DNA of 64,000 nt from the NCBI GenBank assembly GCA_033439295.1, contig JAVTLE010000014.1:2976001-3040000 (forward strand), given 5' to 3'. This document shows, piece by piece, positions 1 through 64,000 of the stretch. The notes under the pieces were generated by a model. That model had not been told where the DNA came from. It was given only the letters and a program-made list of their open reading frames with translations, and did not search any database. The first letter of the stretch is position 1. Every line of letters begins with the position of its first letter. The position numbers and the translations under genes were made by a program. Source of the DNA: Deuterostichococcus epilithicus (taxonomy: Eukaryota > Chlorophyta > Trebouxiophyceae > Prasiolales > Stichococcaceae).

Positions 1-737
1 CCTCCGGCCGCTTCGAAATCCCCCGTGTCTTGTCAAGGCGCTAAGGCGCTTTCACAAGCGGAATTGGTCACCAACGAACCAACGCTGCTACGGGTGCCCG
101 AGACCGTTTCCACCCTGGCTCCACCGCGACGCGCCGGCGGTTGCACTGAGGGGCAAGAAGGCTGGCAGAGGCGTTGAGACCGCTCGCCGCTGTGCCGCCG
201 CGCTTCAATCTGCTCGTTGAACGCTGTGAGAGCCCCAAGCCGGGAGCGCGGGTGCTGCAGTAGTGCAAGTAGTCGCTGGCCAGCAGATAGGCAATTACGA
301 ACTCCAAAGCCAGCAAGCTCGCTAGGGCTGTCCGGATGCGAGCGTCGACGGCCCGCGGAACGTCAAGGCGAGAGATCAGATCTTCTTGGCGTAGGCTGGC
401 GGGTAAGATTTCTTGAGCTTCGAAAACTCGGCAACTACTCTCTATCTGCACTTACCACCTACCCTCCGCAAACCCTGCATTGCGAGTGCTCAGTAGTACA
501 CCCAGTCAGCAGCGCCCGTACGAATTGCTTTCCTAGGGTTTAGGTGTCTAGAAAATTCGCAATGTTCATCAGCTCTTGAGAGTTCTGGTGCTGTGCTGGT
601 CCATTGACACTGACGACTGACCATCCTGCCTGGCTGCACTTCGCCTGCAACACTCGACAAAGGAGTGACCATCGGAGTGACCATCAGGAAGGACTGGCCA
701 TCGGAAGTGCACCCATCAGAAGTCCGCGAGGTCCGCA
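1..737. other. Upstream region, no gene recognised
   Basis: Several short open frames exist on both strands, but none has a recognisable motif or a convincing splice context. The last 150 bases lie just before the proposed first exon of the LIN37-like gene and probably hold its promoter and 5' leader. Short overlapping copies of a GGAGTGACCATC-like word occur near 663-690. Confidence 0.4.
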
Positions 738-2301
738 ATGCAGACGCACACTGCTTCACCTGTTGCCCAAACCACAGGTCAAGCAGCTGCAATGCCGATA
801 ACGGCAACGCAACGAAGCCCCACGTCCAGGGACTTGCCTTCGCCGACGACAGCGGCTCCTGCAGCGCCAGCACAGGCGGGCAGTGCCGCTGTAGCGCCGA
901 GCAGCACAGGGGCATCGCGGGAGCGGCTGCTGTCTTCTCTGTCAGGCAACAGGTGCGCAATCGACCGTGTGCGAGCAAAATTGTAATAAGCCATGCTGCT
1001 GGGGGGGCCATGCCGCGCGGCTCTTATGTCCTTGTCACTGAACATCACGGGCTCTGAGCGAGAAGTGCGTGTTGCGATTGTCCACATCTCACATTCGGAA
1101 GCCTCGCCGCAAAGCGCTGCCGCCCTCTGCAGGCCCGTCAGACACTCGCCGGGTGTGGCGTCGCCGCTGCAGGCACATGCTGCGGGCGCGCGGCAGCCTA
1201 GCGGCGCCTGGCCCGATGCCGGCTGCAGCACGCCGTCGCCCGGCATGCTGCAACAGCCGCTGGAAGAGATATATTTCACCATAACGGACCGCAGGGTGAG
1301 TGCCGGCCCTGTGATTGCCTTCCCCCGCTGCGTTGTGCACTCCTGCTCCAGTGGACCCTCCACTGATTCTCAGGTGTACGGTGTCCTTTGCGTGCACTAT
1401 ACGACGTCAGTGTGCTGAAGTGCAGGTGCAGAAGCAGACAGAGCCGGGACCGCTGTACCGGATGTGCCGCCAGTGGGCGCAGAATGAACCAGACATCGAG
1501 CTTGAGCCGCTGCCAGGCCCTGGGGTGAGCTCATGTTTACTGCTTTAATAAATGCAGAAACCAGCTTGATCCTTGTTGAAGAGTGCACATCGCCCACCTG
1601 GTCAAGCGGCACCTGCTCGAGTGCAATGGGATGAACTTGCATGACGGATGCACGTGGAGCATGAAGCTTCCTGTGGCTGCAGGCACCGCCCTCGCTGCCG
1701 GAGCCCCTGCCGGCAAGCACCTCGAGCGCGCGGTCGCCGCCTGAGGAGGTGCCGCTGTTTGACGATGGCACTCTGTTCCAGGACGAGGAGACGCTCCCCA
1801 TCGAGGTGCGGCTGGGCCTAGCAGCGGTCATCCAGGCAAGGGGTCGCCAGATGCATGGCCAGAGTGGGCTCTGTATGTTGCTGTGTGCACTCACCCGGGC
1901 CAATCAGCCAACCATACAGCAGTACCGAGGCAGCACCGGCGCTGCTGGCGGCAGCAAGGAGCCCTCGTCCGGCCGCAAGGGAGCAGCACACGGGGAGTGC
2001 GGCATGCCTCTCGTTGGCATCGGTCGGTGTCCTGTTATGCCTCGCATTGTTCGCCAGGCTGAGCGCCGCTGGCCCGTCCAAGAAACCTCAAGCTTTTCAC
2101 CAACCACAGCACTGCCACACTGTCCTGCAGCTGCTGCTGGAGCACCACAAGGAGCACTGGGTCACGGTGCGGCGGCACTGGCGGGCGGAGCGGGAACGCG
2201 AGCTGGAGCGCTTCGAGCACCGCCTTGCCGCCCTGGTGCCCAGCCTGCAGCCGCCGCCCGAGGATGGCCCCGCCGCCGGCATTGCGCCCCTGGAGCTGTG
2301 A
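738..2301 (+). CDS. LIN37: LIN37-like subunit of the DREAM/MuvB complex
   Basis: LIN37 belongs to the MuvB core that binds cell-cycle promoters together with LIN9, LIN52, LIN54 and an RbAp48-type protein. Two family blocks are visible. At about 1430-1525 the sequence reads GPLYRMCRQWAQNEPDIE, matching the animal block PLYPICRAWMRNSP. At about 2133-2301 a charged helix with RRHWRAERERELERFEHRL matches the C-terminal region RWKRIRQRWKE. Between them an exon at about 1681-1806 reads VPLFDDGTLFQDEETLPIE. The proposed first exon (738-948) is Ala/Ser/Thr-rich and ends at a good donor. A basic KPRRK stretch near 1090 and a segment EEIYFTITDRR near 1270 resemble the part of LIN37 before the conserved block, but those exon joins are uncertain. 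The stop is at 2299-2301. Identity rests on the two blocks; the start is the weak point. Confidence 0.72.
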
Positions 2302-2622
2302 CGCAAAGCCGCTCCGGGTGTCGATTCCCCCTGAGCAACGCCTGTGGGCAAGCGCAACCCTGTTGCTGGGAGGTTGCTGGCCCATGCGCTGACGCGTCTT
2401 GCGCCTGTGTCAGCATCGCAGCCCCGGAAGTGCAAGCCGCCCATTGAGGCAGGTTGCATTTGTTTGCAACCCGCTTGCAGGGCGTAGTAATGGGGCCAGT
2501 CAGTCGTTGCTAAACCATTTTACGCGGTTTTGAAAGCGCTGTGTACAGTAATGTAGAGGTTTATGTTGGGAGCGGCAGAAGCTGGATGATGTTGATGTAT
2601 TGTTGAGTGTTGTTTTTGGGGG

Positions 2623-2627
2623 TGTAA
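2623..2627 (+). terminator. Possible TGTAA poly(A) signal for the LIN37-like gene
   Basis: TGTAA is the usual poly(A) signal in volvocine and related green algae. This copy lies about 320 bases after the LIN37-like stop. Five-base words are common, so this is weak evidence. Confidence 0.25.
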
Positions 2628-2906
2628 CCACCAACGAAACAGCTCTGGGCAGAATTTTGCAATTGCCGCCTGCGTCCAAAGGCTCTCTGAACAGGATTCC
2701 TGCCTAGGCATTGAAACCAGAGCTATGCTCCGCAAACAAACTTATGATACACAAACAAACGTGACGCCACCTCCCTCACTGGGACACGATGTGGTCAAGC
2801 CGAGTCGTCAGCTGCTGAAGGTTTTGCCAACACCTCGCACAACAAACGTGCTGCGGCGGTGCAGGGCTCGGATGGTGCACAAAACCTCCTTATCTGCCGC
2901 TGCCGC

Positions 2907-5900
2907 TCAGAAGATGTCCAAGACGACCTGCAGAAACACGCACATTTGTGTTTGTCGACAAACACGAAATTGGACTTCCTTGAGCCAACAGGGCGCGGCT
3001 CTCGGTCTGAATCTAGAGGCATTGCAGACGGGCATGGACGCTGCACTCCCGCAATAATTGAAACGGTAACGACCCTCGAGCAGCCGGCCCACCTGCTGGA
3101 TGTCCTGGCGGCACATGGGGCAGGTCTTGGGCGCATTTGGCTGCTGGTACAGGCTGGCGCACGACCTGCAGCTCAGCAGAAGAACGTGCACATCAGCACA
3201 GGTGGAGAACCTGGAGGGGCGAGGGGGGCGGGGGGAGGGGCTCAAAGATAGCATGTGTCGCGATTTAGTGCAGGGCCCCAGACTGACCGAACCACTGCAA
3301 CAGGTCGGCCTTGCGCTCCGGGCGAATCTCAGGACTGCTGCAGGCGGGCGGCGACTCACTTGCAGGCACACTTGTGGACGCTGGAGCCGTGCAAAAAGCC
3401 GCAGGTCGCCTCGAACTCCTGGCAGATGACGCACAGGCTGTCCTCCGCAATGGCCTTGCCGCCTGCAGACAAAACACACCTGAAAACGTTAGCTCAGGCG
3501 AGACTGATCATTTTCAGAGCGCTGCAGCGTGCAGCGACATAATGGCCACAGTACCGCTGCCAGTGGGTCAGGCCTGCTGCTGGCTGGTCGCTCTGTCCCA
3601 TTGCAGGTATGTGCAAGCTGAACGGCAGCACATGTGCAGCCATGGTGCTGCCAATCGGGCACCGTCAGGAAGCGCACCTGAGGGCAGCGGCTCGTGCAGC
3701 GGCGCAGTCATTGGCGGCGCCGTTGGCTGGGCGTTCTTGTCCAGTTCAGGGTATAGCCCTGGGTCTGGCACCTGCAGGTGGCCGAGCAGAGCTGGTCAAC
3801 TGGGTCAGCGAAATAGAAGGGTCTGGGTAGTCTGGCAGAACGACACGAGAGGTTGAGGTGCCGCGCGGCAGCGGCAGCAGTGAATGTTCAACACACCTCC
3901 GGCCGGCCGTGCTGGGGCGCTGCCTGCTGCGAGCCAACTGAGGCGGCGCCGGCAGAGGCGCCGCGCGCATCCTCCTCAGCCTGCAGCAGCCAACAAGCAG
4001 CTCATTCAGCTGTGCTCACCAGGCAACGAACCCCACTGGTTGCTGTCCAAACCACGAAGACGAACTTTGGTCTGGCCTAGAGAACAACCCGCGTCCAACT
4101 CGTCACGGTGTCAGCACTCGGAGCCAGTTGCGGGTCTGCTTGTGGGTGTGACCAAAGCAGGTAAGACCGCCGCAGGCTCACCTGCAGCCTGCGGGCGAGG
4201 GCCTCGTCCTCAGCGAGGCTGGGCGTGCGGCCATGCGACACCGGCTGCGGCTGCGGCGCCTCGGGCAGCCTGGGTCCGGGCGCCAGACCGGAGGACGCCG
4301 GAGGCTGCGCCGCAAAGCGGCCCGCAGCCGGCGGCGGCCNCNGCGTCGGCGGCTGCGAGCTCGGGATGAGGCCTGCCGCGCCGCGCAGCGCCGCGGCGGC
4401 CTCGGCCGAGCTGTCAGAGCCGCGCAGGAACAGCGAGTGGCGGCCATTAGTGTCTGTCACCACAAATGCGTCCGACGGCCGCTCGTGGTTCCTGCGCCCA
4501 GAGCAGTCGCCTTCGAAACAGTGCGCACCGCGTGATGAAGCAGGGGCAGCTGCGCACCACACACAAGCCAACAGCGGTGGGCTGTCACAGGACACCAGGA
4601 GGGGGGCCAGCAACCATGGCAGTGCCGCCACCCACCGCTGCAGCGTGAGGGTGAGCTCGGGCTCGGAGTCGCGCTGTTCCAGCGCCGCCTCTGCGCCGTT
4701 CAGCCACACCTGCAGGACCGCACCACGATCCTCCGTCAAGGTGGCCGACGCGGTGCCAGCTGGAGACTTGAGTGACGCATCACAAGAGTGGCACCACAGA
4801 TTGTCTCTTCGAGGCTCGAGAACAATACAGCTCGTAATTGGATTGGTGGCCGGAAGCACCTTCCCAAGGACCGTGAAGTCCGTGGGGGAGCGGAACCACG
4901 TCAGCAGCATGTACGTCGCCGCGTCGTCGGGGTGCATGCGGCGGTTGTGCCGCCGCGGCGTGATCAGGCAGTACCGCCTTTCCCATATCCGCCGGAACCC
5001 GGCAAACCTGACCACCTGCGGCCCATCAGGTTGGGCTTGTTCGCTGAAGTGCACATGAGGTCTTGCTGCAATTCGCCGACTATCACTGATGTCCAAACGG
5101 TTGCCACAGGGCTGGCAGCATAACAAAGCACTAGCACAACAGAAGAACTTTTGGTGAAACAGAAGCATTTCCATGCAGCAGCACCTTCATGTTCAGCCAG
5201 CCGGAAAAGTGGGCTCGCTGCTCGATCATGCGCACGATGCTGATGCTGTTGGCCACCGGTTCCAGCTTCAGCGCAAAGTCCAGCGTCGTGTAGCCTGCCG
5301 GGGGCAGGAACGGTCGTGTGGTTGAGTCACGAGCCCCAGCAGAAGCGGCGACAGCACAGGCTGCGTGGCGCAGCCCAGTCGCAATGCAGATGGTTTTAGT
5401 GCCAGTTGGGGTCTGCACGGCCATGATGCTTTTGGGCAGGGTCAGTCCCTGCAAATTGCGACAGCTGACGGCTCGCTTGCTGGCAGCTGCCACAAACAGC
5501 CAGAGCGCCCTCACCCTTGCAGTCCTCGACGAAGGGGTCGGCCCCCGCCTGCAGCAGCATCTGCACAGGCGTGACGTGCGCGTTCTGGGCGGCCAGGTGC
5601 AGCGCGGTGCGCCCCCAGCGGTCCGCGTGGCCCACCACTGCGCCCGCGCCCAGCAGCAGGTGCACACACTCGGCATAACCTGCGGCGGCTGCGACCATGA
5701 GCGACGTCCACCTGTTGGCATGGGAACACGCTGGTCTCAGAACGCGTGGCACACTGGTTGGCAACCCGTGGAGGCAGAGACGCATTTACTCAAGGATGGT
5801 GCCTGCAGGGCAGGCTCCAAAATTTGTAGTAGAATGGTTGAACGAGTTACCCTGTGATTACGTCCTCGTATTCTAGCCATTGTGCTGCGCTTTGTGGTCC

Positions 5901-6134
5901 GTGCCCCTGCTGTGGCAGGCGTGCAAGCAGGTCCTGCGCGCCAGAAGCCCAACAGTGTCATGGATTCTATGACTGACGCCAGAAACATCGGCATCGAGAG
6001 TGCATGCCGCATCTTGAACCGAAAACGATGCCAGAAGGGGCGCGCTGCCGCACCCGCAGCTTGGCGACATCGTTGGCCTTTGCAGCCTCAAAAAGCGACC
6101 TGCACGGCAGGGCAGAGCGGCCTTGCAGCTTCAT
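2907..6134 (-). CDS. Ankyrin-repeat RING E3 ubiquitin ligase, XBAT34/35-like
   Basis: The likely job is transferring ubiquitin from an E2 to substrates held by ankyrin repeats. The N-terminus (MKLQG, 6134) leads into SLFEAAKANDVAKL. The ankyrin exons at about 5510-5735 contain TSLMVAAAAGYAECVHLLLG and TALHLAAQNAHVTPVQMLL. An exon near 5190-5300 has GYTTLDFALKLE and FSGWLNMKVLL, the post-ankyrin block of XBAT35 (FSGWMREFYG). A PH-like segment follows at about 4840-5030 (RRIWERRYCLITPRR). Near 4150-4230 SLAEDEALARRLQ resembles a ubiquitin-interacting motif. The RING is split over two exons: CVICQEF at about 3430 and CRSCASLYQQ plus CPMCRQDIQQVGRL at about 3080-3190, the same placement at the C-terminus as in XBAT35. 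Two undetermined bases (4340, 4342) fall in a Pro/Ala-rich linker. The domain order makes the assignment firm. The C-terminal tail after the RING is open to 2907 but may be shorter. Confidence 0.8.
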
Positions 6135-7063
6135 AGAGGCTGGGAGTGAGGATCTGGAGTGAGCTTCACATAAAGATCCTGGACGTGATGCAGCTGTATG
6201 TTCATGTGGAATGCTGACCAGCTCTGCGGAGGACCGCTCCAACTCAGGCACGCATGGCGCACCAGGGGTGTGATTCAGCAATGTTCCGTGCCCAGCTCTT
6301 GATGGCGTTCCAGCCCAGCCCGATCACCTGGGTCAGAAGTCATTCTTCGGAGTCGTGCGTCGTTTATACACTACTTGGGTCTGGCTCGGGAAGCGCGAGG
6401 CAAAACCTTGGCCATAGCCGCAGGCACCCACCGACATGACGACGAAGTTTATCCAGCCAGCTGCGCCTGCTGGAATGATTGCACGTCCAGAGGCCTCTGG
6501 CATCTCCTCGTTGTGCACAGTCGTCTCCGGTCGTGCAGTTGGTGCTGGGTCTTGGCCCCGTGGTAGTGAGCCCTCGGACGACTAATGCATCATGCCACAC
6601 TGCCAACAGCCAAATTCTGAGACGGGCCTACAGCTGAGCCCGTGCTTCGAAACCTTGCTGAAACACAGCTTGGCACAGGCCTGGCGAAGCGGCCAGTGAC
6701 AGCGGTTCCGGGAGCGCGAGACTGAGCAGGCCAACACATCAGTCGACTCCGGATTCAGAATCCTCTATTGGTTTGCTGCATCTTGTTACTCAGCTGCCTG
6801 CAGCTGCCTTGGGCATGGACACAGGTCAGGGGCCGAAGTGCATACCCCCGCGCGTCCGACACCCTTCACAACCAGGCCTGCAGGCCTTGGCAGAGCAAAG
6901 TCGCAGTCGAGAAGCCGGTTTCGTACTGAGACACTTACAGCGTGAGCTAGAATTTCGGTGCTGAGCCAATACCTGCAATTCTCAACCATTATATAAAATG
7001 ACAGACCTCAGACGGGCTCAGCTGCACAGTGTCGGCACAGGTTGATCTCGGATCGCACTCGGC
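6135..7063. promoter_or_regulatory. Divergent intergenic region between XBAT35-like and APC8 genes
   Basis: About 930 bases separate the start of the minus-strand XBAT35-like gene from the start of APC8 on the plus strand. No open frame here has a recognisable motif. It should contain both 5' leaders and promoters. I see no clear TATA box or repeat. Confidence 0.4.
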
Positions 7064-10000
7064 ATGGTCCACGATCCTTCGCAGGGTGACCTGCCGCCGG
7101 AGCCGGCAGCGGAGGAGACGGTGCAGCTTGCGGCGGTGCGGCAGGAGCTGCGGCAGGCGCGCTTCTCCTCATGTGTTGCTAGTGTGCTCCACTGATATTG
7201 TCATCATATTTGCCCGCCTCACGGGCATGCTGCGCGCTGGAGTGCCATGGTGCGCACCCGTGTCGCAGGCGGCTCAGGAGCTGCAGGAGCGCGGCCTAGC
7301 ACACAGCGCCTGCTGGGCCGCGGAGCAGCTCGCCGGGCTGCGCGACGACGGTGACTACGACTCGCCTGCCGCCAGCCCGCCGCGGGCCACTGCCGCGCCT
7401 GCAGAGCCCGACAGCCTGCTGCTGGCCAAGGCGTATTTTGATGCAAAGGTGTGACCCGCCTCGCCGCCGCTGTTTGCTGATAGGAATCGTATCCACCTGC
7501 GTTGGCATTGCCTCGACACGGAGTGAAACAAGATAGGTTGATACGGTGTCGCAACATTGGTGGCCTGCAGGAGTACCGCCGAGCGGCACACGCGCTGAGG
7601 GACGTCGACGGCAGCCGGGCAGTGTTTCTGCGGTGCTACTCGCTGTATCTAGCAGGAGAGAAGCGCAAAGAGTGAGCGGCTGTTGCTGAAACCCATCCTG
7701 TCTCGGTATGCTGATATGCACGGTCGCGTGGTGGTGGGTGCAGCGCCAGAGCCAGAACGAATTTTCATTTGGTCTGCCGACAACTCTCATGGTCACGCGG
7801 CAGGGAGGAACGCATAGAGAAGGCGGGTCCGCTGGGGAACGCGGATGCGCAGAACAAGGAGCTTGACGGCGTCGAGCAGCAGCTGCGGGCTGCCGCCAAG
7901 CGCAGTGCCGCTGACGGCCTGTGCACGTACCTCCTGGGCCTTGTGTACGCCGAAGGGTGGGTTCTGGGGCGCACTGGAACGGCCTCCTCCTACGCTGCTA
8001 CATCGTCTTTGCGGCCCAGTGTGATGCAAGAGGGGCGATCCTTGAGGCTGGTGTCTCACTGCATGCAGGGCCCAAAAGCAGAATGCGGTGACGGCTCTGT
8101 CAGAGTCGTTGCACGCCTTTCCCTGCAACTGGGCCGCCTGGCAGGTACGCGCCAGGACACTGCTCCACAAACCCCTCAGTCTCTGCCTGCGTCTATGATT
8201 GCTTGGACCTTTTCCTGCCCTGCCGCATTGATTGGCGGAGTGGAAACATGTACACCAGATGAGACCTTGTTCAAGCAGGCGCTGCAGCACCTGCTGGCGG
8301 ACCAGGAGAGCCTGGCGGACATACCGCTGCCGCGGCACTGGATGCGCAACTTCTTTCTGGTGGCGCATTGCCTGGAGACGCAGCACAACCAGGAGGCCCT
8401 CAGCCGCTTGGAGGTGTGCGCACGTGTTGCGAGCACCCGACATACGCAAGGCTGCTCTCCTGACAGGCGGCCTGTGATTGGCTGGTACACCTGTCAGGGG
8501 TGCAGCTTGGCAGAGCAGACGCAAATCGTGTGGCCGCCTCCGCTGGGCTGTTGGAGCGGGCGCAGCTGTGCCTGTACTTGCGAGCTGTACCTTTGGGACT
8601 TCAGGTGGGCAAAGTATTCATGAAATCATCTGTATCGACAGGAGCTGGCGGAGCTGTTCCCCAACAGCGACTGGGTGCTGGGCCAGGCGGCGGTGGCGCA
8701 GTACAACATCCGCAACTTCGACATGGCACAGTCCCTGTTCGAGGACCTGCGCCTGCGCGACCCCTACCGCACAGAGGCGCGCTTCCAAGGGCGGGCTGCA
8801 GGCCCAAATGCAACAGCATCTGCCTGTTGACTGTGGCCCCACAGCAGCCATGCTTGCTGGCGGTGGGGATGAGGTCACTGCCTGAGTCAATCTCCAGCCA
8901 ACAATTGTGCGCAAAACGAACACCTCAATACACCCACAATCCTCACCCCCAAAATCAAACAGACTGCGGCCTGGTGGCATGCAGGGCATGGACATCTACA
9001 GCAACATCCTCTACGTGAAGGAGGACTTTGCGGGGCTGAGCAACATGGCGCACACCGCCATCGAGACGGACAAGTACCGGCCTGAGTCCGTCTGCATCGT
9101 CGGCAACTACTACTCCATGAAGGGCCAGCACGAAAAGGTTCGAGCGGGCAGCGTTTCCACCGGCTTCTGGCCGCAGGTCTGCGCTCTCTGGCTGCTGTCG
9201 CATGCGGGCACTTTCCTCGCAGGCCTGTCCATGACTCTGCTGCCTGGGCTCTCTGCCCTTCCTTGAACCTCCACGCAACGCTCACTGCAGTCCAAAAGCT
9301 GGCACCCGGAGGACAACTCGGCACGGTGAGCAGTATGGTTTTGCAGGCGGTCATGTACTTCCGGCGGGCACTGAAGCTGGACCGGAACTACCTGTCCGCT
9401 TGGACGCTGATGGGCCACGAGTACGTGGAGATGAAGAACACGCCGGCCGCCATCGGTGAGTCACGTTTGCCTTGCACAAATTCGTTTCATCGTGCTGGCT
9501 GTTCATCGGTCAGCAAATGGAGCTGCAGAGTTTCGGCCGCTCATGCCGAGTTGCTTGCGTTGTTTTCGGAACTCAGGGCCGAGTGTAGCATGCCCACTGT
9601 CTCCTGCTGCAGAGGCGTACAGGCGTGCGGTGGACATCAGCCCTCGAGACTACCGCGCGTGGTACGGTTTGGGGCAGACCTACGAGCTGCTGCACATGCC
9701 CTACTACGCCCTGTACTACTTCCGACGGTGCGGCCCTTCCCTCCCCTTTCTAGTCCCTCCCTCCCCTTCCTGGTTCCAACTTGCGTAAACCGTGATCCGC
9801 TGAAAGATTCCTCTCTGTATCAAGCTCAAAACTGCGTGGCTCAGTACCGTGCCGCCCTATTCAGCTGGCATGCTCTCGTGTGCAGCGGCTGCATTGAATT
9901 GATGCGCTGCGCAGGGCGACACAGCTGCGGCCAGACGATGCACGGATGTGGTGCGCCATGGGGCAGTGCTACGAGCACGAGCAGCTGGGGCTGGACGATG

Positions 10001-11448
10001 CTGCCATCCGCTGCTACCGGCGTGCCCTCACCAATGGCGACCGCGAGGGCATCGCCATGCACAAGCTGGTGCACGCCTGAGACCACAGATCCGACGCCAT
10101 GCAACCAGCGTCTCTCCCCTGGCGCAAGCGCCGTGTGTGCCCATCGCAGCTGCTAGACGAGTGTGTGGTGCGCGGCGGCGCAGGGCGCTCGACCGCTGCG
10201 GGGCTGCCGCACGGCAGGCTTGACCGCCTGGCGTCCAACTCTGCCCCTTTGGAGCACAGTTGGAGCGCGCCATTGCAGAGCGCGCTGCTGCAGACAGAGC
10301 CAGCCCCCAGCCGCTCGTTGGCTCATCACGCCTGTGCGTCTGTCGCAGGCGCAGCTGCATGTGCGGCGGGGGGAGAAGGAGGAGGCGGCGCACTACTACA
10401 AGCTCAACCTGGAGGCCATCGACACCATGAACCTGTCCGGCACCGACGCCGTGGAGGCCCTGCACTTCCTGTCCGAGCACTCCCTCGTGCGCTGGCAGAG
10501 CCCCCACCACCTTGTGTCCTGGTGCCCTCATGCGTCACGGCGGTCACCCGCGTCACTGCACTCGGCGGGGCCCTGCATTCCCTGCATTCCTCACAGATGG
10601 GGGTTCCAGCTTCGGCCAGAGGTGCCAGCCTCGCCACGCCGTCTCACGGCGGGACAGCCCCCTGCTCGACCGGTCCTGGTGGCGCAGCGGTTCTCACTTT
10701 GTGGCTGCAGGAGACGGGCAACGTGGCGGAGGCGGAGGCGCATGCCCTCAGGCTGCTGGACTATGGCCCCGCCGCCAAGGAGCGGGCAAAGGCCCTGCTG
10801 CGTGAGGTGCGGCACGCCCTGCGTACGAGCACATGCTCATCCATGAATGGCACATGCTCAGCGATGGACGGCACATGCTCACTGACGGCGTGCTTGCAGC
10901 AAACGTTGTTCTGCTGGTGTGGCGTCCTTGTTCGTTTGCTGGGTAGCGCGCTCGCTGCTGCGCACGGTTGAGCGCGCTGCCTCCTTGCAAACTGGACACA
11001 ATGGTGGGTCACACATGGGAGCTGTGCGTCTGCAGGTGCACGCGGCACAGCAGCGCGCCGCCACCGAGGTTAGTCACCGCGCCGTTGCATGTGCCGCTGG
11101 TCTGCAAGTTCCAGCTGTCCACACTTGCGAGGTGCATTGCTGATATCGATGATGTGCATTGTGACATGCATTGCTGATACTTGCGAGGTGCGTCGCTGCG
11201 GACTGTCCTGATGCAGCGAGGTGTGACAGATCACACCCTGAGTGGGGATGGTTGTCCGCCCGCCACAGGTCCAGGGCGGCGAAGGACGCGTCGGCGGCTC
11301 GCGCACGCCAATCGCCTTTCGGGAGTTTGCCGTCACGCCCGGTGGCCCTGGCGGTGGCAGTGGCACGGGTGTGGGAGACCCTGACGCCGATGGCTCTGGG
11401 TCAGACATCGACGCGGATTCCGGCGGCTGGTCTAGCGGAAGCATGTGA
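7064..11448 (+). CDS. APC8: Anaphase-promoting complex subunit 8 (CDC23)
   Basis: APC8/CDC23 is a TPR scaffold subunit of the APC/C, the ubiquitin ligase that destroys cyclins and securin in the nucleus. The N-terminal exons read [14 protein letters not shown] (7064) and AAEQLAGL with [10 protein letters not shown] (7270-7448). The family hallmark [16 protein letters not shown] follows at 7621-7672. TPR exons include [20 protein letters not shown] (about 8350), [20 protein letters not shown] (8670), [14 protein letters not shown] (8990), [19 protein letters not shown] (9083), [20 protein letters not shown] (9359), [20 protein letters not shown] (9616) and REGIAMHKL (10046). Later exons carry [15 protein letters not shown] (10380) and [20 protein letters not shown] (10735), as in plant APC8. 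The final exon (about 11273-11448) is Gly/Asp/Ser-rich and ends SSGSM. Nearly every conserved segment has a match, so identity is secure. The last two exons are less certain. Confidence 0.93.
10829..10881 (+). repeat. Three tandem copies of a roughly 21-base unit
   Basis: The word GCACATGCTCA occurs three times, near 10829, 10850 and 10871, spaced by about 21 bases with related filler. It lies just after the last well-conserved APC8 TPR exon and is probably intronic. A looser repeat of the words GCGAGGTGC and GCATTGCTGAT follows at about 11127-11200. Confidence 0.6.
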
Positions 11449-12269
11449 CCTGGATGTGACGCCGTGCAGTTTGCACAGATCTCGGGGGCAAGGATGCGGA
11501 ATAGGGAGTGTGCGTGGAAGGGGGGTGTGACCCACCCTTAGTTGAAAATATGACGGCACGTGCAGCCCGTTGGATATTCGATATTCTTTGCTGCTTCGTG
11601 CACAGCATCCGCGCCGGACCCTTTGGTCCGGTGAAGCAGTACGATTCCATAGCTGTCCCGTGTCCAGCGAGCTGGTGTTGCAGACGTCAGTGGCTGCGAA
11701 ACCTTCCGTTATTCGCTTCCGGCAGCTTGCAACGAGGTGCAGTGCAGTCTGACGGCGTTTTCAACAGTGTCCTGACGCACAAGTTCCAAAACGGTCAAAT
11801 AAAGGATTGTTTGGAGCGGCTGAGCAGGCAACGCACACTCGTGAAGACAATCCTGTGTGTGCAGCGGATTCGGATCCCACTCGGCACCACGGTCGTGCGA
11901 ACCTGATCATTTCTTGTGCCAGATCAGAATTATTACACAAAAATCAGCAGAGCATCCAACTCTGCAACCAGCAGCGGTCCCGGGTGTCGCCTCTGTCAGG
12001 ACCTCCTCCATTGTGGTGGGCGGTCGGCCGGATGTGCAAGCTGGTCAAGATGCCTCTGTTAGCATGCGGTGCCATGTTAGCATGTTTGCATCTCGGCAAC
12101 GAAGTAGTTGCAGCATACTTGCAGGCCTGCGCTGCGGATATTGCGACTGAGTCTTCACATCTGCACGCCGCAGGGGCACGGTTGTGGGCCTTTTAGCATT
12201 GCCTTGCCACTCTCAATCGTAGCGGCAGTGCGGCGACTGTGAGCAGCGGCACGGCAACAGCAGCGGCAC
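11449..12269. other. Intergenic region between APC8 and the SPX-RING gene
   Basis: Both flanking genes point the same way. The stretch should hold the APC8 3' end and the SPX-RING promoter. Open frames such as the one at about 11508-11906 lack recognisable motifs, and no exon signal is convincing. Confidence 0.4.
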
Positions 12270-14667
12270 ATGAAGTTCGGCAAGCGGCTTGCAGCAGAAG
12301 CAGCGCGCCGATGGAGGGACCACTACTTGGATTACAAGATCGTTAAGAAGGCCATCCAGGACGATGTTGCGGCACTGGGTGGGCTGATGAAGCATGGCCC
12401 ACGTATCGCTTTCACGTTGTGTATTTGCTGCCTACACTGCCGTCTCGCGTTCGCCTCCCAGCTTTCACGCAGCAGCAGTGGCTGACGACAGTCGCAATGG
12501 TCATGCAGATGTGAACGGCGAGAACTTTGAGGCGGCCATCACTGCAGAGCTGCGCAAGATCAGCACCTTCTACGTCGACAAGGAGGAGGAGCTCGATGTG
12601 AGTTTGCAGCTGTTTGTAAAGAGGTCTCGAGGCGATTTCATCGAGCGAGACTCTTCAGTGCGCTGCCCAGAATCACGTCGTGGAGGGGCGAGGGGCCTGT
12701 CTGGCAACTGGATGCGAGTCTGACAGGACAGCTGGGCGCCTGAATCGCAGGCCCTGCTGCGCTCGCTGAAGGCCAACCCGTCGGAGTTCATGGGCAGCTT
12801 CCGAATGGAGGTGGCAGACCTGCGCAAGTTCGCAGTGCTCAACTACATCGCGGTCATCAAGTGCGCCTATATTGACCGCCTATTTGCCCGCCTCTTCGCC
12901 GCCATGGCTCGGCCCCACCCCAACACTGGCCGTACCATCACTTTCGTGCTTGCTGCTGACTTGCTTGCGCTGTGCCTCCGGTCCTCATGGCAGAAAGGAG
13001 GGCCTCAGGAGCCAGTCGTGGGAGGTACAGCTGCAGGGAGGCGGCAGCCGCGTGTCCTGCGCCAACAGAATCCGTGTTTGTTACTGCAGGTCGGTGAAGA
13101 AGCGGAATAGGCACCTGGCAACAGCATGCGCCCCCCAGGCCGTGGCGCCGATGCGCGCCGTGGAGCTGCTCAGCCACCAGTACTTCTTCACCTCCCCCAA
13201 GCTGGCCGCCCTGGCCACTGAGGCCGAGATCCTGCAGAAGGTAGACACCCCACCATCGCACCCCTCCGCCAGCCGACACCTGATGCAAAGCTTATTGTCC
13301 ATGCCAAATCTGCAGGTGCTGAAGCAGGCGGTCCCAGCCCTCGGTCCCTCGATGCAGCAGCACGAACTCGCTGGTTTGCATTATCAGGCCCTAGCTGCTA
13401 TGCCGTGCCAGCATGAAAGCGGTGTTGCCCTGTGGCCGCAGCATCAGGCGGAGCAGGTGGTGCCGGGGCCTGGCTGTCGAGACATGCCGACACCTGCACC
13501 TGACTCCTCTGGCTCATTTTCTGCTGCCGCAGAAGCAGGCGGAGGAGGGGCTGCCGGGGCTGTCGTCGCTGGACGAGTACCAGTGCCCCATCTGCTACGA
13601 GGTGCTGCACAACCCGGTGGTTCTCACCTGCGCGCACCGCTTCTGCTGGGGCTGCCTGGTGGCGCACTGCGCCACCTCCGCCGCCTCCGGCCGCGCCAAC
13701 GGGCACAGGCATGCGCCTGCGCCCTCCCCTGGTGAGCAACCGGCCGAAGAATCCTGCTGCTAGACATGCTTTGCAGAGCTGACTCTTGTGTGCGTGCTGT
13801 GTCGGCTTGCGCAAGTCTGACCAGCAGCAAGGAGGAGCACTGGAGTCTGCCCGCTACACCCTCGCATCAGGTTGTGGCACGAGCTGTGGTGCGCTGCTGC
13901 AGAGGATGGCGGCAAGGACACGAAGCTACAGTATGCAGCAGAGGTGGTGGCCAGCGAGCCAGGCGACAGCGGGGTGGCCACCTACGACTGCCCCGTGTGC
14001 CGCCGCGCCCAGATCCTGGACCTGGACCGCCTGCAGGTGGCCCCCGACTGCTTTGCGCCGTGAATAACATTTCACATAACATTTCACTCATGAGCCTGCG
14101 TAGATCTTCAGATCCGTCTCTCTCATGTGTCTTAGGCTCTACTGCAATTCCCACTGGGCATCAGTGCTCTCACCCGAGCTTTACCAAGGTCAGGAAGGTT
14201 GGGCGAAACACTGAAGGCCAAGTAAGCTCGGCATGTGTTAATGCGTTGCATATTTGACATTCCTGCAGGTGGACCCGCACCTGACGCGCTTCATTGCGGA
14301 GCTGAAATTGCGTGACGCCGGCAGCGGCGAGGCGATGGACATCTCGCCGCCGGAAGCGGAGGAGCCGGCGCCGCTGCCGCCGCCAACGCAGCCAGACGCC
14401 GCGCAGCGCCAGGCGTCCATGAGCATCGCCGAGCCTGAGCCGCAGGCGCGCCTGCATCTGAGTACAAAGCTCTTTAGCATGTTCTGTGGCGCACTGCTGC
14501 ACTGACATCACCGCTTCACTCTGCAGGCGCAGGCGTCGACGGCGTCGTCGCAGCTGAGCCAGCCAGCGGGCGCGCCGCCGCTGCCTTTGCAGAGACTGGT
14601 GTTCCCGAAGGGCGTTCTGCACAACGAGCTGCCGTCGCCAATGCCCTCGCCGCGTGACGGTGTGTGA
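12270..14667 (+). CDS. SPX-domain RING-type E3 ubiquitin ligase (BAH1/NLA-like architecture)
   Basis: SPX domains sense inositol pyrophosphates and so cellular phosphate; plant NLA/BAH1 joins SPX to RING and marks phosphate transporters for destruction. The SPX domain begins at the start codon, [15 protein letters not shown], then [10 protein letters not shown]. It continues at about 12500-12600 ([20 protein letters not shown]) and 12750-12870 ([15 protein letters not shown]). That last exon splices in phase to [10 protein letters not shown] at about 13090, rebuilding the Lys-rich SPX helix. [20 protein letters not shown] follows. The RING is at 13575-13680 ([20 protein letters not shown], then [11 protein letters not shown]) with its last Cys pair at about 13987 ([17 protein letters not shown]). 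The C-terminal exons (14270-14667) are Pro/Ala/Ser-rich with no known motif and end SPRDGV. A phosphate-signalling role is inferred from architecture alone. Confidence 0.87.
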
Positions 14668-15231
14668 CCCTTGTGGTGGATCGTTGCATGCTGATTAGTC
14701 AACAGCTGTTGCTCATGCATTATGGAAGAACAGCAGGGAAGGAGGCCGGCACATTGCAGGATTGCAGCATCTGAATATGAATATCTTCGTATCTACATCG
14801 CCTCATGCGGCAAAGGCACGGAGCCCCATGCTTGCAAAGACATCGAGCCCGTGTTCTCCCTGCTGCCCAGGCCGGGACGTGGCAGTCGCGGGCAAGGAGC
14901 TGGACGAGGCGCCGCCACTGCTGCCGCCACAGCGCCCAGAGCACCAGGTGGACACGTTGCTGATATGCAGCCAAGGGCCTTTGCTGATCATGTGCACGTG
15001 AGACGGGGCTGGCGACCGCGCCGCTGCGCACCTCCCTTCGCACTTACCGCAGCCTTCCCAGTCAGCAGCTGAGGCTTGCCAGCACCCGGCCAGGCCCGCT
15101 GGCTGCAGCAGATCTGCCTGATTGCTCTGGAGGATGGATGCCTAAAAACCCTGCCGCCGCCGCTGCAGGGCCGGCAGCAGCAGAGTGTGCTGCAGCCACT
15201 TCATACTGATGCCTACAAAACCACTGCCACT
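14668..15231. other. Gap between SPX-RING gene and the HAD fusion gene
   Basis: No conserved motif was found. An open frame at about 14762-15001 could be an exon of either neighbour, but I found no matching splice phase. The frame is open from 15073 into the HAD start at 15232, so an upstream exon or an earlier start for that gene is possible. Confidence 0.35.
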
Positions 15232-18200
15232 ATGCTACAGGGCCGCCTCACGGTGGTGCTGGACCTGGACGGCACGCTGGTGAGCAGCTACACGCCGGCG
15301 CGTGCGCCCTGCCTGCCGGCGGGCATGCAGTCCTACATCGTCGGTCGCGGCGCCCGCATCAACCCCAAGGGCGTCTTCGTCGTGGAGCGCCCCGGGCTGC
15401 GGGAGTTCTTTGCCAAGCTGAACGAGTTTGCGGGTGCGTGCATTGACGGGGAAGCATCCAGCTTTCCAGCCGAGCAACTTCGGCCCAGCTTCTAGCAGCG
15501 TCTCACTGTGTCACCCCGCCTTCGCATTCCAACGCGCAAGCCTAATTTCAGGTCCATGTTGGTTCTCCCAGACTGCTGCCCGATCTCGCCTGTGCACTTC
15601 GCCCCGTTCCGGCAGTAGTCTTCGTGGCACCTGCCTGCAGCACTTGGAAGCTGTATAACTTCATCTTTGCATTAACATCTGGACAAGGTGAAGTGGTGCG
15701 TCATAGCTATGCCGCGGCGCAATGCCAACAACCTTTTGGCACTGGTCCAGCACAGTGCGGGGTGATGGCACCCCGTGCATTTACCTGACATTACGGCTCA
15801 CTGTTTTGCAAGCTCTCCTGAGAGGTGATCCTGTGCATGGCTCCTGACGTCTTATTGCGCACCGCTCGCCGCAGAGGTGATCCTGTTCACAGCGGGCGTG
15901 GAGGATTACGCGGCGCCCATCGCCAACCAGCTGCACTCGGAGTATGACTGCTTTGCGGGCCGCCTGTACCGCCCCGCCACCGTCGCCTGCCCCCTGTGCG
16001 TCCTCCTTCTTGCGATCCTGCCTCCGAGAGGATGCATCTTGTGCATCCCAAGACCAGGAATGGTGTCTGGTCGCCATGCCGCTCAACCTCCAACGAGCAG
16101 ACGTGGCAGCCACAGCTCATCCGTCCAACTGAATTTCATCAAGTTGCTCAGCATGTGGACCACAGATGACGCTGTCACCGCCGCGGCGCAGGTACCCGTG
16201 CATCAAGGACCTGTCGAGGCTGGGGCGGGACCTGGCGCGCACGGTGCTGGTGGACGACACCCCGCTCGCCTTCTGCCGCCAGCCCGACAATGGCATCCCC
16301 GTCTTCAATTTCCGGTGTGCACGCCGCCGCGTACTCTGGCTGCTGTGCCAAGTGATGCCCCTCATCCTCAAACACCTGCAGCAATTGGACGAGCAGCGAT
16401 GCACGTGGCAGAGTAGTTGGACCTGTTTTGATTCTCCTCATACCCAGATGCTTAGTGTACGCCATTAGTGTATGGCGTGCGATGATTGCGTTGAATTGGA
16501 GCGAAAAGAGGTGAAAGTGGGTCAGACACCCAGTCCACCAGCACATGCTACTATTGCTGCCGCAGGGGCGACAGCGACGACCGGCTGCTTGGGGAGGCGG
16601 TGCTGCCGCTGCTGCAGAGCCTGGCGGAGGTGCCCGACGTGCGGCCCAAGCTGCACTCGCGCTTCAACATGCCGCACTGGTTCAAGGCGCAGGGCGTGTC
16701 TCTTGCCGACACGCGCACCCCAGTGGCCGTGCCCTCCTCCCTGGGTGCGCCAGCCTTCCCAGCCTGCATGTGGATCCTGAGATTCAGGCTTGGATGACGT
16801 CGAGCTTGACGCCGCAGGCAGCTCCCCACTCTACTGACGCCGTCACTCCCCACAGATCGCCTGAGCGGCCAGCACGCCTGCCCTGACGCATGCTGACGCC
16901 GTGCTCCCACAGGTCGCAAGGCGGTGTCGAGGCCGGCAAAGCGCCCAGTGGCGCAGCCATACGCGCGTGCGCCAACACCGGCACCCGCAGCCACGCAGAA
17001 CGGCTTGCACCCCCGTTGCCTGCTGCTCACCGACTTCGACAAGACGCTGACCGACTGCGATGCCGGTGCGAGGATGGTCAACACCTTACAGATTACTCGG
17101 GCTGGAGCGTCTACTGCTCCGGTCTGCATCCTACGCTCGTCCGGTCCAGCTTCTTATTCCGTGGACCTGTTTGTCCCGTGGAGCCGTCAATGCACTGCGC
17201 CATTGGGTCAAACCGTGTGCCGCTGCTCCCCACGCAGGCGAGCGGCTGGTGGGGGAGCTGGCGCCAGAGTTGGCGCCGATGTTGGCGGCGCTGGAGATGC
17301 CCGCTAACTTCGTGCCGACCACCAACGCTGTGCTGGCCGAGATGCAGGTGCGGCGCCTTGTCACTCCTTTGGAATCTTCCCCCAAGCTGACAACAGCCTC
17401 CTGGGTAACATTTGAGGGAGCTAGCAGGTCTCATTGGTGTCCCTGCCACCCGCAAGGCTCCCCCTGTGCTGCAGTGTCGGTTCAGAATATCCCGCCCAGC
17501 GACCTGAAGTCTCACGACCTGAAGTTCGAACACTGCTGTCGCAATCCTGGTGCAGCGGCGGGGCATCAGCCGGGACACCATCCTGGCAGAGCTGCGGCGC
17601 ATGGGCACCGAAATCCCCTCCTCCAGCATCGAGATGCTGCAGGTGTGACGCGTGCCTTCAAGGCAACACGCCGCCGCCACTGCAAATTCATACGAATGTC
17701 TTACAAACCGTCTGGTCAAGGATCCCCTAGTTGTATACCTAATCGGTTAATTTAGTGCCTGCTGCTCTGACGCAAGTCAGCGGGCCGCACCGCAGTGCAC
17801 AAAAAGATGCTGACGAGCTGTGCCTGGCTGCGGGCGCGCAGTGGGCGGCAAAGAACCGCATCGACGTGCGCATCATCTCGGACTGCAACACGGTGTTCAT
17901 CAGCCACATGCTGGCGGCAGCACGCGTCAGCTCCGCGGTGTCGCAGGTCATCACCAACTTCGCCAGCTACCGCCGCGTTCTTCCCGCCCAGGTGCGTCAC
18001 GATGCATTTCGCCAGGGAACACTCGGCCCAGCATGGTCGTGTGAACAAATAAGAGGCACCACGGCCAAGCGCGTGTGACCTCAAAGCTCCTTGCGCAGTC
18101 ATGTACCATCAGGATGGGCTGCGGCAGCCGGCCGGCACTCGATGCTCCCTATCTCGTGCAGTCCCGGCGGACCTGCTGACCAGTTGTAAACTGAACTCGG

Positions 18201-19037
18201 CTCGCAGGAGGGGGACGACCCGGCGGCGATGCTGCAGCCGGTGGGCGCCCAGGAGTCGGCCAGCCACCGCCTGGTGGTGGACCCGCGTGTCCCGCCCACC
18301 TCCCCACACGGCTGCCCCCTCTGCCCCGCCAACCTGTGCAAGGTGCGCCGCGGCCCGCGCCGCCCAGGGCAGTCGCCACGGCCCTACCGGATTTCCAACG
18401 GGGATGTCTTGTGCCACATGCTTTCTGAAAGCTGACCGGCTCCGCATGCGGGCCGCATGGCGGATGTCTCGTTGCACATCAGCCGCCATGCGGTCAAGTT
18501 GCATACAGCCAGATCCTCACACTTCCAGGTGCTCACACTCATTCCCTGATATCTCACCACAGGGTCGGGAGCTGCAGGCGCTGCGGCAGGGCGCTGTCTT
18601 TGCGACGGTGGTGTACTGCGGCGATGGCGCCAACGATCTGTGCCCCGCGCTGGCGCTGGGCCCGGAGGACCACGTCTGCGCGCGCGCCGGCTACGCGCTG
18701 CACAAGCTCATCGAGCGGCGTGCCGGCGGCAAGGAGGGCCCTCGCGTCGAGGCTCAGGTGCGGGCGTGCACGGCGGTATTGGCACTGAGGGATCAGGCAC
18801 GCTGTGAAGCATGGGGCCCTGTGTGCCAACTGCGACAAGTTTGGCATGCAGGGTAGGCGCTCTATCATAGGCAGCATGCACGATCCGATGTCAAGGTGCG
18901 AGGTCCATCCAGTAGGCTTCCAGTAGACCAATGTCCGGCTCAACAGCTGATGCATCTGCGCTGCGCCATTAATGCAGGTGCACATCTGGCGGGACCACGC
19001 CGAGCTGTTCCGCATCGTGGAAGGCCTACTGGGCTGA
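15232..19037 (+). CDS. Two-domain HAD phosphatase: FCP1/SCP-like domain fused to PHOSPHO1-like domain
   Basis: The N-terminal half is an FCP1/SCP-like domain. It has LTVVLDLDGTLVSSY (15247-15290), EVILFTAGVEDYAAPIANQL (about 15874) and VLVDDTPLAFCRQPDNGIPV (16244), so the nucleophile Asp and motif III are present. The C-terminal half resembles PHOSPHO1 and plant phosphocholine/phosphoethanolamine phosphatases: LLLTDFDKTLTDCDAGERLV (17023, split by an intron), RRGISRDTILAEL (17553), IDVRIISDCNTVFISHM (17862), CPLCPANLCK (18312) and VVYCGDGANDLCPALALG (18609), then AGYALHKLIERR. The last exon reads VHIWRDHAELFRIVEGLLG. The halves join cleanly: the exon ending near 16752 (AVPSSLG, phase 1) fits the exon at 16913 (RKAVSRPAKRP) across an intron of about 160 bases. 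No stop, start or promoter-like gap separates them. The physiological substrate is unknown. Confidence 0.78.
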
Positions 19038-19456
19038 TGAGAGACACAGGATGCAGATGGCGAGCTGCGGCATACTTGGCACCGGTTTGGAGGCCTGGGG
19101 TTTCATGGCCTGCCGGTTGTGACGTTGAAAGCGCTGGACTTTACATAGCTGGGCTGCTGGGTACGTCGCTCATTGACAATGCTTTAGGCAGTCGACACAG
19201 ATGTAGTGAGCGTTTGGTTGTGCCGTTTGGACGGAAATTCTACAAAACTGTGACATCTGTCTGTCCACCATCTTTGTTCGGGCCGCGTCATGTCTGATGC
19301 GAGTCAATTATGCATCACGTTGGCATGCTTTCATGGATACTCTGCGATCCCAAGAACGCTCCATGCAATCACGCACCAACGCCCACACCTCCCACAGATC
19401 TGACGCTGGTCATCCGAAGCGTGAACAGCGGCGCTCACAACGAATTACCAGCGGTG
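19038..19456. other. Convergent 3' gap
   Basis: This lies between the stop of the HAD fusion gene (+) and the stop of the PUB-domain gene (-). No coding signal was found. A reverse-strand TGTAA at 19140-19144 lies about 310 bases after the PUB gene stop and may be its poly(A) signal. Confidence 0.35.
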
Positions 19457-21132
19457 CTATATGTACACAAACTTGTCCTTGCGCTCCTCGTTGTCGGCCT
19501 TCAGCTGTTGCTTCAGGATCTCACGATCTTTGTCCAGAGCCTTCTTCTGCAATTTCAAGTATTGCCAGAGTTCTGCAGGACGTCAACCGTGCACTGCAGC
19601 ACCTTCGGGTGAGGTTGCAACACGAGGGAATTCAGCATTGGGTCTTGGCAACCATGACCAAGTCGACCCTTCAGGGCGTCTGTCATGGCAGCGACTAGTT
19701 ATTGATGCTGCGGAGGCCGAGTGATGGCACCTTTAGGGTCGCAGACGACGCAGCGGCAGCGACGCGGCGGTCCTTCTCCTCCACCTCGCCCGCTGCCTGC
19801 CAGATCACGACATCTAATCTCAGCTTTTCCACATAGCGCAAGGTCCAAAAGTCGCAAGAATGTCGTGCTTTTGACACACCTCGGACAACCCAAAATAAGA
19901 TGCAGTGCGACTTCTGCAGCGCGACAAGGGCCGCGCACCTTCTGCAGCTCTCTCAGCGCTATCTCCAGGATGCTGCGGCACAAAATTGAAGGGTTTGGAC
20001 GCTGTGGCAGGGCCGCAACACGTGCTTAGACTCCTCGCGCAGCGGCGATGCATCGCTGCAGCAAGGTCTCTGCCCGCTGACAAGCCCGGCGCCCAAAGAT
20101 CTGGCTCGCAGCTCGCAACCCACTGAAGCACTCACCTCCACTGGGTGGTGCCCGGCTCATGCTCAAAGCACCAGGACGCCACAAAGTCGGTCGTCTGCAT
20201 CGAGAAAGATGCGTCGTCAGCATCCGAGGGCCGCCGATCCTCCAGAGGGACGGCAGAAACCTCCAAAACACCTCATCGCATCTGCACGGGCACTTCAACC
20301 GATGTCCCACCCGCTTGCGCCAGCCGGCTGCCCGCAGGAAGTCTTCCGCTCCGTGGACAGTCGCCACCCTCTTCGAGAAAACATTCGAAGCAGCCTTCAC
20401 CTGCATGATCCACATGTGTGTGGTCACTTGCAACGGCCACTGAAGTGCAGTCTGGCGGCTTCAGGGTCGCGACAATCATCCTGGGGAATCAGGGCTGCGC
20501 CAGGGTCATGTCCAGGCAGCCGCAGCCTCTGTGCGGAGCGGGTCGCCCCGCCGCTGGGCGCTCACCGACCGCTTCTTGTCGTCTCCAGGGTCCGACACCA
20601 CGTTCCCGATGATCAGCAACAGCGTGTGCACGCACGCGGAGGCCTGCGCCGGAGTGTTCCGGTCGTAGTCCTGCAGGCGCATACGGGTTGAGACATTCTT
20701 CATGGAAGCCCTGCAGCTGTCAAATCCTTGCTAGCATCGTGCAACCGGATCATGCTTTGTGATTCTGGTGATGTCCAGCCGGAGCATGTCATGCGCAAGC
20801 CTGCTCGCACCATGATGGCGCTGACAAGCGCCTTGACCAGCTTGTCGCGCGCCTCCGCCATATGCCTCTGCTCTGCGAGCTTTGCCGGCGTAGGCAAGCC
20901 GCCCTGTGGTGTGCAGAAAGGAGTTTACTTTTAAACACGCCATGCGTTGTCGAATCAATGAGACTGCCGGCTGTTTGCAGTTGCAACATGCTTCCGCCAT
21001 CTGCGGTGTCGACCGCGGTGTCACCTGCCGCTGCTGTGCCGCAAAGCGTGCAAGGGCAGCATTCGCAGCCGACGCCCTTTGCTCTGCCTCTGAAGGCCCG
21101 GGCACAGCAGGCGTCTCTTCTGAGGGCTCCAT
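19457..21132 (-). CDS. PUB-domain protein, probable p97/CDC48 cofactor (PUX2/UBXN6-like)
   Basis: PUB (PUG) domains bind the tail of the AAA ATPase p97/CDC48. One exon (about 20560-20670) reads ASACVHTLLLIIGNVVSDPG then DDKKRS. It joins in phase 0 to an exon at about 20325-20390 reading VKAASNVFSKRVATVHGAED then FLRAAGWRKR. Together these give the PUB pattern seen in UBXN6 (TLCKYLDNI, EEEKYRKIKMQN, FFEAIGF). Upstream exons are helical and charged: MEPSEETPAVPGPSEAEQRA (from 21132) and KLAEQRHMAEARDKLVKALV (about 20850). Downstream exons read PSDADDASFSMQTTDFVASW (about 20200), ILEIALRELQK (about 19970), and a last coiled-coil exon LKLQKKALDKDREILKQQLK ending KFVYI (19457). I saw no UBX fold. 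The start is uncertain because the frame is open upstream of 21132 (TPQASKRPRRAQQ). Confidence 0.6.
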
Positions 21133-21657
21133 CTGCTGTGCGCGCCTTGGACGCTTGGACGCTTGCGGTGTGATGTCGCAGCACGTCACAAAGCAAACCC
21201 GTGTGCTGTCCCTTCACGCTGCGATGGTTTCTGCGGGCTGCGTGATCTGATCGATATGTTGTTGCAGCGCTGAGGTACCTCCTTCACGCTAGATTGTTGC
21301 ACTGATCTTAACAAGCGGGTGGTGCGCATATGCAGAACGGAGCTGATGTATGCTGCGAACGGAAGTCCTCTACACTATCATAGCTTTGACACGCCAAAAG
21401 CTCACTGCCCTGCCTCCTTGACGCCGTGTCGGAATTCCGAGAGAGACTCCACCGTGTAATTATTTGGCGGCGTTCCCTCCCAGCGCAAACTTGCAATGGC
21501 GCCCATTCTGACTTGCGACGATACTACATCAAGCACTGACTTCGCCTGCATCATCTCGCATCGTTCCGACGCCGCTGGCGGCTCTCTAGTTGGCCGCCGC
21601 AGACCGATCATCATCCCGCGCCGGCCGATGCATCCGACCCTCTCACTGGATGCTATG

Positions 21658-22985
21658 TCAGCGGTCCTCCGCGTGATTATCGGATCTGACCAGCACGCGG
21701 CGCTGAGAGAAGATGCGCAGCGCCTGCTCCACCTCCGCCAGCCGCTCCTCCAACCTCTTCTTCTGGTGTATCTGTGAAAGAAGCATCAGTCATCAGCAGC
21801 CAGTCACCCCTCAGAGGAGGTCTGTAGAGGTGAGAACGCGGCGACAGCACCACAAGAATGTCAGTGTGCGGATTGTCGATGCCGGCAAGCATGCACTTTG
21901 ACGGGCATCCGGCTTCTCACGCAGGCCGCACTCATCTCAAATCCACAAGTGCAACACTGTCACATACTTGGCTCGGCGTCTCATCAACAAAGGGCATGCT
22001 GTGGAGCTGCGACTCGACATCGTGCTTGCTGCGGCTCTGCGCCACCAGCATTTCCTGCCGCTCGTCTTCGCCCAGCACGCGCATGCCGGATGGCATGCTC
22101 GCTGCCTCCGCTGCCACCTGCGGACTGGGCACTGCCATTCGAAGCGCCGGCAGGAGAGGAGGGAATGCAGACAGCACTGCTGGCCCTTGCTGTAGCACCA
22201 CTGCAATTCGTAAAGGATAATGCGCCATGAAGGACTGCCACAGCCGCCCGCATAGACGAGTTTGATGCGAGCAAGCAACTGAAGTGGACTTGTGTCGATG
22301 GGGAGCACAGTTTATCTATGCGTGCTGCTGCCTTGTGGCGTGGTTGCAGGCAGTGGCAAGTCGGCATCCTCCAAGCCAGTTATGGACTCCATGCCGCATG
22401 CAAGCGTATTGTCCACCTGTTCAGCGGCTTGCTGTTCGGCCCATGCTGAGTTTCAGGCTCTGCAAGTACTGCGGCACCAGGCCGTACTCGTCTTGCACAG
22501 CCACTGCCGACCGTCGTCGTAGCACTGGCTCCTACTCCGAGGCTGCACCGACGCCGCCTCCATTGCAATTTCCCGCACATAGCCTCGCTGACTCACCTCC
22601 ACCGATCTGCAGGGTGCGGAAAGTACAGCTCACAGATCGTCGAATGCGTGATCTGCTCGGAGGCTTGCGGTTGGTCAAGCAATGTCAAGTTGCTCTCCGC
22701 TCAGATGAACAAAGCACACTCGCTCCAGTGGCATGTGCATTGCCTCTGCTGACCTGAAGCATGTGACAACTGCGGCATGCAATCACCACCATAGGCATAC
22801 GACACACACCTGGTGGGCCCGGTCGGGGGTCCGCCGGATGGGCCAAAGGTGCTGCCGCGGCGGAGTGCGGCAGGTGACCCGGCTGGCGGGCGCAAATAGT
22901 CCGGGATTGCAGGCTCACCCAGCACCCGCCTTCTGCCTGTTGGCGCGACTCTGCTGCCTGATGGCGTCTCTGTTGGCTTTTGCAT
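21658..22985 (-). CDS. Enkurin-domain protein
   Basis: Enkurin proteins are microtubule inner proteins or microtubule-associated proteins; Chlamydomonas FAP106 is the axonemal member. The C-terminal enkurin domain is plain. One exon (about 21964-22130) reads PSGMRVLGEDERQEMLVAQS then SQLHSMPFVDETPSQ. The last exon (about 21658-21772) reads IHQKKRLEERLAEVEQALRI then FSQRRVLVRSDNHAEDR and a stop. The family pattern is G-L-x(2)-ER-x(2)-LL, then P-x(3)-D, K-x(2)-LE-x(3)-QLE, and a hydrophobic end. An upstream exon near 22440-22515 has DEYGLVPQYLQSLKL, the short motif typical of enkurins (GxVPxYLQ). The proposed first exon, from 22985, begins MQKPTETPSGSRVAPTGRRR and contains PAIPDYLRPPAG. The exon joins around 22450-22620 are not resolved. 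The C-terminal RIFSQRRVLV is closer to ENKD1 than to enkurin itself. Confidence 0.7.
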
Positions 22986-24143
22986 GTTTTACAGGTATGA
23001 GACCGGCCCTGCATGTATGTCGTGGCGCTGAAGTGGCCAATCAGTCATTGAACATGGGATCGCATCGGCTACAAAGGTCAGCATTTCACAAGTACATCAC
23101 AAAACATAACTTTCCCTGACGTGCCATCACCTGCGCTGAAGGTCTCTGATGCCTGTCACTGGACTGAGGATGTCGGCAATGGCGGAGCTGTCCTGATGCT
23201 GCGCAGTGCCTGACCCTCTGCCTCCCGGCGCCATCTGACAGCTTGAACGTGGGACATAAGCTCAAAGATGCGCTACGATCATAACTAGCTGCCTCGGATG
23301 CAGCTTGCGACGTTTTTGCGCCAGACACCCTCGTGGACGACGAGGTGAAAATGGAGCAGCACTGCCAAATCTGAGATCGAGGATGCGCTCGCAACACAAT
23401 GGTATGATTGGAACAATTCATTTCAAATCGACGCGCAGACGGCACAGCGTCGAAAGGCCGGATTCAGGCTGTGTGCCGATCTGGCTCCGGATCGCACACC
23501 ACGCGAGGGTGTGCACCGCGACTTCACATCAGCGCTGCTGTTTAAGTATATGCATGGAAACAGTGTGTTGGAGGGTCATGACCAGCATTGCGGCATTGCG
23601 GCATGGCGCCTGGATGTGGCCGACATTCGTGGGAAAATAACTTGACTGAAAAATGCAATTTTTTCATGGGGAAAGTGCAAATTTCTTGCTCATGCGAGGC
23701 CACTGCACACCTGATGCGCACACTGCCAGTCCGGAGTCGCTGTGCAGGATTGTAGTTACCGGTAGTTCACATTGCCATTACACCGGGGATGCTGACGGAC
23801 ACTTCAGCAAGTTGGGGGCGCTTTAGGTGAACCGCACGCAAAGTGCGCGCCACATGCACCGGCAGCACACAGCCTCCCCCTCACTCAACAGCCGTCAATG
23901 CACGACAGCTGATTGCTGTCCAAAACTTCCTTTCTGTCGAGCTCCGGGTCAGGGCCTACTCGTGGCATAACACAGCAGTTCACACAGGCAGCGTGCTGCC
24001 TCATCATCACAACTCTGCCGGCCAGATTTTGGCTCAGCCTATCCATTAAGGCTCACGGTCTTGGCCAACGTCTATCTGTCACGCCCTAGCTAGCTATTGC
24101 TGGTGCGCAAGGCAGTGGGTTTTGTGACACACGCTTGGAGCAG
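22986..24143. other. Gap upstream of the enkurin gene and downstream of pyruvate carboxylase
   Basis: About 1.15 kb of lower-GC sequence, including an A/T-rich patch near 23635-23690. Short open frames have no motifs. It should hold the enkurin promoter and the pyruvate carboxylase 3' end. A reverse-strand TGTAA at 23779-23783 is about 360 bases after the pyruvate carboxylase stop. Confidence 0.4.
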
Positions 24144-27100
24144 TCACTTAACGGCCAGCTCAGCGGCCAGCTTGGTGGCGTCTGGGTCGTCCTCCTCGTC
24201 GCCCATGTCGCCGGCGTCCAGGCTCTTGAGCGGGTTTTCGGGCTCGTCGCCGGCCTCCATGAGGACCATCAGGTCACCCGCCTCCAGCGAGTCCCCCTGC
24301 AGCAATTGATATGAACAATTGGACAATCAACATACGCAGGTCGGTGGCCGATGTCACCCTCATGCACCATGGCCAGCGGCAGGATGCGGGCTGCACCCGA
24401 TAGCACGGCAGCACGCTGGCTGCACCCGATAGCAAGCCATCAGGTATATGTTGAGGAGGCGCCAGACAGGCGGTCGCAGCTGACGACAACATTACGCAGC
24501 CGCGCACCTTTTCCACGGCGACGTGCTTGACCCAGCCCGACAGCGGCGCCGAGATGGCGGTCTCCATCTTCATGGCGCTCATCACACACAGCGCCTGCCC
24601 CGCCTTTGCGTAGAAGCCTGCACCGCACAATGTGTGAGTGTGAACCTGCAAGGGGCTCGGCAAGAAAGGTCACATGGTGCTGCTGGTTCAGGCGCTGCGT
24701 GCCACCACGGCAGCTGGTGCCCAGCTGCGCAGAAGGCAGCCAACTGAGCAGCGCCCCCAATTGATAGGATTGTGGAACTTCGCGACCCGATGGCGAGTCC
24801 AGAGTGTATTGTGGGCGCGCGCTGCCCTTGGGTTTGCAAAGATGCGCAGCGAGGGGCGTGGCGGCATGGGTTCGAGGGCCCGAGGGCCGAGCGGTGCGCA
24901 CCGGGCTTGGCGATGACGTCCACGATGCTGCCGGCCATGGGTGCGCCGACGGAGCCAAGCACAGCGGGGTCGGCCCTTTCGCGGCCGACAGGCGCGCCGC
25001 CGCCGCCAGATGCCTTCTCCTTTAGCGGCACTTCCACCACTCGTGGCACGCCGTTCACCTCTGCGTGTGCAGAAACATCACCCGGCTTCAGATTTGCACA
25101 TGTAAATACCGCCTGGAGCGCCTCAATCTCCTGCGGTGGGTGCATTGCCGATCGCCATCAGCCTTTGTTGGCGGCCTGACAGCGACACCTGGACCCACGT
25201 TGCCACCGAACGATGTGGCAAACCGTCGCAGGCATGGCTGGAGGCACTGCGCGCGCTTTGCATCCTTTTCGGCAAGGAAAATCGCTGTACCCAGTCTACA
25301 CTAGGAGGCTCTAGTGTGAGCTTTGTTTTGGTGTCTCACGCACAGGCACTCAGCGGCGTGAGGACAGACAGTGTCGACACTCACCGAAGAAGACCTCCAC
25401 CTTGCCGTTGGGCTGCAGCTCGCTCACGGCCTTGTACTTGATGGACACCTGCATGCAGCAGCAGCCGGTCGAGCGCTGTTGCATGAGCAAGTGCACGTGA
25501 TCAGGCCTTCGGACAGCACGACAGTCTACGCCACTATCACACCCTTTGCCCTTCGAGATGTCCCTGGGGCGGCCTGCCTGTCTCCACGTGAGAGGGCGCC
25601 AGAGCACCTCAGGTCATTGCACCAAAGCTCCTGCAACATCGGGACCAACCGCATGGACAGCGAGCAGCGCACATTGACACCCTGGCTCAGCTGCGCTTCA
25701 ATCTCCTCGTCCTCCTCCAGCGCCACCAGGAAAGCACGCGTCGGCAGCTTCTCTGTGAAGCTGCTGTACTTCAAGCACCACGTCCTGCATGGGCAGTTCC
25801 CGGTGCGAGCTCACGTCCGAATTCGTCCCTGCGGGAGCTGCGTCTCAAGCACCACGTCCTACGTGGGCAGGGCGCGGCACCGGGGCATGTCAGAACGTCA
25901 GAGGCGTCAGAGTCCTTGCCCTGCTGCAGCGGAGCGGACTGCGCCGCTGCACCCAGCCCAGCGGCAGGGAGTGCACGATAGTCCAGCGGCAGGGAGTGCA
26001 TCATGGTGCATTACGTGTTAGCGGCAGGAGCGTCAGCACAGCCGGCCGGCAGAGCACACAACTGCGGCGGGGCAGGCAAGGCTGTGCGGTTGTGCGGCCG
26101 TTGCGCACCTGAATTCGTCATACACGGCGGGGTATAGGCTGTAGCTGAGCAGGTCGCGGTAGCGTCGGGTCTCCGGCTCGTATGCGTAGTCCGAGTACCT
26201 GCCAAGAGTTTGATTCATTCGGTCGTGTACTGTTGGACTTGCTTGGGGCTGATGTCTGGCATCAAGGCAACGGCTGAAATCGCATGTCAGACCAGGCGCA
26301 GCAGCCGGCTGAGCCTGCCGACGCCTGGCGGCCAGCAAGCATTGAAGCAGCAGTTTTGGCGCAGCCTCTGGGAGCATCAGTCTACGACGGTCGGGCCAGT
26401 CTCCGCAGGAAAGTGGGCGGGCAGCGGGCGAGTGACAGCCGCACTTCTCTTTGAGGTCCTGCTCCATCTCCGTGAAGCTGACGGCCGGCAGGTCCACCCC
26501 CGGCCGCCCCTCAACCCGCGGCTTGTCCTTCAGCACCTTTGAACGCAGCGGCTCCGGCCATTCGCCAAAGGGCGGCTGCCCAATCATGCCCTGCAGGTAC
26601 TCCACGACGCTGCGCGGCACAGGCTGGCAGGTTGTCAAGAGGGTGAACCACATGGCATGCGTGTGTGCCCGTCAACAGTGACCCGGCATCGCTGTTTTGC
26701 AGGCACACCCCCTCTATGCATGGAGCAACCACTGCATGGGTGACAGCCATGCCGTCGGGCGGAAGAGGATCCTGCATCCAGGCTGTGGCAGGCGGCGCTG
26801 CAGATTTGAGTCTGCAGATGTGTCTGGATCACGCTGATGGGGTGGGCTGTCTTCAGCCCCTCCCAATGCAATCCCTCTGACTCGGATGCAGTCTGTCTGG
26901 ACCGCAAAAGCTTGCTAGCGGCGCCGTGCCTGTTGGGCAGCGCTAGGGAGTCTGCCCGCTCCACCAGCTGGTGCTCGTCGAGCTCGTTCTGCACCATGAA
27001 CTGCGCCAGGTCGCCCACCACCTTGCTGCTGGGCGTCACCTGCACACAGCAATCAGCCGAAAGGGGTGGGTGTCGCCGTCGAGGCGCAGTACAATGGCCT

Positions 27101-30100
27101 GCCTGCAAAAGTTGCAGGCGAGCAGGCTTCGGAGCGTGGGGTGCACCAGGAGCCCTTGGCAGCATTCTGACCAAGGTTCTGCAAGACAACAGCAGAGGCA
27201 AAAACTGCTGCAAAGGTGCACAGCGAACCGGGGGCACCTTGACGATGTCGCCGAGGGCGCGGTTGGCTGCCGCGTACGCCGCCTTGACGCGCTCCCACTG
27301 CTCGCCCAGGCCCAGCGAGAAGGCTTGGAACTGCGCGGGACCCGGGCCGTCAGTGACTCTTGGCGTTTGACTTTTTGCCAGGCGGCGGCACAGCAGAGGC
27401 TCAGAGGCTCATGAAGAGCATGCTGCTCTGTGAACTCAGGCGTCTTCACTGTTGACTCCCCTCATGGAGCAGCCACTCAGTCAGGTCTGAACAGTTTGCT
27501 GACACAATCGCATGTAGCTCGAGCGAGGGTTGCACACCTTCAGGTTCGTGTACTGGCCTGCATCACAGAGAGTCCGCACTCGGTGAGCAGGATGGCAACT
27601 CGTACGTGTGTCTTGATGGCAGCTCGCACAGCACGGGGCAGAACCCTCACTCCTGCAGCATCTGGCATGCACACGCCAGCAGCTCGGATGTAGCTACACA
27701 CCTCCAGGCATCTCGTGGAGGTAGACGTCGGTGCTGCCGGCGCGCATGTCTGCCTCAAAGGGCGCATACAGGCCGCGCGTCTGCTCCCAGAACGCGATCA
27801 GCGGCAGGATGGCCTCCGGCGCAATGCCCGTGTCCGCATCCGTGCCTGCCAGGCCGTTAATGATGGCGCCCATCGACGGCTGCGAGGTGCACCCTGGCAG
27901 GGGGGCATTGCGCGGCATGTGCTGTCAGCGTTGGCGCATTACAGAGCAGTCCCCGCCTCCCAGCAGCAAGCTGGTCGCTGCTGCCATGCATTCTATCAGT
28001 CGCTGCACAGGTGCCAGCTGACAACATGCAGACCCAGTGCAAGCAAGGGCGACATGCACGGGCGAATGAGCTTCCGGTTCCGGCAGCCGACCACTCCCTG
28101 CAGGTAAACGATTCCCCGCCCAAAAGGTGCCCGACCTGACATGGAGTCGATGGCGCAGTCGACAGCGTCAGCGCCTGCCATGGCGCAGGCCAGCTGCGTG
28201 GCGACGCCCGTGCCCGCCGTGTCGTGTGTGTGCACGTGGATGGGCACGTTCGGGTGCTGTCTCCTGGTGGGTGCAATAAGCGGAGGCTTCGGCAGGGGCG
28301 CTTCAGCAGGCGCAGAAGGGCAGCTTTGGGGCATGCTGCAGGGCACGCAGTCCCATGCAAACACATCATCGTCAGCGGGCCGAGCTGCAAACTGGGCTGC
28401 AGTCGGTCACTTGGTTCTGCGAGTCAGGGATTCGTGACTTGATGCTTTGTTGAGGTGGCGGGTGCCAGACCTGAGGGCCTGAATCAGTGTGGTGGCCGCC
28501 CGCGGCCGCAGCAGCCCAGCCTGTGAGCCGCCAGCAAGACGTGCCATCAGGCAGCCGAAAGCTCTCGGATTGTGGGCAACAAGCACTTTTGATCTGACTG
28601 GCTGCTCTTCGGTGCCGCAGCATAGTTAGAAACCGCACCATGTCCTTGATGCACAGGGTGTGCAGGCCATGGCTGACCAGCGCATCCGCCATCTCCAGGT
28701 AGTAGTCCAGAGAGTACTTTGTCTTCCGCGGGTCCGAGATGTCGCCGGTGTAGCAGATCGTGGCCTGCGCAGCACTCGCAGATAGGCTGTCGAACTTTGG
28801 CACTTGCGCTCCGCACAGGGCCAACTCAACGCCCAGAAGCCCGGAGGCACCATAAGCACACTGGGCACATGCAAGTGGCATCAGCAAAGGGTGATACAGT
28901 GATGGAAGGCAGAGACACCTCTGCCACGCCCCCCGCATCCTGCGCCATCGATGTCAATCTTCTGAGTTGAGCGACGCAATTGGTGATCCAGACACCCTGG
29001 CACTGACATAGAACACCAACATGCCAACACCGATATGCGGCACATACCGTGACGGCGTCCAGGCCGAACTTCAAATTGTCCAGGTAATTGAGGCTATCGA
29101 AAACTCTGAAGATGTCCTGCAGCACACAACCCAGCTTTGATTCGCCTATGATGAATTTGGCGAACACAGAGACTTTATTTGGGAATGCACAGGCATTGTC
29201 CGGTGCTGACAAGTTCGCTGCTGGCTGCAAACAGAGCGCACACCAGTTGCTTACCATGCCGGCCTTCACCTGCAGGCACGAATCCAACGGTCATAGGCTG
29301 TTGCATGATTGAATGCAAACCCTCGTTGCATCTCACTTGAGCCACTAGCCAGGCTCACAGGCAGCACCAGTGTTCAGCAAGGTAGAAAACACACCGACTC
29401 CTTCACGAAGGCGTTCACGACATTGTCCGCGTATGTCGTGTAGCCCACGGCGTTGGCACCGCGCAGCAGCATCTGCGATGCGCCGCACAGGCTGTCTGAC
29501 ACGGCTAGACACCGGCCATGACACACAGATTGCCCGCGGTGCTTGCGGCATGTGTCCGCTCACGCCTCACATGCCAGCTGTCAGAAGCCTCAAGAAAAAT
29601 GTTTTGCAGCATGATTGAAGATGTGTGACCACCTGGAAGGGGATGTTGGGCACCGCCTCCCGCATCTGCTCCAGGCGCCGCCAGGGGCACTCGTGCAGGA
29701 AGCGCAGGCTGACTGCGGGCGGCACAATCGTAGGTTCATCTGAATGCATAGAGCAGCGAGCCGGACAAACTGAGCTGCACTGGCAGACTCTGAGGATGTG
29801 TTCGACTTTCAGTCTGAGTCGAAGGGTGGTCGCTAATTTGTGTGTGCGGGACCGCTGGCGGCGCACCATCAAAGGTTGCGCCGCCCCAGCACTCCATCGA
29901 CATGGCTCCAGCCAGCGCGTGCGAAGTCGCTGGGGCCGCCTTCAGGATGTCGTGCGTCTGCACACGTGCGAGCAGATCCAAGTGCTCAGCTTAGTCGTGC
30001 CCTGTGTGCATGCCTGCTGCTGCATGTCCTCGCCAGGCGGGCGGGCGTTCAGAAGAGGAAACGCTGCTCAGACCGACAGGAACAGTTCTGTTGCGTGTGC

Positions 30101-33100
30101 GAATGCTGAAACCGTCCAGTGCACAGCACGGGCGGCTCGCATGTCGAGACCTCACCCTCATCCGCGTCGCCAGCAGACTCTGGTGCGCATCCCGCCTGCA
30201 GGACATCAATTCTGCAGGTCTGGCATACTAGAATGAACCATTGTACCGGGCTCGCTTCGTCAAGGTCGGTGGCCCCAACAGAGGAGCGGCGCATGCCAGC
30301 TGCCCATTTGAACGAATGATGCAACCCTTCGCCACATGCATTGGCGCACCATGTCGTGTCGGTGATGAGCACACCCTTGTGTTCGCGCACGGCCCTGGCG
30401 AAGCCCTCAGGGCCCTGCGCCTTGAGCACGTCCCGCCAGCCGCTGGGCGGCTTCGAGTCCGGCGCAGCCGGCGCGCCGGGCACGATGTGGCTGGGCGGCG
30501 GGCCCACTGCCCCCGCATGGTCCGGCCCATTCACTACCTGTCAGGACAGCACACCGTCTCGTGGCGCACATCGCCGCCTGCCAGGACGACAGCACCACGC
30601 GCCTCGATGTCACACTGCACCCCTGCTCTGTCTCCGGCCCTGATCGCATCGCCGGAGCGGCGTGCAGACAGCGCTCCTGGCTCGTGCCTGTTTCTGCACT
30701 TCCGGTGCGCCTCGTGAGATCAGTTGTTCCAGAGGGCACATGCGCGCTGTGCAGGCATAGGATCAGTGCGAACCAGCTCAGCGAGGTACTGCAGCAGCTT
30801 GCTGGAGTCGGGGATGGCCTTGCCGCCACTGGCCGCGCCGGTGATGAGGTGTGGGTTGCGCTCGATGAAGCTGGTGGTCGCGGTGCCGGACAGGAACTCT
30901 GGGCTCGCAACGAATTCCAGTCAAGAGTCGTTTGGTGCAGCAGGGTGCAGCTACTCGCCTCAACCATGCGATGCAGGATGTGGCGGAAGAGCTTGAAAGG
31001 TACTGCCATTTCACGGTGGCAAACACCCGGCCCACCTGGGTGCCGCAACACGTTCTCCAGGAAGACAATATCTGCATTTGACAACGATCGAGGTCAGACA
31101 CGCCAAGCTCGGCAAATAAATGACTCGCACGGTGGCATTGCGGGCATGAGCTATGCTGCATGAACTCTTGAAGCGTTGAGAACCTACTGGTCTTCACTCC
31201 TCGTATGTGGAACTCATCTGCGCAAAGAACAGCAGCGCTTCAGACGCATTTGGCAGGATGAAGCCTGTCGTTTTTTCTATTTGAGCAAGTGTTGCAGTGC
31301 CTGTGTGCGATCACTTTCCAACTCACACAGAGCCCGCTGCATCTTCTGCACCGCCTGGAGGTAGGTCTTGCCGTGGCAGATAACCTGCAGTTGGCAAGTC
31401 ACATAAGCCTGCTCCATGAATGAGCACGAGCAACAAAACGTTTTGGAGCCACGGTACGGAGACAGACTGATGCGGGGTGAACATGTGCTGTGTTAGCAGC
31501 ACGAACAGGAACAGCTGCCTTGCAGCCGCCTCGCCGCCGGCAACTCGCGCAGCGGGCGCGGCGCAGGATCGGCGACACCCTGAACACACCCTGGCGGACA
31601 GTCACCTTGACGAGCAGCGAGTCGTAGTAACGCGATACGGTGTTGCCGGCGCCCAGGGCGCCATCCAGGCGGATGCCGGGGCCGCCCGGCGAGCGGTACG
31701 CCTGGATGCGCCCCGTGTCCGGCTGGAAGTTGGTGGCAGGGTCCTCGCAGGTGATGCGGCACTGCAGCGCGTAGCCTGCAACAAGCGAGAATTAGCTTAC
31801 TCAAGTGGGCGGCGCGCACGTACCTGTGCCAATAAAACAATGATGAAGATTTGCGAGTGCTACAGTGACTAGCTCTGTTATCGAAAAGTGAACGTGACGT
31901 CACTCTGCCTGATTGATAATAAACATCGCTCATGAAACGATCATGAATGACCCACCGAGTGGCTGGCCCACTGCCTCCTGGCTGCCCAGGCCGATGGACT
32001 CCAGCGTCGCGCCGCCAGCGATCTTGATTTGCGACTGCACGATGTCGATGCCCGTCACCTCCTCCGTCACCGTGTGTTCCACCTGAGGGCGGCCGGGGAA
32101 GCGGTGGCTGAATACTGCCGGAAACTAGGGTTGCAGAGGTTGGGGGCGGCGCCCGGAGCCAGTTTTCCATCACTGCTCCGGCACTTGCTGTGCGGATCGC
32201 GGATGCACCAGCAGCAAGCAGGACAGCAACCCTTAGAGATGCGTGGTTGCGGCAGTGCAGCCGTGATGGAGGATGCGCTGCAGTTGACAGCTGCAGCAGC
32301 GGCACCTGGACTCGCGGGTTGACCTCCAAGAAGAAGTATGCGCCCGAAGGTTCCACCATGAACTCCACTGTGCCGGCGTTGCGGTACCTGTGGGGCAATT
32401 TGGCACCCAATCGCATTGCAACGTACATTTGCTAGCAAGCACGACGAGTGCCCACAAAACGTGCCGTTGTGAGGTCGGCAGCCGCACCCAACGTGCTTGG
32501 CGATCTTGACCGCATCGGCGTGCAGCGCATCCCGGACTTTCTGGTCCAGGCCGAATGCTGGCGCCAGCTCGATCACCTGCGCGGCAAATGTGCGCATCTG
32601 CAGTGGCCAAATGTACTGTATTGCTGTGTGCCATCAGGGAATGGACTCTCTGACTCTCGCGCCTCTTGGTGGCATGAACAACAACACACAGACGTCAGCA
32701 TCCACAAGCACGCTGTGCTTGGCAAGGACGCTGCGGCGTTACCTTCTGGTGGCGGCGCTGCACGCTGCAGTCACGCTCGTGCAGGTGCACCACGTTGCCA
32801 TGCGTGTCGGCCAGGATTTGGACCTACGGCGGAGGTGAGCACAGCCGGACACGTGCTTTGCGATATCAGCCGACCATTGGACGACCATTGGACGCTGTCA
32901 TCAGCGCCACGGCCATCCAGTCACAGGGTGCAGCATGCGCCTCACATTGTGTGGGACGGTGTCCAGCAAGCTCATGCAGCCTGGCAGCGTACCTCCACAT
33001 GCCGTGGGTCCTGCACAAAGCGCTCTGCGAACATGGAGCCGTCCCTGCAGCCAGCACGAGCACCTGACTGCATTTGGAGCACCCAATCGCACGGTCCAGA

Positions 33101-35213
33101 TGCGCGCGATCCTCCAGTTCAGTGATGGGACGCAGGGCTGGCCATCCTGGGAACATGAGGCAGCGGGCATCCAGGACCCACCCGAAGCTGGCGAGTGCCT
33201 CATTGCTGGCGCGCTTGAACGCATCGTCCAGCTCCTCCTCTGCAGCATCACGCAGCTTGGTTGCCAGGGGTTGCCAGAGCCATCGGCGAGTCGGCCGTGG
33301 AAAAGAAGCACACGGGCAGGCAGCTGCTGAGGCCGTCGTTGAAGTCCTCTCTGCGCCGCACCTTTGTGCACGACGCGCATGCCGCGGCCGCCGCCGCCAA
33401 AGGCGGCCTTCAGGATGATGGGGAAGCCGGCCTCTCGCGCAAATGCGTGCGCCTCCTCCGCCGAGGTGAGCGCCTCGTCCGTGCCGGGCACCACCGGCAC
33501 GCCGCACTCGGTGGCCAGTGCCCGCGCCTTTGTTTTGTCTCCAAGCGCCTGCCCGGTCGGCCACAATCAGCTCGAGCAGCCCGCGAGGTCAACTGCTCGT
33601 GACAACTCTTGGCAGAGTCCGCTGACGCGGACTTTGCCTGGATGGCCGACCTCTCTTGGCAGCCCTCTTCGCCCTCCCCCCTTCCGACCTCACCAGTCAG
33701 GACTACTGCAAAATCAGCGGGCCAAGCTGAAGCCCTGCGCGCACTGTGATGATCTCGGGCAGCCCTCGCCACCCGAGGCCCCCTCTTCGACTCGCGATCT
33801 GGACTTGGGACAGCACTCATCACCACGCAGCATCAATTGCAGCAGCTTGGCGCGCACCACAAATGGTTTCAAGATACCTGCCACTGTTGAGGGAATCCTT
33901 CATGCCACGGACGACTGTGAACCTGTCCAGTAGAATCCGAACAGCACCACCGACGTCACACACCGCAATGGTCTCGGGCAGCGGCCCGATGAAGGCGATG
34001 CCCTCCTCCGCGCACCGCCGCGCAAAGGTGGCGTTTTCTGACAGGAAGCCGTAGCCAGGGTGGATGCAGTCCACCTCCTGCTCCTTGGCCAGCGCAATGA
34101 TGCTCTGCACGAGAAGAGACGCTCGTCAGTGGTACAGGGTGCCGCGAGCAACTTCTGCACTGCAGCTCGGATCCCTAAACTATAAATAGCTCACTCCGCC
34201 AGTCGGACTCGCAGGCGGGACCTCCAGCCGATGGCGCTGATGGCACGCACGAAAGTGAGGCAGGGCCATCATCATCTTCCGCTGATAGGATGCACAAGTG
34301 CGAGGCAGAGCTCAGAGGCGGATTTCACAGCAAAAGCGTACCTCGATGTCCAGGTAGGCCTGCACCGGCTCGGCGTCATGCTTCCCGACCGCATACGACT
34401 CATCCGCCTTGTAGCGGTGCGGCTGCAATCGGTCGCTCTCACTGTAGATGGCGACCTAAGCGAGGCATGGTAAGAAAGTGTCGATTTGTTTTATGGCATG
34501 AGTGAGCGGTTTTCCACATGAAAGAATTGTACGACAGCCCCGAGTAGATATCGGTGCAGCAAATGGCCACTGGCAGCTTGTCGTAGCGGACTCGCCCTCA
34601 GTGGAACAATGTGTTTCTTACCGTTCGCAGCCCAAGTTCTGTGCCCGCCCTGAAGACGCGGACCGCAATCTCGCCTCGATTTGCGCACAAAATCTTTTTG
34701 TAAGGAGTCTGATAGCCTTCGTCGACCTGCTCACGGCAATGGAGCCCCAGAATCAGTTGCTCAAGTCCGGCCTTGACTTTGCTTGCATGAGGCCGCAACA
34801 TCGTTGCATTGCAAGGTGCGGCTTCACATGCAGCTAGCGATCGCAGCAGTGGCATGGCAGCAGTCACGCTCACGACGAGGCCATTGGGGTGGATATTGAC
34901 GTTGGAGACCTGCACTGACCAAGGATCGACGCTGTTAAAAACTCGATGATTCTGCCCAATAGCTGCCTTGACCTATCGAATGCAAGGGCCTCACCGCTTC
35001 AAACTGGGAGTACTTCCGCAGCGCAAGCACGTGCTGCGAACGCGGCCTCCATTGCCGCCGCGCACTGGACCTGCTGATCACGCGCTGGCCGTCAAAGGCT
35101 GAGCTAATGCGATCGAGGAAACACTGGCGAAGCGGGATGGGGCTTTTGGGACCTGTGCGTCCGCCGAGAACGCCCTGACAGGAAGCCATGCCAGGCATCG
35201 GCATGGATTCCAT
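24144..35213 (-). CDS. PYC: Pyruvate carboxylase, probably mitochondrial
   Basis: This enzyme makes oxaloacetate from pyruvate, bicarbonate and ATP. The gene spans 11 kb with well over 20 short exons, all three activities in order. The first exon (35213-34994) is Arg/Ser-rich ([20 protein letters not shown]) and looks like a targeting peptide. Its phase 0 end joins [20 protein letters not shown] (about 34715). The biotin carboxylase part has [20 protein letters not shown] (34060), [16 protein letters not shown] (33400), [20 protein letters not shown] (32330) and [20 protein letters not shown] (31770). The carboxyltransferase part has [20 protein letters not shown] (29090), [20 protein letters not shown] (28740), [20 protein letters not shown] (28220), and [20 protein letters not shown] (27850). 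The biotinyl domain is near the end: [20 protein letters not shown] (24550), with the AMKM biotin lysine. The protein ends [11 protein letters not shown]. Targeting is inferred. Confidence 0.95.
24386..24435. repeat. Short tandem repeat in a pyruvate carboxylase intron
   Basis: The 17-base word GGCTGCACCCGATAGCA occurs twice about 29 bases apart, at about 24389 and 24418, within the intron between the last two pyruvate carboxylase exons. Confidence 0.6.
25772..25873 (-). repeat. Duplicated splice acceptor segment in pyruvate carboxylase
   Basis: About 25 bases containing the acceptor and exon start of the LPTRAFL exon (minus-strand CTGCCCATGCAG then GACGTGGTGCTTGA) are repeated about 75 bases upstream in the intron as CTGCCCACGTAG then GACGTGGTGCTTGA. 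The intronic copy keeps the AG. Confidence 0.6.
25959..26000. repeat. Two-copy 25-base tandem repeat in a pyruvate carboxylase intron
   Basis: The word CAGCGGCAGGGAGTGCA starts at 25959 and again at 25984, a period of 25 bases. Confidence 0.7.
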
Positions 35214-35635
35214 GCAAGCTTTCTGAGCAGGTCTCCAGTTTGGGGCGAGTTAAAAGGGGTTCACGTGCACTGTCTGACAGCAATGAGCTGGCAATAAAAG
35301 CCAGCTCAGTAATCCGGCTTCACACATCAGATGCAGTGCAGCGTAGTGGTTGCAAATCTTCAGTGGTCTACGCAGTGCAAGAGAAAACTGAGTTGCCTGG
35401 ACCTTACCCTGACGCCGACCTGCCCTATCAATTCTGACCTGATCTGAACCCTTTGCAAACTAGTTTGACGGCGGCGGCTTTTGAAGCCAGCTCAGACGGC
35501 ATTCTTGCATCCACAGAGCGCCACAACACAGGCTAATCCATCAGCCTCGTGGTCCAGCTCGTCCCATCCTAGCTAGGTACTCTATTGAAAACTCCGCTCC
35601 ATGTTGCGGCAAGCTAATTTGCGCACAGCCACAGA
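35214..35635. promoter_or_regulatory. Intergenic region between acyl-CoA oxidase and pyruvate carboxylase
   Basis: Both flanking genes are on the minus strand, head to tail. The 420 bases hold the acyl-CoA oxidase 3' end and the pyruvate carboxylase promoter. No coding signal was found. Confidence 0.4.
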
Positions 35636-38600
35636 TCACTGCCATGCGACGTCCATGACCTCGCCGCGGTTGTCGACCTGCCAGCACACAGCGAAAGCTT
35701 CGTCATTAATCATCGGTCCATTGCAGCTGCACTCAGCTTGCTGCAGGCTTCGAGCAGACCAGTGGCCGCCAGCTGCGACATGGTGTTTGGTCCCACCACC
35801 CCAGCTAAGCAGCCACTTAGGCAGCCAGCTTGCTCATAGGCAGTTGCAGGAGAGTGTCTTGTATCCCACAATTGAAAGCAACTCACCTCATTGTACTTCT
35901 CCCAGTCGGCAGCCAGTGGGCCCAGGAACTGCTCCGGGATGCCAAAGCCCTGGATCAGCTGCTGCGACAGCGGTGACAGCTCCTGGACGAGCGCCCGCAT
36001 CACCTCTGCGAGCCCGCAGCACCGCCGGAGCGTCAGTCATGACCGTCTGATTGCGCGACTGTCGCTTGCATGCGACATCATGCGATGGCATCACTTGTCA
36101 GCAGCAGGCACCAGGAGTCACTTCAGATGCAGCAGAGGTGATGCAGCCCAGCGCGGCACATCAGGCCAGAGCAGCACATCAGGCCAGTGAATAAACCCAG
36201 ACTGACCTGGCAGGGCCCTGGCGAGCGGCAGAGAGACGAGCTCCTGGGTGAGCAGCCACGCGGCGTCGGCGCTCAGGCAGCGCAGCGCATACAACAGCAC
36301 CAGCTTGCGCAGCGGCTGCGCCACGCTGGCAGGCGCGCCAGCCGCCATCCTGAAGGACGCCTCGATCACCTCCCGCTGCGCATATGCCACCGCCGTCGCC
36401 TGTGCACCGATTCCAGTTCGTTGAGTAAAACTTGCAACCTTGAGATCACTATTCATCCTTCGTTATTCTTCGCCAGAGCAGAAAGCGCATTCGAAAAAGC
36501 AGAAATGACGAGCGAACAGCAGTTGCACACAATATGCTTTGGTGACATGGCTGGCGACCAGCTGCCCAAGCACTCTTGCAGCAAAAGAAGAGGCTGGAGG
36601 TGGTGTGCCACTCACCTGCACGAGGTCGGACTCGTGCTTCATCCAGGTGTCAAACTGCTCCTCCTTGCTGGGGTGCTGTCCCGCGGACGCCATCGCAGCG
36701 CCCAGGAGCGCGAGCAGCCGGCCCTCCCGTGCTGCAGGCAACAGCGGAACCGTCTTGCACATCCGCTAGGTGTCAGCAAAGCACAAAACAGGGCACTCGA
36801 AAACGCACCACATGCCTGTGCGGTACAGAAACGCAGCATAGAGGCGATGCACACCTGTGAACAGCTGCCGCAGGAAATCTGGGCTGCGCAGCGATGCGGC
36901 CAGCGGCTCGTGCGGCTGCACTGGCTGTGCGCCCGCCTGCAGGTGCAGCAACAGTGAGCGTTCACCCCGCCTGGTCCCGAGCTGTCATTACTTTCGATTG
37001 AGCTGAGCAGAGTCAGCTGCACAAGCTTTTAACGCAGCGACACAGCCAGACAAAACAGCAAGAACCTCACCTCTGCCGCCTCGCACAGATTTTGACTGCA
37101 AGCTGACTGAGAAGATCGCGTCCTGTGAAGTCAGAGGAAGGACATCATTGCACCCTCAGCTCACCTTGATGCGGGCCTGGACCTTTGGAAGCTGCGCGCA
37201 GCCGAGCAGCTCCTTGGCGACCTTCTGCATAAGGACACGGTTGTCGCCCTCCGCCGTCATGCCTGCGTGCGCAAAGCCGATGAGCGACCCGAAGCGGTTG
37301 CAGCTCAGGTAGCCCTGCCCGCCACAGCGCTCACGGCACGTGGTCGCCGTCTCCTGCGGCACACGATGAGCTGGGCAATCGTCAGGACATGAGTTCTCCC
37401 CCTCGAGCCTGTCGGGCGCCACATCATGCTGCAGGACAAAATTGCNCCCCCCCGCCCCTTCCTTTCCTGTCCAAGCTCACCACGCTACCGTGAATGAGGT
37501 TAAGACGCAGGGTACAGGCCGCACCTGCAGGTTCCAGGCGCACAGCGGCTTGATGGCGCACACCAGCATGATGACCTCCGCCATGACGGCCGGCGGCGCC
37601 GCCTCCCCGTCCAGGCTCTTGAAGCCACTGCGTGACACACAAGGGCGCATGTCAAAGACTGAGATGCACGTTCATTCACTTGGTTTCAGCTGAACACGGA
37701 GGGGCAGAATGCTCTGCGGTCCAAACAGAGGCCTACTTGCTGCATGCTGATGGCGTCACTGCCTGCAGGCGAGGCAGGATGGCAGGCAGCTCGGATTTGC
37801 ATCGCAAAAGCATCGCCTGCGCACCTGACAGGGACCCAGGCCTCCTTCACGGCCGACAGTCCCAGGTTGAGGCAAACCGTCTGCGCAAGCAGCGGCAGCA
37901 GCGCATTCTGCTGCAGCTGGTACTGCCCGATGGCCGTGTCGCTCTTGCCGCTGCAGGCAGAAGTCAAGTTTTCATGACCTTGCTCATGGCAGTTTCAAGA
38001 CCAGCGCGGCCTGAAAGCAGAGGGAGCCTTCGGATCGTCTCAAATGCCGTCAAAGGGCCGGTCATGATCACTTGCTGAACTGCAGGTCACGATGCTGTCG
38101 TGATAAGCAGTTTGGGCACATTAGACAGGTGATGGTCGCAGGAATCACCTGGGGCCAACACACATCCGCGTCTCGGCGTACCGCAGCGCCACCGCGAGCG
38201 CCACCTTTGCGCCGCTGGTCATCATGCTGGCAATGCAGATGCGCCCGCTCAGCAGCTGGTCCGCGACCTGCGAGCAAGGTGCCACACTCGGAGCTGAGCT
38301 GCCACTTGACAACCGTGGAAATGCTGTCTCCGCATGGTTTGAGCAACCTTGAACAGACGATGCAGGAGCAACGAGGAGGAGGTGACACCTTGAGGAAGCG
38401 GTCCCGCGGCTTCTGCACCGGCGAGTGGAAGCTGCCATCGCGGTCGACCTGCGAATACGCGTTCAGCAGCGCGCCGCGCGGCACCCGCACATCTGCACAA
38501 ATGAAACATTCCTCATATACTTCCCACAAGCCCAGGTGCACACGCCCAACAGAATGGCGGAGCCGCGGCATGCAGGCTGCATCAACGAGCAGACAACTGG

Positions 38601-40294
38601 CTGCTCTGTGCCAATACAACAAGCAGTGACACACCGTCGAACCACAGCTTGCCGTTGTCCACGCCGTTGCAACCCATCTTGTGCCCCATGTCCTGCAGGA
38701 CAACAACACATGAAACATCGGATATCTATATCGGCCATCCATCCGCATCACAGCTGAAGCAGGACGCAGGCACAAACATGCTGAAGCAAGTGGAGGGAAT
38801 TGAGCTCACCTCAATCCTGACGTTGGGCATCGGCCGCATGCTCTGCAACTCGGAAACGGCAGACGCCTCAGCTCAAAACACCTCAGGGTTGCCAGGCTGT
38901 CGCATGTGAACATGCACAATGGCCACCCTGGGGTCAGCAGGAGTTAGCAGGCGCTGCCCCTCACCTCATCGCGGATGCGGACGAGGAAGCCATGGACGCC
39001 ATACTTCTGCCCCTTGATGACCAGCTGGGCAAAGACCACAGCAAACTTGGCATCCACCGCCGAATTTGTAATCCAGTACCTGCGATGTAGGTGCCGGTGA
39101 GCCGGGGGCAGAATTGTGCATCCTCTTGCGCAAAGATTCTGTCGACTGCATGTCAGCTTGACCACCAGTACAGCAACCTACTCACTTTTGCGCCAGTGTC
39201 GTGGGCGTGCTAATGACGAAGTCGTCGCGGTCAATGTCCAGCATCGCAGTCGTCTGCATCTCGACGGCATTGTTACCTGTTTGCACGGCAGGGGCGGACG
39301 CTGAGCAGGCTTCGTCGGGAAAGGGGTCCGCAGAGAGTCTGCCTGAATGCAATGCAGCGGGCATGGCATGGCGAATCCTGTCACACACCGAAGCCCAGCT
39401 CGGTGAGCGCAAAGCATCCCGTGGGGTCCAGCCGGTCAATGCCCGCCAGCATGGCGTCATGGTGCGGCTTGGTGCCCAGCTTCAGCACGGTCCCTGTTTG
39501 CAGAAATGCAGCGAAATAACCGGAGATTTTATAGAATGTGTTTGCTGCGATCCACATCGACTGGCATAGCATATGCATCGAAACCGTGTGCAAGCTGCTC
39601 CGCGGGCGTGCCGGTGCGCACCTCCAAACAGGTTGAAGTGCACCTGCGGCAGAAGGAATGTGAGCTTTGGCATCAAGTCCAACACAACGACGCAGGCATG
39701 AAGTCCAAGCATGTCGCTCTGCACGGGCTCTTAGACGAGTCGAGGCCAAGCCCACCGTCATCTTTGTCGCCATGCTGACATCCGCAAAGGCGGCAACCTC
39801 ATGTGCCGCGAAGATGTTCAGTGGGTTGTGCCGAAAGTCCGTGATGGACAGCAGGCCGGAGTGGCAGATGACACGCAGCCGCTCCAGGGCCAGGCGGCGC
39901 TCTTCTGCCACCGAAATGTTGTAACGCCTGCGCAGCAAATTTCATGCTCATTGCTGTGCACTCAACCATGCTCATGTGTGCTGCCTCGTTCAGGCGCAGT
40001 CACGGGTGGAGCCTTTGACTGCCAGAAAAATTACAAGTGGCACAGAGCCACCTCAAACGCACATTAGCGCCGGCACAAGCAATGCTGACAATGCGCCACC
40101 GCGGCGGGCAAGCGGACTCACGGCGTGAACAGCTCCGTGTCCATTAGGTCCTTCATGCGCTGCCGCGTCTCCCAATTGTCGTGCTCCAGCAGGCGCTGGA
40201 AGCCGGCCACGTCCATGGTGTCCGAGCTGGCAGACACTGGCTGCAGCGCAAGCTGCCTCGCCAGCACCTCCAGGCGGCCTGATGCGCCCTCCAT
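35636..40294 (-). CDS. ACX: Acyl-CoA oxidase, peroxisomal, ACX2/ACX3-type
   Basis: This FAD enzyme catalyses the first step of peroxisomal beta-oxidation, making a trans-2-enoyl-CoA and hydrogen peroxide. It starts [20 protein letters not shown] (40294). RLEVLARQL is a perfect R-L-x5-Q-L type 2 peroxisome signal, and Arabidopsis ACX2 and ACX3 also use PTS2. Family segments in order: [20 protein letters not shown] (39910), [14 protein letters not shown] (39420), [20 protein letters not shown] (39080), [20 protein letters not shown] (38690, across an exon), [20 protein letters not shown] (38260), [20 protein letters not shown] (37335) and [20 protein letters not shown] (37270). The last block contains the EGDN glutamate, the usual catalytic base. 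The C-terminal exons give [20 protein letters not shown] (35920), as in plant ACX3, and the last exon ends [12 protein letters not shown], with no PTS1. A one-base ambiguity (37446) falls in an intron. Chain-length preference cannot be told. Confidence 0.92.
36147..36184. repeat. Short direct repeat in an acyl-CoA oxidase intron
   Basis: GCACATCAGGCCAG occurs twice, at about 36156 and 36176, beside the donor of the exon that ends LPLARALPG (minus strand). Confidence 0.5.
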
Positions 40295-40795
40295 GGCTGT
40301 CAGGCTGACTGATGCAGAAGGTTTGGAATCAAGAGGCTAGCCCACTCAGAAATGGCGCTGTATAAAGCTGAAAGGATGCAAGTGATGACTCCGGGATGAG
40401 GTAGTGACGTCGTTAGTCTGTGAAGCCTCCAAACCGAATGATTTGAAACGCGGTAGCACCAGATTCTACCGACTGCAACACGAGTCCGGTGCGAGGGTGT
40501 GAAGTGAGGTGCTGCATAGTGCAAACCGCTGCAGCAAACTGACCCGACTGCTGACTGTGCCCCTCACGTGGTACCCGCGCCGTCGTGCTGCAAAGGAGAT
40601 GTTTAATAAGGAGCCTATGTGCATGCCTTTCAAAACAGAAAGGCCCATTCTCTGGGACTCCACCACGCGCGGCATATCCCGCCCGCACCCATAGTTCGCA
40701 ACTTGGAGTGTATTTTGACATCTTGGACCGCTGGCCACGACCAGCGAAGCTCAAGTTAAGGTTCTGCAGTCGAGGCTGCATCGCTTCCGGAAGCC
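40295..40795. promoter_or_regulatory. Head-to-head promoter region of ACX and RPAP2
   Basis: 500 bases between the divergent starts of acyl-CoA oxidase (-) and RPAP2 (+). No coding motif was seen. Both promoters must lie here or extend into the 5' leaders. Confidence 0.45.
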
Positions 40796-41495
40796 ATGAG
40801 CGAACAGCAGCGGCAGAAAGCGGTGTTCCAGATCCTCGAACAGCTGCTGGACCCCGAGCCTCGCACACTGCAGCGAGTATGGGCAGTGTCGCAACCGCTC
40901 AGCGGCGAGGAGTTTGAACAGGTGACACTGTACGCCAGCACATGCTTGAGTTGAATGACAAGCTGGCCCCTCTCGCAAAGACGCAGATTCTCGTGGACCG
41001 AACCGTAGGTCGCGGAGGAGCGGGCGCTCAGCGGCTTTTGCGGCAGCCCAATGTGCATGAACGCCCTGGCGCGCGTCGCCGCCGGCAAATTGCGCCGCAA
41101 ACTTTACCAGTCCACCTACTGCAGGTGTGCTGCATGCCAGCGCATACCAGACGCGCGTGAAACACAATGCACACCTGAACCATGCTCATAATCCCTCTGC
41201 TTGAGGCACAGTAGGGCTCAATTGCCATGCTTAGTCCTGCGTGCTGACAAATATTTGTACACGCTGATGCAGCACCGCCTGCGAGATGGCGGTGGCTGAG
41301 CTGGTGCACGGACTCGGGCCTGCAGAGGCCGCTCGCCGCCGGTTCTCGCAGCCTCGCGCTGCAACGCAGCAGCAGCCGCAGTTACAAGCTCAGCCGCAGC
41401 AGCCGCTGCCATCGCAGCAGCCGCCGCTATCGCAGGCTGGCCTGCGTCAGGGCTTTCTGGGCCCGGCGCCAAAGGGGCAGCCGCCGCAAGACGGT

Positions 41496-41545
<50 letters not shown>

Positions 41546-44393
41546 CGGCAAGTCCCGCTTTGCCCGTAGTGCTGCAGCGCGCAGAAAGCCGCAGCAGCCT
41601 GAGGCGGGCGCGCGCGGCGGCGGCGTTACCGTCATGTCGGCTACTGTGCAGGTACGCCAGGTGCATGGTGGTGCATGTCAGCAAGCTCGCTCGTCGAACG
41701 GCACTGCCAGAGGGTTGCAATGTTCTGAAGAAGGGATGCGGTCTCTGCAGCATCCCAGGAGCATTTCGGGAGCATTCGGCGAGCGAATGCCTTGATTGCG
41801 ACGTCATGGTGCAGGAGCGGACGCCGAGCGCGGCGCCTGTCTACACGGATTTCGAGGACGTCACGGCCGGTGCCCCACAGCCGCCGCCCGCCGCTCAGCG
41901 GGACGCGGTTCTGGGAGACGTTACAGAGCGGGGGCCACGGCCATTGCAAGCGGCGGGGCCAGACGCTGTTTTGGGAGAAGTCACGGAGGGCGAAGTGCAG
42001 CCGCCGCAGGTCGCGGGGCGAGACGCCGACATGCGGGACGTGGCGGGGTGCGCTCCCGCGGCCCTGCCGCGGGGCAGCCGCGGCCGCGTGACGTTTGCGG
42101 ACGACGTGCAGGGCGGAGACGAGGAGGTGCGTGAATGAAAACCAGCAGGCTGGTCGCGGCACATGAATCTGCAGGGCCTAGCTTCCTGCCACACTGTGCT
42201 CTCGAATGTCGGCTGTGTTATACTGACGCTTCGACTGGCATCGAGCAGCTCCGCCATGCTGGCCAGCCATTTGACAAATCAAGAACACAGCAGTCAGTGT
42301 ACCATCGAGGTGCGTGCTGGCATGCACAGGCACCCGCTGCCCAGCGGCAGCTGCCGGGCGGGCTGCCCGCCGCTACGGCCCGGGCTGCACCTGCGCCGCA
42401 GTTGCAGGAGCCGGTCCTGGTGCTGGACATGGAGGAACCCGGCGCAGAGCCGGGCACACTGGGCTTTGCACGCCTGCAGGTGATCGGTCGCATGAGCGAT
42501 GCTGGCGTGCTAGTTGCGCTTGCCTCCGCCGGTGTCTGCGTGTGGGGGCTGGGCCTGAAGCGGCGGCACCGTTGTCATTCCCTCGGTTGCGCTGTCGTGT
42601 CGTCAGCTACCTCGGGGCTGTGGAGCCCTGGTGCATTGCCCCAGACTGCCGCCTCTGGTGAAAACCAGCAGCAATGCTGTCGAATAGCGGAGAGTTGGCG
42701 CAATGCGCTGATGGCAACATGCCAAGCAGAGCGTTGTCAAGCCCTCACCTGCCGCCCGCAGTGGGACGTGATCCTCCTTGTCGGCCCACAGGTGAAGGAG
42801 GCGAGCGAGGTGCCCGGCGTGGTGCACATGGTGCAGGACTTCGACATGGCGGGCGCCGCGCAGCCGGTGGCGCGGCCTAACCCGGTGCTGGGCGACGCGG
42901 CAGAGCGGTCCACGAGCTCAGAGCCTGAAGCTGAGCGGCCAATCATTGGCGAGGTCGTCGACCGGCCGGTTGGCGCAGACGGCGGCTGGCAGTCGCCGGT
43001 GGCCGGCAAGCCCGGCGGCGGCAGCAGCGGGCGGCGGTTCAAGGGCCGCGGCGCGGGCGCGACAGGTGGCGCGGCGGGCGCAACCAATGCTCGGCTGCAG
43101 GCATCGATGGCGGAGATCAACACGCGGCTGGAGGCAGAACTGGCGGACAGCGGCAGCGACGATGACAACGGCGGCGTGGCGTCAGATGCGGAGTCCGAGG
43201 ACAGCGACCAGAGCACGTTCGAGAGCCTCAACATGGCCGCCGCCCTGGACATGGGTGTGCTTCGCAACATCCAGAGCTGCCGCTGAGACATAGCGCATGC
43301 AGTGGGCGCTGATGCCGCAAGCTTTGCTGCGCTACTGCGAGTCTGAAGCCTGGAAATCATGCAGACAGGCACTGGCAGGAGGCGTGGATGAGTACAGTGC
43401 AGCTGAACACGCGAGTTGACTGAGAATGACTTGTCGTCTGTTCTCGTGCAGAGGCCAGTGACGACGACGAGGCTCGGGGCACCATGCCGCAGCCGTTTGC
43501 GCGCCTGTCCCACTTCGGGCAGCTGTACACCTCGCTGGACAGCTGGGCCACCCGCGCCACGCTCAACTACGTCCAGGTGAGCAGCTTGTCCTGAACTGCG
43601 GGGACCAGTCAGCACTGCTGCGCATCCACATGCAGAGGGACATGTGCCGCCCGCTCTCATGTTGGGCAGGGCGCCGCTCTTTCTATTGTCGGCTCACGCC
43701 TGCACACCTGGTCCCTCGCGCGAAAGATCGTGTGCTGAGCGTTTTGCAGCAAGAAGATGAGAGCTTCCGAGCATCAGCGCTGGCAGTCACGTCATGCGGC
43801 GCGCGCAGGGGGACGCCCTGGAGCGGCAGCCGATGGACATGGAGCAGACGCAGCGGGCCGCGGTGTTCCTGCGCCACCTGGTGGGCGGCTTGCCGCGACT
43901 GGGCCGAGCGCTGGCGCTCACAGCCCCGCGCGCCGCGCTGGAGGTGCCGCTGCGGGAGCTGACCACCACCCTGGACTTCTCCGAGCCCCTCGCCAGCATG
44001 CCGGTGCGCGGTCTCAAACAGCCGGCTGGCAAGATTTGTTACCCGACAGAGCTTACAGTTGCACCGGCACGGCGTTTTTGCTTCGCACCCCCTGCGATCA
44101 ACCCAAGTGCGCAGCCCGAACACTGGCACAGCAGGGGCGGAGAGAGAGCAGACAGAGAAGGAGACGAGGGAGCTGACGCCTCCGGGCATGTCTCGGCCGT
44201 ACAGGCACAGGTGTGGGAGGTGGCGCTTTTGGTGCTGCTCAAGGCGATGTCGCTCAAGCGCATGCCGGCGCTGCAGCTGGCTCTGGAGAGCCGGGAGGGC
44301 GTCGACGCAGTGTCGGCAGCGCTGTCGGCGCGCGGGATCAACGAGGAGTTGTTCATCTGCTTGGTGGAGGTGCTGTGCCCGGATGACATGTGA
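40796..44393 (+). CDS. RPAP2: RPAP2/Rtr1 family RNA polymerase II CTD phosphatase (RIMA-like)
   Basis: RPAP2/Rtr1 binds RNA polymerase II, helps its nuclear import and acts on CTD phospho-Ser5. The N-terminal helical exon starts MSEQQRQKAVFQILEQLLD. The Rtr1 zinc finger is split by an intron: ALSGFCGSPMCMNALARVAA (41018) and, after an in-phase join at 41125/41270, YCSTACEMAVAELVHGLGPA. The four Cys are therefore present. A Gln/Pro-rich region with 15 consecutive Gln follows (41496-41540). RGRVTFADDVQ (42078) fits the conserved plant block VTWADE. The C-terminal domain starts PQPFARLSHFGQLYTSLDSW (43486) and continues with VFLRHLVGGLPRLGRALALT (43863), VWEVALLVLLKAMSLKRMPA (44212) and INEELFICLVEVLCPDDM, as in animal and plant RPAP2 tails. 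The middle holds degenerate repeats of a VLGDVTER-like motif. Identity is secure; some middle exon edges are approximate. Confidence 0.9.
41496..41540 (+). repeat. CAG microsatellite coding for polyglutamine in RPAP2
   Basis: Fourteen CAG codons and one final CAA, in frame, give 15 Gln. It sits in a Gln/Pro-rich linker just after the zinc finger. Confidence 0.95.
41905..42990 (+). repeat. Degenerate protein repeat in the RPAP2 middle region
   Basis: Five related segments occur in the translated exons: DAVLGDVTER, DAVLGEVTEG and DADMRDVAGC (41905-42050), then NPVLGDAAER and RPIIGEVVDR (42870-42975). In the first group they recur about every 22 residues. Confidence 0.6.
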
Positions 44394-44687
44394 TGCCGTG
44401 CTGCGCGGCGGGCGGCAGCACGCTTTATGGTTGAGCGATGGCCGTCACAGTCGTGAATTGTGATGTACGACGATTGTGACAATGTATCTAGATATCTGAG
44501 AGGCTGCAGATGTACCGTGCAAGGTGTGTACAGGTAGTCAGTTGTTTACACTTCAGCGTGTCATTGACACAGGTGGCACGCACTGTATTCCACCCATGTC
44601 GAGGACCACAAGCAGTGCACAGTAAGGAGATCCAAATCCCCCCCTCTCTCCCCCGGGTGGCTCTTCAACTTCAGATTGCACCAGACT
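44394..44687. other. Convergent 3' gap between RPAP2 and the SlyD-like gene
   Basis: 294 bases between two stop codons. A reverse-strand TGTAA (44546-44550) lies about 140 bases after the SlyD-like stop. Confidence 0.4.
44546..44550 (-). terminator. Possible TGTAA poly(A) signal for the SlyD-like gene
   Basis: A reverse-strand TGTAA about 140 bases downstream of the minus-strand stop at 44688. Position and motif fit green algal genes, but a five-base word is weak evidence. Confidence 0.35.
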
Positions 44688-45918
44688 TCAGGTGGATTCC
44701 TCGATGCTGACGAGCTCGATTTCAAACACCAGCGTCTTGCCAGCCAGCATCGAGTTTGCGTCCAGCTTGACGACGTCGGATGTGACATCCAGCACCACTG
44801 CGCGGCTGCCGTTCGCCAGTTCAACCACCAGGCTGGGCGCCAGACCGCCCACACTGCACAGTGAGGCAGCTGTGATATCCCTGACGCTCAGTCGGGAAGG
44901 AGGGCTGGACCACATCATCCGCAAAGTCGTCAAACGTGCCGCGGGACATGACAGCAATGCAGCAGCAGCTTTGTCGTCGGCACACCAGAGCTCCTGCAGA
45001 CACAGGGCACTGTGAGAGCGCACTTTTTGTAGCGTCCCTCGAGGCGCTGCACCTCTGGGTGGTCGCGCGGCACCTGGAACAACAAGTCCTTATTCCACTC
45101 GTTGCCCTGTGCCTGCAGCAGCGGCACCCAAAGAAGTCAGCTTCGATTCCCAGCAGCATCTGCGGGGACTGCATGCGCTCATTGGCACGGATTGAGCAAA
45201 GCTGCGTGAGTGCTTGATGCAGTACGCATCATCCAAGCATGTCAACCACCACGCATCCTGGGCACATCAGTGCACCTCCACTCTGGCTGTATCGCCGATG
45301 GCCAGGCCCCGCACAGCCGCATCCATGGCCTGGAGTACGAAACGAGGTTCGGAGAGGTGTTGCATCAGCAAGCGGTTTGACCATGACTCTCGAGGTTTTT
45401 GCTCGGGCGCGTGATGTGTTGCATCAAGTGCGCCACCGACCTTGATCATCTCGTTGGCAAAGAGATCCCCGGCGCCGACCTCGAAGCTGAGCGGCATCCC
45501 TTCGGTCCTGGTGGACTCGACGAGCTGATGCAGCAACAAAGGCTGTCAGTGTCCAGAACGAAGTCGAGACATCCAGGAGGCGTCTGTACCCTGCCGAAGC
45601 GTCACTACTGGTTCATGCACGGACTATCCTCACCTCGCCGTTCTCGTCAGTGCAATCGAAGTGGACGTAAACCAGGTCACCCTCCAGCGCCACCCGGATT
45701 TCTGGGTGGCTCTGCACGCGATCAACAAAACCAATGTGAGCAGCGCTGCTAGTAGCCCGGCCCTAACATCCGGCAGCTTCAGTACCCTGCCTCAGCCAAG
45801 ATCGGGGTCCATGCGCAAGCTTCTGCACCTCTCCTGACGTTGCACTGCGCGCAGTGATCTCTCGTCGCCGTCCAGTCGCCAGGACGCTGTGTCTGCTACA
45901 TTTCAAGAAGAAGCTCAT
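44688..45918 (-). CDS. SlyD-like FKBP-type peptidyl-prolyl isomerase, probably plastid
   Basis: FKBP-type isomerases turn proline peptide bonds; SlyD-type members are also chaperones. The exons read SHPEIRVALEGDLVYVHFDC then TDENGE (about 45630-45715), GMPLSFEVGAGDLFANEMIK (about 45440-45500), VLQAMDAAVRGLAIGDTARV (about 45275-45335), GNEWNKDLLFQVPRDHPEVQ then RLEGRYKK (about 45030-45110), and a last exon with PSLVVELANGSRAVVLDVTS, LDANSMLAGKTLVFEIELVS and the end IEEST. This follows the SlyD order: DENG, PLxFxxGxGxL, AxxGLxxGE, DANHPLAGKxLxFxI. The first exon has MSFFLKCSRHSVLATGRRRE then ITARSATSGE; it is basic and Ser-rich like a plastid or mitochondrial presequence, and its phase 0 end joins SHPEIR. 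The frame stays open to 46176, so an earlier start is possible. Confidence 0.8.
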
Positions 45919-46323
45919 GCCGCATGTTGAGCTGCCGCGCTTTGCCGAGTTGCCGCTCGTGAACGCCGCTGTCTGGTATGTAGCGATCTTATTGCTAGGC
46001 CTTGGACAGCAAGGAAGCATGCGAACGTGCGATCTGAGGCTGCTGACATCGGCTGAGCCTGTGACGCAGCTGAGCATCATGTTGGAGGTTGGAGCCTTGA
46101 GCAACTTGCGGACGAGACCGTTGGATGAGTTGAATCCTCGCTGATGACGAACTTGTTCTAGATCGTCAGGTTGCAACGCTCAGTGCAAACACTGAATTAC
46201 CATGTGCGACGGCTGAGCTGGCGACTGGCCCTCGAGATGCCGATTGGACCAGAGCGGCTGAGCCCCAGACACCACTTTCGCATTACCGTCCCTTCAACTG
46301 GTGTGTGAGACGGTTCAGCTGGA
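45919..46323. promoter_or_regulatory. Divergent region between SlyD-like gene and a small mitochondrial gene
   Basis: About 400 bases between two proposed divergent starts. A plus-strand frame open from about 46158 to 46464 without a start codon and a minus-strand frame open to 46176 overlap here, so both gene starts need transcript support. Confidence 0.35.
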
Positions 46324-46797
46324 ATGCTCGGCCGTCTCTCGTTGCTGCGATCCGTGTCACTGGCGAGCCGGTCGACAGTACTCCGCAAGGCCACCATCTG
46401 TTGCTCCTGGCCTGCATCGTGCCTGCAGAGCCAATCCAGGCTGTACGCCAGCACAAGCTCTCATAGGACACAGGTGCGTCAGGGCCGTTGTCTCTGGTCG
46501 CGTGACGATGCCTGCACTGTGGCACTGCAGCCGCCGCCCAAGGACGTGAGCCTAACACAGTGTTTGGCTTGGTTGGCAGGCAGCAACCAGGCACGCGGCG
46601 TCCAGGAAAGCACGGCTCAGGACGGCGGTGCAGAGTTTTGCGGCTGCACGGGAGGCCAGCGTTTGTGAGCGCCCCACAACCCCGGAACGCTGCGGCGGCC
46701 TGCGGCTGCCGCTGCTGCCGCTTGGCCGTGATGCAGACGCAGTATACGAGTCGCTGCGTCTGCCGGAAGTAGACGTGAGAGAGTTCAACTGCTCATG
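46324..46797 (+). CDS. Small protein of unknown function with a mitochondrial-type presequence
   Basis: I do not recognise the family. The first exon (46324-46471) reads MLGRLSLLRSVSLASRSTVL and later SRLYASTSSHRTQ. It is Arg/Ser/Leu-rich without acidic residues, like a mitochondrial presequence. It ends in phase 0 at a CAG/GTGCGT donor. The second exon starts after TTGGCAG near 46580 in phase 0 and runs to a stop at 46795-46797. It reads AATRHAASRKARLRTAVQSF, then LRLPLLPLGRDADAVYESLR, and ends LPEVDVREFNCS. The protein would have about 120 residues. A possible tiny exon PPPKD between them is rejected because it would leave a 34-base intron. Evidence is in-phase splicing and composition only. 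Confidence 0.4.
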
Positions 46798-46817
46798 ACT
46801 CTCAAAGTTGCAGCATT

Positions 46818-48235
46818 ATGCTGCTGTGCCAGAAGTGTGCTTTGCCGGCGGCAACTATCCGTGTTCCCAGACAAGTGGGGTCTGCGGCTGAAGTCCGCCG
46901 CACAGTGAAGTCTGCGGGCTTATCAGCCGTCTGCCCGCCATTGGCACTGGGCTCTGCGGTTAAACATCCTTGCAACACACCAATCCTCGCGACACAGAAC
47001 ACACCAAGTCGTCATGTGCCGACATGATGTCTCAACAATAAAACTGGCTGGCTACATGCGGCACCTACCCAGCCATGCCTCTGCGGCGCGCAGGCCAAGG
47101 GTCTGCGCCTGCGGCAGCATGTTAACCCCTTCCGGCCGGACCTGCAGCAGCTACCTGCCCCCGTGGACTGGGGCACGGTTTTTGAGGACCCAGAGAAGCC
47201 GCTGGTTGTGGACATAGGCTGCGCCTCGGGACGTTACGCCCTGCTGCTGGCCCGCGACTGCGGTCTCGATTGCAACTTTCTGGGCCTGGACATCAGGTCG
47301 CCGGTGCGCTTCCACGGGCTGTGCGCTGATGTCACGCCAGTTCCAGGCATGACGCACCAATGAGCGGCGGCTTTGACATCATCCTTGTGTACTTCTGTTT
47401 TCTCTGCTTTCCAAGCCAGCCCGCCCAGTCATCCAGACTGTCATCTCGCTTGCCACGCGCGAGCATCTTAAAGAGTGCTTTGATGCCACACGCAGCTTAT
47501 TGACCGGGCCGTCGGCTGGGCGGAGGTGCTTGGCATCAGCGGTTACGTCCACTTCCGGCTTGCGAATGCCACGCTCACTTTCGAGCGCCTGCTGTCGACC
47601 TACCCCGGCCCCCTGGAGCTGGCGATGGTTCAGCTGCCTTGTCCACACTTCAAACAAAAGTGCGGCAAGCGCCCCCCTGCCCATATCTGCTGTGCCCTGC
47701 CGGAACCAAATTTTTGCCCGTTCCCGCTGAGTTCCCAATGAAAGCGCTGTCCTGCTCAACTGGAAATCAGATATTGACGGGAGGATATCTGTCGTCTGCA
47801 ACAACCTGCAGGCACCACAAGCGCCGGATCGTGCAGCAGGGACTCGTGGAGGCCATCGCGCAGCGGATGAGCCCCAGCGGCCATGTGTACCTGAGCTCGG
47901 ACGTCCACGAGGTAGCAGTGGACATGCGGCGGCAGTTTGAGGAGCATGCTGGGGATATCTTGGAGGTGTCTCCTCTGCACGACCAGCTGCCGACCTTTGA
48001 CCGGACAGAGGAATCGTCGTGCTTGCCGCCGCCCGCAATGGCACAGCAACCAGCTTTGCGGCTTCAATCTTCGCCATCAGCAGGCAGCCTTGTGCAGCCG
48101 ACCAAGCCGCAGTCAATGTGGGCTGCAAAGCGTTGGCTGGCGGTCAACCCGATCGGCCTGCCGACGGAGAGGGAACAGTGGGTCCTCAGCAACGGCCTCC
48201 CCGTGTTCAGGCTGATGTTGTCATGCAAAGCATGA
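46818..48235 (+). CDS. trmB: tRNA (guanine-N7-)-methyltransferase, TrmB family, plastid type
   Basis: TrmB methylates G46 in the tRNA variable loop using S-adenosylmethionine. The catalytic exons match plant plastid-type TrmB (At5g17660-like): AKGLRLRQHVNPFRPDLQQL (47090), LVVDIGCASGRYALLLARDC (47203, the SAM-binding motif I) and NFLGLDIR. Then come LIDRAVGWAEVLGISGYVHF (47495), LSTYPGPLELAMVQLPCPHF (47590), HKRRIVQQGLVEAIAQRMSP (47817) and YLSSDVHEVAVDMRRQFEEH (47888). The end is VNPIGLPTEREQWVLSNGLP then VFRLMLSCKA. In TrmB the usual motif is DPWPKxRH; here it is LPCPHFKQK, the plant variant being CPDPHFKKRH. The proposed first exon from 46818 (MLLCQKCALPAATIRVPRQV) is basic and splices in phase 0 to AKGLRL, consistent with a transit peptide, but that start is tentative. 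Confidence 0.83.
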
Positions 48236-48616
48236 GGGTGATGTGTCTGTGCCCACCCAATGGGTTTGGCCGTCGGAAATGCAGCGTGCTGCGACGGCCA
48301 TGACAGCCCTTGATTGACACTGACTTCCTATTGACTTGAGTTCGCACAGCCAAATATTGAAACAAACAATCTTGAAACGCTCCCTAGTTGTTCAGCTCCT
48401 ACAGCGAAGTGATTCGACAAGCAACACTGTCAGAGGACGATGCGCGGCTTGGAAGGCTGGACAGAGCCTGCCGCGCAGTCTGCAAATGCGCAAGCTTTGT
48501 AACTGTTTGATCCACTGACACAGCGGGTGGGGCGTCAAGGGTGGACCAAGCGCTGCAGGCTGAAAGAATGTCATTGGTCCTCTTTCGCCCCTTGAGATGA
48601 CCGCTCTGCCTTCAAT
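48236..48616. other. Convergent 3' gap between TrmB and GMPP
   Basis: About 380 bases between two stops, without coding signal. A plus-strand TGTAA at 48499-48503 lies about 265 bases after the TrmB stop and could be its poly(A) signal. Confidence 0.35.
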
Positions 48617-51547
48617 CTACATGATGATCCGGCCAGCATCATAGGACGTCTCCTTCAGCTCCTGCAGTCGCATGTTTGATGACATGTGAGGCATTGCCGG
48701 CAGCATGTGCAAATTGCTGCAATGGCAATCGCCGGCTCGCTTGTGCACGAGGCTCTGGTCGATGTGCAGACCGTCTTGAACTTCGGACGCTTTCAGCGCA
48801 GTTGGGACTCTCAGCCATGCCATTGCAGCCCTGCGACTGCACCTAGCGCAGTGGCCACATTGCTCACCTTGTGCGGCAGCACAATGGCGCCGTTGAGCAG
48901 CACCTCGTCGCGCACGAACACATCCTCGCCGATGACAGAGTGGTTCTCCAGCCGGCTCCAGGTGCCCAGCTTGGAGCCCCAGCCCACGATGCTGTCCGCC
49001 ACCCGCGCGTAATTCTTGATCTGCAGGAGCGTGGGGGCAGCAACAAATCAGCAGTTACGCCCTTGAAACTCCCCCTTGCAAAAGCTTGCTTGCCAGCCGG
49101 CCAGCAACATCGCTCGTGCTTGCCGGCAGCGCCGTTGTGCCGGCAGCGGCGCTGCCGACAGGGCATGGCGCTGGCAGAGTTGCTGGCATCTGCCGAAGTC
49201 AGCGCTGGTGCTGTCCGCCCCCGGCGGCGCACACGAGCCCAGGATAGCGCGACAAAATTGCAGCAGTGCATGCAAGATGCTCTGCGGGACAGCACCCTGA
49301 CGCTGTGCGGGCCAGGCGACGGAGTGCGGCAGCTGCGTCGGCAGGCGCTGGACCCTGCTAGACCCTCCAAAGGCGCACCTCCACGCGGTGCAGCAGCACA
49401 CAGTTGGACAGCCGCACGCCGTCGCCGATCTTGCACAGCGCGCCGATGGAGACGTTGGGCCCGATCTTGCAGCCCTTGCCGATGGTCACCGACTCGTCCA
49501 CGATGACGTTGCCAGTGTAGGACTCGCCGGTCGCTAGTTCCTCCGGCTTCCGTCGGCTGAGCGACTCCAGGTGCAGCGTCAGGCCTGCGCGCCAGGGGCG
49601 TGCGCCGAACCGTCAGCTGCGGGATGCTTCGGCAGCTGGATTTGCAATGGGGTCATACCAGATGCCTGGCGGACTCTGGAGTGATGCGTGCATGCCCAAA
49701 CACGTGCAAGGTGTGCAGGCCCGGGGTGTGCAGGGGAGCAGTTGGCACCTGTGAGGTAGTCCTTCGGCTGGCCCACGTCCATCCAGTACCCTACAAGCTC
49801 CTGCACAAGGCGGTAACAGCATGAGGAAGCTGCCGCCAAGCGGTCGAAACTGTTGTCGTGACGCAGGCCTGCATACAACGCTCTCAAACAACACATGGGT
49901 CCATCAGCGAGTCCACGAAACTGCTCAAAAAACGCGTATGCACGGCGCCCACCTGCGCAAACAGCTTGCCGTCGGCTGCGACGAGAGGGAAGGTCTCCTT
50001 CTCGATGCTGGTGGGCCGGTCCTCGATGCGGGCGAGCACGCTGGGCGACAGGCAGTAGATGCCTGCGTTGATTTTGTCGCCCACAAAGGTGCGCGGCTTC
50101 TCCACAAACCGCTCCACCTTGCCCTGGTCGTCCGTGACCACCACGCCATACTTTGATGGGTCCTCCACCTGTGTATGAGTTTGCAGGCTGAAAGGTCAGT
50201 GTTGTAGCATGGGACCAGCAGAATAGCCCAGCAGAATAAGCAGCCGACCAGCGGTCCTCCACCTGTGAGTGCAAACTCGTGCGCTCAAGGGTGAGTATGG
50301 CTGCCTGGGACGCGGCCCCTGCGCCAGCTTGGATGGGCAGATGCGAGGCGCTTGCGGCATATTGGCATGGGCTCAGCGCTCGAAGCGTCGGCGCTGAGGG
50401 GTCTGCGACTGCTGACGCGCTTGCTCTGTCTGGTGCTGACATGCTACACACTTGCGTGGCACCATGCTCCCCGCGCATTCTGCTTTCTGACTCAGGATGC
50501 TCGCCTGGTCCGCCCTGACTGCTGCGAGTTGATGCCGGCGGCAGGTGCAATTGTCGATACTCACACCCTGATGAGCATGCCGCAGCTCACCTTCGTGACC
50601 AGGAGGGTGGCCTCCGCTCCCCGCTCCTTGTGAAATGCCAGCATGTCCGTCAGCGGGAACTCGCAGATGACGTCGCTGCAGAGGAGACCAGGACCCGTGA
50701 ATCGTTACTTTCGCGACCTCTCACGATTGTCCTGAGCATGGACATTCCGTCGCTTCCTATGCCTATGGTCACTTGCGCGGTGCCATCAATGCATCGCGCA
50801 CACACTCGAGGTACTTTGGGCGTCACAACCCCATGGCCAAGGCCGTGCGAGGCACCTGTTGAGGACGAAGAATGGGTCGCCCGACCCGTCGTCCAGGATG
50901 TCGCGCGCTAGGCCCAGGGGACCTGCTGTGCCCATTGGTTCATCCTCCTGCGCTCGTGGTGCCGCACCGTTGGTATGATGGCAGACATGCACAGGAGATG
51001 TGAGGCGTACGTCAACAGCATGGGGTGACTGTATGAATATCGAACACGGCTCAAGAATAAACCGATCAGCTGTCCAGCAACGCCAGCCGGACCTGTGAGC
51101 AGGTGATCTTCACATGCAGCTTTTCCTCCCACTCCTTCAGGAAGTCCATCATAACCTGCGACCCATGCGCAGAAGCATCGCATTGCAGGCTTTAATGCTT
51201 GCAATCTCCGTGATACCCTGTTGCGCAGCCCAGGTCGCCGGAGCGTCGCTGTCACAGGATCTGATCAGCACAATTGCTGTGTTAGCACCTTCGGCTGGTA
51301 GTTGATTGCGAGCACGACTTCTGTGACGCCTGCCTCCTTCAACGCCTGCAATCCCACTCGAAAGGTTCAGGAATATGCTTGTAGTGCATATGACTCCCAT
51401 AGGGGGCTGCGAGCTGCACCTCACACTCACCTGTATTTGATGGATGATCATGGGCTTGTTTGCAAAGTCCACGATCGGCTTTGGCACTGTCAGCGTCAGC
51501 GGCCGCAGGCGCGTGCCATAGCCGCCCACCAGAATCAATGCCTTCAT
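48617..51547 (-). CDS. GMPP: Mannose-1-phosphate guanylyltransferase (GDP-mannose pyrophosphorylase)
   Basis: This enzyme makes GDP-mannose from mannose-1-phosphate and GTP in the cytosol, feeding glycosylation, ascorbate and wall polysaccharides. The first exon (51547-51430) carries the nucleotidyltransferase signature [20 protein letters not shown] then [17 protein letters not shown]. An exon at about 49950-50165 reads [20 protein letters not shown] then [20 protein letters not shown]. An exon near 49780-49810 has [18 protein letters not shown]. The left-handed beta-helix C-terminus is seen at 49400-49520 ([20 protein letters not shown], minus strand) and 48870-49020 ([40 protein letters not shown]). 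The last exon ends [16 protein letters not shown], close to the plant end of the family. Order and ends match GMPPB/CYT1. Confidence 0.92.
50158..50268 (-). repeat. Duplicated splice acceptor segment in GMPP
   Basis: The acceptor of the VEDPSKYG exon (minus-strand CACAGGTGGAGGACC, at 50159-50173) recurs as the same 15 bases at 50252-50266, 93 bases upstream in the intron. Both copies contain AGGT. Confidence 0.65.
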
Positions 51548-52242
51548 CCTGTCGTGCAGATGTGTGGTTCAACTGACAAGCGCAGCAAATGATTCGATGG
51601 CCGCGATGGCGGCGGCAGGAGTAGCGAGTAGACCAGCTGAAACCTTGCAACGTTTCTGACCCGCAGACCTGTGGGGTTCCAACCGCTCTGGAAGGACGAT
51701 CTCTCCACCGCAAGTCGCAGTCAGACAACCGGGAAATCGCACCTCCGAAACACGAGAGTCTTTCGGAGCGGCAGGGCGCCGATCTGCAAGCCGCTCCAGC
51801 TAACGCTCCTGCACGTGTTAGTCTGAACGCTGATGAGTGGTGGCGGTGGTGGGTACTGAAGTGTCGCGGTCCGACCGCCGCGTTCGCGAGCTGAAAGGAG
51901 GACTGGCACTGTGCTGCGCCGCAGACAGCGGTTAGCAGCAGGCCTGCGAGTGCAGACTCTGTAATCGAGCGGACCTTTGACGTCAAACGGTGCGATTGAC
52001 AGGCCGCACTCGCCTACTCCCTGTGCTCAGGCACGGCCGTTTGTTGATGCATTCCAGAGACAGCGGCAGCGCCACGGCGCATTTGTTGTCACGCTACTCA
52101 GATGCGGCGCATCGAATCCCTAGCTAAACTCCGATCATGCTATCCACCACTGCTGACGCTCACTGTATCGAGGCGACGCCGCTTGTGCAGGACGTTGCAC
52201 CTGCGGCAGCGGCGCCGACACAAATATCAAAGGGGGCATCTG
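51548..52242. promoter_or_regulatory. Divergent region between GMPP and the UPF0390-like gene
   Basis: About 700 bases between divergent starts. The small open frames have no motif. It should hold both promoters. Confidence 0.4.
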
Positions 52243-52902
52243 ATGCCCCAGAAGGCGCTCGGAAAGAGCAAGCGGTCGGGTCTGGTGCAAAAGGGTGGCA
52301 AGCGGTTTGCACCGGCCGACCGGGTGACGAAGAAGGGTGCGGAAGCCGCCATAGCTGCAGCCGACATCATTTCATGGCAGCAGCAGACGACATCTGTGCT
52401 GTGGGTGCAACTGCCAAAGCCACCTTCCGTGTCCATGCTTGACCTGATGCTTGTAGGAGCACAGAAGAAGACGCCAAAGAAGGCCAATGCGCTCACAGAC
52501 TACAAGCAAAGCAAGGTGCGGGTCTGTGTAAGGAAGTGCATGTGTGAAGCGGCGCAGCTTCTGTTCATTTCTGAGAGACGACTCATCTCTGGGTCCCTGT
52601 CAGCATGATGATATGAGAATGATGCTTGGGCCCACACATGGCCGCAGGAGGTGACCAAGGCCATCAACAAGCGGAATGAGGCACGCGCAGCAACCCTTGC
52701 GCAGCGCAGCAGCAAGACACATTTGTTAAAGAACAAGGTGAGAGGCTGGGTCAACCTCCTGTCTGCCTGCAGTCGCCCTTCACGAGTGCGGATCAGGAGA
52801 CCTCTTGTGCAGTGTGGCTGCTGGTGTATTCCGGCAACCTGATGGCATTTGTGTTGCCTCGCTCCGCAGGACCTCAAGGCCAAGGATGAAGAAGAGAAGT
52901 GA
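52243..52902 (+). CDS. Small basic protein, UPF0390 (DUF2462)-like
   Basis: Four exons join in phase 0. The first (52243-52323) reads MPQKALGKSKRSGLVQKGGK then RFAPADR. The second (about 52465-52515) reads KKTPKKANALTDYKQSK. The third (about 52648-52737) reads EVTKAINKRNEARAATLAQR. The fourth (52870-52902) reads DLKAKDEEEK and a stop. The protein has about 84 residues and is very Lys-rich. The layout, a basic N-terminus with KxGKRFxxP followed by a TKAINKRNExxA helix, resembles the UPF0390 family (human C19orf53), whose role is poorly known and probably nucleolar. Family membership is by resemblance only. Confidence 0.6.
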
Positions 52903-53073
52903 TGGACAACGAAAGCAGTATCAAAAATAACCATTCTGAAGTGTCTGTTGGCACGAGGCTTGACGGTGTTACAGCATGCGCTTCCCGTCAGTAGCAATCA
53001 AATGGTGGACTCGCTGGGAGCGCACCAAGCAAGCAAACAATGGGGGAGCTTTGAGTCCAAAAGCAGTCAATAC

Positions 53074-53078
53074 TTACA
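53074..53078 (-). terminator. Possible TGTAA poly(A) signal for the P450 gene
   Basis: A reverse-strand TGTAA 75 bases after the P450 stop (53153). Weak evidence by itself. Confidence 0.3.
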
Positions 53079-53152
53079 GGCAGGGTCTGTGGAAAGCTTC
53101 AGCAAAGAGTGGCGAGTTCAAAATTGTCTGGAGGGAGTCGGGGTCACTGGCA

Positions 53153-56100
53153 TCAGCCGTGCCGCTTGCGCAGCACCAGGTCAAAGTGAGAGGGGCGCAG
53201 GGTGATGCGCGGCTCCGCCGCCGGGAAGGCAGCGCCCGGCAGTGGGTCCAGCCTGAATCGCTGCAGGATGGCTGCCATCACAAGCACGTTCTCCGTCATC
53301 GCAAAGCCTGCAGCAGGCCATGTAGTAGCATCCTTAGCACATGTACGCTGACAGCAGCACACATCACAGCGATGCAGCCATCAACAGCTGCCACAGCCAG
53401 CGGCGGACAGCACTCGAGGCAGTGGGCACGCGCAAGTGATGGCATCTTCGACCGCACCTGTGCCGATGCAGTTGCGGGGGCCGGCGCCAAAGGGCACGAA
53501 GCACCCGTTGTGGCCCATGCCCGCCAGCGCAGTGCGCGCCAGGGGCTGCCCCTCGGCGACGGTCCCCAGCTCGTCCAGCCAGCGGCCCGGCGCAAAGTCC
53601 CGAGGCTGCGCCCAGGCTCCCGGCGCCCGGTGCATGATTAAAGGGCTGACGATCACGGTCGTGCCTGCGCATTGGCAGGCATGCGCCGACAGGTGAGCGG
53701 CGATCAGCATAGAGCCCTCCATGCCGGGCCGGTCAAGCCTAAGAGCGGACAGCCTGGGGTGCTGACGGCTGCTAAAGTCGGCATGCAGGCAGCGTCCAGT
53801 CAAAGACTCAGCAGAGAGGACGTGCACGATGCAGACAAGAGGCGCAACTCCAACCAAAAGAAGGTCCCGAGATTCAGACACTGCGGGAGCAGAATCACCT
53901 GCGGCCAGGCTGTAGTCGGCCAGGGACACAGGCGCGCAGGCGCAGCGGCCGACCATGTACGCTGGCGGCCGCAGCCGCAGCGTCTCTAGCACCACCGCCT
54001 CCAGGAACCGCAGCGACCTGCGCATGGGTGCGGACGTGCATCATGCAGCCACGCACGACTGTCAGCTTCCCAGCATCAAACATATACAACCATGAAAATA
54101 TACATTGTCAGCTTCGCTTGGGAGGTGTGGCCGTGTGGTACCCCTGCCAGGAATGCGCCACGCGAGCGGGTGGCGATGTGCAGCAGCGGGAAGGCCGCTG
54201 CTGCACAGGCTCTTGTCCAGCGTCGGGTAAGGGACATTTGCCTTTTCAGGTGTGGCAAACCAGACAGCGCAATGTTTCACCCTCTCCGAAAGGTTTCTCA
54301 GGCAGGGGCACTGCGAGCCGCGCACTTGACGTCTTCCGGCGTCGGCAGCCGGCCGCCCAGCACGGCGTCCACCTCCGCGGCGGCGGCGGCCTGCGCCGCG
54401 GGGTTGTGCGCCAGCAGGGCGGCCGTCCAGGCCAGCAGGATGGCTGAGGTCTCCTGCCCCGCCACCAGCAGCGTCATGAGCTCGTCACGCAGCGCGGCGT
54501 CGGCCATGCTGGCGCCCTCCTCGTCGCGCGCCGCCATCAGGTTGTCCAGCAGGTCCTGCCCCACAGACACTGGTTCAGTACTTTGGCAACGAAAAGCCGA
54601 ATGACTGCTGATTTGCGGTTCGAGCGGCCCAGGGTGGGACAATAGCTCGGCGGCAGTCGGGCGCATTGTATTCGGGCGGTGCAGTGCCACATGAAGGTCG
54701 CATGAAGGTCTCGTGCTGGAGCATTGAACAGGCACAGCGCCTTCCTACCGACAAGCTGCCAAATGATACCTAGTCAGTTGTTGCTGCCGCGCCTCGCATC
54801 AGTATCAAAGTTTTTGGTTTGTGTTTGCCCTCACCGAACTTGCGTTCTGGAGCACTGAGCTTGTCATCCTTTGCGGGCGGTTGCGGCAGCGTCATCCCGA
54901 ACATCGTTGCAGCTCTGGTGGCAACCAGGGGCAGCAGGCACCAGCGGTGCATGACCATTGCAACGCCTGTGAATGCATCACCTGTGGCTGCCGTGTGACG
55001 GCGCCGTGTGCGGAGCGACGCGAGCGGATGAGCTCGTATATGACATCGTCCAACTGGTCAACGGCAGCCCTGTAGGCCAGGTTGGCGGGCGTCGGCGCCC
55101 ACTCTGGCAGGCTGATGCTGGCCGTGCGGTCCGCGAAAAATCGGAACGCCGTGGCGATCGAATCTGCAAGGCGGAGCAGCGAACACGACTGAGCAGCACT
55201 GAGCAGCAGCGGGCAGCTGAAGCAGCCCATGGTGGGACAATAGAAGGCAGACTGCAGCATGCAGCTGAGCTGCCCTGGAACATTAAACGCAGACAGCGGG
55301 TGTATCATTTGCCCTGGGCACCATTACCGCAGCAGCGCATGTGCGCATGCAGGGCTCACCGGCCACGCGCCGAGCCTGGCGGCTCTCGACTGTCGACCCG
55401 AACAGCGCGTCAACCGTGATGCGCAGCGTGAGGTCGTTGAAGTCAGCGTACACATCACGCCTGCCGCCCTGGCGCCACGTCCGGTCCAGCATGTCTCCTG
55501 TCGCAGTGGTCATCGCCTGCGCTTGATGCCCAACTATCCTCGATGTTGATTTTCAGCACGGAAGCACAGTGGCGGTCAGTACGAGGTGCACTCAGATCAG
55601 GTTGCTGGGCATTTAAATGGCACGACATGCTGTCCTGGCTACGCACCTGGGAATACGACTTGATGGCCGCTGAACGAAACGCGGGATTGGACAGCTGCCG
55701 CTGCCGGCGCCAGACGTCACCGTCGCTGACCAGCAGGCCATTGCCTGCCAGCCTGCTACCTGGAAAGAATGCCGTCCCTTCCTGGCGCGGATGCAGTTCC
55801 AAGCCTTCTTACGGTGTCTCAGCGAGGCCTGCATGTCGTCCGCAAGAGCAACACACCAAACTTGTTTTTGGTGGCAGGTGCAGTTGACTTGGATGGTGGC
55901 GACACACCTTCACAAAAACGGACGCCCGGTCAATGAGAACATCCTTTGCTGTATTCGGGTTTGTGACCAGCACCACATACTCGCCGCCGAGCACCAGGCC
56001 AACAACGCCACCATACTGGTCCGTCGTCTTTTGCAAGAATGTGAGCGGATCAGTCAACATGTTTGGCGCCGCATCCCCTTCCGGCCCTGTGGCAGACGCA

Positions 56101-56153
56101 AACGATTTTAATAAATAGACTGGAATGATCTTCCTGAACAGCACCGGGAACAT
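53153..56153 (-). CDS. Cytochrome P450, CYP97/CYP4-clan-like
   Basis: A heme-thiolate monooxygenase. From the start at 56153 it reads MFPVLFRKIIPVYLLKSFAS, then GEYVVLVTNPNTAKDVLIDR. Next is an exon with GNGLLVSDGDVWRRQRQLSN (about 55690), the P450 C-helix with its WRRQR. The I-helix is ELMTLLVAGQETSAILLAWT (about 54440), the K-helix ExxR is ETLRLRPPAY (about 53960), the PERF region is RDFAPGRWLDELG (53580), and the heme loop FVPFGAGPRNCIGTG (53460) matches FxxGxRxCxG. The last exon ends PRITLRPSHFDLVLRKRHG. All canonical residues are present. The overall look, DGDVWRRQR and LLVAGQET, is nearest to CYP97 carotenoid hydroxylases, but subfamily and substrate cannot be fixed by reading. The N-terminus is amphipathic rather than a plain membrane anchor. 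Confidence 0.88.
54624..55243. repeat. Dispersed 22-base repeat in P450 introns
   Basis: A 22-base word ending GGTGGGACAATAG occurs at 54624-54645 and 55222-55243 with two mismatches. Both copies are intronic. No known element is recognised. Confidence 0.5.
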
Positions 56154-57152
56154 TGCACGGCCAGTCGGGCGAAGAAATGAGGAGACATCAACTGATCGCA
56201 GGGCCAGAAGTAGCTGCTGAGGATCACGCCTGGAGGAAACCCCAGTGGCCGGGGCTGAGTGCCACGCTGGAGCCGCTGCGTCGCAGCGTCTGCCGCTTGC
56301 GTGAACGCTTGGAAGCCGTCGCGCAGCTGGGCCCCCCCTGGGCGTTAGGTACGAGCAAGACTAACTCATCAGCTGACGGTCGAATGGGTGCATTCGAAGG
56401 CAGGTGTCATTCGGAGGCAGGTGTCAGCGAGCAGCCTGTCGCACCTGCAGTGGCAAGCTCCTCCCAGAGGCTGGCCATGAGGCTTGCGCCACGACCTCGG
56501 TTCTCGGCGTTTGGGCTCTGTAAGGCCAGCTTGCGCTGCCTGGGTGCGCCACTGCATCTGCTGACACCACCTCGTCCGAATTGTGCAGGTTTAGGATCCG
56601 CCGCAGGGCGCCAGCCGCCGCCATGCTCGGCGGCCGTGATGACCATGCTTTCTAGACTGTCACCACCACCAAAACCTAGTCCTCAATGGATGTTGTGGTT
56701 CGACACGTCGCGGCCGACGACTGCCGCAAGTGGTCGTGTTTGAGTGGCGACGCCTGTGCAGTCGATGTTATGTTTCACGTCTGGTCTGGCCGTCGTCATC
56801 GGCCGCTTGGCCGCAGCGAATCATCCCTTTCACACAATCGCATCTCGGCTTCGGGCTGCGCAGACAATAAACTGGCAATCAACGCAGGCGATTTTGGCAA
56901 CATGAGGAAATGGCAACGGAAATGGGCAACTGGCAGACGAGGTGCACTTTCGCTGTTGTACGCTATTCTCTCGCATGCTTCCCCACTTCACTTCTTCAAA
57001 CATTCGAGAGGGCTCAATACATACTTGGAGGCCTGTTATCAGCCCCACGCCAGAATCGCTGTATTGGATTGCAACCATGCCCAAGCCGCGTGTCTCAGAA
57101 TAACTATTAACTTTTCTGCCATAAGCCTCTAGGACGTTCAGGCATCTTCAAA
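56154..57152. other. Gap between P450 and the SMN-like gene, no gene recognised
   Basis: About 1 kb, divergent to P450. A plus-strand frame from 56177 (MRRHQLIAGPEVAAEDHAWR) with a helical segment RLRERLEAVAQLGPPW could be an exon, but nothing links it to a gene. The rest shows no coding signal. Confidence 0.3.
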
Positions 57153-58578
57153 ATGACCGAAGATCCGATCCTGAGGTACGTGCATGCGCAGCATCATGCT
57201 TTCAGACACGTAGTCGTATTGCCGGCCGTGACCGCGCTGCATCGACTTTGATGCATGCCACTTCCTGCAGGGCGTTCAGCAGGGCAACTGTAACCCACAA
57301 CAGATTGCACGAAAGTCCCGGACCATCACAAACAGGGGCCTCCAATAGATCAGGGGACGTTGACCCCCAGCCGCATGCCGGCCCAGCAAAACAATTTGCT
57401 GAGCGCACACAGACCGCGGATATGCCGGCGCCAGATGCAGCACTGCCTCGGCAGCGATACGTGCATCACGGGTACCGGAAGGCAAAGCAGGAGCTCGAAG
57501 AGGAGCGCGGTAAGCCGAGGCTGCTGCTGAGTGCTTTCCCCAAATTGCTGTGCATGATCCGCATTGTTGGCTGTGGTTGAATTGCTCCAGACACCCAACC
57601 CCGGCGTTAAGATAGGCAAACGCTCTGCGCTGCATGCAGCAGCAGCGGCGGCGATTGTGCAGGAGGCCGAACCAGAAGCCGCTGCATCGGCGGAACCAGC
57701 CGTGGCACCCGTGACGCTGCCACAGCAGGATGCTGCCGTTGCCGCTGCCAAAGACGCTGCCTGTGCCGCCTGGCATGCAGCAGCACAGGCGTCTCAGGGG
57801 CGCAGCCAGCAGCCACACAGCCAGCCGTGGCCAGCCGCACAGCCTGGGGCATATAGGCAGCCCTGGGCGGATCCCGCAATGCCAAACCCCTGGCACGCCT
57901 ACCCAGGTGAACAACCCACACTGCCTGACAACGCACCGCAGGCAATACCCACATCGGGTTTTATCTTATCTTATCGTGTTGCTCAAGGTCTGTGCGCATA
58001 TCTAAAGGACTATGATGTGAAGAGTCGCTGTGGCGGGCCATGCAGGGCCCTACTGGGGCTGGCAAGGCTGGCCGCAGCAGACAGTCAGCGCACAGCCGCC
58101 GCCGCAGCCGCCACCGCCTCCAGCTTTTGCGTTCGAAGGCTACGCAGGCGGCTCACCGCAGCAGGAGCTTGCTGCTGCCGGCTCGGCCAGCACAGCAGCA
58201 CCGGGGAACAGTTACCATGCAGCGCCAGAGCCGACAGATGCCCGTACCATGCAGGTGAGCACTGAGTGCTGCCTCCTCCTGCAAGATGTGGAACAAGAGT
58301 CGGGCTCCCAAACGCTTGAAAGCAGAAACATGTTGTCGTGGACATTTCGGCGAATGATGCTCACACCGTTTCCAGCAAATACGTCATGTTCGGAGCCGGC
58401 TCTGGCAACCGCTCTGCTTGCCTTGCAGAACCGGGCTCAAGTGGAGGCTGCGGCCGATGGCGATGAGCAGCTGGCAGAGCTGCTGATGGCCTGGTACACT
58501 GCCGGCTTTGAGACGGGCAGGCGCCATGAGCGGCGTTTAGCGCAGCTGCAGAATAGCACAGCCACGGCAACTGGGTGA
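57153..58578 (+). CDS. SMN-like protein with a C-terminal YG box
   Basis: The SMN protein assembles Sm rings on snRNAs and self-associates through a C-terminal YG box. The last exon (about 58429-58578) reads NRAQVEAAADGDEQLAELLM then AWYTAGFETGRRHERRLAQL, which fits the YG-box pattern LMxWYxxGxxTG of animal and fungal SMN. Before it lies a long Pro/Gln/Ala-rich region: PQPPPQPPPPPAFAFEGYAG (58090-58145) and PWPAAQPGAYRQPWADPAMP (57827-57886). SMN also has a Pro-rich stretch just before its YG box. Upstream exons are MTEDPILR (57153) and LPRQRYVHHGYRKAKQELEE (57445-57500). No Tudor domain was found, and no Gemin2-binding block is evident. The join between the exons ending near 57507 and starting near 57592 does not fit in phase, so an exon may be missing. 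The call rests on the YG box and Pro-rich context. Confidence 0.5.
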
Positions 58579-58837
58579 CTGTTGTGTCCGGGTAGAATGC
58601 CAGACTTGGTGTTGAGCCTCCGCTGTTTTCGGCACCTTTCAGAATTACAAGCTGGATGCTGATGCCGCCCAGTGCAGTCGAATACGGCATGAGCTTCTCG
58701 TTGGACACCCTTGATTCTGTGGGATGGCGCCGCTGCCCACCAGTTTGTGATAATTTTGACCTTGTATCCCACGACGACGACGTCGCCTGCACGGCTGTTG
58801 GCTGTTGAAAACCCCTCCCCACGCCTGCACATGCGCG

Positions 58838-60492
58838 TCAGCCCACGCCACCCTGAGTGCCCTCCCAGCCCACGCCAAAACCTTCACCCCGCGTCTTGTC
58901 AACCCACAGGTGGCGGATGGTGGCCTCCAGGGTGACGAAGTCTGCCACGCTTCCAGCGCCTGTCCCAATCTGCAGTGATGAGCCATGACACCAGATGTAC
59001 TGCCTGCACTTGAGCGCACTGACCTTTGCATGCAGTGTGTACGGCAATGACTGTTGTGCAGCAGATGGAGGGCAAGTTGAAGGCTGCACCACAGCTGGGC
59101 CGGGACCACGGCGTGCGATCCTCCGGAACTCAAGCCGTGGCACCGAGCACCTGTGGGTTGATGACGGCATCAGGTCGCGCAGCGGGGTCGGGCGGCTCGC
59201 CACAGTCCAGGCCCAGCGTATTTTCGACCAGAACCACCAGCATGGCGTTGGCCCACTCGAACCAGGGGCGCGTGCACCGCGTCCCAGACTGCAGCCACAC
59301 AGCAGAAGCAGTGTTGCGCCTGGTCCGCGCTCTGGCCTGGAGAGCTGCAGTGATGATACAAACTGCATCCCAAGCATGGACTGTTCACAATGGCCAGGCA
59401 AATTTTGCTCAGGGTCACGAGGCGCGGTGGCCTGCAGGATACGTGGCATGCAAGAGAGGGTGTGGATGCAGCAGATAGCGCACCGCGTCGTTCACGTCGA
59501 CGCTCTCGTGCATGAGGCCGTTGCCGCACTGCGACTGGAGCGCCCAGCGCAGCAGCTGCGCGCGCCGTGTGACGTTGCGTGTCGTCAGGCCTTCGATCAT
59601 CCACGCCAGCGGCCAGACATGATTGACCGGCGTATGGGTGGACCCCAGCCCCTCCTTGTCCTGTCCTGCGCACGGCAGCGGACACCATCTATTTGCAGTT
59701 CAAATGTCGCAATTCCAACGCATGACCTGCAGGGGCAGCTCCGTCTCTGCGGCCCCTGGTTGTGCTTGCAGGCCGAGACGGCGAGGCAGCAAGCCCGCAC
59801 CTCCGATGCAGCTGCAGTGGAAGCGCCACCCAAGCGCCACTCGTGTGTGTGGCCTCAAGCCGGGAGCCTCCCAGCTCGGCAACAGTGATGCTCTACAGTC
59901 AGTGTGCCACTTGCAGCAGGACCCCGCAGCGCCGGCGCACACCCGCGAAAAAGTAGGGGTTGGTCTCGGCGCTCAGCAGCCGCATGCGGGTGGCCTCGAA
60001 CAACTGTTCGTCCAGCGGCGCATAGCCCAGCAGCGGCGCCGCCAGCAGGCTGGGCACGTTGGGGTCGTCCGTGTCGGACAGGGAATTGCCGCGGCCGTCG
60101 ACCTCGTAAGCATACACGAGGGCACCGTCCTCGGTGGCGACGACACCGTGCGCGTCAATGCCCTCCCTGCAGTCAGCCCCAGGTGGTGACAGGAGTCAGT
60201 GGAAGCGAAGGTCCCGAAGCTGGCTGCGGTACACAAACGCCAGGGCGCCGTCCGCCGTGGCAACATTCCAATGCCCCTCGATGCCCTTCTGCAGCAAGGG
60301 TCTTCAAAGCGAATCAGCAGGGGCACCGGCAAGTGCCCAACACTTGAGAAGGTCTCTGATCGCCATTGCCGCCATCTGCCCTGTACGCGTACACCAGGCT
60401 GCCGGTCCTGCACCAAGGAGTGGGAGTGCCATGCCGCTGCGATGCCCCATCCCCGCACAGCCGTCAAGTAGCGGCAAGGCTTGAAGCGCAGC

Positions 60493-60536
<44 letters not shown>

Positions 60537-62890
60537 TCCGCGCAAGGAAATCCTGGGCGGTGCACAGAGAGCAACCACCTCGCACCAGCCTGGGCTGCCT
60601 TCGCCGCGGCGGCTGCCCTGAATCACGGGGGGAAGACCTTGGAGACCATGACGGAAACCAACAGGAGGGGACTCTCTGGCCCCACCTGATGGTGGTCGAC
60701 AGGTCAGCGGACAGGTTCCTTGCAGCACCATATACCGGACACCAAAACACACGAACTCACGGCCCCACCTGATGGTGGTTGACAGGTCGGCGGCGAGCGC
60801 CTCCAGAGCCTCGTCCTGCCAGTACTGGGCGTTCAGCGCGCGCGCCCGCTGCAGCGCCGCCCAGGCGTACATGTTCCCCGGCACGTTGAAGCCGTACACG
60901 TTGGCGTCATCTGACGGCCTGAAGCCGCTCCACGTCATGCCTGCGGCCGCGGTGCACACCAACTGGCGTCAGCCTTCTGGCGGGGGGCTCGAGCATCATT
61001 GTGCCGTAATGTGCTGACGCTGTGTGCTGGGAGATCTTGCTATTCCACTTTGCCGAGTCAGGGCGGCGACAGCGGTCCTTGCGCAAAGTGCGCGTGGCCC
61101 GTCAGGCAGCACATCAGGCCTGTGCGCCGCCCGAATGCCTGTGTCAACAGCAATTCACTCCCGTTTCGCATCTGAGGAGCCCTGCCAGCGTGCCGGCGCT
61201 CACCCGTGTAGTTGGACGGCGGGCCACGGCCGTCCCGCGGCAGCTCTGCATACCGGTACGTCGACTGCTCCTCGTGACGGCGCTCGACGTCCCAAGTGCG
61301 CAGCATGAGCGTGACCGCATCGTGCACCAGCGGCAGCCGCAGCAGCTGCCCCGGGCGCCGGATGCCGGGCGACACCGCAAAGTTCCACAGCAGTCCGATG
61401 AAGTAGGCGCCCGAGTCCAGCTCGTAGTTGCGGGTGCCCACGAAGCCGGCGCGGCCTGCATAAGAAGTGCCAGGCAGAGATCTGAGAGCTCGATGGAATT
61501 GTTGGCATCAACATCGCCTCTGTGTCCTGGTGAGCACATCTGATGATGCCGGCACATGATATCTGCAACAGCCGCCGCCGTGGCGGCCTGGTGCTGCCGC
61601 TGCGATGCTTCAGACGCTCACCCAGGCCTCGCAGCTGCTTTGACGTCCATTCCTCAGAGCTCTGCCAGCGCGGCCTGAAGGAATTGGCATACGGATCCTG
61701 CGCAGCGAAGCAGCAGCGCCTGTCGGCAGGCCGAGCTGGAAGGGTCCCTGGTGCATTTCGGCCGCAGCACTTCTTGGGCCCAGACAGGATCAGGGAACAC
61801 ACGGTGGCATACATGGAAGAACGTGCTTGCAAAGCGTGCATTCATGCAGGGAGGTGCTTGCCGCAGACGTGCAGCGGATCCAACCTGCAGAACAAAATAG
61901 GCCTGCGTGCGGATGACGCCCTCCAGCAGGATGCGCAGAGCGGGGTGCTGGCGCACACGCGGGAAGTAGATCGCTGCCTGCACCGCCGAGTCACGCAGCC
62001 ACTGCAGATGCACAGCGGCTGAATTCATGGCAGTGCGCATGTCAATACCCCTCTTTTGACGCTCTTGATCGCGATCACTGCTGCTGGCAATTGCATGGCT
62101 GCAGCATGCAAGGGTCAAGGGGTGCACCTGCTCGTCGATGTCGCCCGTCGCTGCAGAGCAACATGAGCTTGTCAAGTACTACATCCATCAGTTGAGATCT
62201 CTCAGACATTGAGTCACATTCAGGGTCTACAACGGGGTACGAATGTGTGACAGCTTTGCACTGACGGCTTTGCACAGCATACATCCACTAGCGCGATACT
62301 AGCGCAGAGTCTCACCCACATAAGTGGTGCGGCCGATGCCGTGGGCTCGCACACATGTCTGCAGCGTGTGCCACAAGCACCGCCTACACAGGCTGTGGAG
62401 CTCCGACACATCTTCCGGACGCATGGCAGCTCGCAGCTCGCTGCACATCCCACAGCAGGCCGTATCACCACCCATGCGCGTCATTGGTATATTGCCGCGA
62501 TAGGATCATCGCCGTCTGCTTTCGAAAGCAGCGTAAAGCAGTTTCAATCAATCCCTGACCTGACGAGCGTGGTATTCTTCTCGAATGTGCTGCCGCTTGC
62601 CCAGACCTCCGGTTCCCCCTCGGGCCTGCGAGGCGCGGCGACGGAGGACTCCAGCTCGGAACGATGTAAGGCAGCTGCGACAAGAATTACAGACGAGAGT
62701 GAACAGATCTTTATAAACTTTCATGCATTTGCACCGACCTGTCGTTTGCGAGCTCCTCGGATACGCGCTCAGCAAATTCCTGGCGCCAACCGCGGTACAG
62801 TCGGACGCCAGTCCTGGCGGTGTAGGCTGTCAGGAGCAGCGCAAATATCAGAAGCGCGAGGCCGACAGGGAACCGTTTGCCGGCTCTCAT
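58838..62890 (-). CDS. GH125 family exo-alpha-1,6-mannosidase (Mug157-like), membrane-anchored
   Basis: GH125 enzymes remove terminal alpha-1,6-mannose without a metal. The N-terminus (62890) is MRAGKRFPVGLALLIFALLL then TAYTARTG, a signal anchor, implying a Golgi or secretory-path protein facing the lumen. Domain exons in order: NYELDSGAYFIGLLWNFAVS (61430), VTLMLRTWDVERRHEEQSTY (61315), GFRPSDDANVYGFNVPGNMY (60930), WQDEALEALAADLSTTIR (60805), HGVVATEDGALVYAYEVDGR (60150), DDPNVPSLLAAPLLGYAPLD (60075), RLLSAETNPYFFAG (59975), LRWALQSQCGNGLMHESVDV (59545) and WFEWANAMLVVLVENTLGL (59250). These cover the whole Mug157/GH125 fold; the Glu of GLMHES is probably catalytic. The frame after NPQ at about 59147 could stop at once (VLGATA) or splice to IGTGAGSVADFVTLEATIRH, ending at 58838. 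Two exon boundaries have nearby extra copies. Confidence 0.88.
60200..60292 (-). pseudogene. Decayed duplicate of a GH125 exon start
   Basis: On the minus strand, KGIEGHWNVATADGALAFVY parallels the true exon start EGIDAHGVVATEDGALVYAY, which lies about 113 bases downstream (60100-60172). The copy keeps a CTGCAG acceptor but is one base shorter beside it, so splicing from the same donor would shift the frame, and its similarity ends soon after. It reads as a partial exon duplication inside the intron. Confidence 0.6.
60494..60535 (+). repeat. CAG microsatellite in a GH125 intron
   Basis: Fourteen perfect CAG units on the plus strand (CTG in the sense of the gene). It lies in the intron between the LSTTIR exon and the HGVVATEDG exon. 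Confidence 0.95.
60676..60793 (-). repeat. Duplicated exon-end and donor segment in GH125
   Basis: The exon end coding for LAADLSTTIR plus its AG/GTGGGG donor (60765-60793) is repeated about 88 bases further into the intron (60677-60705) as a segment reading LSADLSTTIR with the same donor. Confidence 0.7.
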
Positions 62891-63685
62891 CTTTGCGCTG
62901 AGAAGGGTGATCAATGAGCACGGCGCTGTCACGACAGGTCATCGCGGTGAACATGACCAGCATGTTGACCGTTCACGACTTAAGTGCAGAACAGTCAGAA
63001 CCATCTGAAGGCGCGCGCGTGCCTCTGAGACACATTGCTATGACCGTGCAGCGAAAGAGAAGGAATGCATGAGACGGTGATCAGCTCTGGCTCACTGATT
63101 GCAAGCTGACGTCAGGGCCAACAAGTCAAAAGCACCCTAATCCTTGATAATGTCGAGCTGCAAGCAGCAAGATGACTAGCCGAAGTGGTGCACGCCAGGC
63201 GCTAGCTTGCATCAATTCTCCAGTGCACAGCTGGCGCCAGCACACATTATTGTACGATCGTTGGCTCACCGGCTGGGCAGACCTGAGGGCGTCAGGGTCT
63301 TGCTGCATCACACGTTAGAGCACTGATCCGTCCGCAGCTTTGCAATCGTCGATCGGCCAGTTGCGAGTGAACAGCTGTTCGCCACTGTTGGCTTGTAAGA
63401 GCGCTTTGTGTGAACAAGCAAGCAGAGAGCGCAACAGACATCAAGCACCAGTTTCTGGCACCTGATGCTCGTCTGATTCATCAAGTCCAGCACTTGCTGC
63501 AAGCTGTCCTTGCACGGGTGTCAGACCCTCCAGTGTTGGTGTTTAAGATTGTTAGCAAATGCTCCGCTTGGGCGCAGTACACACAGTCTTAAAGGGTTTC
63601 GTCGTTTCCCACACCAGTGCAGTACCCTGTATCGCTGTCATGGCAGCGGTGGGGGTTGCCTGAGTGCGGCCAGCGGAGCGCCGCC
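62891..63685. promoter_or_regulatory. Head-to-head region between GH125 and a signal-anchor gene
   Basis: About 800 bases between divergent starts, lower in GC than the exons. No coding motif was found on either strand. Confidence 0.4.
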
Positions 63686-64000
63686 ATGGCCAAACCGCCG
63701 GTCAGGCCGCAAGGCAGTGGGTAAGCATGTTTCCTTATGTTCCCATCTGTGTGTCCATGCACTCGTGCGAGCCGCGTCGCGGCGTCTGATGTTTCCAGTC
63801 CGGCTGTAAGAGGTTCTGGCGTGCGTGTGCCTGCAGCCGCAAGGCGGAATGGTCGCTGATGATGGCATTCGGCCTGGGTTTGCTGGGCTTGGTGGCTTTC
63901 AACCACTCCCACCTATCGGCGATGCCCATGCTGCACCCACAGCGGGGGCACGGCCACCGATACCGCATGCGCAGTGCCCTGGAGGTGGAGTCGGTGGGTG
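63686..64000 (+). CDS. N-terminus of a type II (signal-anchor) membrane protein, cut by the window end
   Basis: The first exon (63686-63720) reads MAKPPVRPQGSG and ends at a GG/GTAAGC donor in phase 2. It joins the next exon at about 63838 in phase: RKAEWSLMMAFGLGLLGLVA then FNHSHLSAMPMLHPQRGHGH. A short basic cytosolic tail, one hydrophobic segment of about 16 residues and a His/Arg-rich stem are the layout of many Golgi enzymes. The frame is open to the end of the window (MRSALEVESVG). The family cannot be told from this part. Confidence 0.6.

Follow-up and report, generated by a model that had tools for sequence, protein, structure and literature searches.

A candidate SPX-RING protein with two HAD phosphatase domains in Deuterostichococcus epilithicus

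A preliminary description of a 64,000-nucleotide stretch of Deuterostichococcus epilithicus DNA (the window) placed two different HAD phosphatase domains, one FCP1/SCP-like and one PHOSPHO1-like, in a single gene. Matches to light-harvesting proteins indicate that the genome is that of a photosynthetic eukaryote. Do the two domains belong to one protein, and where does this protein begin?

Extent and domains of the predicted gene

The domains, their catalytic and zinc-binding motifs, the reading frames and the splice signals are present (Table 1). Both HAD domains lie on the + strand in the order first described, with the motifs then quoted. The idea that the protein consists of just these two phosphatases from 15232 onwards is not supported: the coding sequence goes on upstream through exons 9 to 1, to an ATG at 12270, and includes a RING and an SPX domain. 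The gene therefore probably does not start at 15232, and the protein probably begins 3 kb earlier. The predicted gene has 20 exons, ends with a stop codon at 19035-19037 and encodes 900-910 amino acids (predicted mass of the 900-residue version of the four-domain protein, 97.9 kDa). The domain order in the one predicted frame is SPX, C3HC4 RING, linker, NIF and PHOSPHO1-like (Put_Phosphatase), and SPX, RING, NIF and Put_Phosphatase each score above the Pfam cut-off within the single spliced protein. We are moderately confident that this is one gene whose product is most likely an NLA/Pqr1-type SPX-RING ligase that acts in phosphate homeostasis and carries two additional HAD phosphatases.

Table 1. 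Features of the predicted gene (positions in the window)
Feature	Exons	Span	Strand	Basis
Whole predicted gene	1-20	12270..19037	+	free (homology-free) Viterbi parse, a single gene under 7 of the 9 settings
SPX domain	1-4 (12270-12378, 12509-12597, 12727-12860, 13090-13240)	12270..13240	+	Pfam and phmmer
SPX protein letters: N-terminus, 29 residues; later helix, 17 residues
C3HC4 RING	5-6 (13533-13731, 13903-14036)	13533..14036	+	two RING models over cut-off
Pro/Ala-rich linker	7-9 (14269-14445, 14527 or 14533-14659, 14871-14947)	14269..14947	+	codon scores
NIF, SCP/Dullard-like HAD phosphatase	10-13 (15241-15433, 15875-15995, 16192-16314, 16566-16744)	15241..16744	+	Pfam NIF
Phase-1 intron, 168 bases, joining the NIF and PHOSPHO1 parts		16745..16912	+	splice-pair score, parse cost
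PHOSPHO1-like HAD phosphatase	14-20 (16913-17065, 17238-17347, 17556-17642, 17842-17991, 18208-18342, 18563-18757, 18978-19037)	16913..19037	+	Pfam Put_Phosphatase

Both the codon and the splice model had been trained on this gene's own domain exons, with 12 or fewer introns. The coding signal exceeds chance: the leave-one-out codon model gave all 20 exons a positive score when read in the predicted frame, with exon 1 at only +0.03, and all 40 off-frames a negative one; exons 7, 8, 9, 13 and 14, which were not in the training set, are also coding-like in the predicted frame. The background trimers came from all 19 introns in the leave-one-out codon test, in the single-setting parse and in one of the three training sets of the nine-setting parse, so that negative intron scores are partly built in. 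Parse structures were printed for three of the settings: two give the gene 12270-19037, and one splits it at RING/NIF, with a start at 12074 and an acceptor at 16990 at the NIF-PHOSPHO1 junction. The single-setting parse, in which introns 4, 6, 7, 8, 9, 13 and 16 and exons 3, 7, 8, 9, 13, 14, 17 and 20 were held out, also returned the gene 12270-19037. Intron 7 requires a GC donor.

The Pfam SPX match (35.0 bits, cut-off 27.8) is confined to profile positions 1-30 of 340. Phmmer also matched solved SPX domains (7e40, the best with an E-value of 3.5e-6, 7d3y, 8i6v, 7ytj and 8tyu), several of which cover the remaining domain. The open frame of exon 3 by itself matched no Pfam family. A forced SPX/RING break cost 23.7 bits in one parse setting. 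In the YxxxKxxxK motif, described for SPX as binding pyrophosphate (PMC8749416), Y22 and K26 are present and position 30 is Q, not K. The RING has all eight ligands (C179, C182, C194, H196, C199, C202, C257 and C260), and zf-RING_UBOX (32.2 bits, cut-off 25.2) and zf-C3HC4 (25.1 bits, cut-off 21) recognise it; the four remaining listed RING models score below their cut-offs. Ligands 6 and 7 are separated by 54 residues, more than the usual range. This spacing, the Q at position 30, the short Pfam SPX match and the GC donor of intron 7 speak against the model.

The first HAD domain carries the motifs DLDGT (at 409), FTAG, CIKDL and VDDTP and matches Pfam NIF over profile positions 1-160 of 160 (125.6 bits, cut-off 21.8). 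Phmmer matches it to SCP2 (2q5e, E-value 8.1e-24), to which it aligns along the DLDGT, FTA, KDLSRLGRDL and VDDTP stretches. It had first been assigned to an FCP1/SCP-like group. NCBIfam HIF-SF_euk gives 128.6 bits, below its curated cut-off of 139.15, and FCP1_euk gives 28 bits against a cut-off of 135.25. Judged by sequence, the domain is nearer to SCP/Dullard than to FCP1. In contrast to SCP1/SCP2 and Dullard (CTDNEP1), it has DLDGT instead of DLDET and sits in a multidomain protein. NIF also matches at five further loci of the genome, and the C-terminal extension of the domain is partly common to a paralogue in the same genome (locus L021).

The second HAD domain shows the catalytic motifs DFDKT, ISDCN and GDGANDLCP, together with CPLCPANLCKG; CPLCPANLCKG and GDGANDLCP are signatures of PHOSPHO1, PECP1 and PS2. 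PHOSPHO1, PECP1 and PS2 are stand-alone enzymes of the same Put_Phosphatase family, whereas the algal domain is the C-terminal part of a fusion. Put_Phosphatase (cut-off 27 bits) matches at profile positions 2-230 of 234, with 114.8 bits in the hand model. The acceptor first chosen by hand for exon 17 (17817, exon start 17818) was replaced by 17841, which has a better site score; together with the other change made by the parse, this raises the match to 122 bits. One further locus of the genome matches the family, and the two copies share 24% identity over 208 columns (with a fragment joined by eye). A PDB search with the domain gave a single weak match (E-value 0.72).

That the gene is as modelled while its phosphatase domains have another chemistry or act as scaffolds only, the PHOSPHO1-like one using, for example, pyrophosphate, inositol pyrophosphates or some other small phosphate as its substrate, appears improbable to us. 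The distance from the other copy and an NCBIfam MtnX-like score of 74.9 bits, under the cut-off of 81.55, point in that direction, as does the name of an Arabidopsis relative, PPsPase1/PECP2 (title of PMC9911876); however, all four motifs are present and the Pfam placement at 122 bits argues for the PHOSPHO1 type.

Junctions between the domains

The intron joining the two phosphatases had been predicted before with a compatible phase and a following exon at 16913, and both points stand; its upstream exon ends at 16744 rather than near 16752, and the intron has 168 rather than about 160 bases. The pair of sites is the best of 18 in-frame GT/AG pairs (18.2 bits; 9.8 for the runner-up). Both sites were kept out of the training of the site model, and on the + strand of the window they rank in the top 2.0% of 3361 GT and the top 0.5% of 4258 AG. 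The exon at 16913 contains no in-frame ATG ahead of the catalytic motif DFDKTL, and forcing the parse to break between the NIF and PHOSPHO1 parts cost at least 14.5 bits in all nine settings (14.5-35.5). The claim of the preliminary description, a real fusion and not two neighbouring genes, is thus well supported. A gene ending at NIF (16797) was rejected on the same forced-break result.

Separate NIF and PHOSPHO1 genes are therefore very improbable. Read-through of intron 13 does meet a stop just past 16794, and the genome has both domains at other loci, but the space between the two parts is just 168 bases and a start for the second gene is hard to place. In a search for ATGs that reach the PHOSPHO1 frame directly or through one GT-AG intron, only three of the five ATGs at 16566-17060 did so by a single intron. 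One of the three, 16669, is located within the NIF exon; the others are 16794 and 16890, and the last, the best separate start in the parse, cost 33.5 bits. TGTAA is an algal poly(A) signal. Its sole occurrences between 11000 and 19700 are at 12615 and 18185; it is also missing after the stop codon, so that its absence at the junctions is uninformative.

The RING-NIF junction is weaker, and two adjacent genes are thus possible there: an NLA-like SPX-RING ligase at 12270-14667 and a NIF-PHOSPHO1 double phosphatase from 15232 or 14828 to 19037. We consider this arrangement unlikely, though deserving of some weight. A forced break cost 3.0-7.6 bits in six settings and 0-0.2 bits in the three that were trained on three NIF exons, two of which freely give two genes, among them the printed one that splits at RING/NIF. 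If intron 8 stays unspliced, a stop follows exon 8 at 14665-14667; ATGs at 15232 and 14828 open into the NIF frame, and a start at 15232 would leave a gap of 564 bases, enough room for two genes. In addition, another SPX locus of the genome has a sub-cut-off RING match and no NIF or Put_Phosphatase match. With a start at 14828, however, only 160 bases would be left for a 3' end and a promoter, which is within the range of the introns of this gene (81-441 bases). Exon 9 also argues against two genes. Read in the predicted frame, exons 7, 8 and 9 score +0.43, +0.31 and +0.60 bits per codon, with negative values in the other frames, and exon 9, upstream of 15232, adds LLP...Q before GRL, as in SCP enzymes. 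Its C-terminal residues, LLPPQRPEHQ, are likely the first residues of the NIF domain. Compared with SCP2 at a fixed place, these 10 residues reach a BLOSUM62 score of 19, as do 13 of the 102759 six-frame 10-mers of the window; against SCP1 the score is 15 (107 of 102759), and the unspliced alternative scores -6 and -9, respectively.

It seems most unlikely that SPX-RING and NIF-PHOSPHO1 are two separate frames of a single bicistronic transcript, translated by leaky scanning. The same stop and ATGs would serve such a transcript, and mRNAs consistent with leaky scanning are described from Chlamydomonas and Auxenochlorella in PMC11892635, where green-algal bicistronic mRNAs have few potential initiation codons ahead of ORF 2. 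Here, however, ORF 1 would have about 376 codons with seven in-frame Met codons, the start included, and exon 9 is explained better as a coding linker.

For the one-gene reading, the exact course of the linker is less clear. At exons 9-10, the pair using acceptor 15168 reaches 15.4 and the pair using 15240 only 9.2; at exons 8-9, the best pair uses acceptor 14759 (11.7), and 14870 is outside the best five. The full parse picks 14870 and 15240 in both printed one-gene settings. All enumerated acceptor pairs leave the frame open, so that the linker sequence and the exact exon limits are uncertain. The gain in PDB scores on adding exon 9 was dropped as support for the junction: the score rises by 3.8-5.5 bits for 11 of the 13 sequences, two of them TIM50, and the gain is not specific to exon 9 because the alignments of the TIM50 chains do not begin until query residue 56-57.

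Relatives and putative role in phosphate homeostasis

In plants, algae and fungi, phosphate sensing depends centrally on SPX proteins, whose main classes in plants couple the sensor to one output. SPX-RING ligases are already known; what would be new here, judging by the matches listed for the open literature, is their joining to two phosphatase domains. We take Pqr1 and Spx1 of fission yeast to be one gene, and Gde1 is an enzyme of phospholipid head-group breakdown. The plant E3 ligase NLA, like the predicted protein, combines an N-terminal SPX with a RING behind it in the same chain; the RING of NLA is C-terminal (PMC13153306), and the predicted algal protein adds a long linker, two phosphatase domains and a long RING insert. 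Pqr1/Spx1 (SPAC6B12.07c) is an SPX-RING ligase of phosphate homeostasis (PMC8294586, PMC8749416) with 470 amino acids, a C-terminal RING and no phosphatase domain described in the accessible part of PMC8749416. The pattern of such ligases, with the RING near the C-terminus and no further catalytic domain, is not seen in the algal protein unless the gene splits at RING/NIF. The same source describes Gde1, with SPX, ankyrin and glycerophosphodiesterase parts, in which SPX is fused to an enzyme as here; it differs in enzyme family and has no RING and no NIF. The nearest unusual fusions are SPX-RING-BET (SPX-RING with an extra domain) and S6PP_C-SPX (SPX with the C-terminal part of a sugar-phosphate phosphatase), from a poppy and Selaginella; they carry other domains, and SPX is C-terminal in the S6PP_C fusion (PMC8717665). 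In the accessible part of that paper, the survey of uncommon SPX fusions, which runs from algae to angiosperms, has none with a NIF or PHOSPHO1-type phosphatase.

Among the matches listed for the open PMC literature, no SPX-RING protein with a NIF or PHOSPHO1-type phosphatase was found, nor did PHOSPHO1 occur there together with "NLI interacting factor". Pattern searches of collections of viral, bacterial and archaeal DNA (6, 6 and 5 matches in viral contigs, 82 and 93 in genome contigs) gave no confirmed relative, an uninformative result given the contents of these collections. SPX and "NLI interacting factor" are co-mentioned in the open PMC literature in a barley microRNA study only.

A protein that probably begins 3 kb earlier, with SPX and RING, would more likely be an E3 ligase that senses phosphate and carries phosphatase modules than the dual-specificity or self-regulating phosphatase first considered. 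The activity of each domain is predicted from its family. SPX would read inositol pyrophosphates, the reporters of cellular phosphate. The RING may recruit an E2 to attach ubiquitin to a bound client, for instance a phosphate transporter or a PHR-type factor, and the SCP-like domain may take serine/threonine phosphate off this client or a neighbouring one. Phosphocholine or phosphoethanolamine, head groups that come free as phospholipids are dismantled under phosphate shortage, would be the source from which the PHOSPHO1-like domain releases phosphate. We infer that SPX gates the RING and both phosphatases. Tentatively, and with more doubt than confidence, a single polypeptide might thus close a phosphate loop, in which SPX switches between importer removal by the RING, resetting of phospho-regulation of the same clients by the SCP-like domain and recovery of head-group phosphate by the PHOSPHO1-like domain. 

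If true, this would be the first SPX protein, as far as our searches of the open literature show, with a single sensor serving both a ubiquitin ligase and phosphatases. Read as modelled, the gene would link phosphate sensing physically with the degradation and the dephosphorylation of proteins and with phosphate release from lipid head groups; SPX gating of a phosphate-producing enzyme would become testable, and the association would suggest that algal relatives of SCP phosphatases act in phosphate signalling. Parts of the scheme have precedents: Pqr1 works via ubiquitination of phosphate transporters (PMC8294586), fission yeast has both an SPX-RING protein (Spx1) and an SPX-glycerophosphodiesterase (Gde1) (PMC8749416), and PECP1/PS2 are phosphocholine/phosphoethanolamine phosphatases induced by phosphate starvation (PMC6549246). 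The genome of D. epilithicus also encodes PPIP5K, Myb-CC (PHR/PSR1-like) and VTC domains, all over cut-off.

Domain architecture of the predicted gene

The preliminary description placed two HAD phosphatase domains, one FCP1/SCP-like and one PHOSPHO1-like, in a single gene at 15232-19037. On reading the sequence, both domains and their quoted motifs are indeed present on the plus strand; however, the extent probably has to be revised, as the coding sequence also continues upstream, through a C3HC4 RING at about 13590-14030, to an ATG at 12270 that is followed by a typical SPX-domain start. A hand-built model of 20 exons holds all domains in one frame from 12270 to 19037 and encodes 910 aa; with the splice choices of a later parse, the predicted protein has 900 aa (97.9 kDa).

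In Pfam searches with the spliced protein, the SCP/Dullard-like domain (NIF) scored 125.6 bits with the whole profile covered, and the PHOSPHO1-like domain (Put_Phosphatase) scored 114.8 bits in the hand-built model, with almost the entire profile aligned, rising to 122 bits in the 900-aa version, where exon 17 runs from 17842. Two RING models exceeded their cut-offs (32.2 and 25.1 bits), with four other listed RING models below theirs. In NCBIfam, the Dullard/SCP group comes closest to the first phosphatase (128.6 bits, below the cut-off of 139.15), with FCP1 much more distant (28 bits versus a cut-off of 135.25); the closest solved structures of this domain are SCP2 (E 8.1e-24) and SCP1 (E 1.6e-23). 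SPX scored 35.0 bits over the first 30 of 340 profile positions, and this part resembles the solved domains of plant SPX1 and SPX2 and of VTC3 and XPR1/SLC53A1 (E 3.5e-6 to 1.2e-4). The inositol-pyrophosphate site of Vtc4 is YxxxKxxxK at residues 22-30 (PMC8749416); the predicted protein retains Y22 and K26 but has Q at position 30.

Features of the predicted gene (residue numbers of the 910-aa model), its neighbours in the window and related loci of the genome
Feature	Location	Strand	Details
RING ligands	exons 5-6	+	C179, C182, C194, H196, C199, C202, C257, C260
SCP-like domain	exons 10-13	+	DLDGT 409, FTAG 470, CIKDL 509, VDDTP 526
PHOSPHO1-like domain	exons 14-20	+	DFDKT 647, ISDCN 743, CPLCPANLCKG 817, GDGANDLCP 846
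Intron 7	14446-14526	+	GC donor (CAG/GCGCGC), AG acceptor
ANAPC8 match	7715-8620	+	27.0 bits, cut-off 23.8
Convergent downstream gene	about 19440-21130	-	
CPSase_L_D2	31493-32428	-	24.9 bits, cut-off 19.8
Glyco_hydro_125	59973-60965	-	44.2 bits, cut-off 23.4
Second SPX locus, L024	C12:3964389 (G000:C12:3961000-3969500)		SPX about 3390, RING about 5531 (C12:3966530)
NIF paralogue, L021	C14:918419-919378 (G000:C14:914000-922500)		about 4423-5660
Separate PHOSPHO1-type gene, L018	C12:912100-913284 (G000:C12:907500-916500)		open frames about 4508-6043; DFDWT, VSDAN, CPDNMCKGQ, YLGDG; distant from fused domain
SPX locus L025	G000:C1:1841500-1851000		SPX about 3290

Continuity of the gene model

Codon usage under a leave-one-out model was positive in the predicted frame of all 20 exons (lowest in exon 1, +0.03) and negative in the 40 other exon frames; all 57 intron frames were also negative, partly by construction. 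Exons 7, 8, 9, 13 and 14, which lay outside the training, gave +0.31 to +0.60 bits per codon. A small generalized HMM, using no homology in parsing and trained on the predicted gene's own domain exons, returned a single gene from 12270 to 19037, and the free parse gave one gene in seven of nine settings (three training sets by three length priors). Structures were printed for one setting per training set: two of the three are the predicted gene, and the third, from the training set restricted to three NIF exons, has a RING/NIF split, a start at 12074 and a NIF/PHOSPHO1 acceptor at 16990. A forced SPX/RING break cost 23.7 bits in one setting.

Between NIF and PHOSPHO1, the splice pair 16745/16912 reached 18.2 bits versus 9.8 for the runner-up of 18 in-frame pairs. 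No in-frame ATG was found before DFDKTL in the exon at 16913. Among five ATGs at 16566-17060, only three connect to the PHOSPHO1 frame via one intron: 16669, which lies within the NIF exon, 16794 and 16890. With a forced break losing 14.5-35.5 bits in every setting, these results support the proposed fusion, and NIF and PHOSPHO1 very probably belong to one gene.

The RING/NIF junction is weaker, and a split here would leave SPX-RING as a gene separate from NIF-PHOSPHO1. The stop at 14667, 564 bases upstream of the ATG at 15232, would neatly close such a gene; moreover, the one-gene model relies on the GC donor in intron 7, where the best of seven in-frame GT alternatives scores -0.8 bits, and the acceptors taken for introns 8 and 9 are not those that the splice-site model favours. 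A forced break cost 3.0-7.6 bits in six settings and 0-0.2 bits in the three trained on NIF exons only. However, the end of exon 9, LLPPQRPEHQ, splices onto GRLTVVLDLDGT, and SCP2 has LLPEVTEEDQGRICVVIDLDET at the same place; at this fixed place the ten residues score 19 (BLOSUM62) against SCP2 and 15 against SCP1, whereas the unspliced residues around 15232 score -6 and -9. The six frames of the window contain 102759 stop-free 10-mers, of which 13 reach the SCP2 score and 107 the SCP1 score; this test was run after the match had been noticed, and it counts as one observation because SCP1 and SCP2 are close relatives. It is likely that all four domains belong to one gene. A gain in whole-domain PDB score was dropped as support for exon 9, since TIM50 chains, unaligned to it, also gained 3.8 bits.

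Relation to known SPX proteins

The SPX-RING proteins Pqr1 of fission yeast (PMC8294586) and NLA of plants (PMC11528361, PMC13153306) limit phosphate uptake via transporter ubiquitination. SPX domains also occur on enzymes, as in Gde1, where SPX is joined to a glycerophosphodiesterase (PMC8749416), and PECP1 and PS2 are phosphate-starvation-induced phosphocholine and phosphoethanolamine phosphatases (PMC6549246). The predicted protein unites the themes of all three groups: it would be a presumably SPX-gated ubiquitin ligase, whose SCP-like domain would dephosphorylate a putative client and whose PHOSPHO1-like domain would recover phosphate from head groups.

SPX fusions surveyed from algae to legumes comprise VTC, EIN3, CitMHS, Na_sulph_symp, RING-BET, S6PP_C, EIN3-S6PP_C, Kelch, EXS-rve and Sugar_tr, with none to NIF or Put_Phosphatase in the available part of the survey (PMC8717665); SPX-RING is reported in Volvox (2026 review, PMC13153306). 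The parts of the open-access literature that were searched describe no protein in which SPX is combined with a NIF or PHOSPHO1 domain; an annotated homologue may exist in subscription papers or protein databases. Subject to transcript proof, SPX-RING with NIF and PHOSPHO1-like domains would be a new variation on known SPX fusions.

Related loci and neighbouring genes

The 46.8 Mb assembly (21 contigs, including that of the window) was searched with profiles exon by exon, so that domain counts are lower bounds. With an E-value limit of 0.01, SPX matches occur in at least four places, above the cut-off only at the predicted gene; NIF matches lie at at least six loci and Put_Phosphatase at at least two, the predicted gene included in both, and among these loci it alone has them together or near an SPX match. 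At the second SPX locus, a RING match 2.1 kb downstream of SPX scored 25.0 bits versus a cut-off of 25.2 (21 bits in another search), and the genome search placed neither NIF nor Put_Phosphatase there; this may be a conventional, NLA-like SPX-RING gene. L025 is possibly an SPX-MFS transporter, judging by a weak MFS_1 match (17.6 bits versus a cut-off of 33.4) in an open frame more than 3 kb downstream of SPX. With fragments joined by eye, the NIF paralogue is 45% identical to the fused NIF domain over 200 columns and has part of its C-terminal extension in common, and the separate PHOSPHO1-type gene is 24% identical to the fused domain. The genome also encodes VTC, PPIP5K and Myb-CC domains, which makes it probable that the organism uses the inositol-pyrophosphate and PHR/PSR1 pathways. 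In addition, 39 exon-level matches to light-harvesting protein indicate a photosynthetic eukaryote.

Upstream of the predicted gene, the ANAPC8 match lies in what looks like a gene for Cdc23/APC8, a ubiquitin-ligase subunit. The convergent downstream gene contains KRVATVHGAEDFLRAAGW, which presumably resembles a PUB domain.
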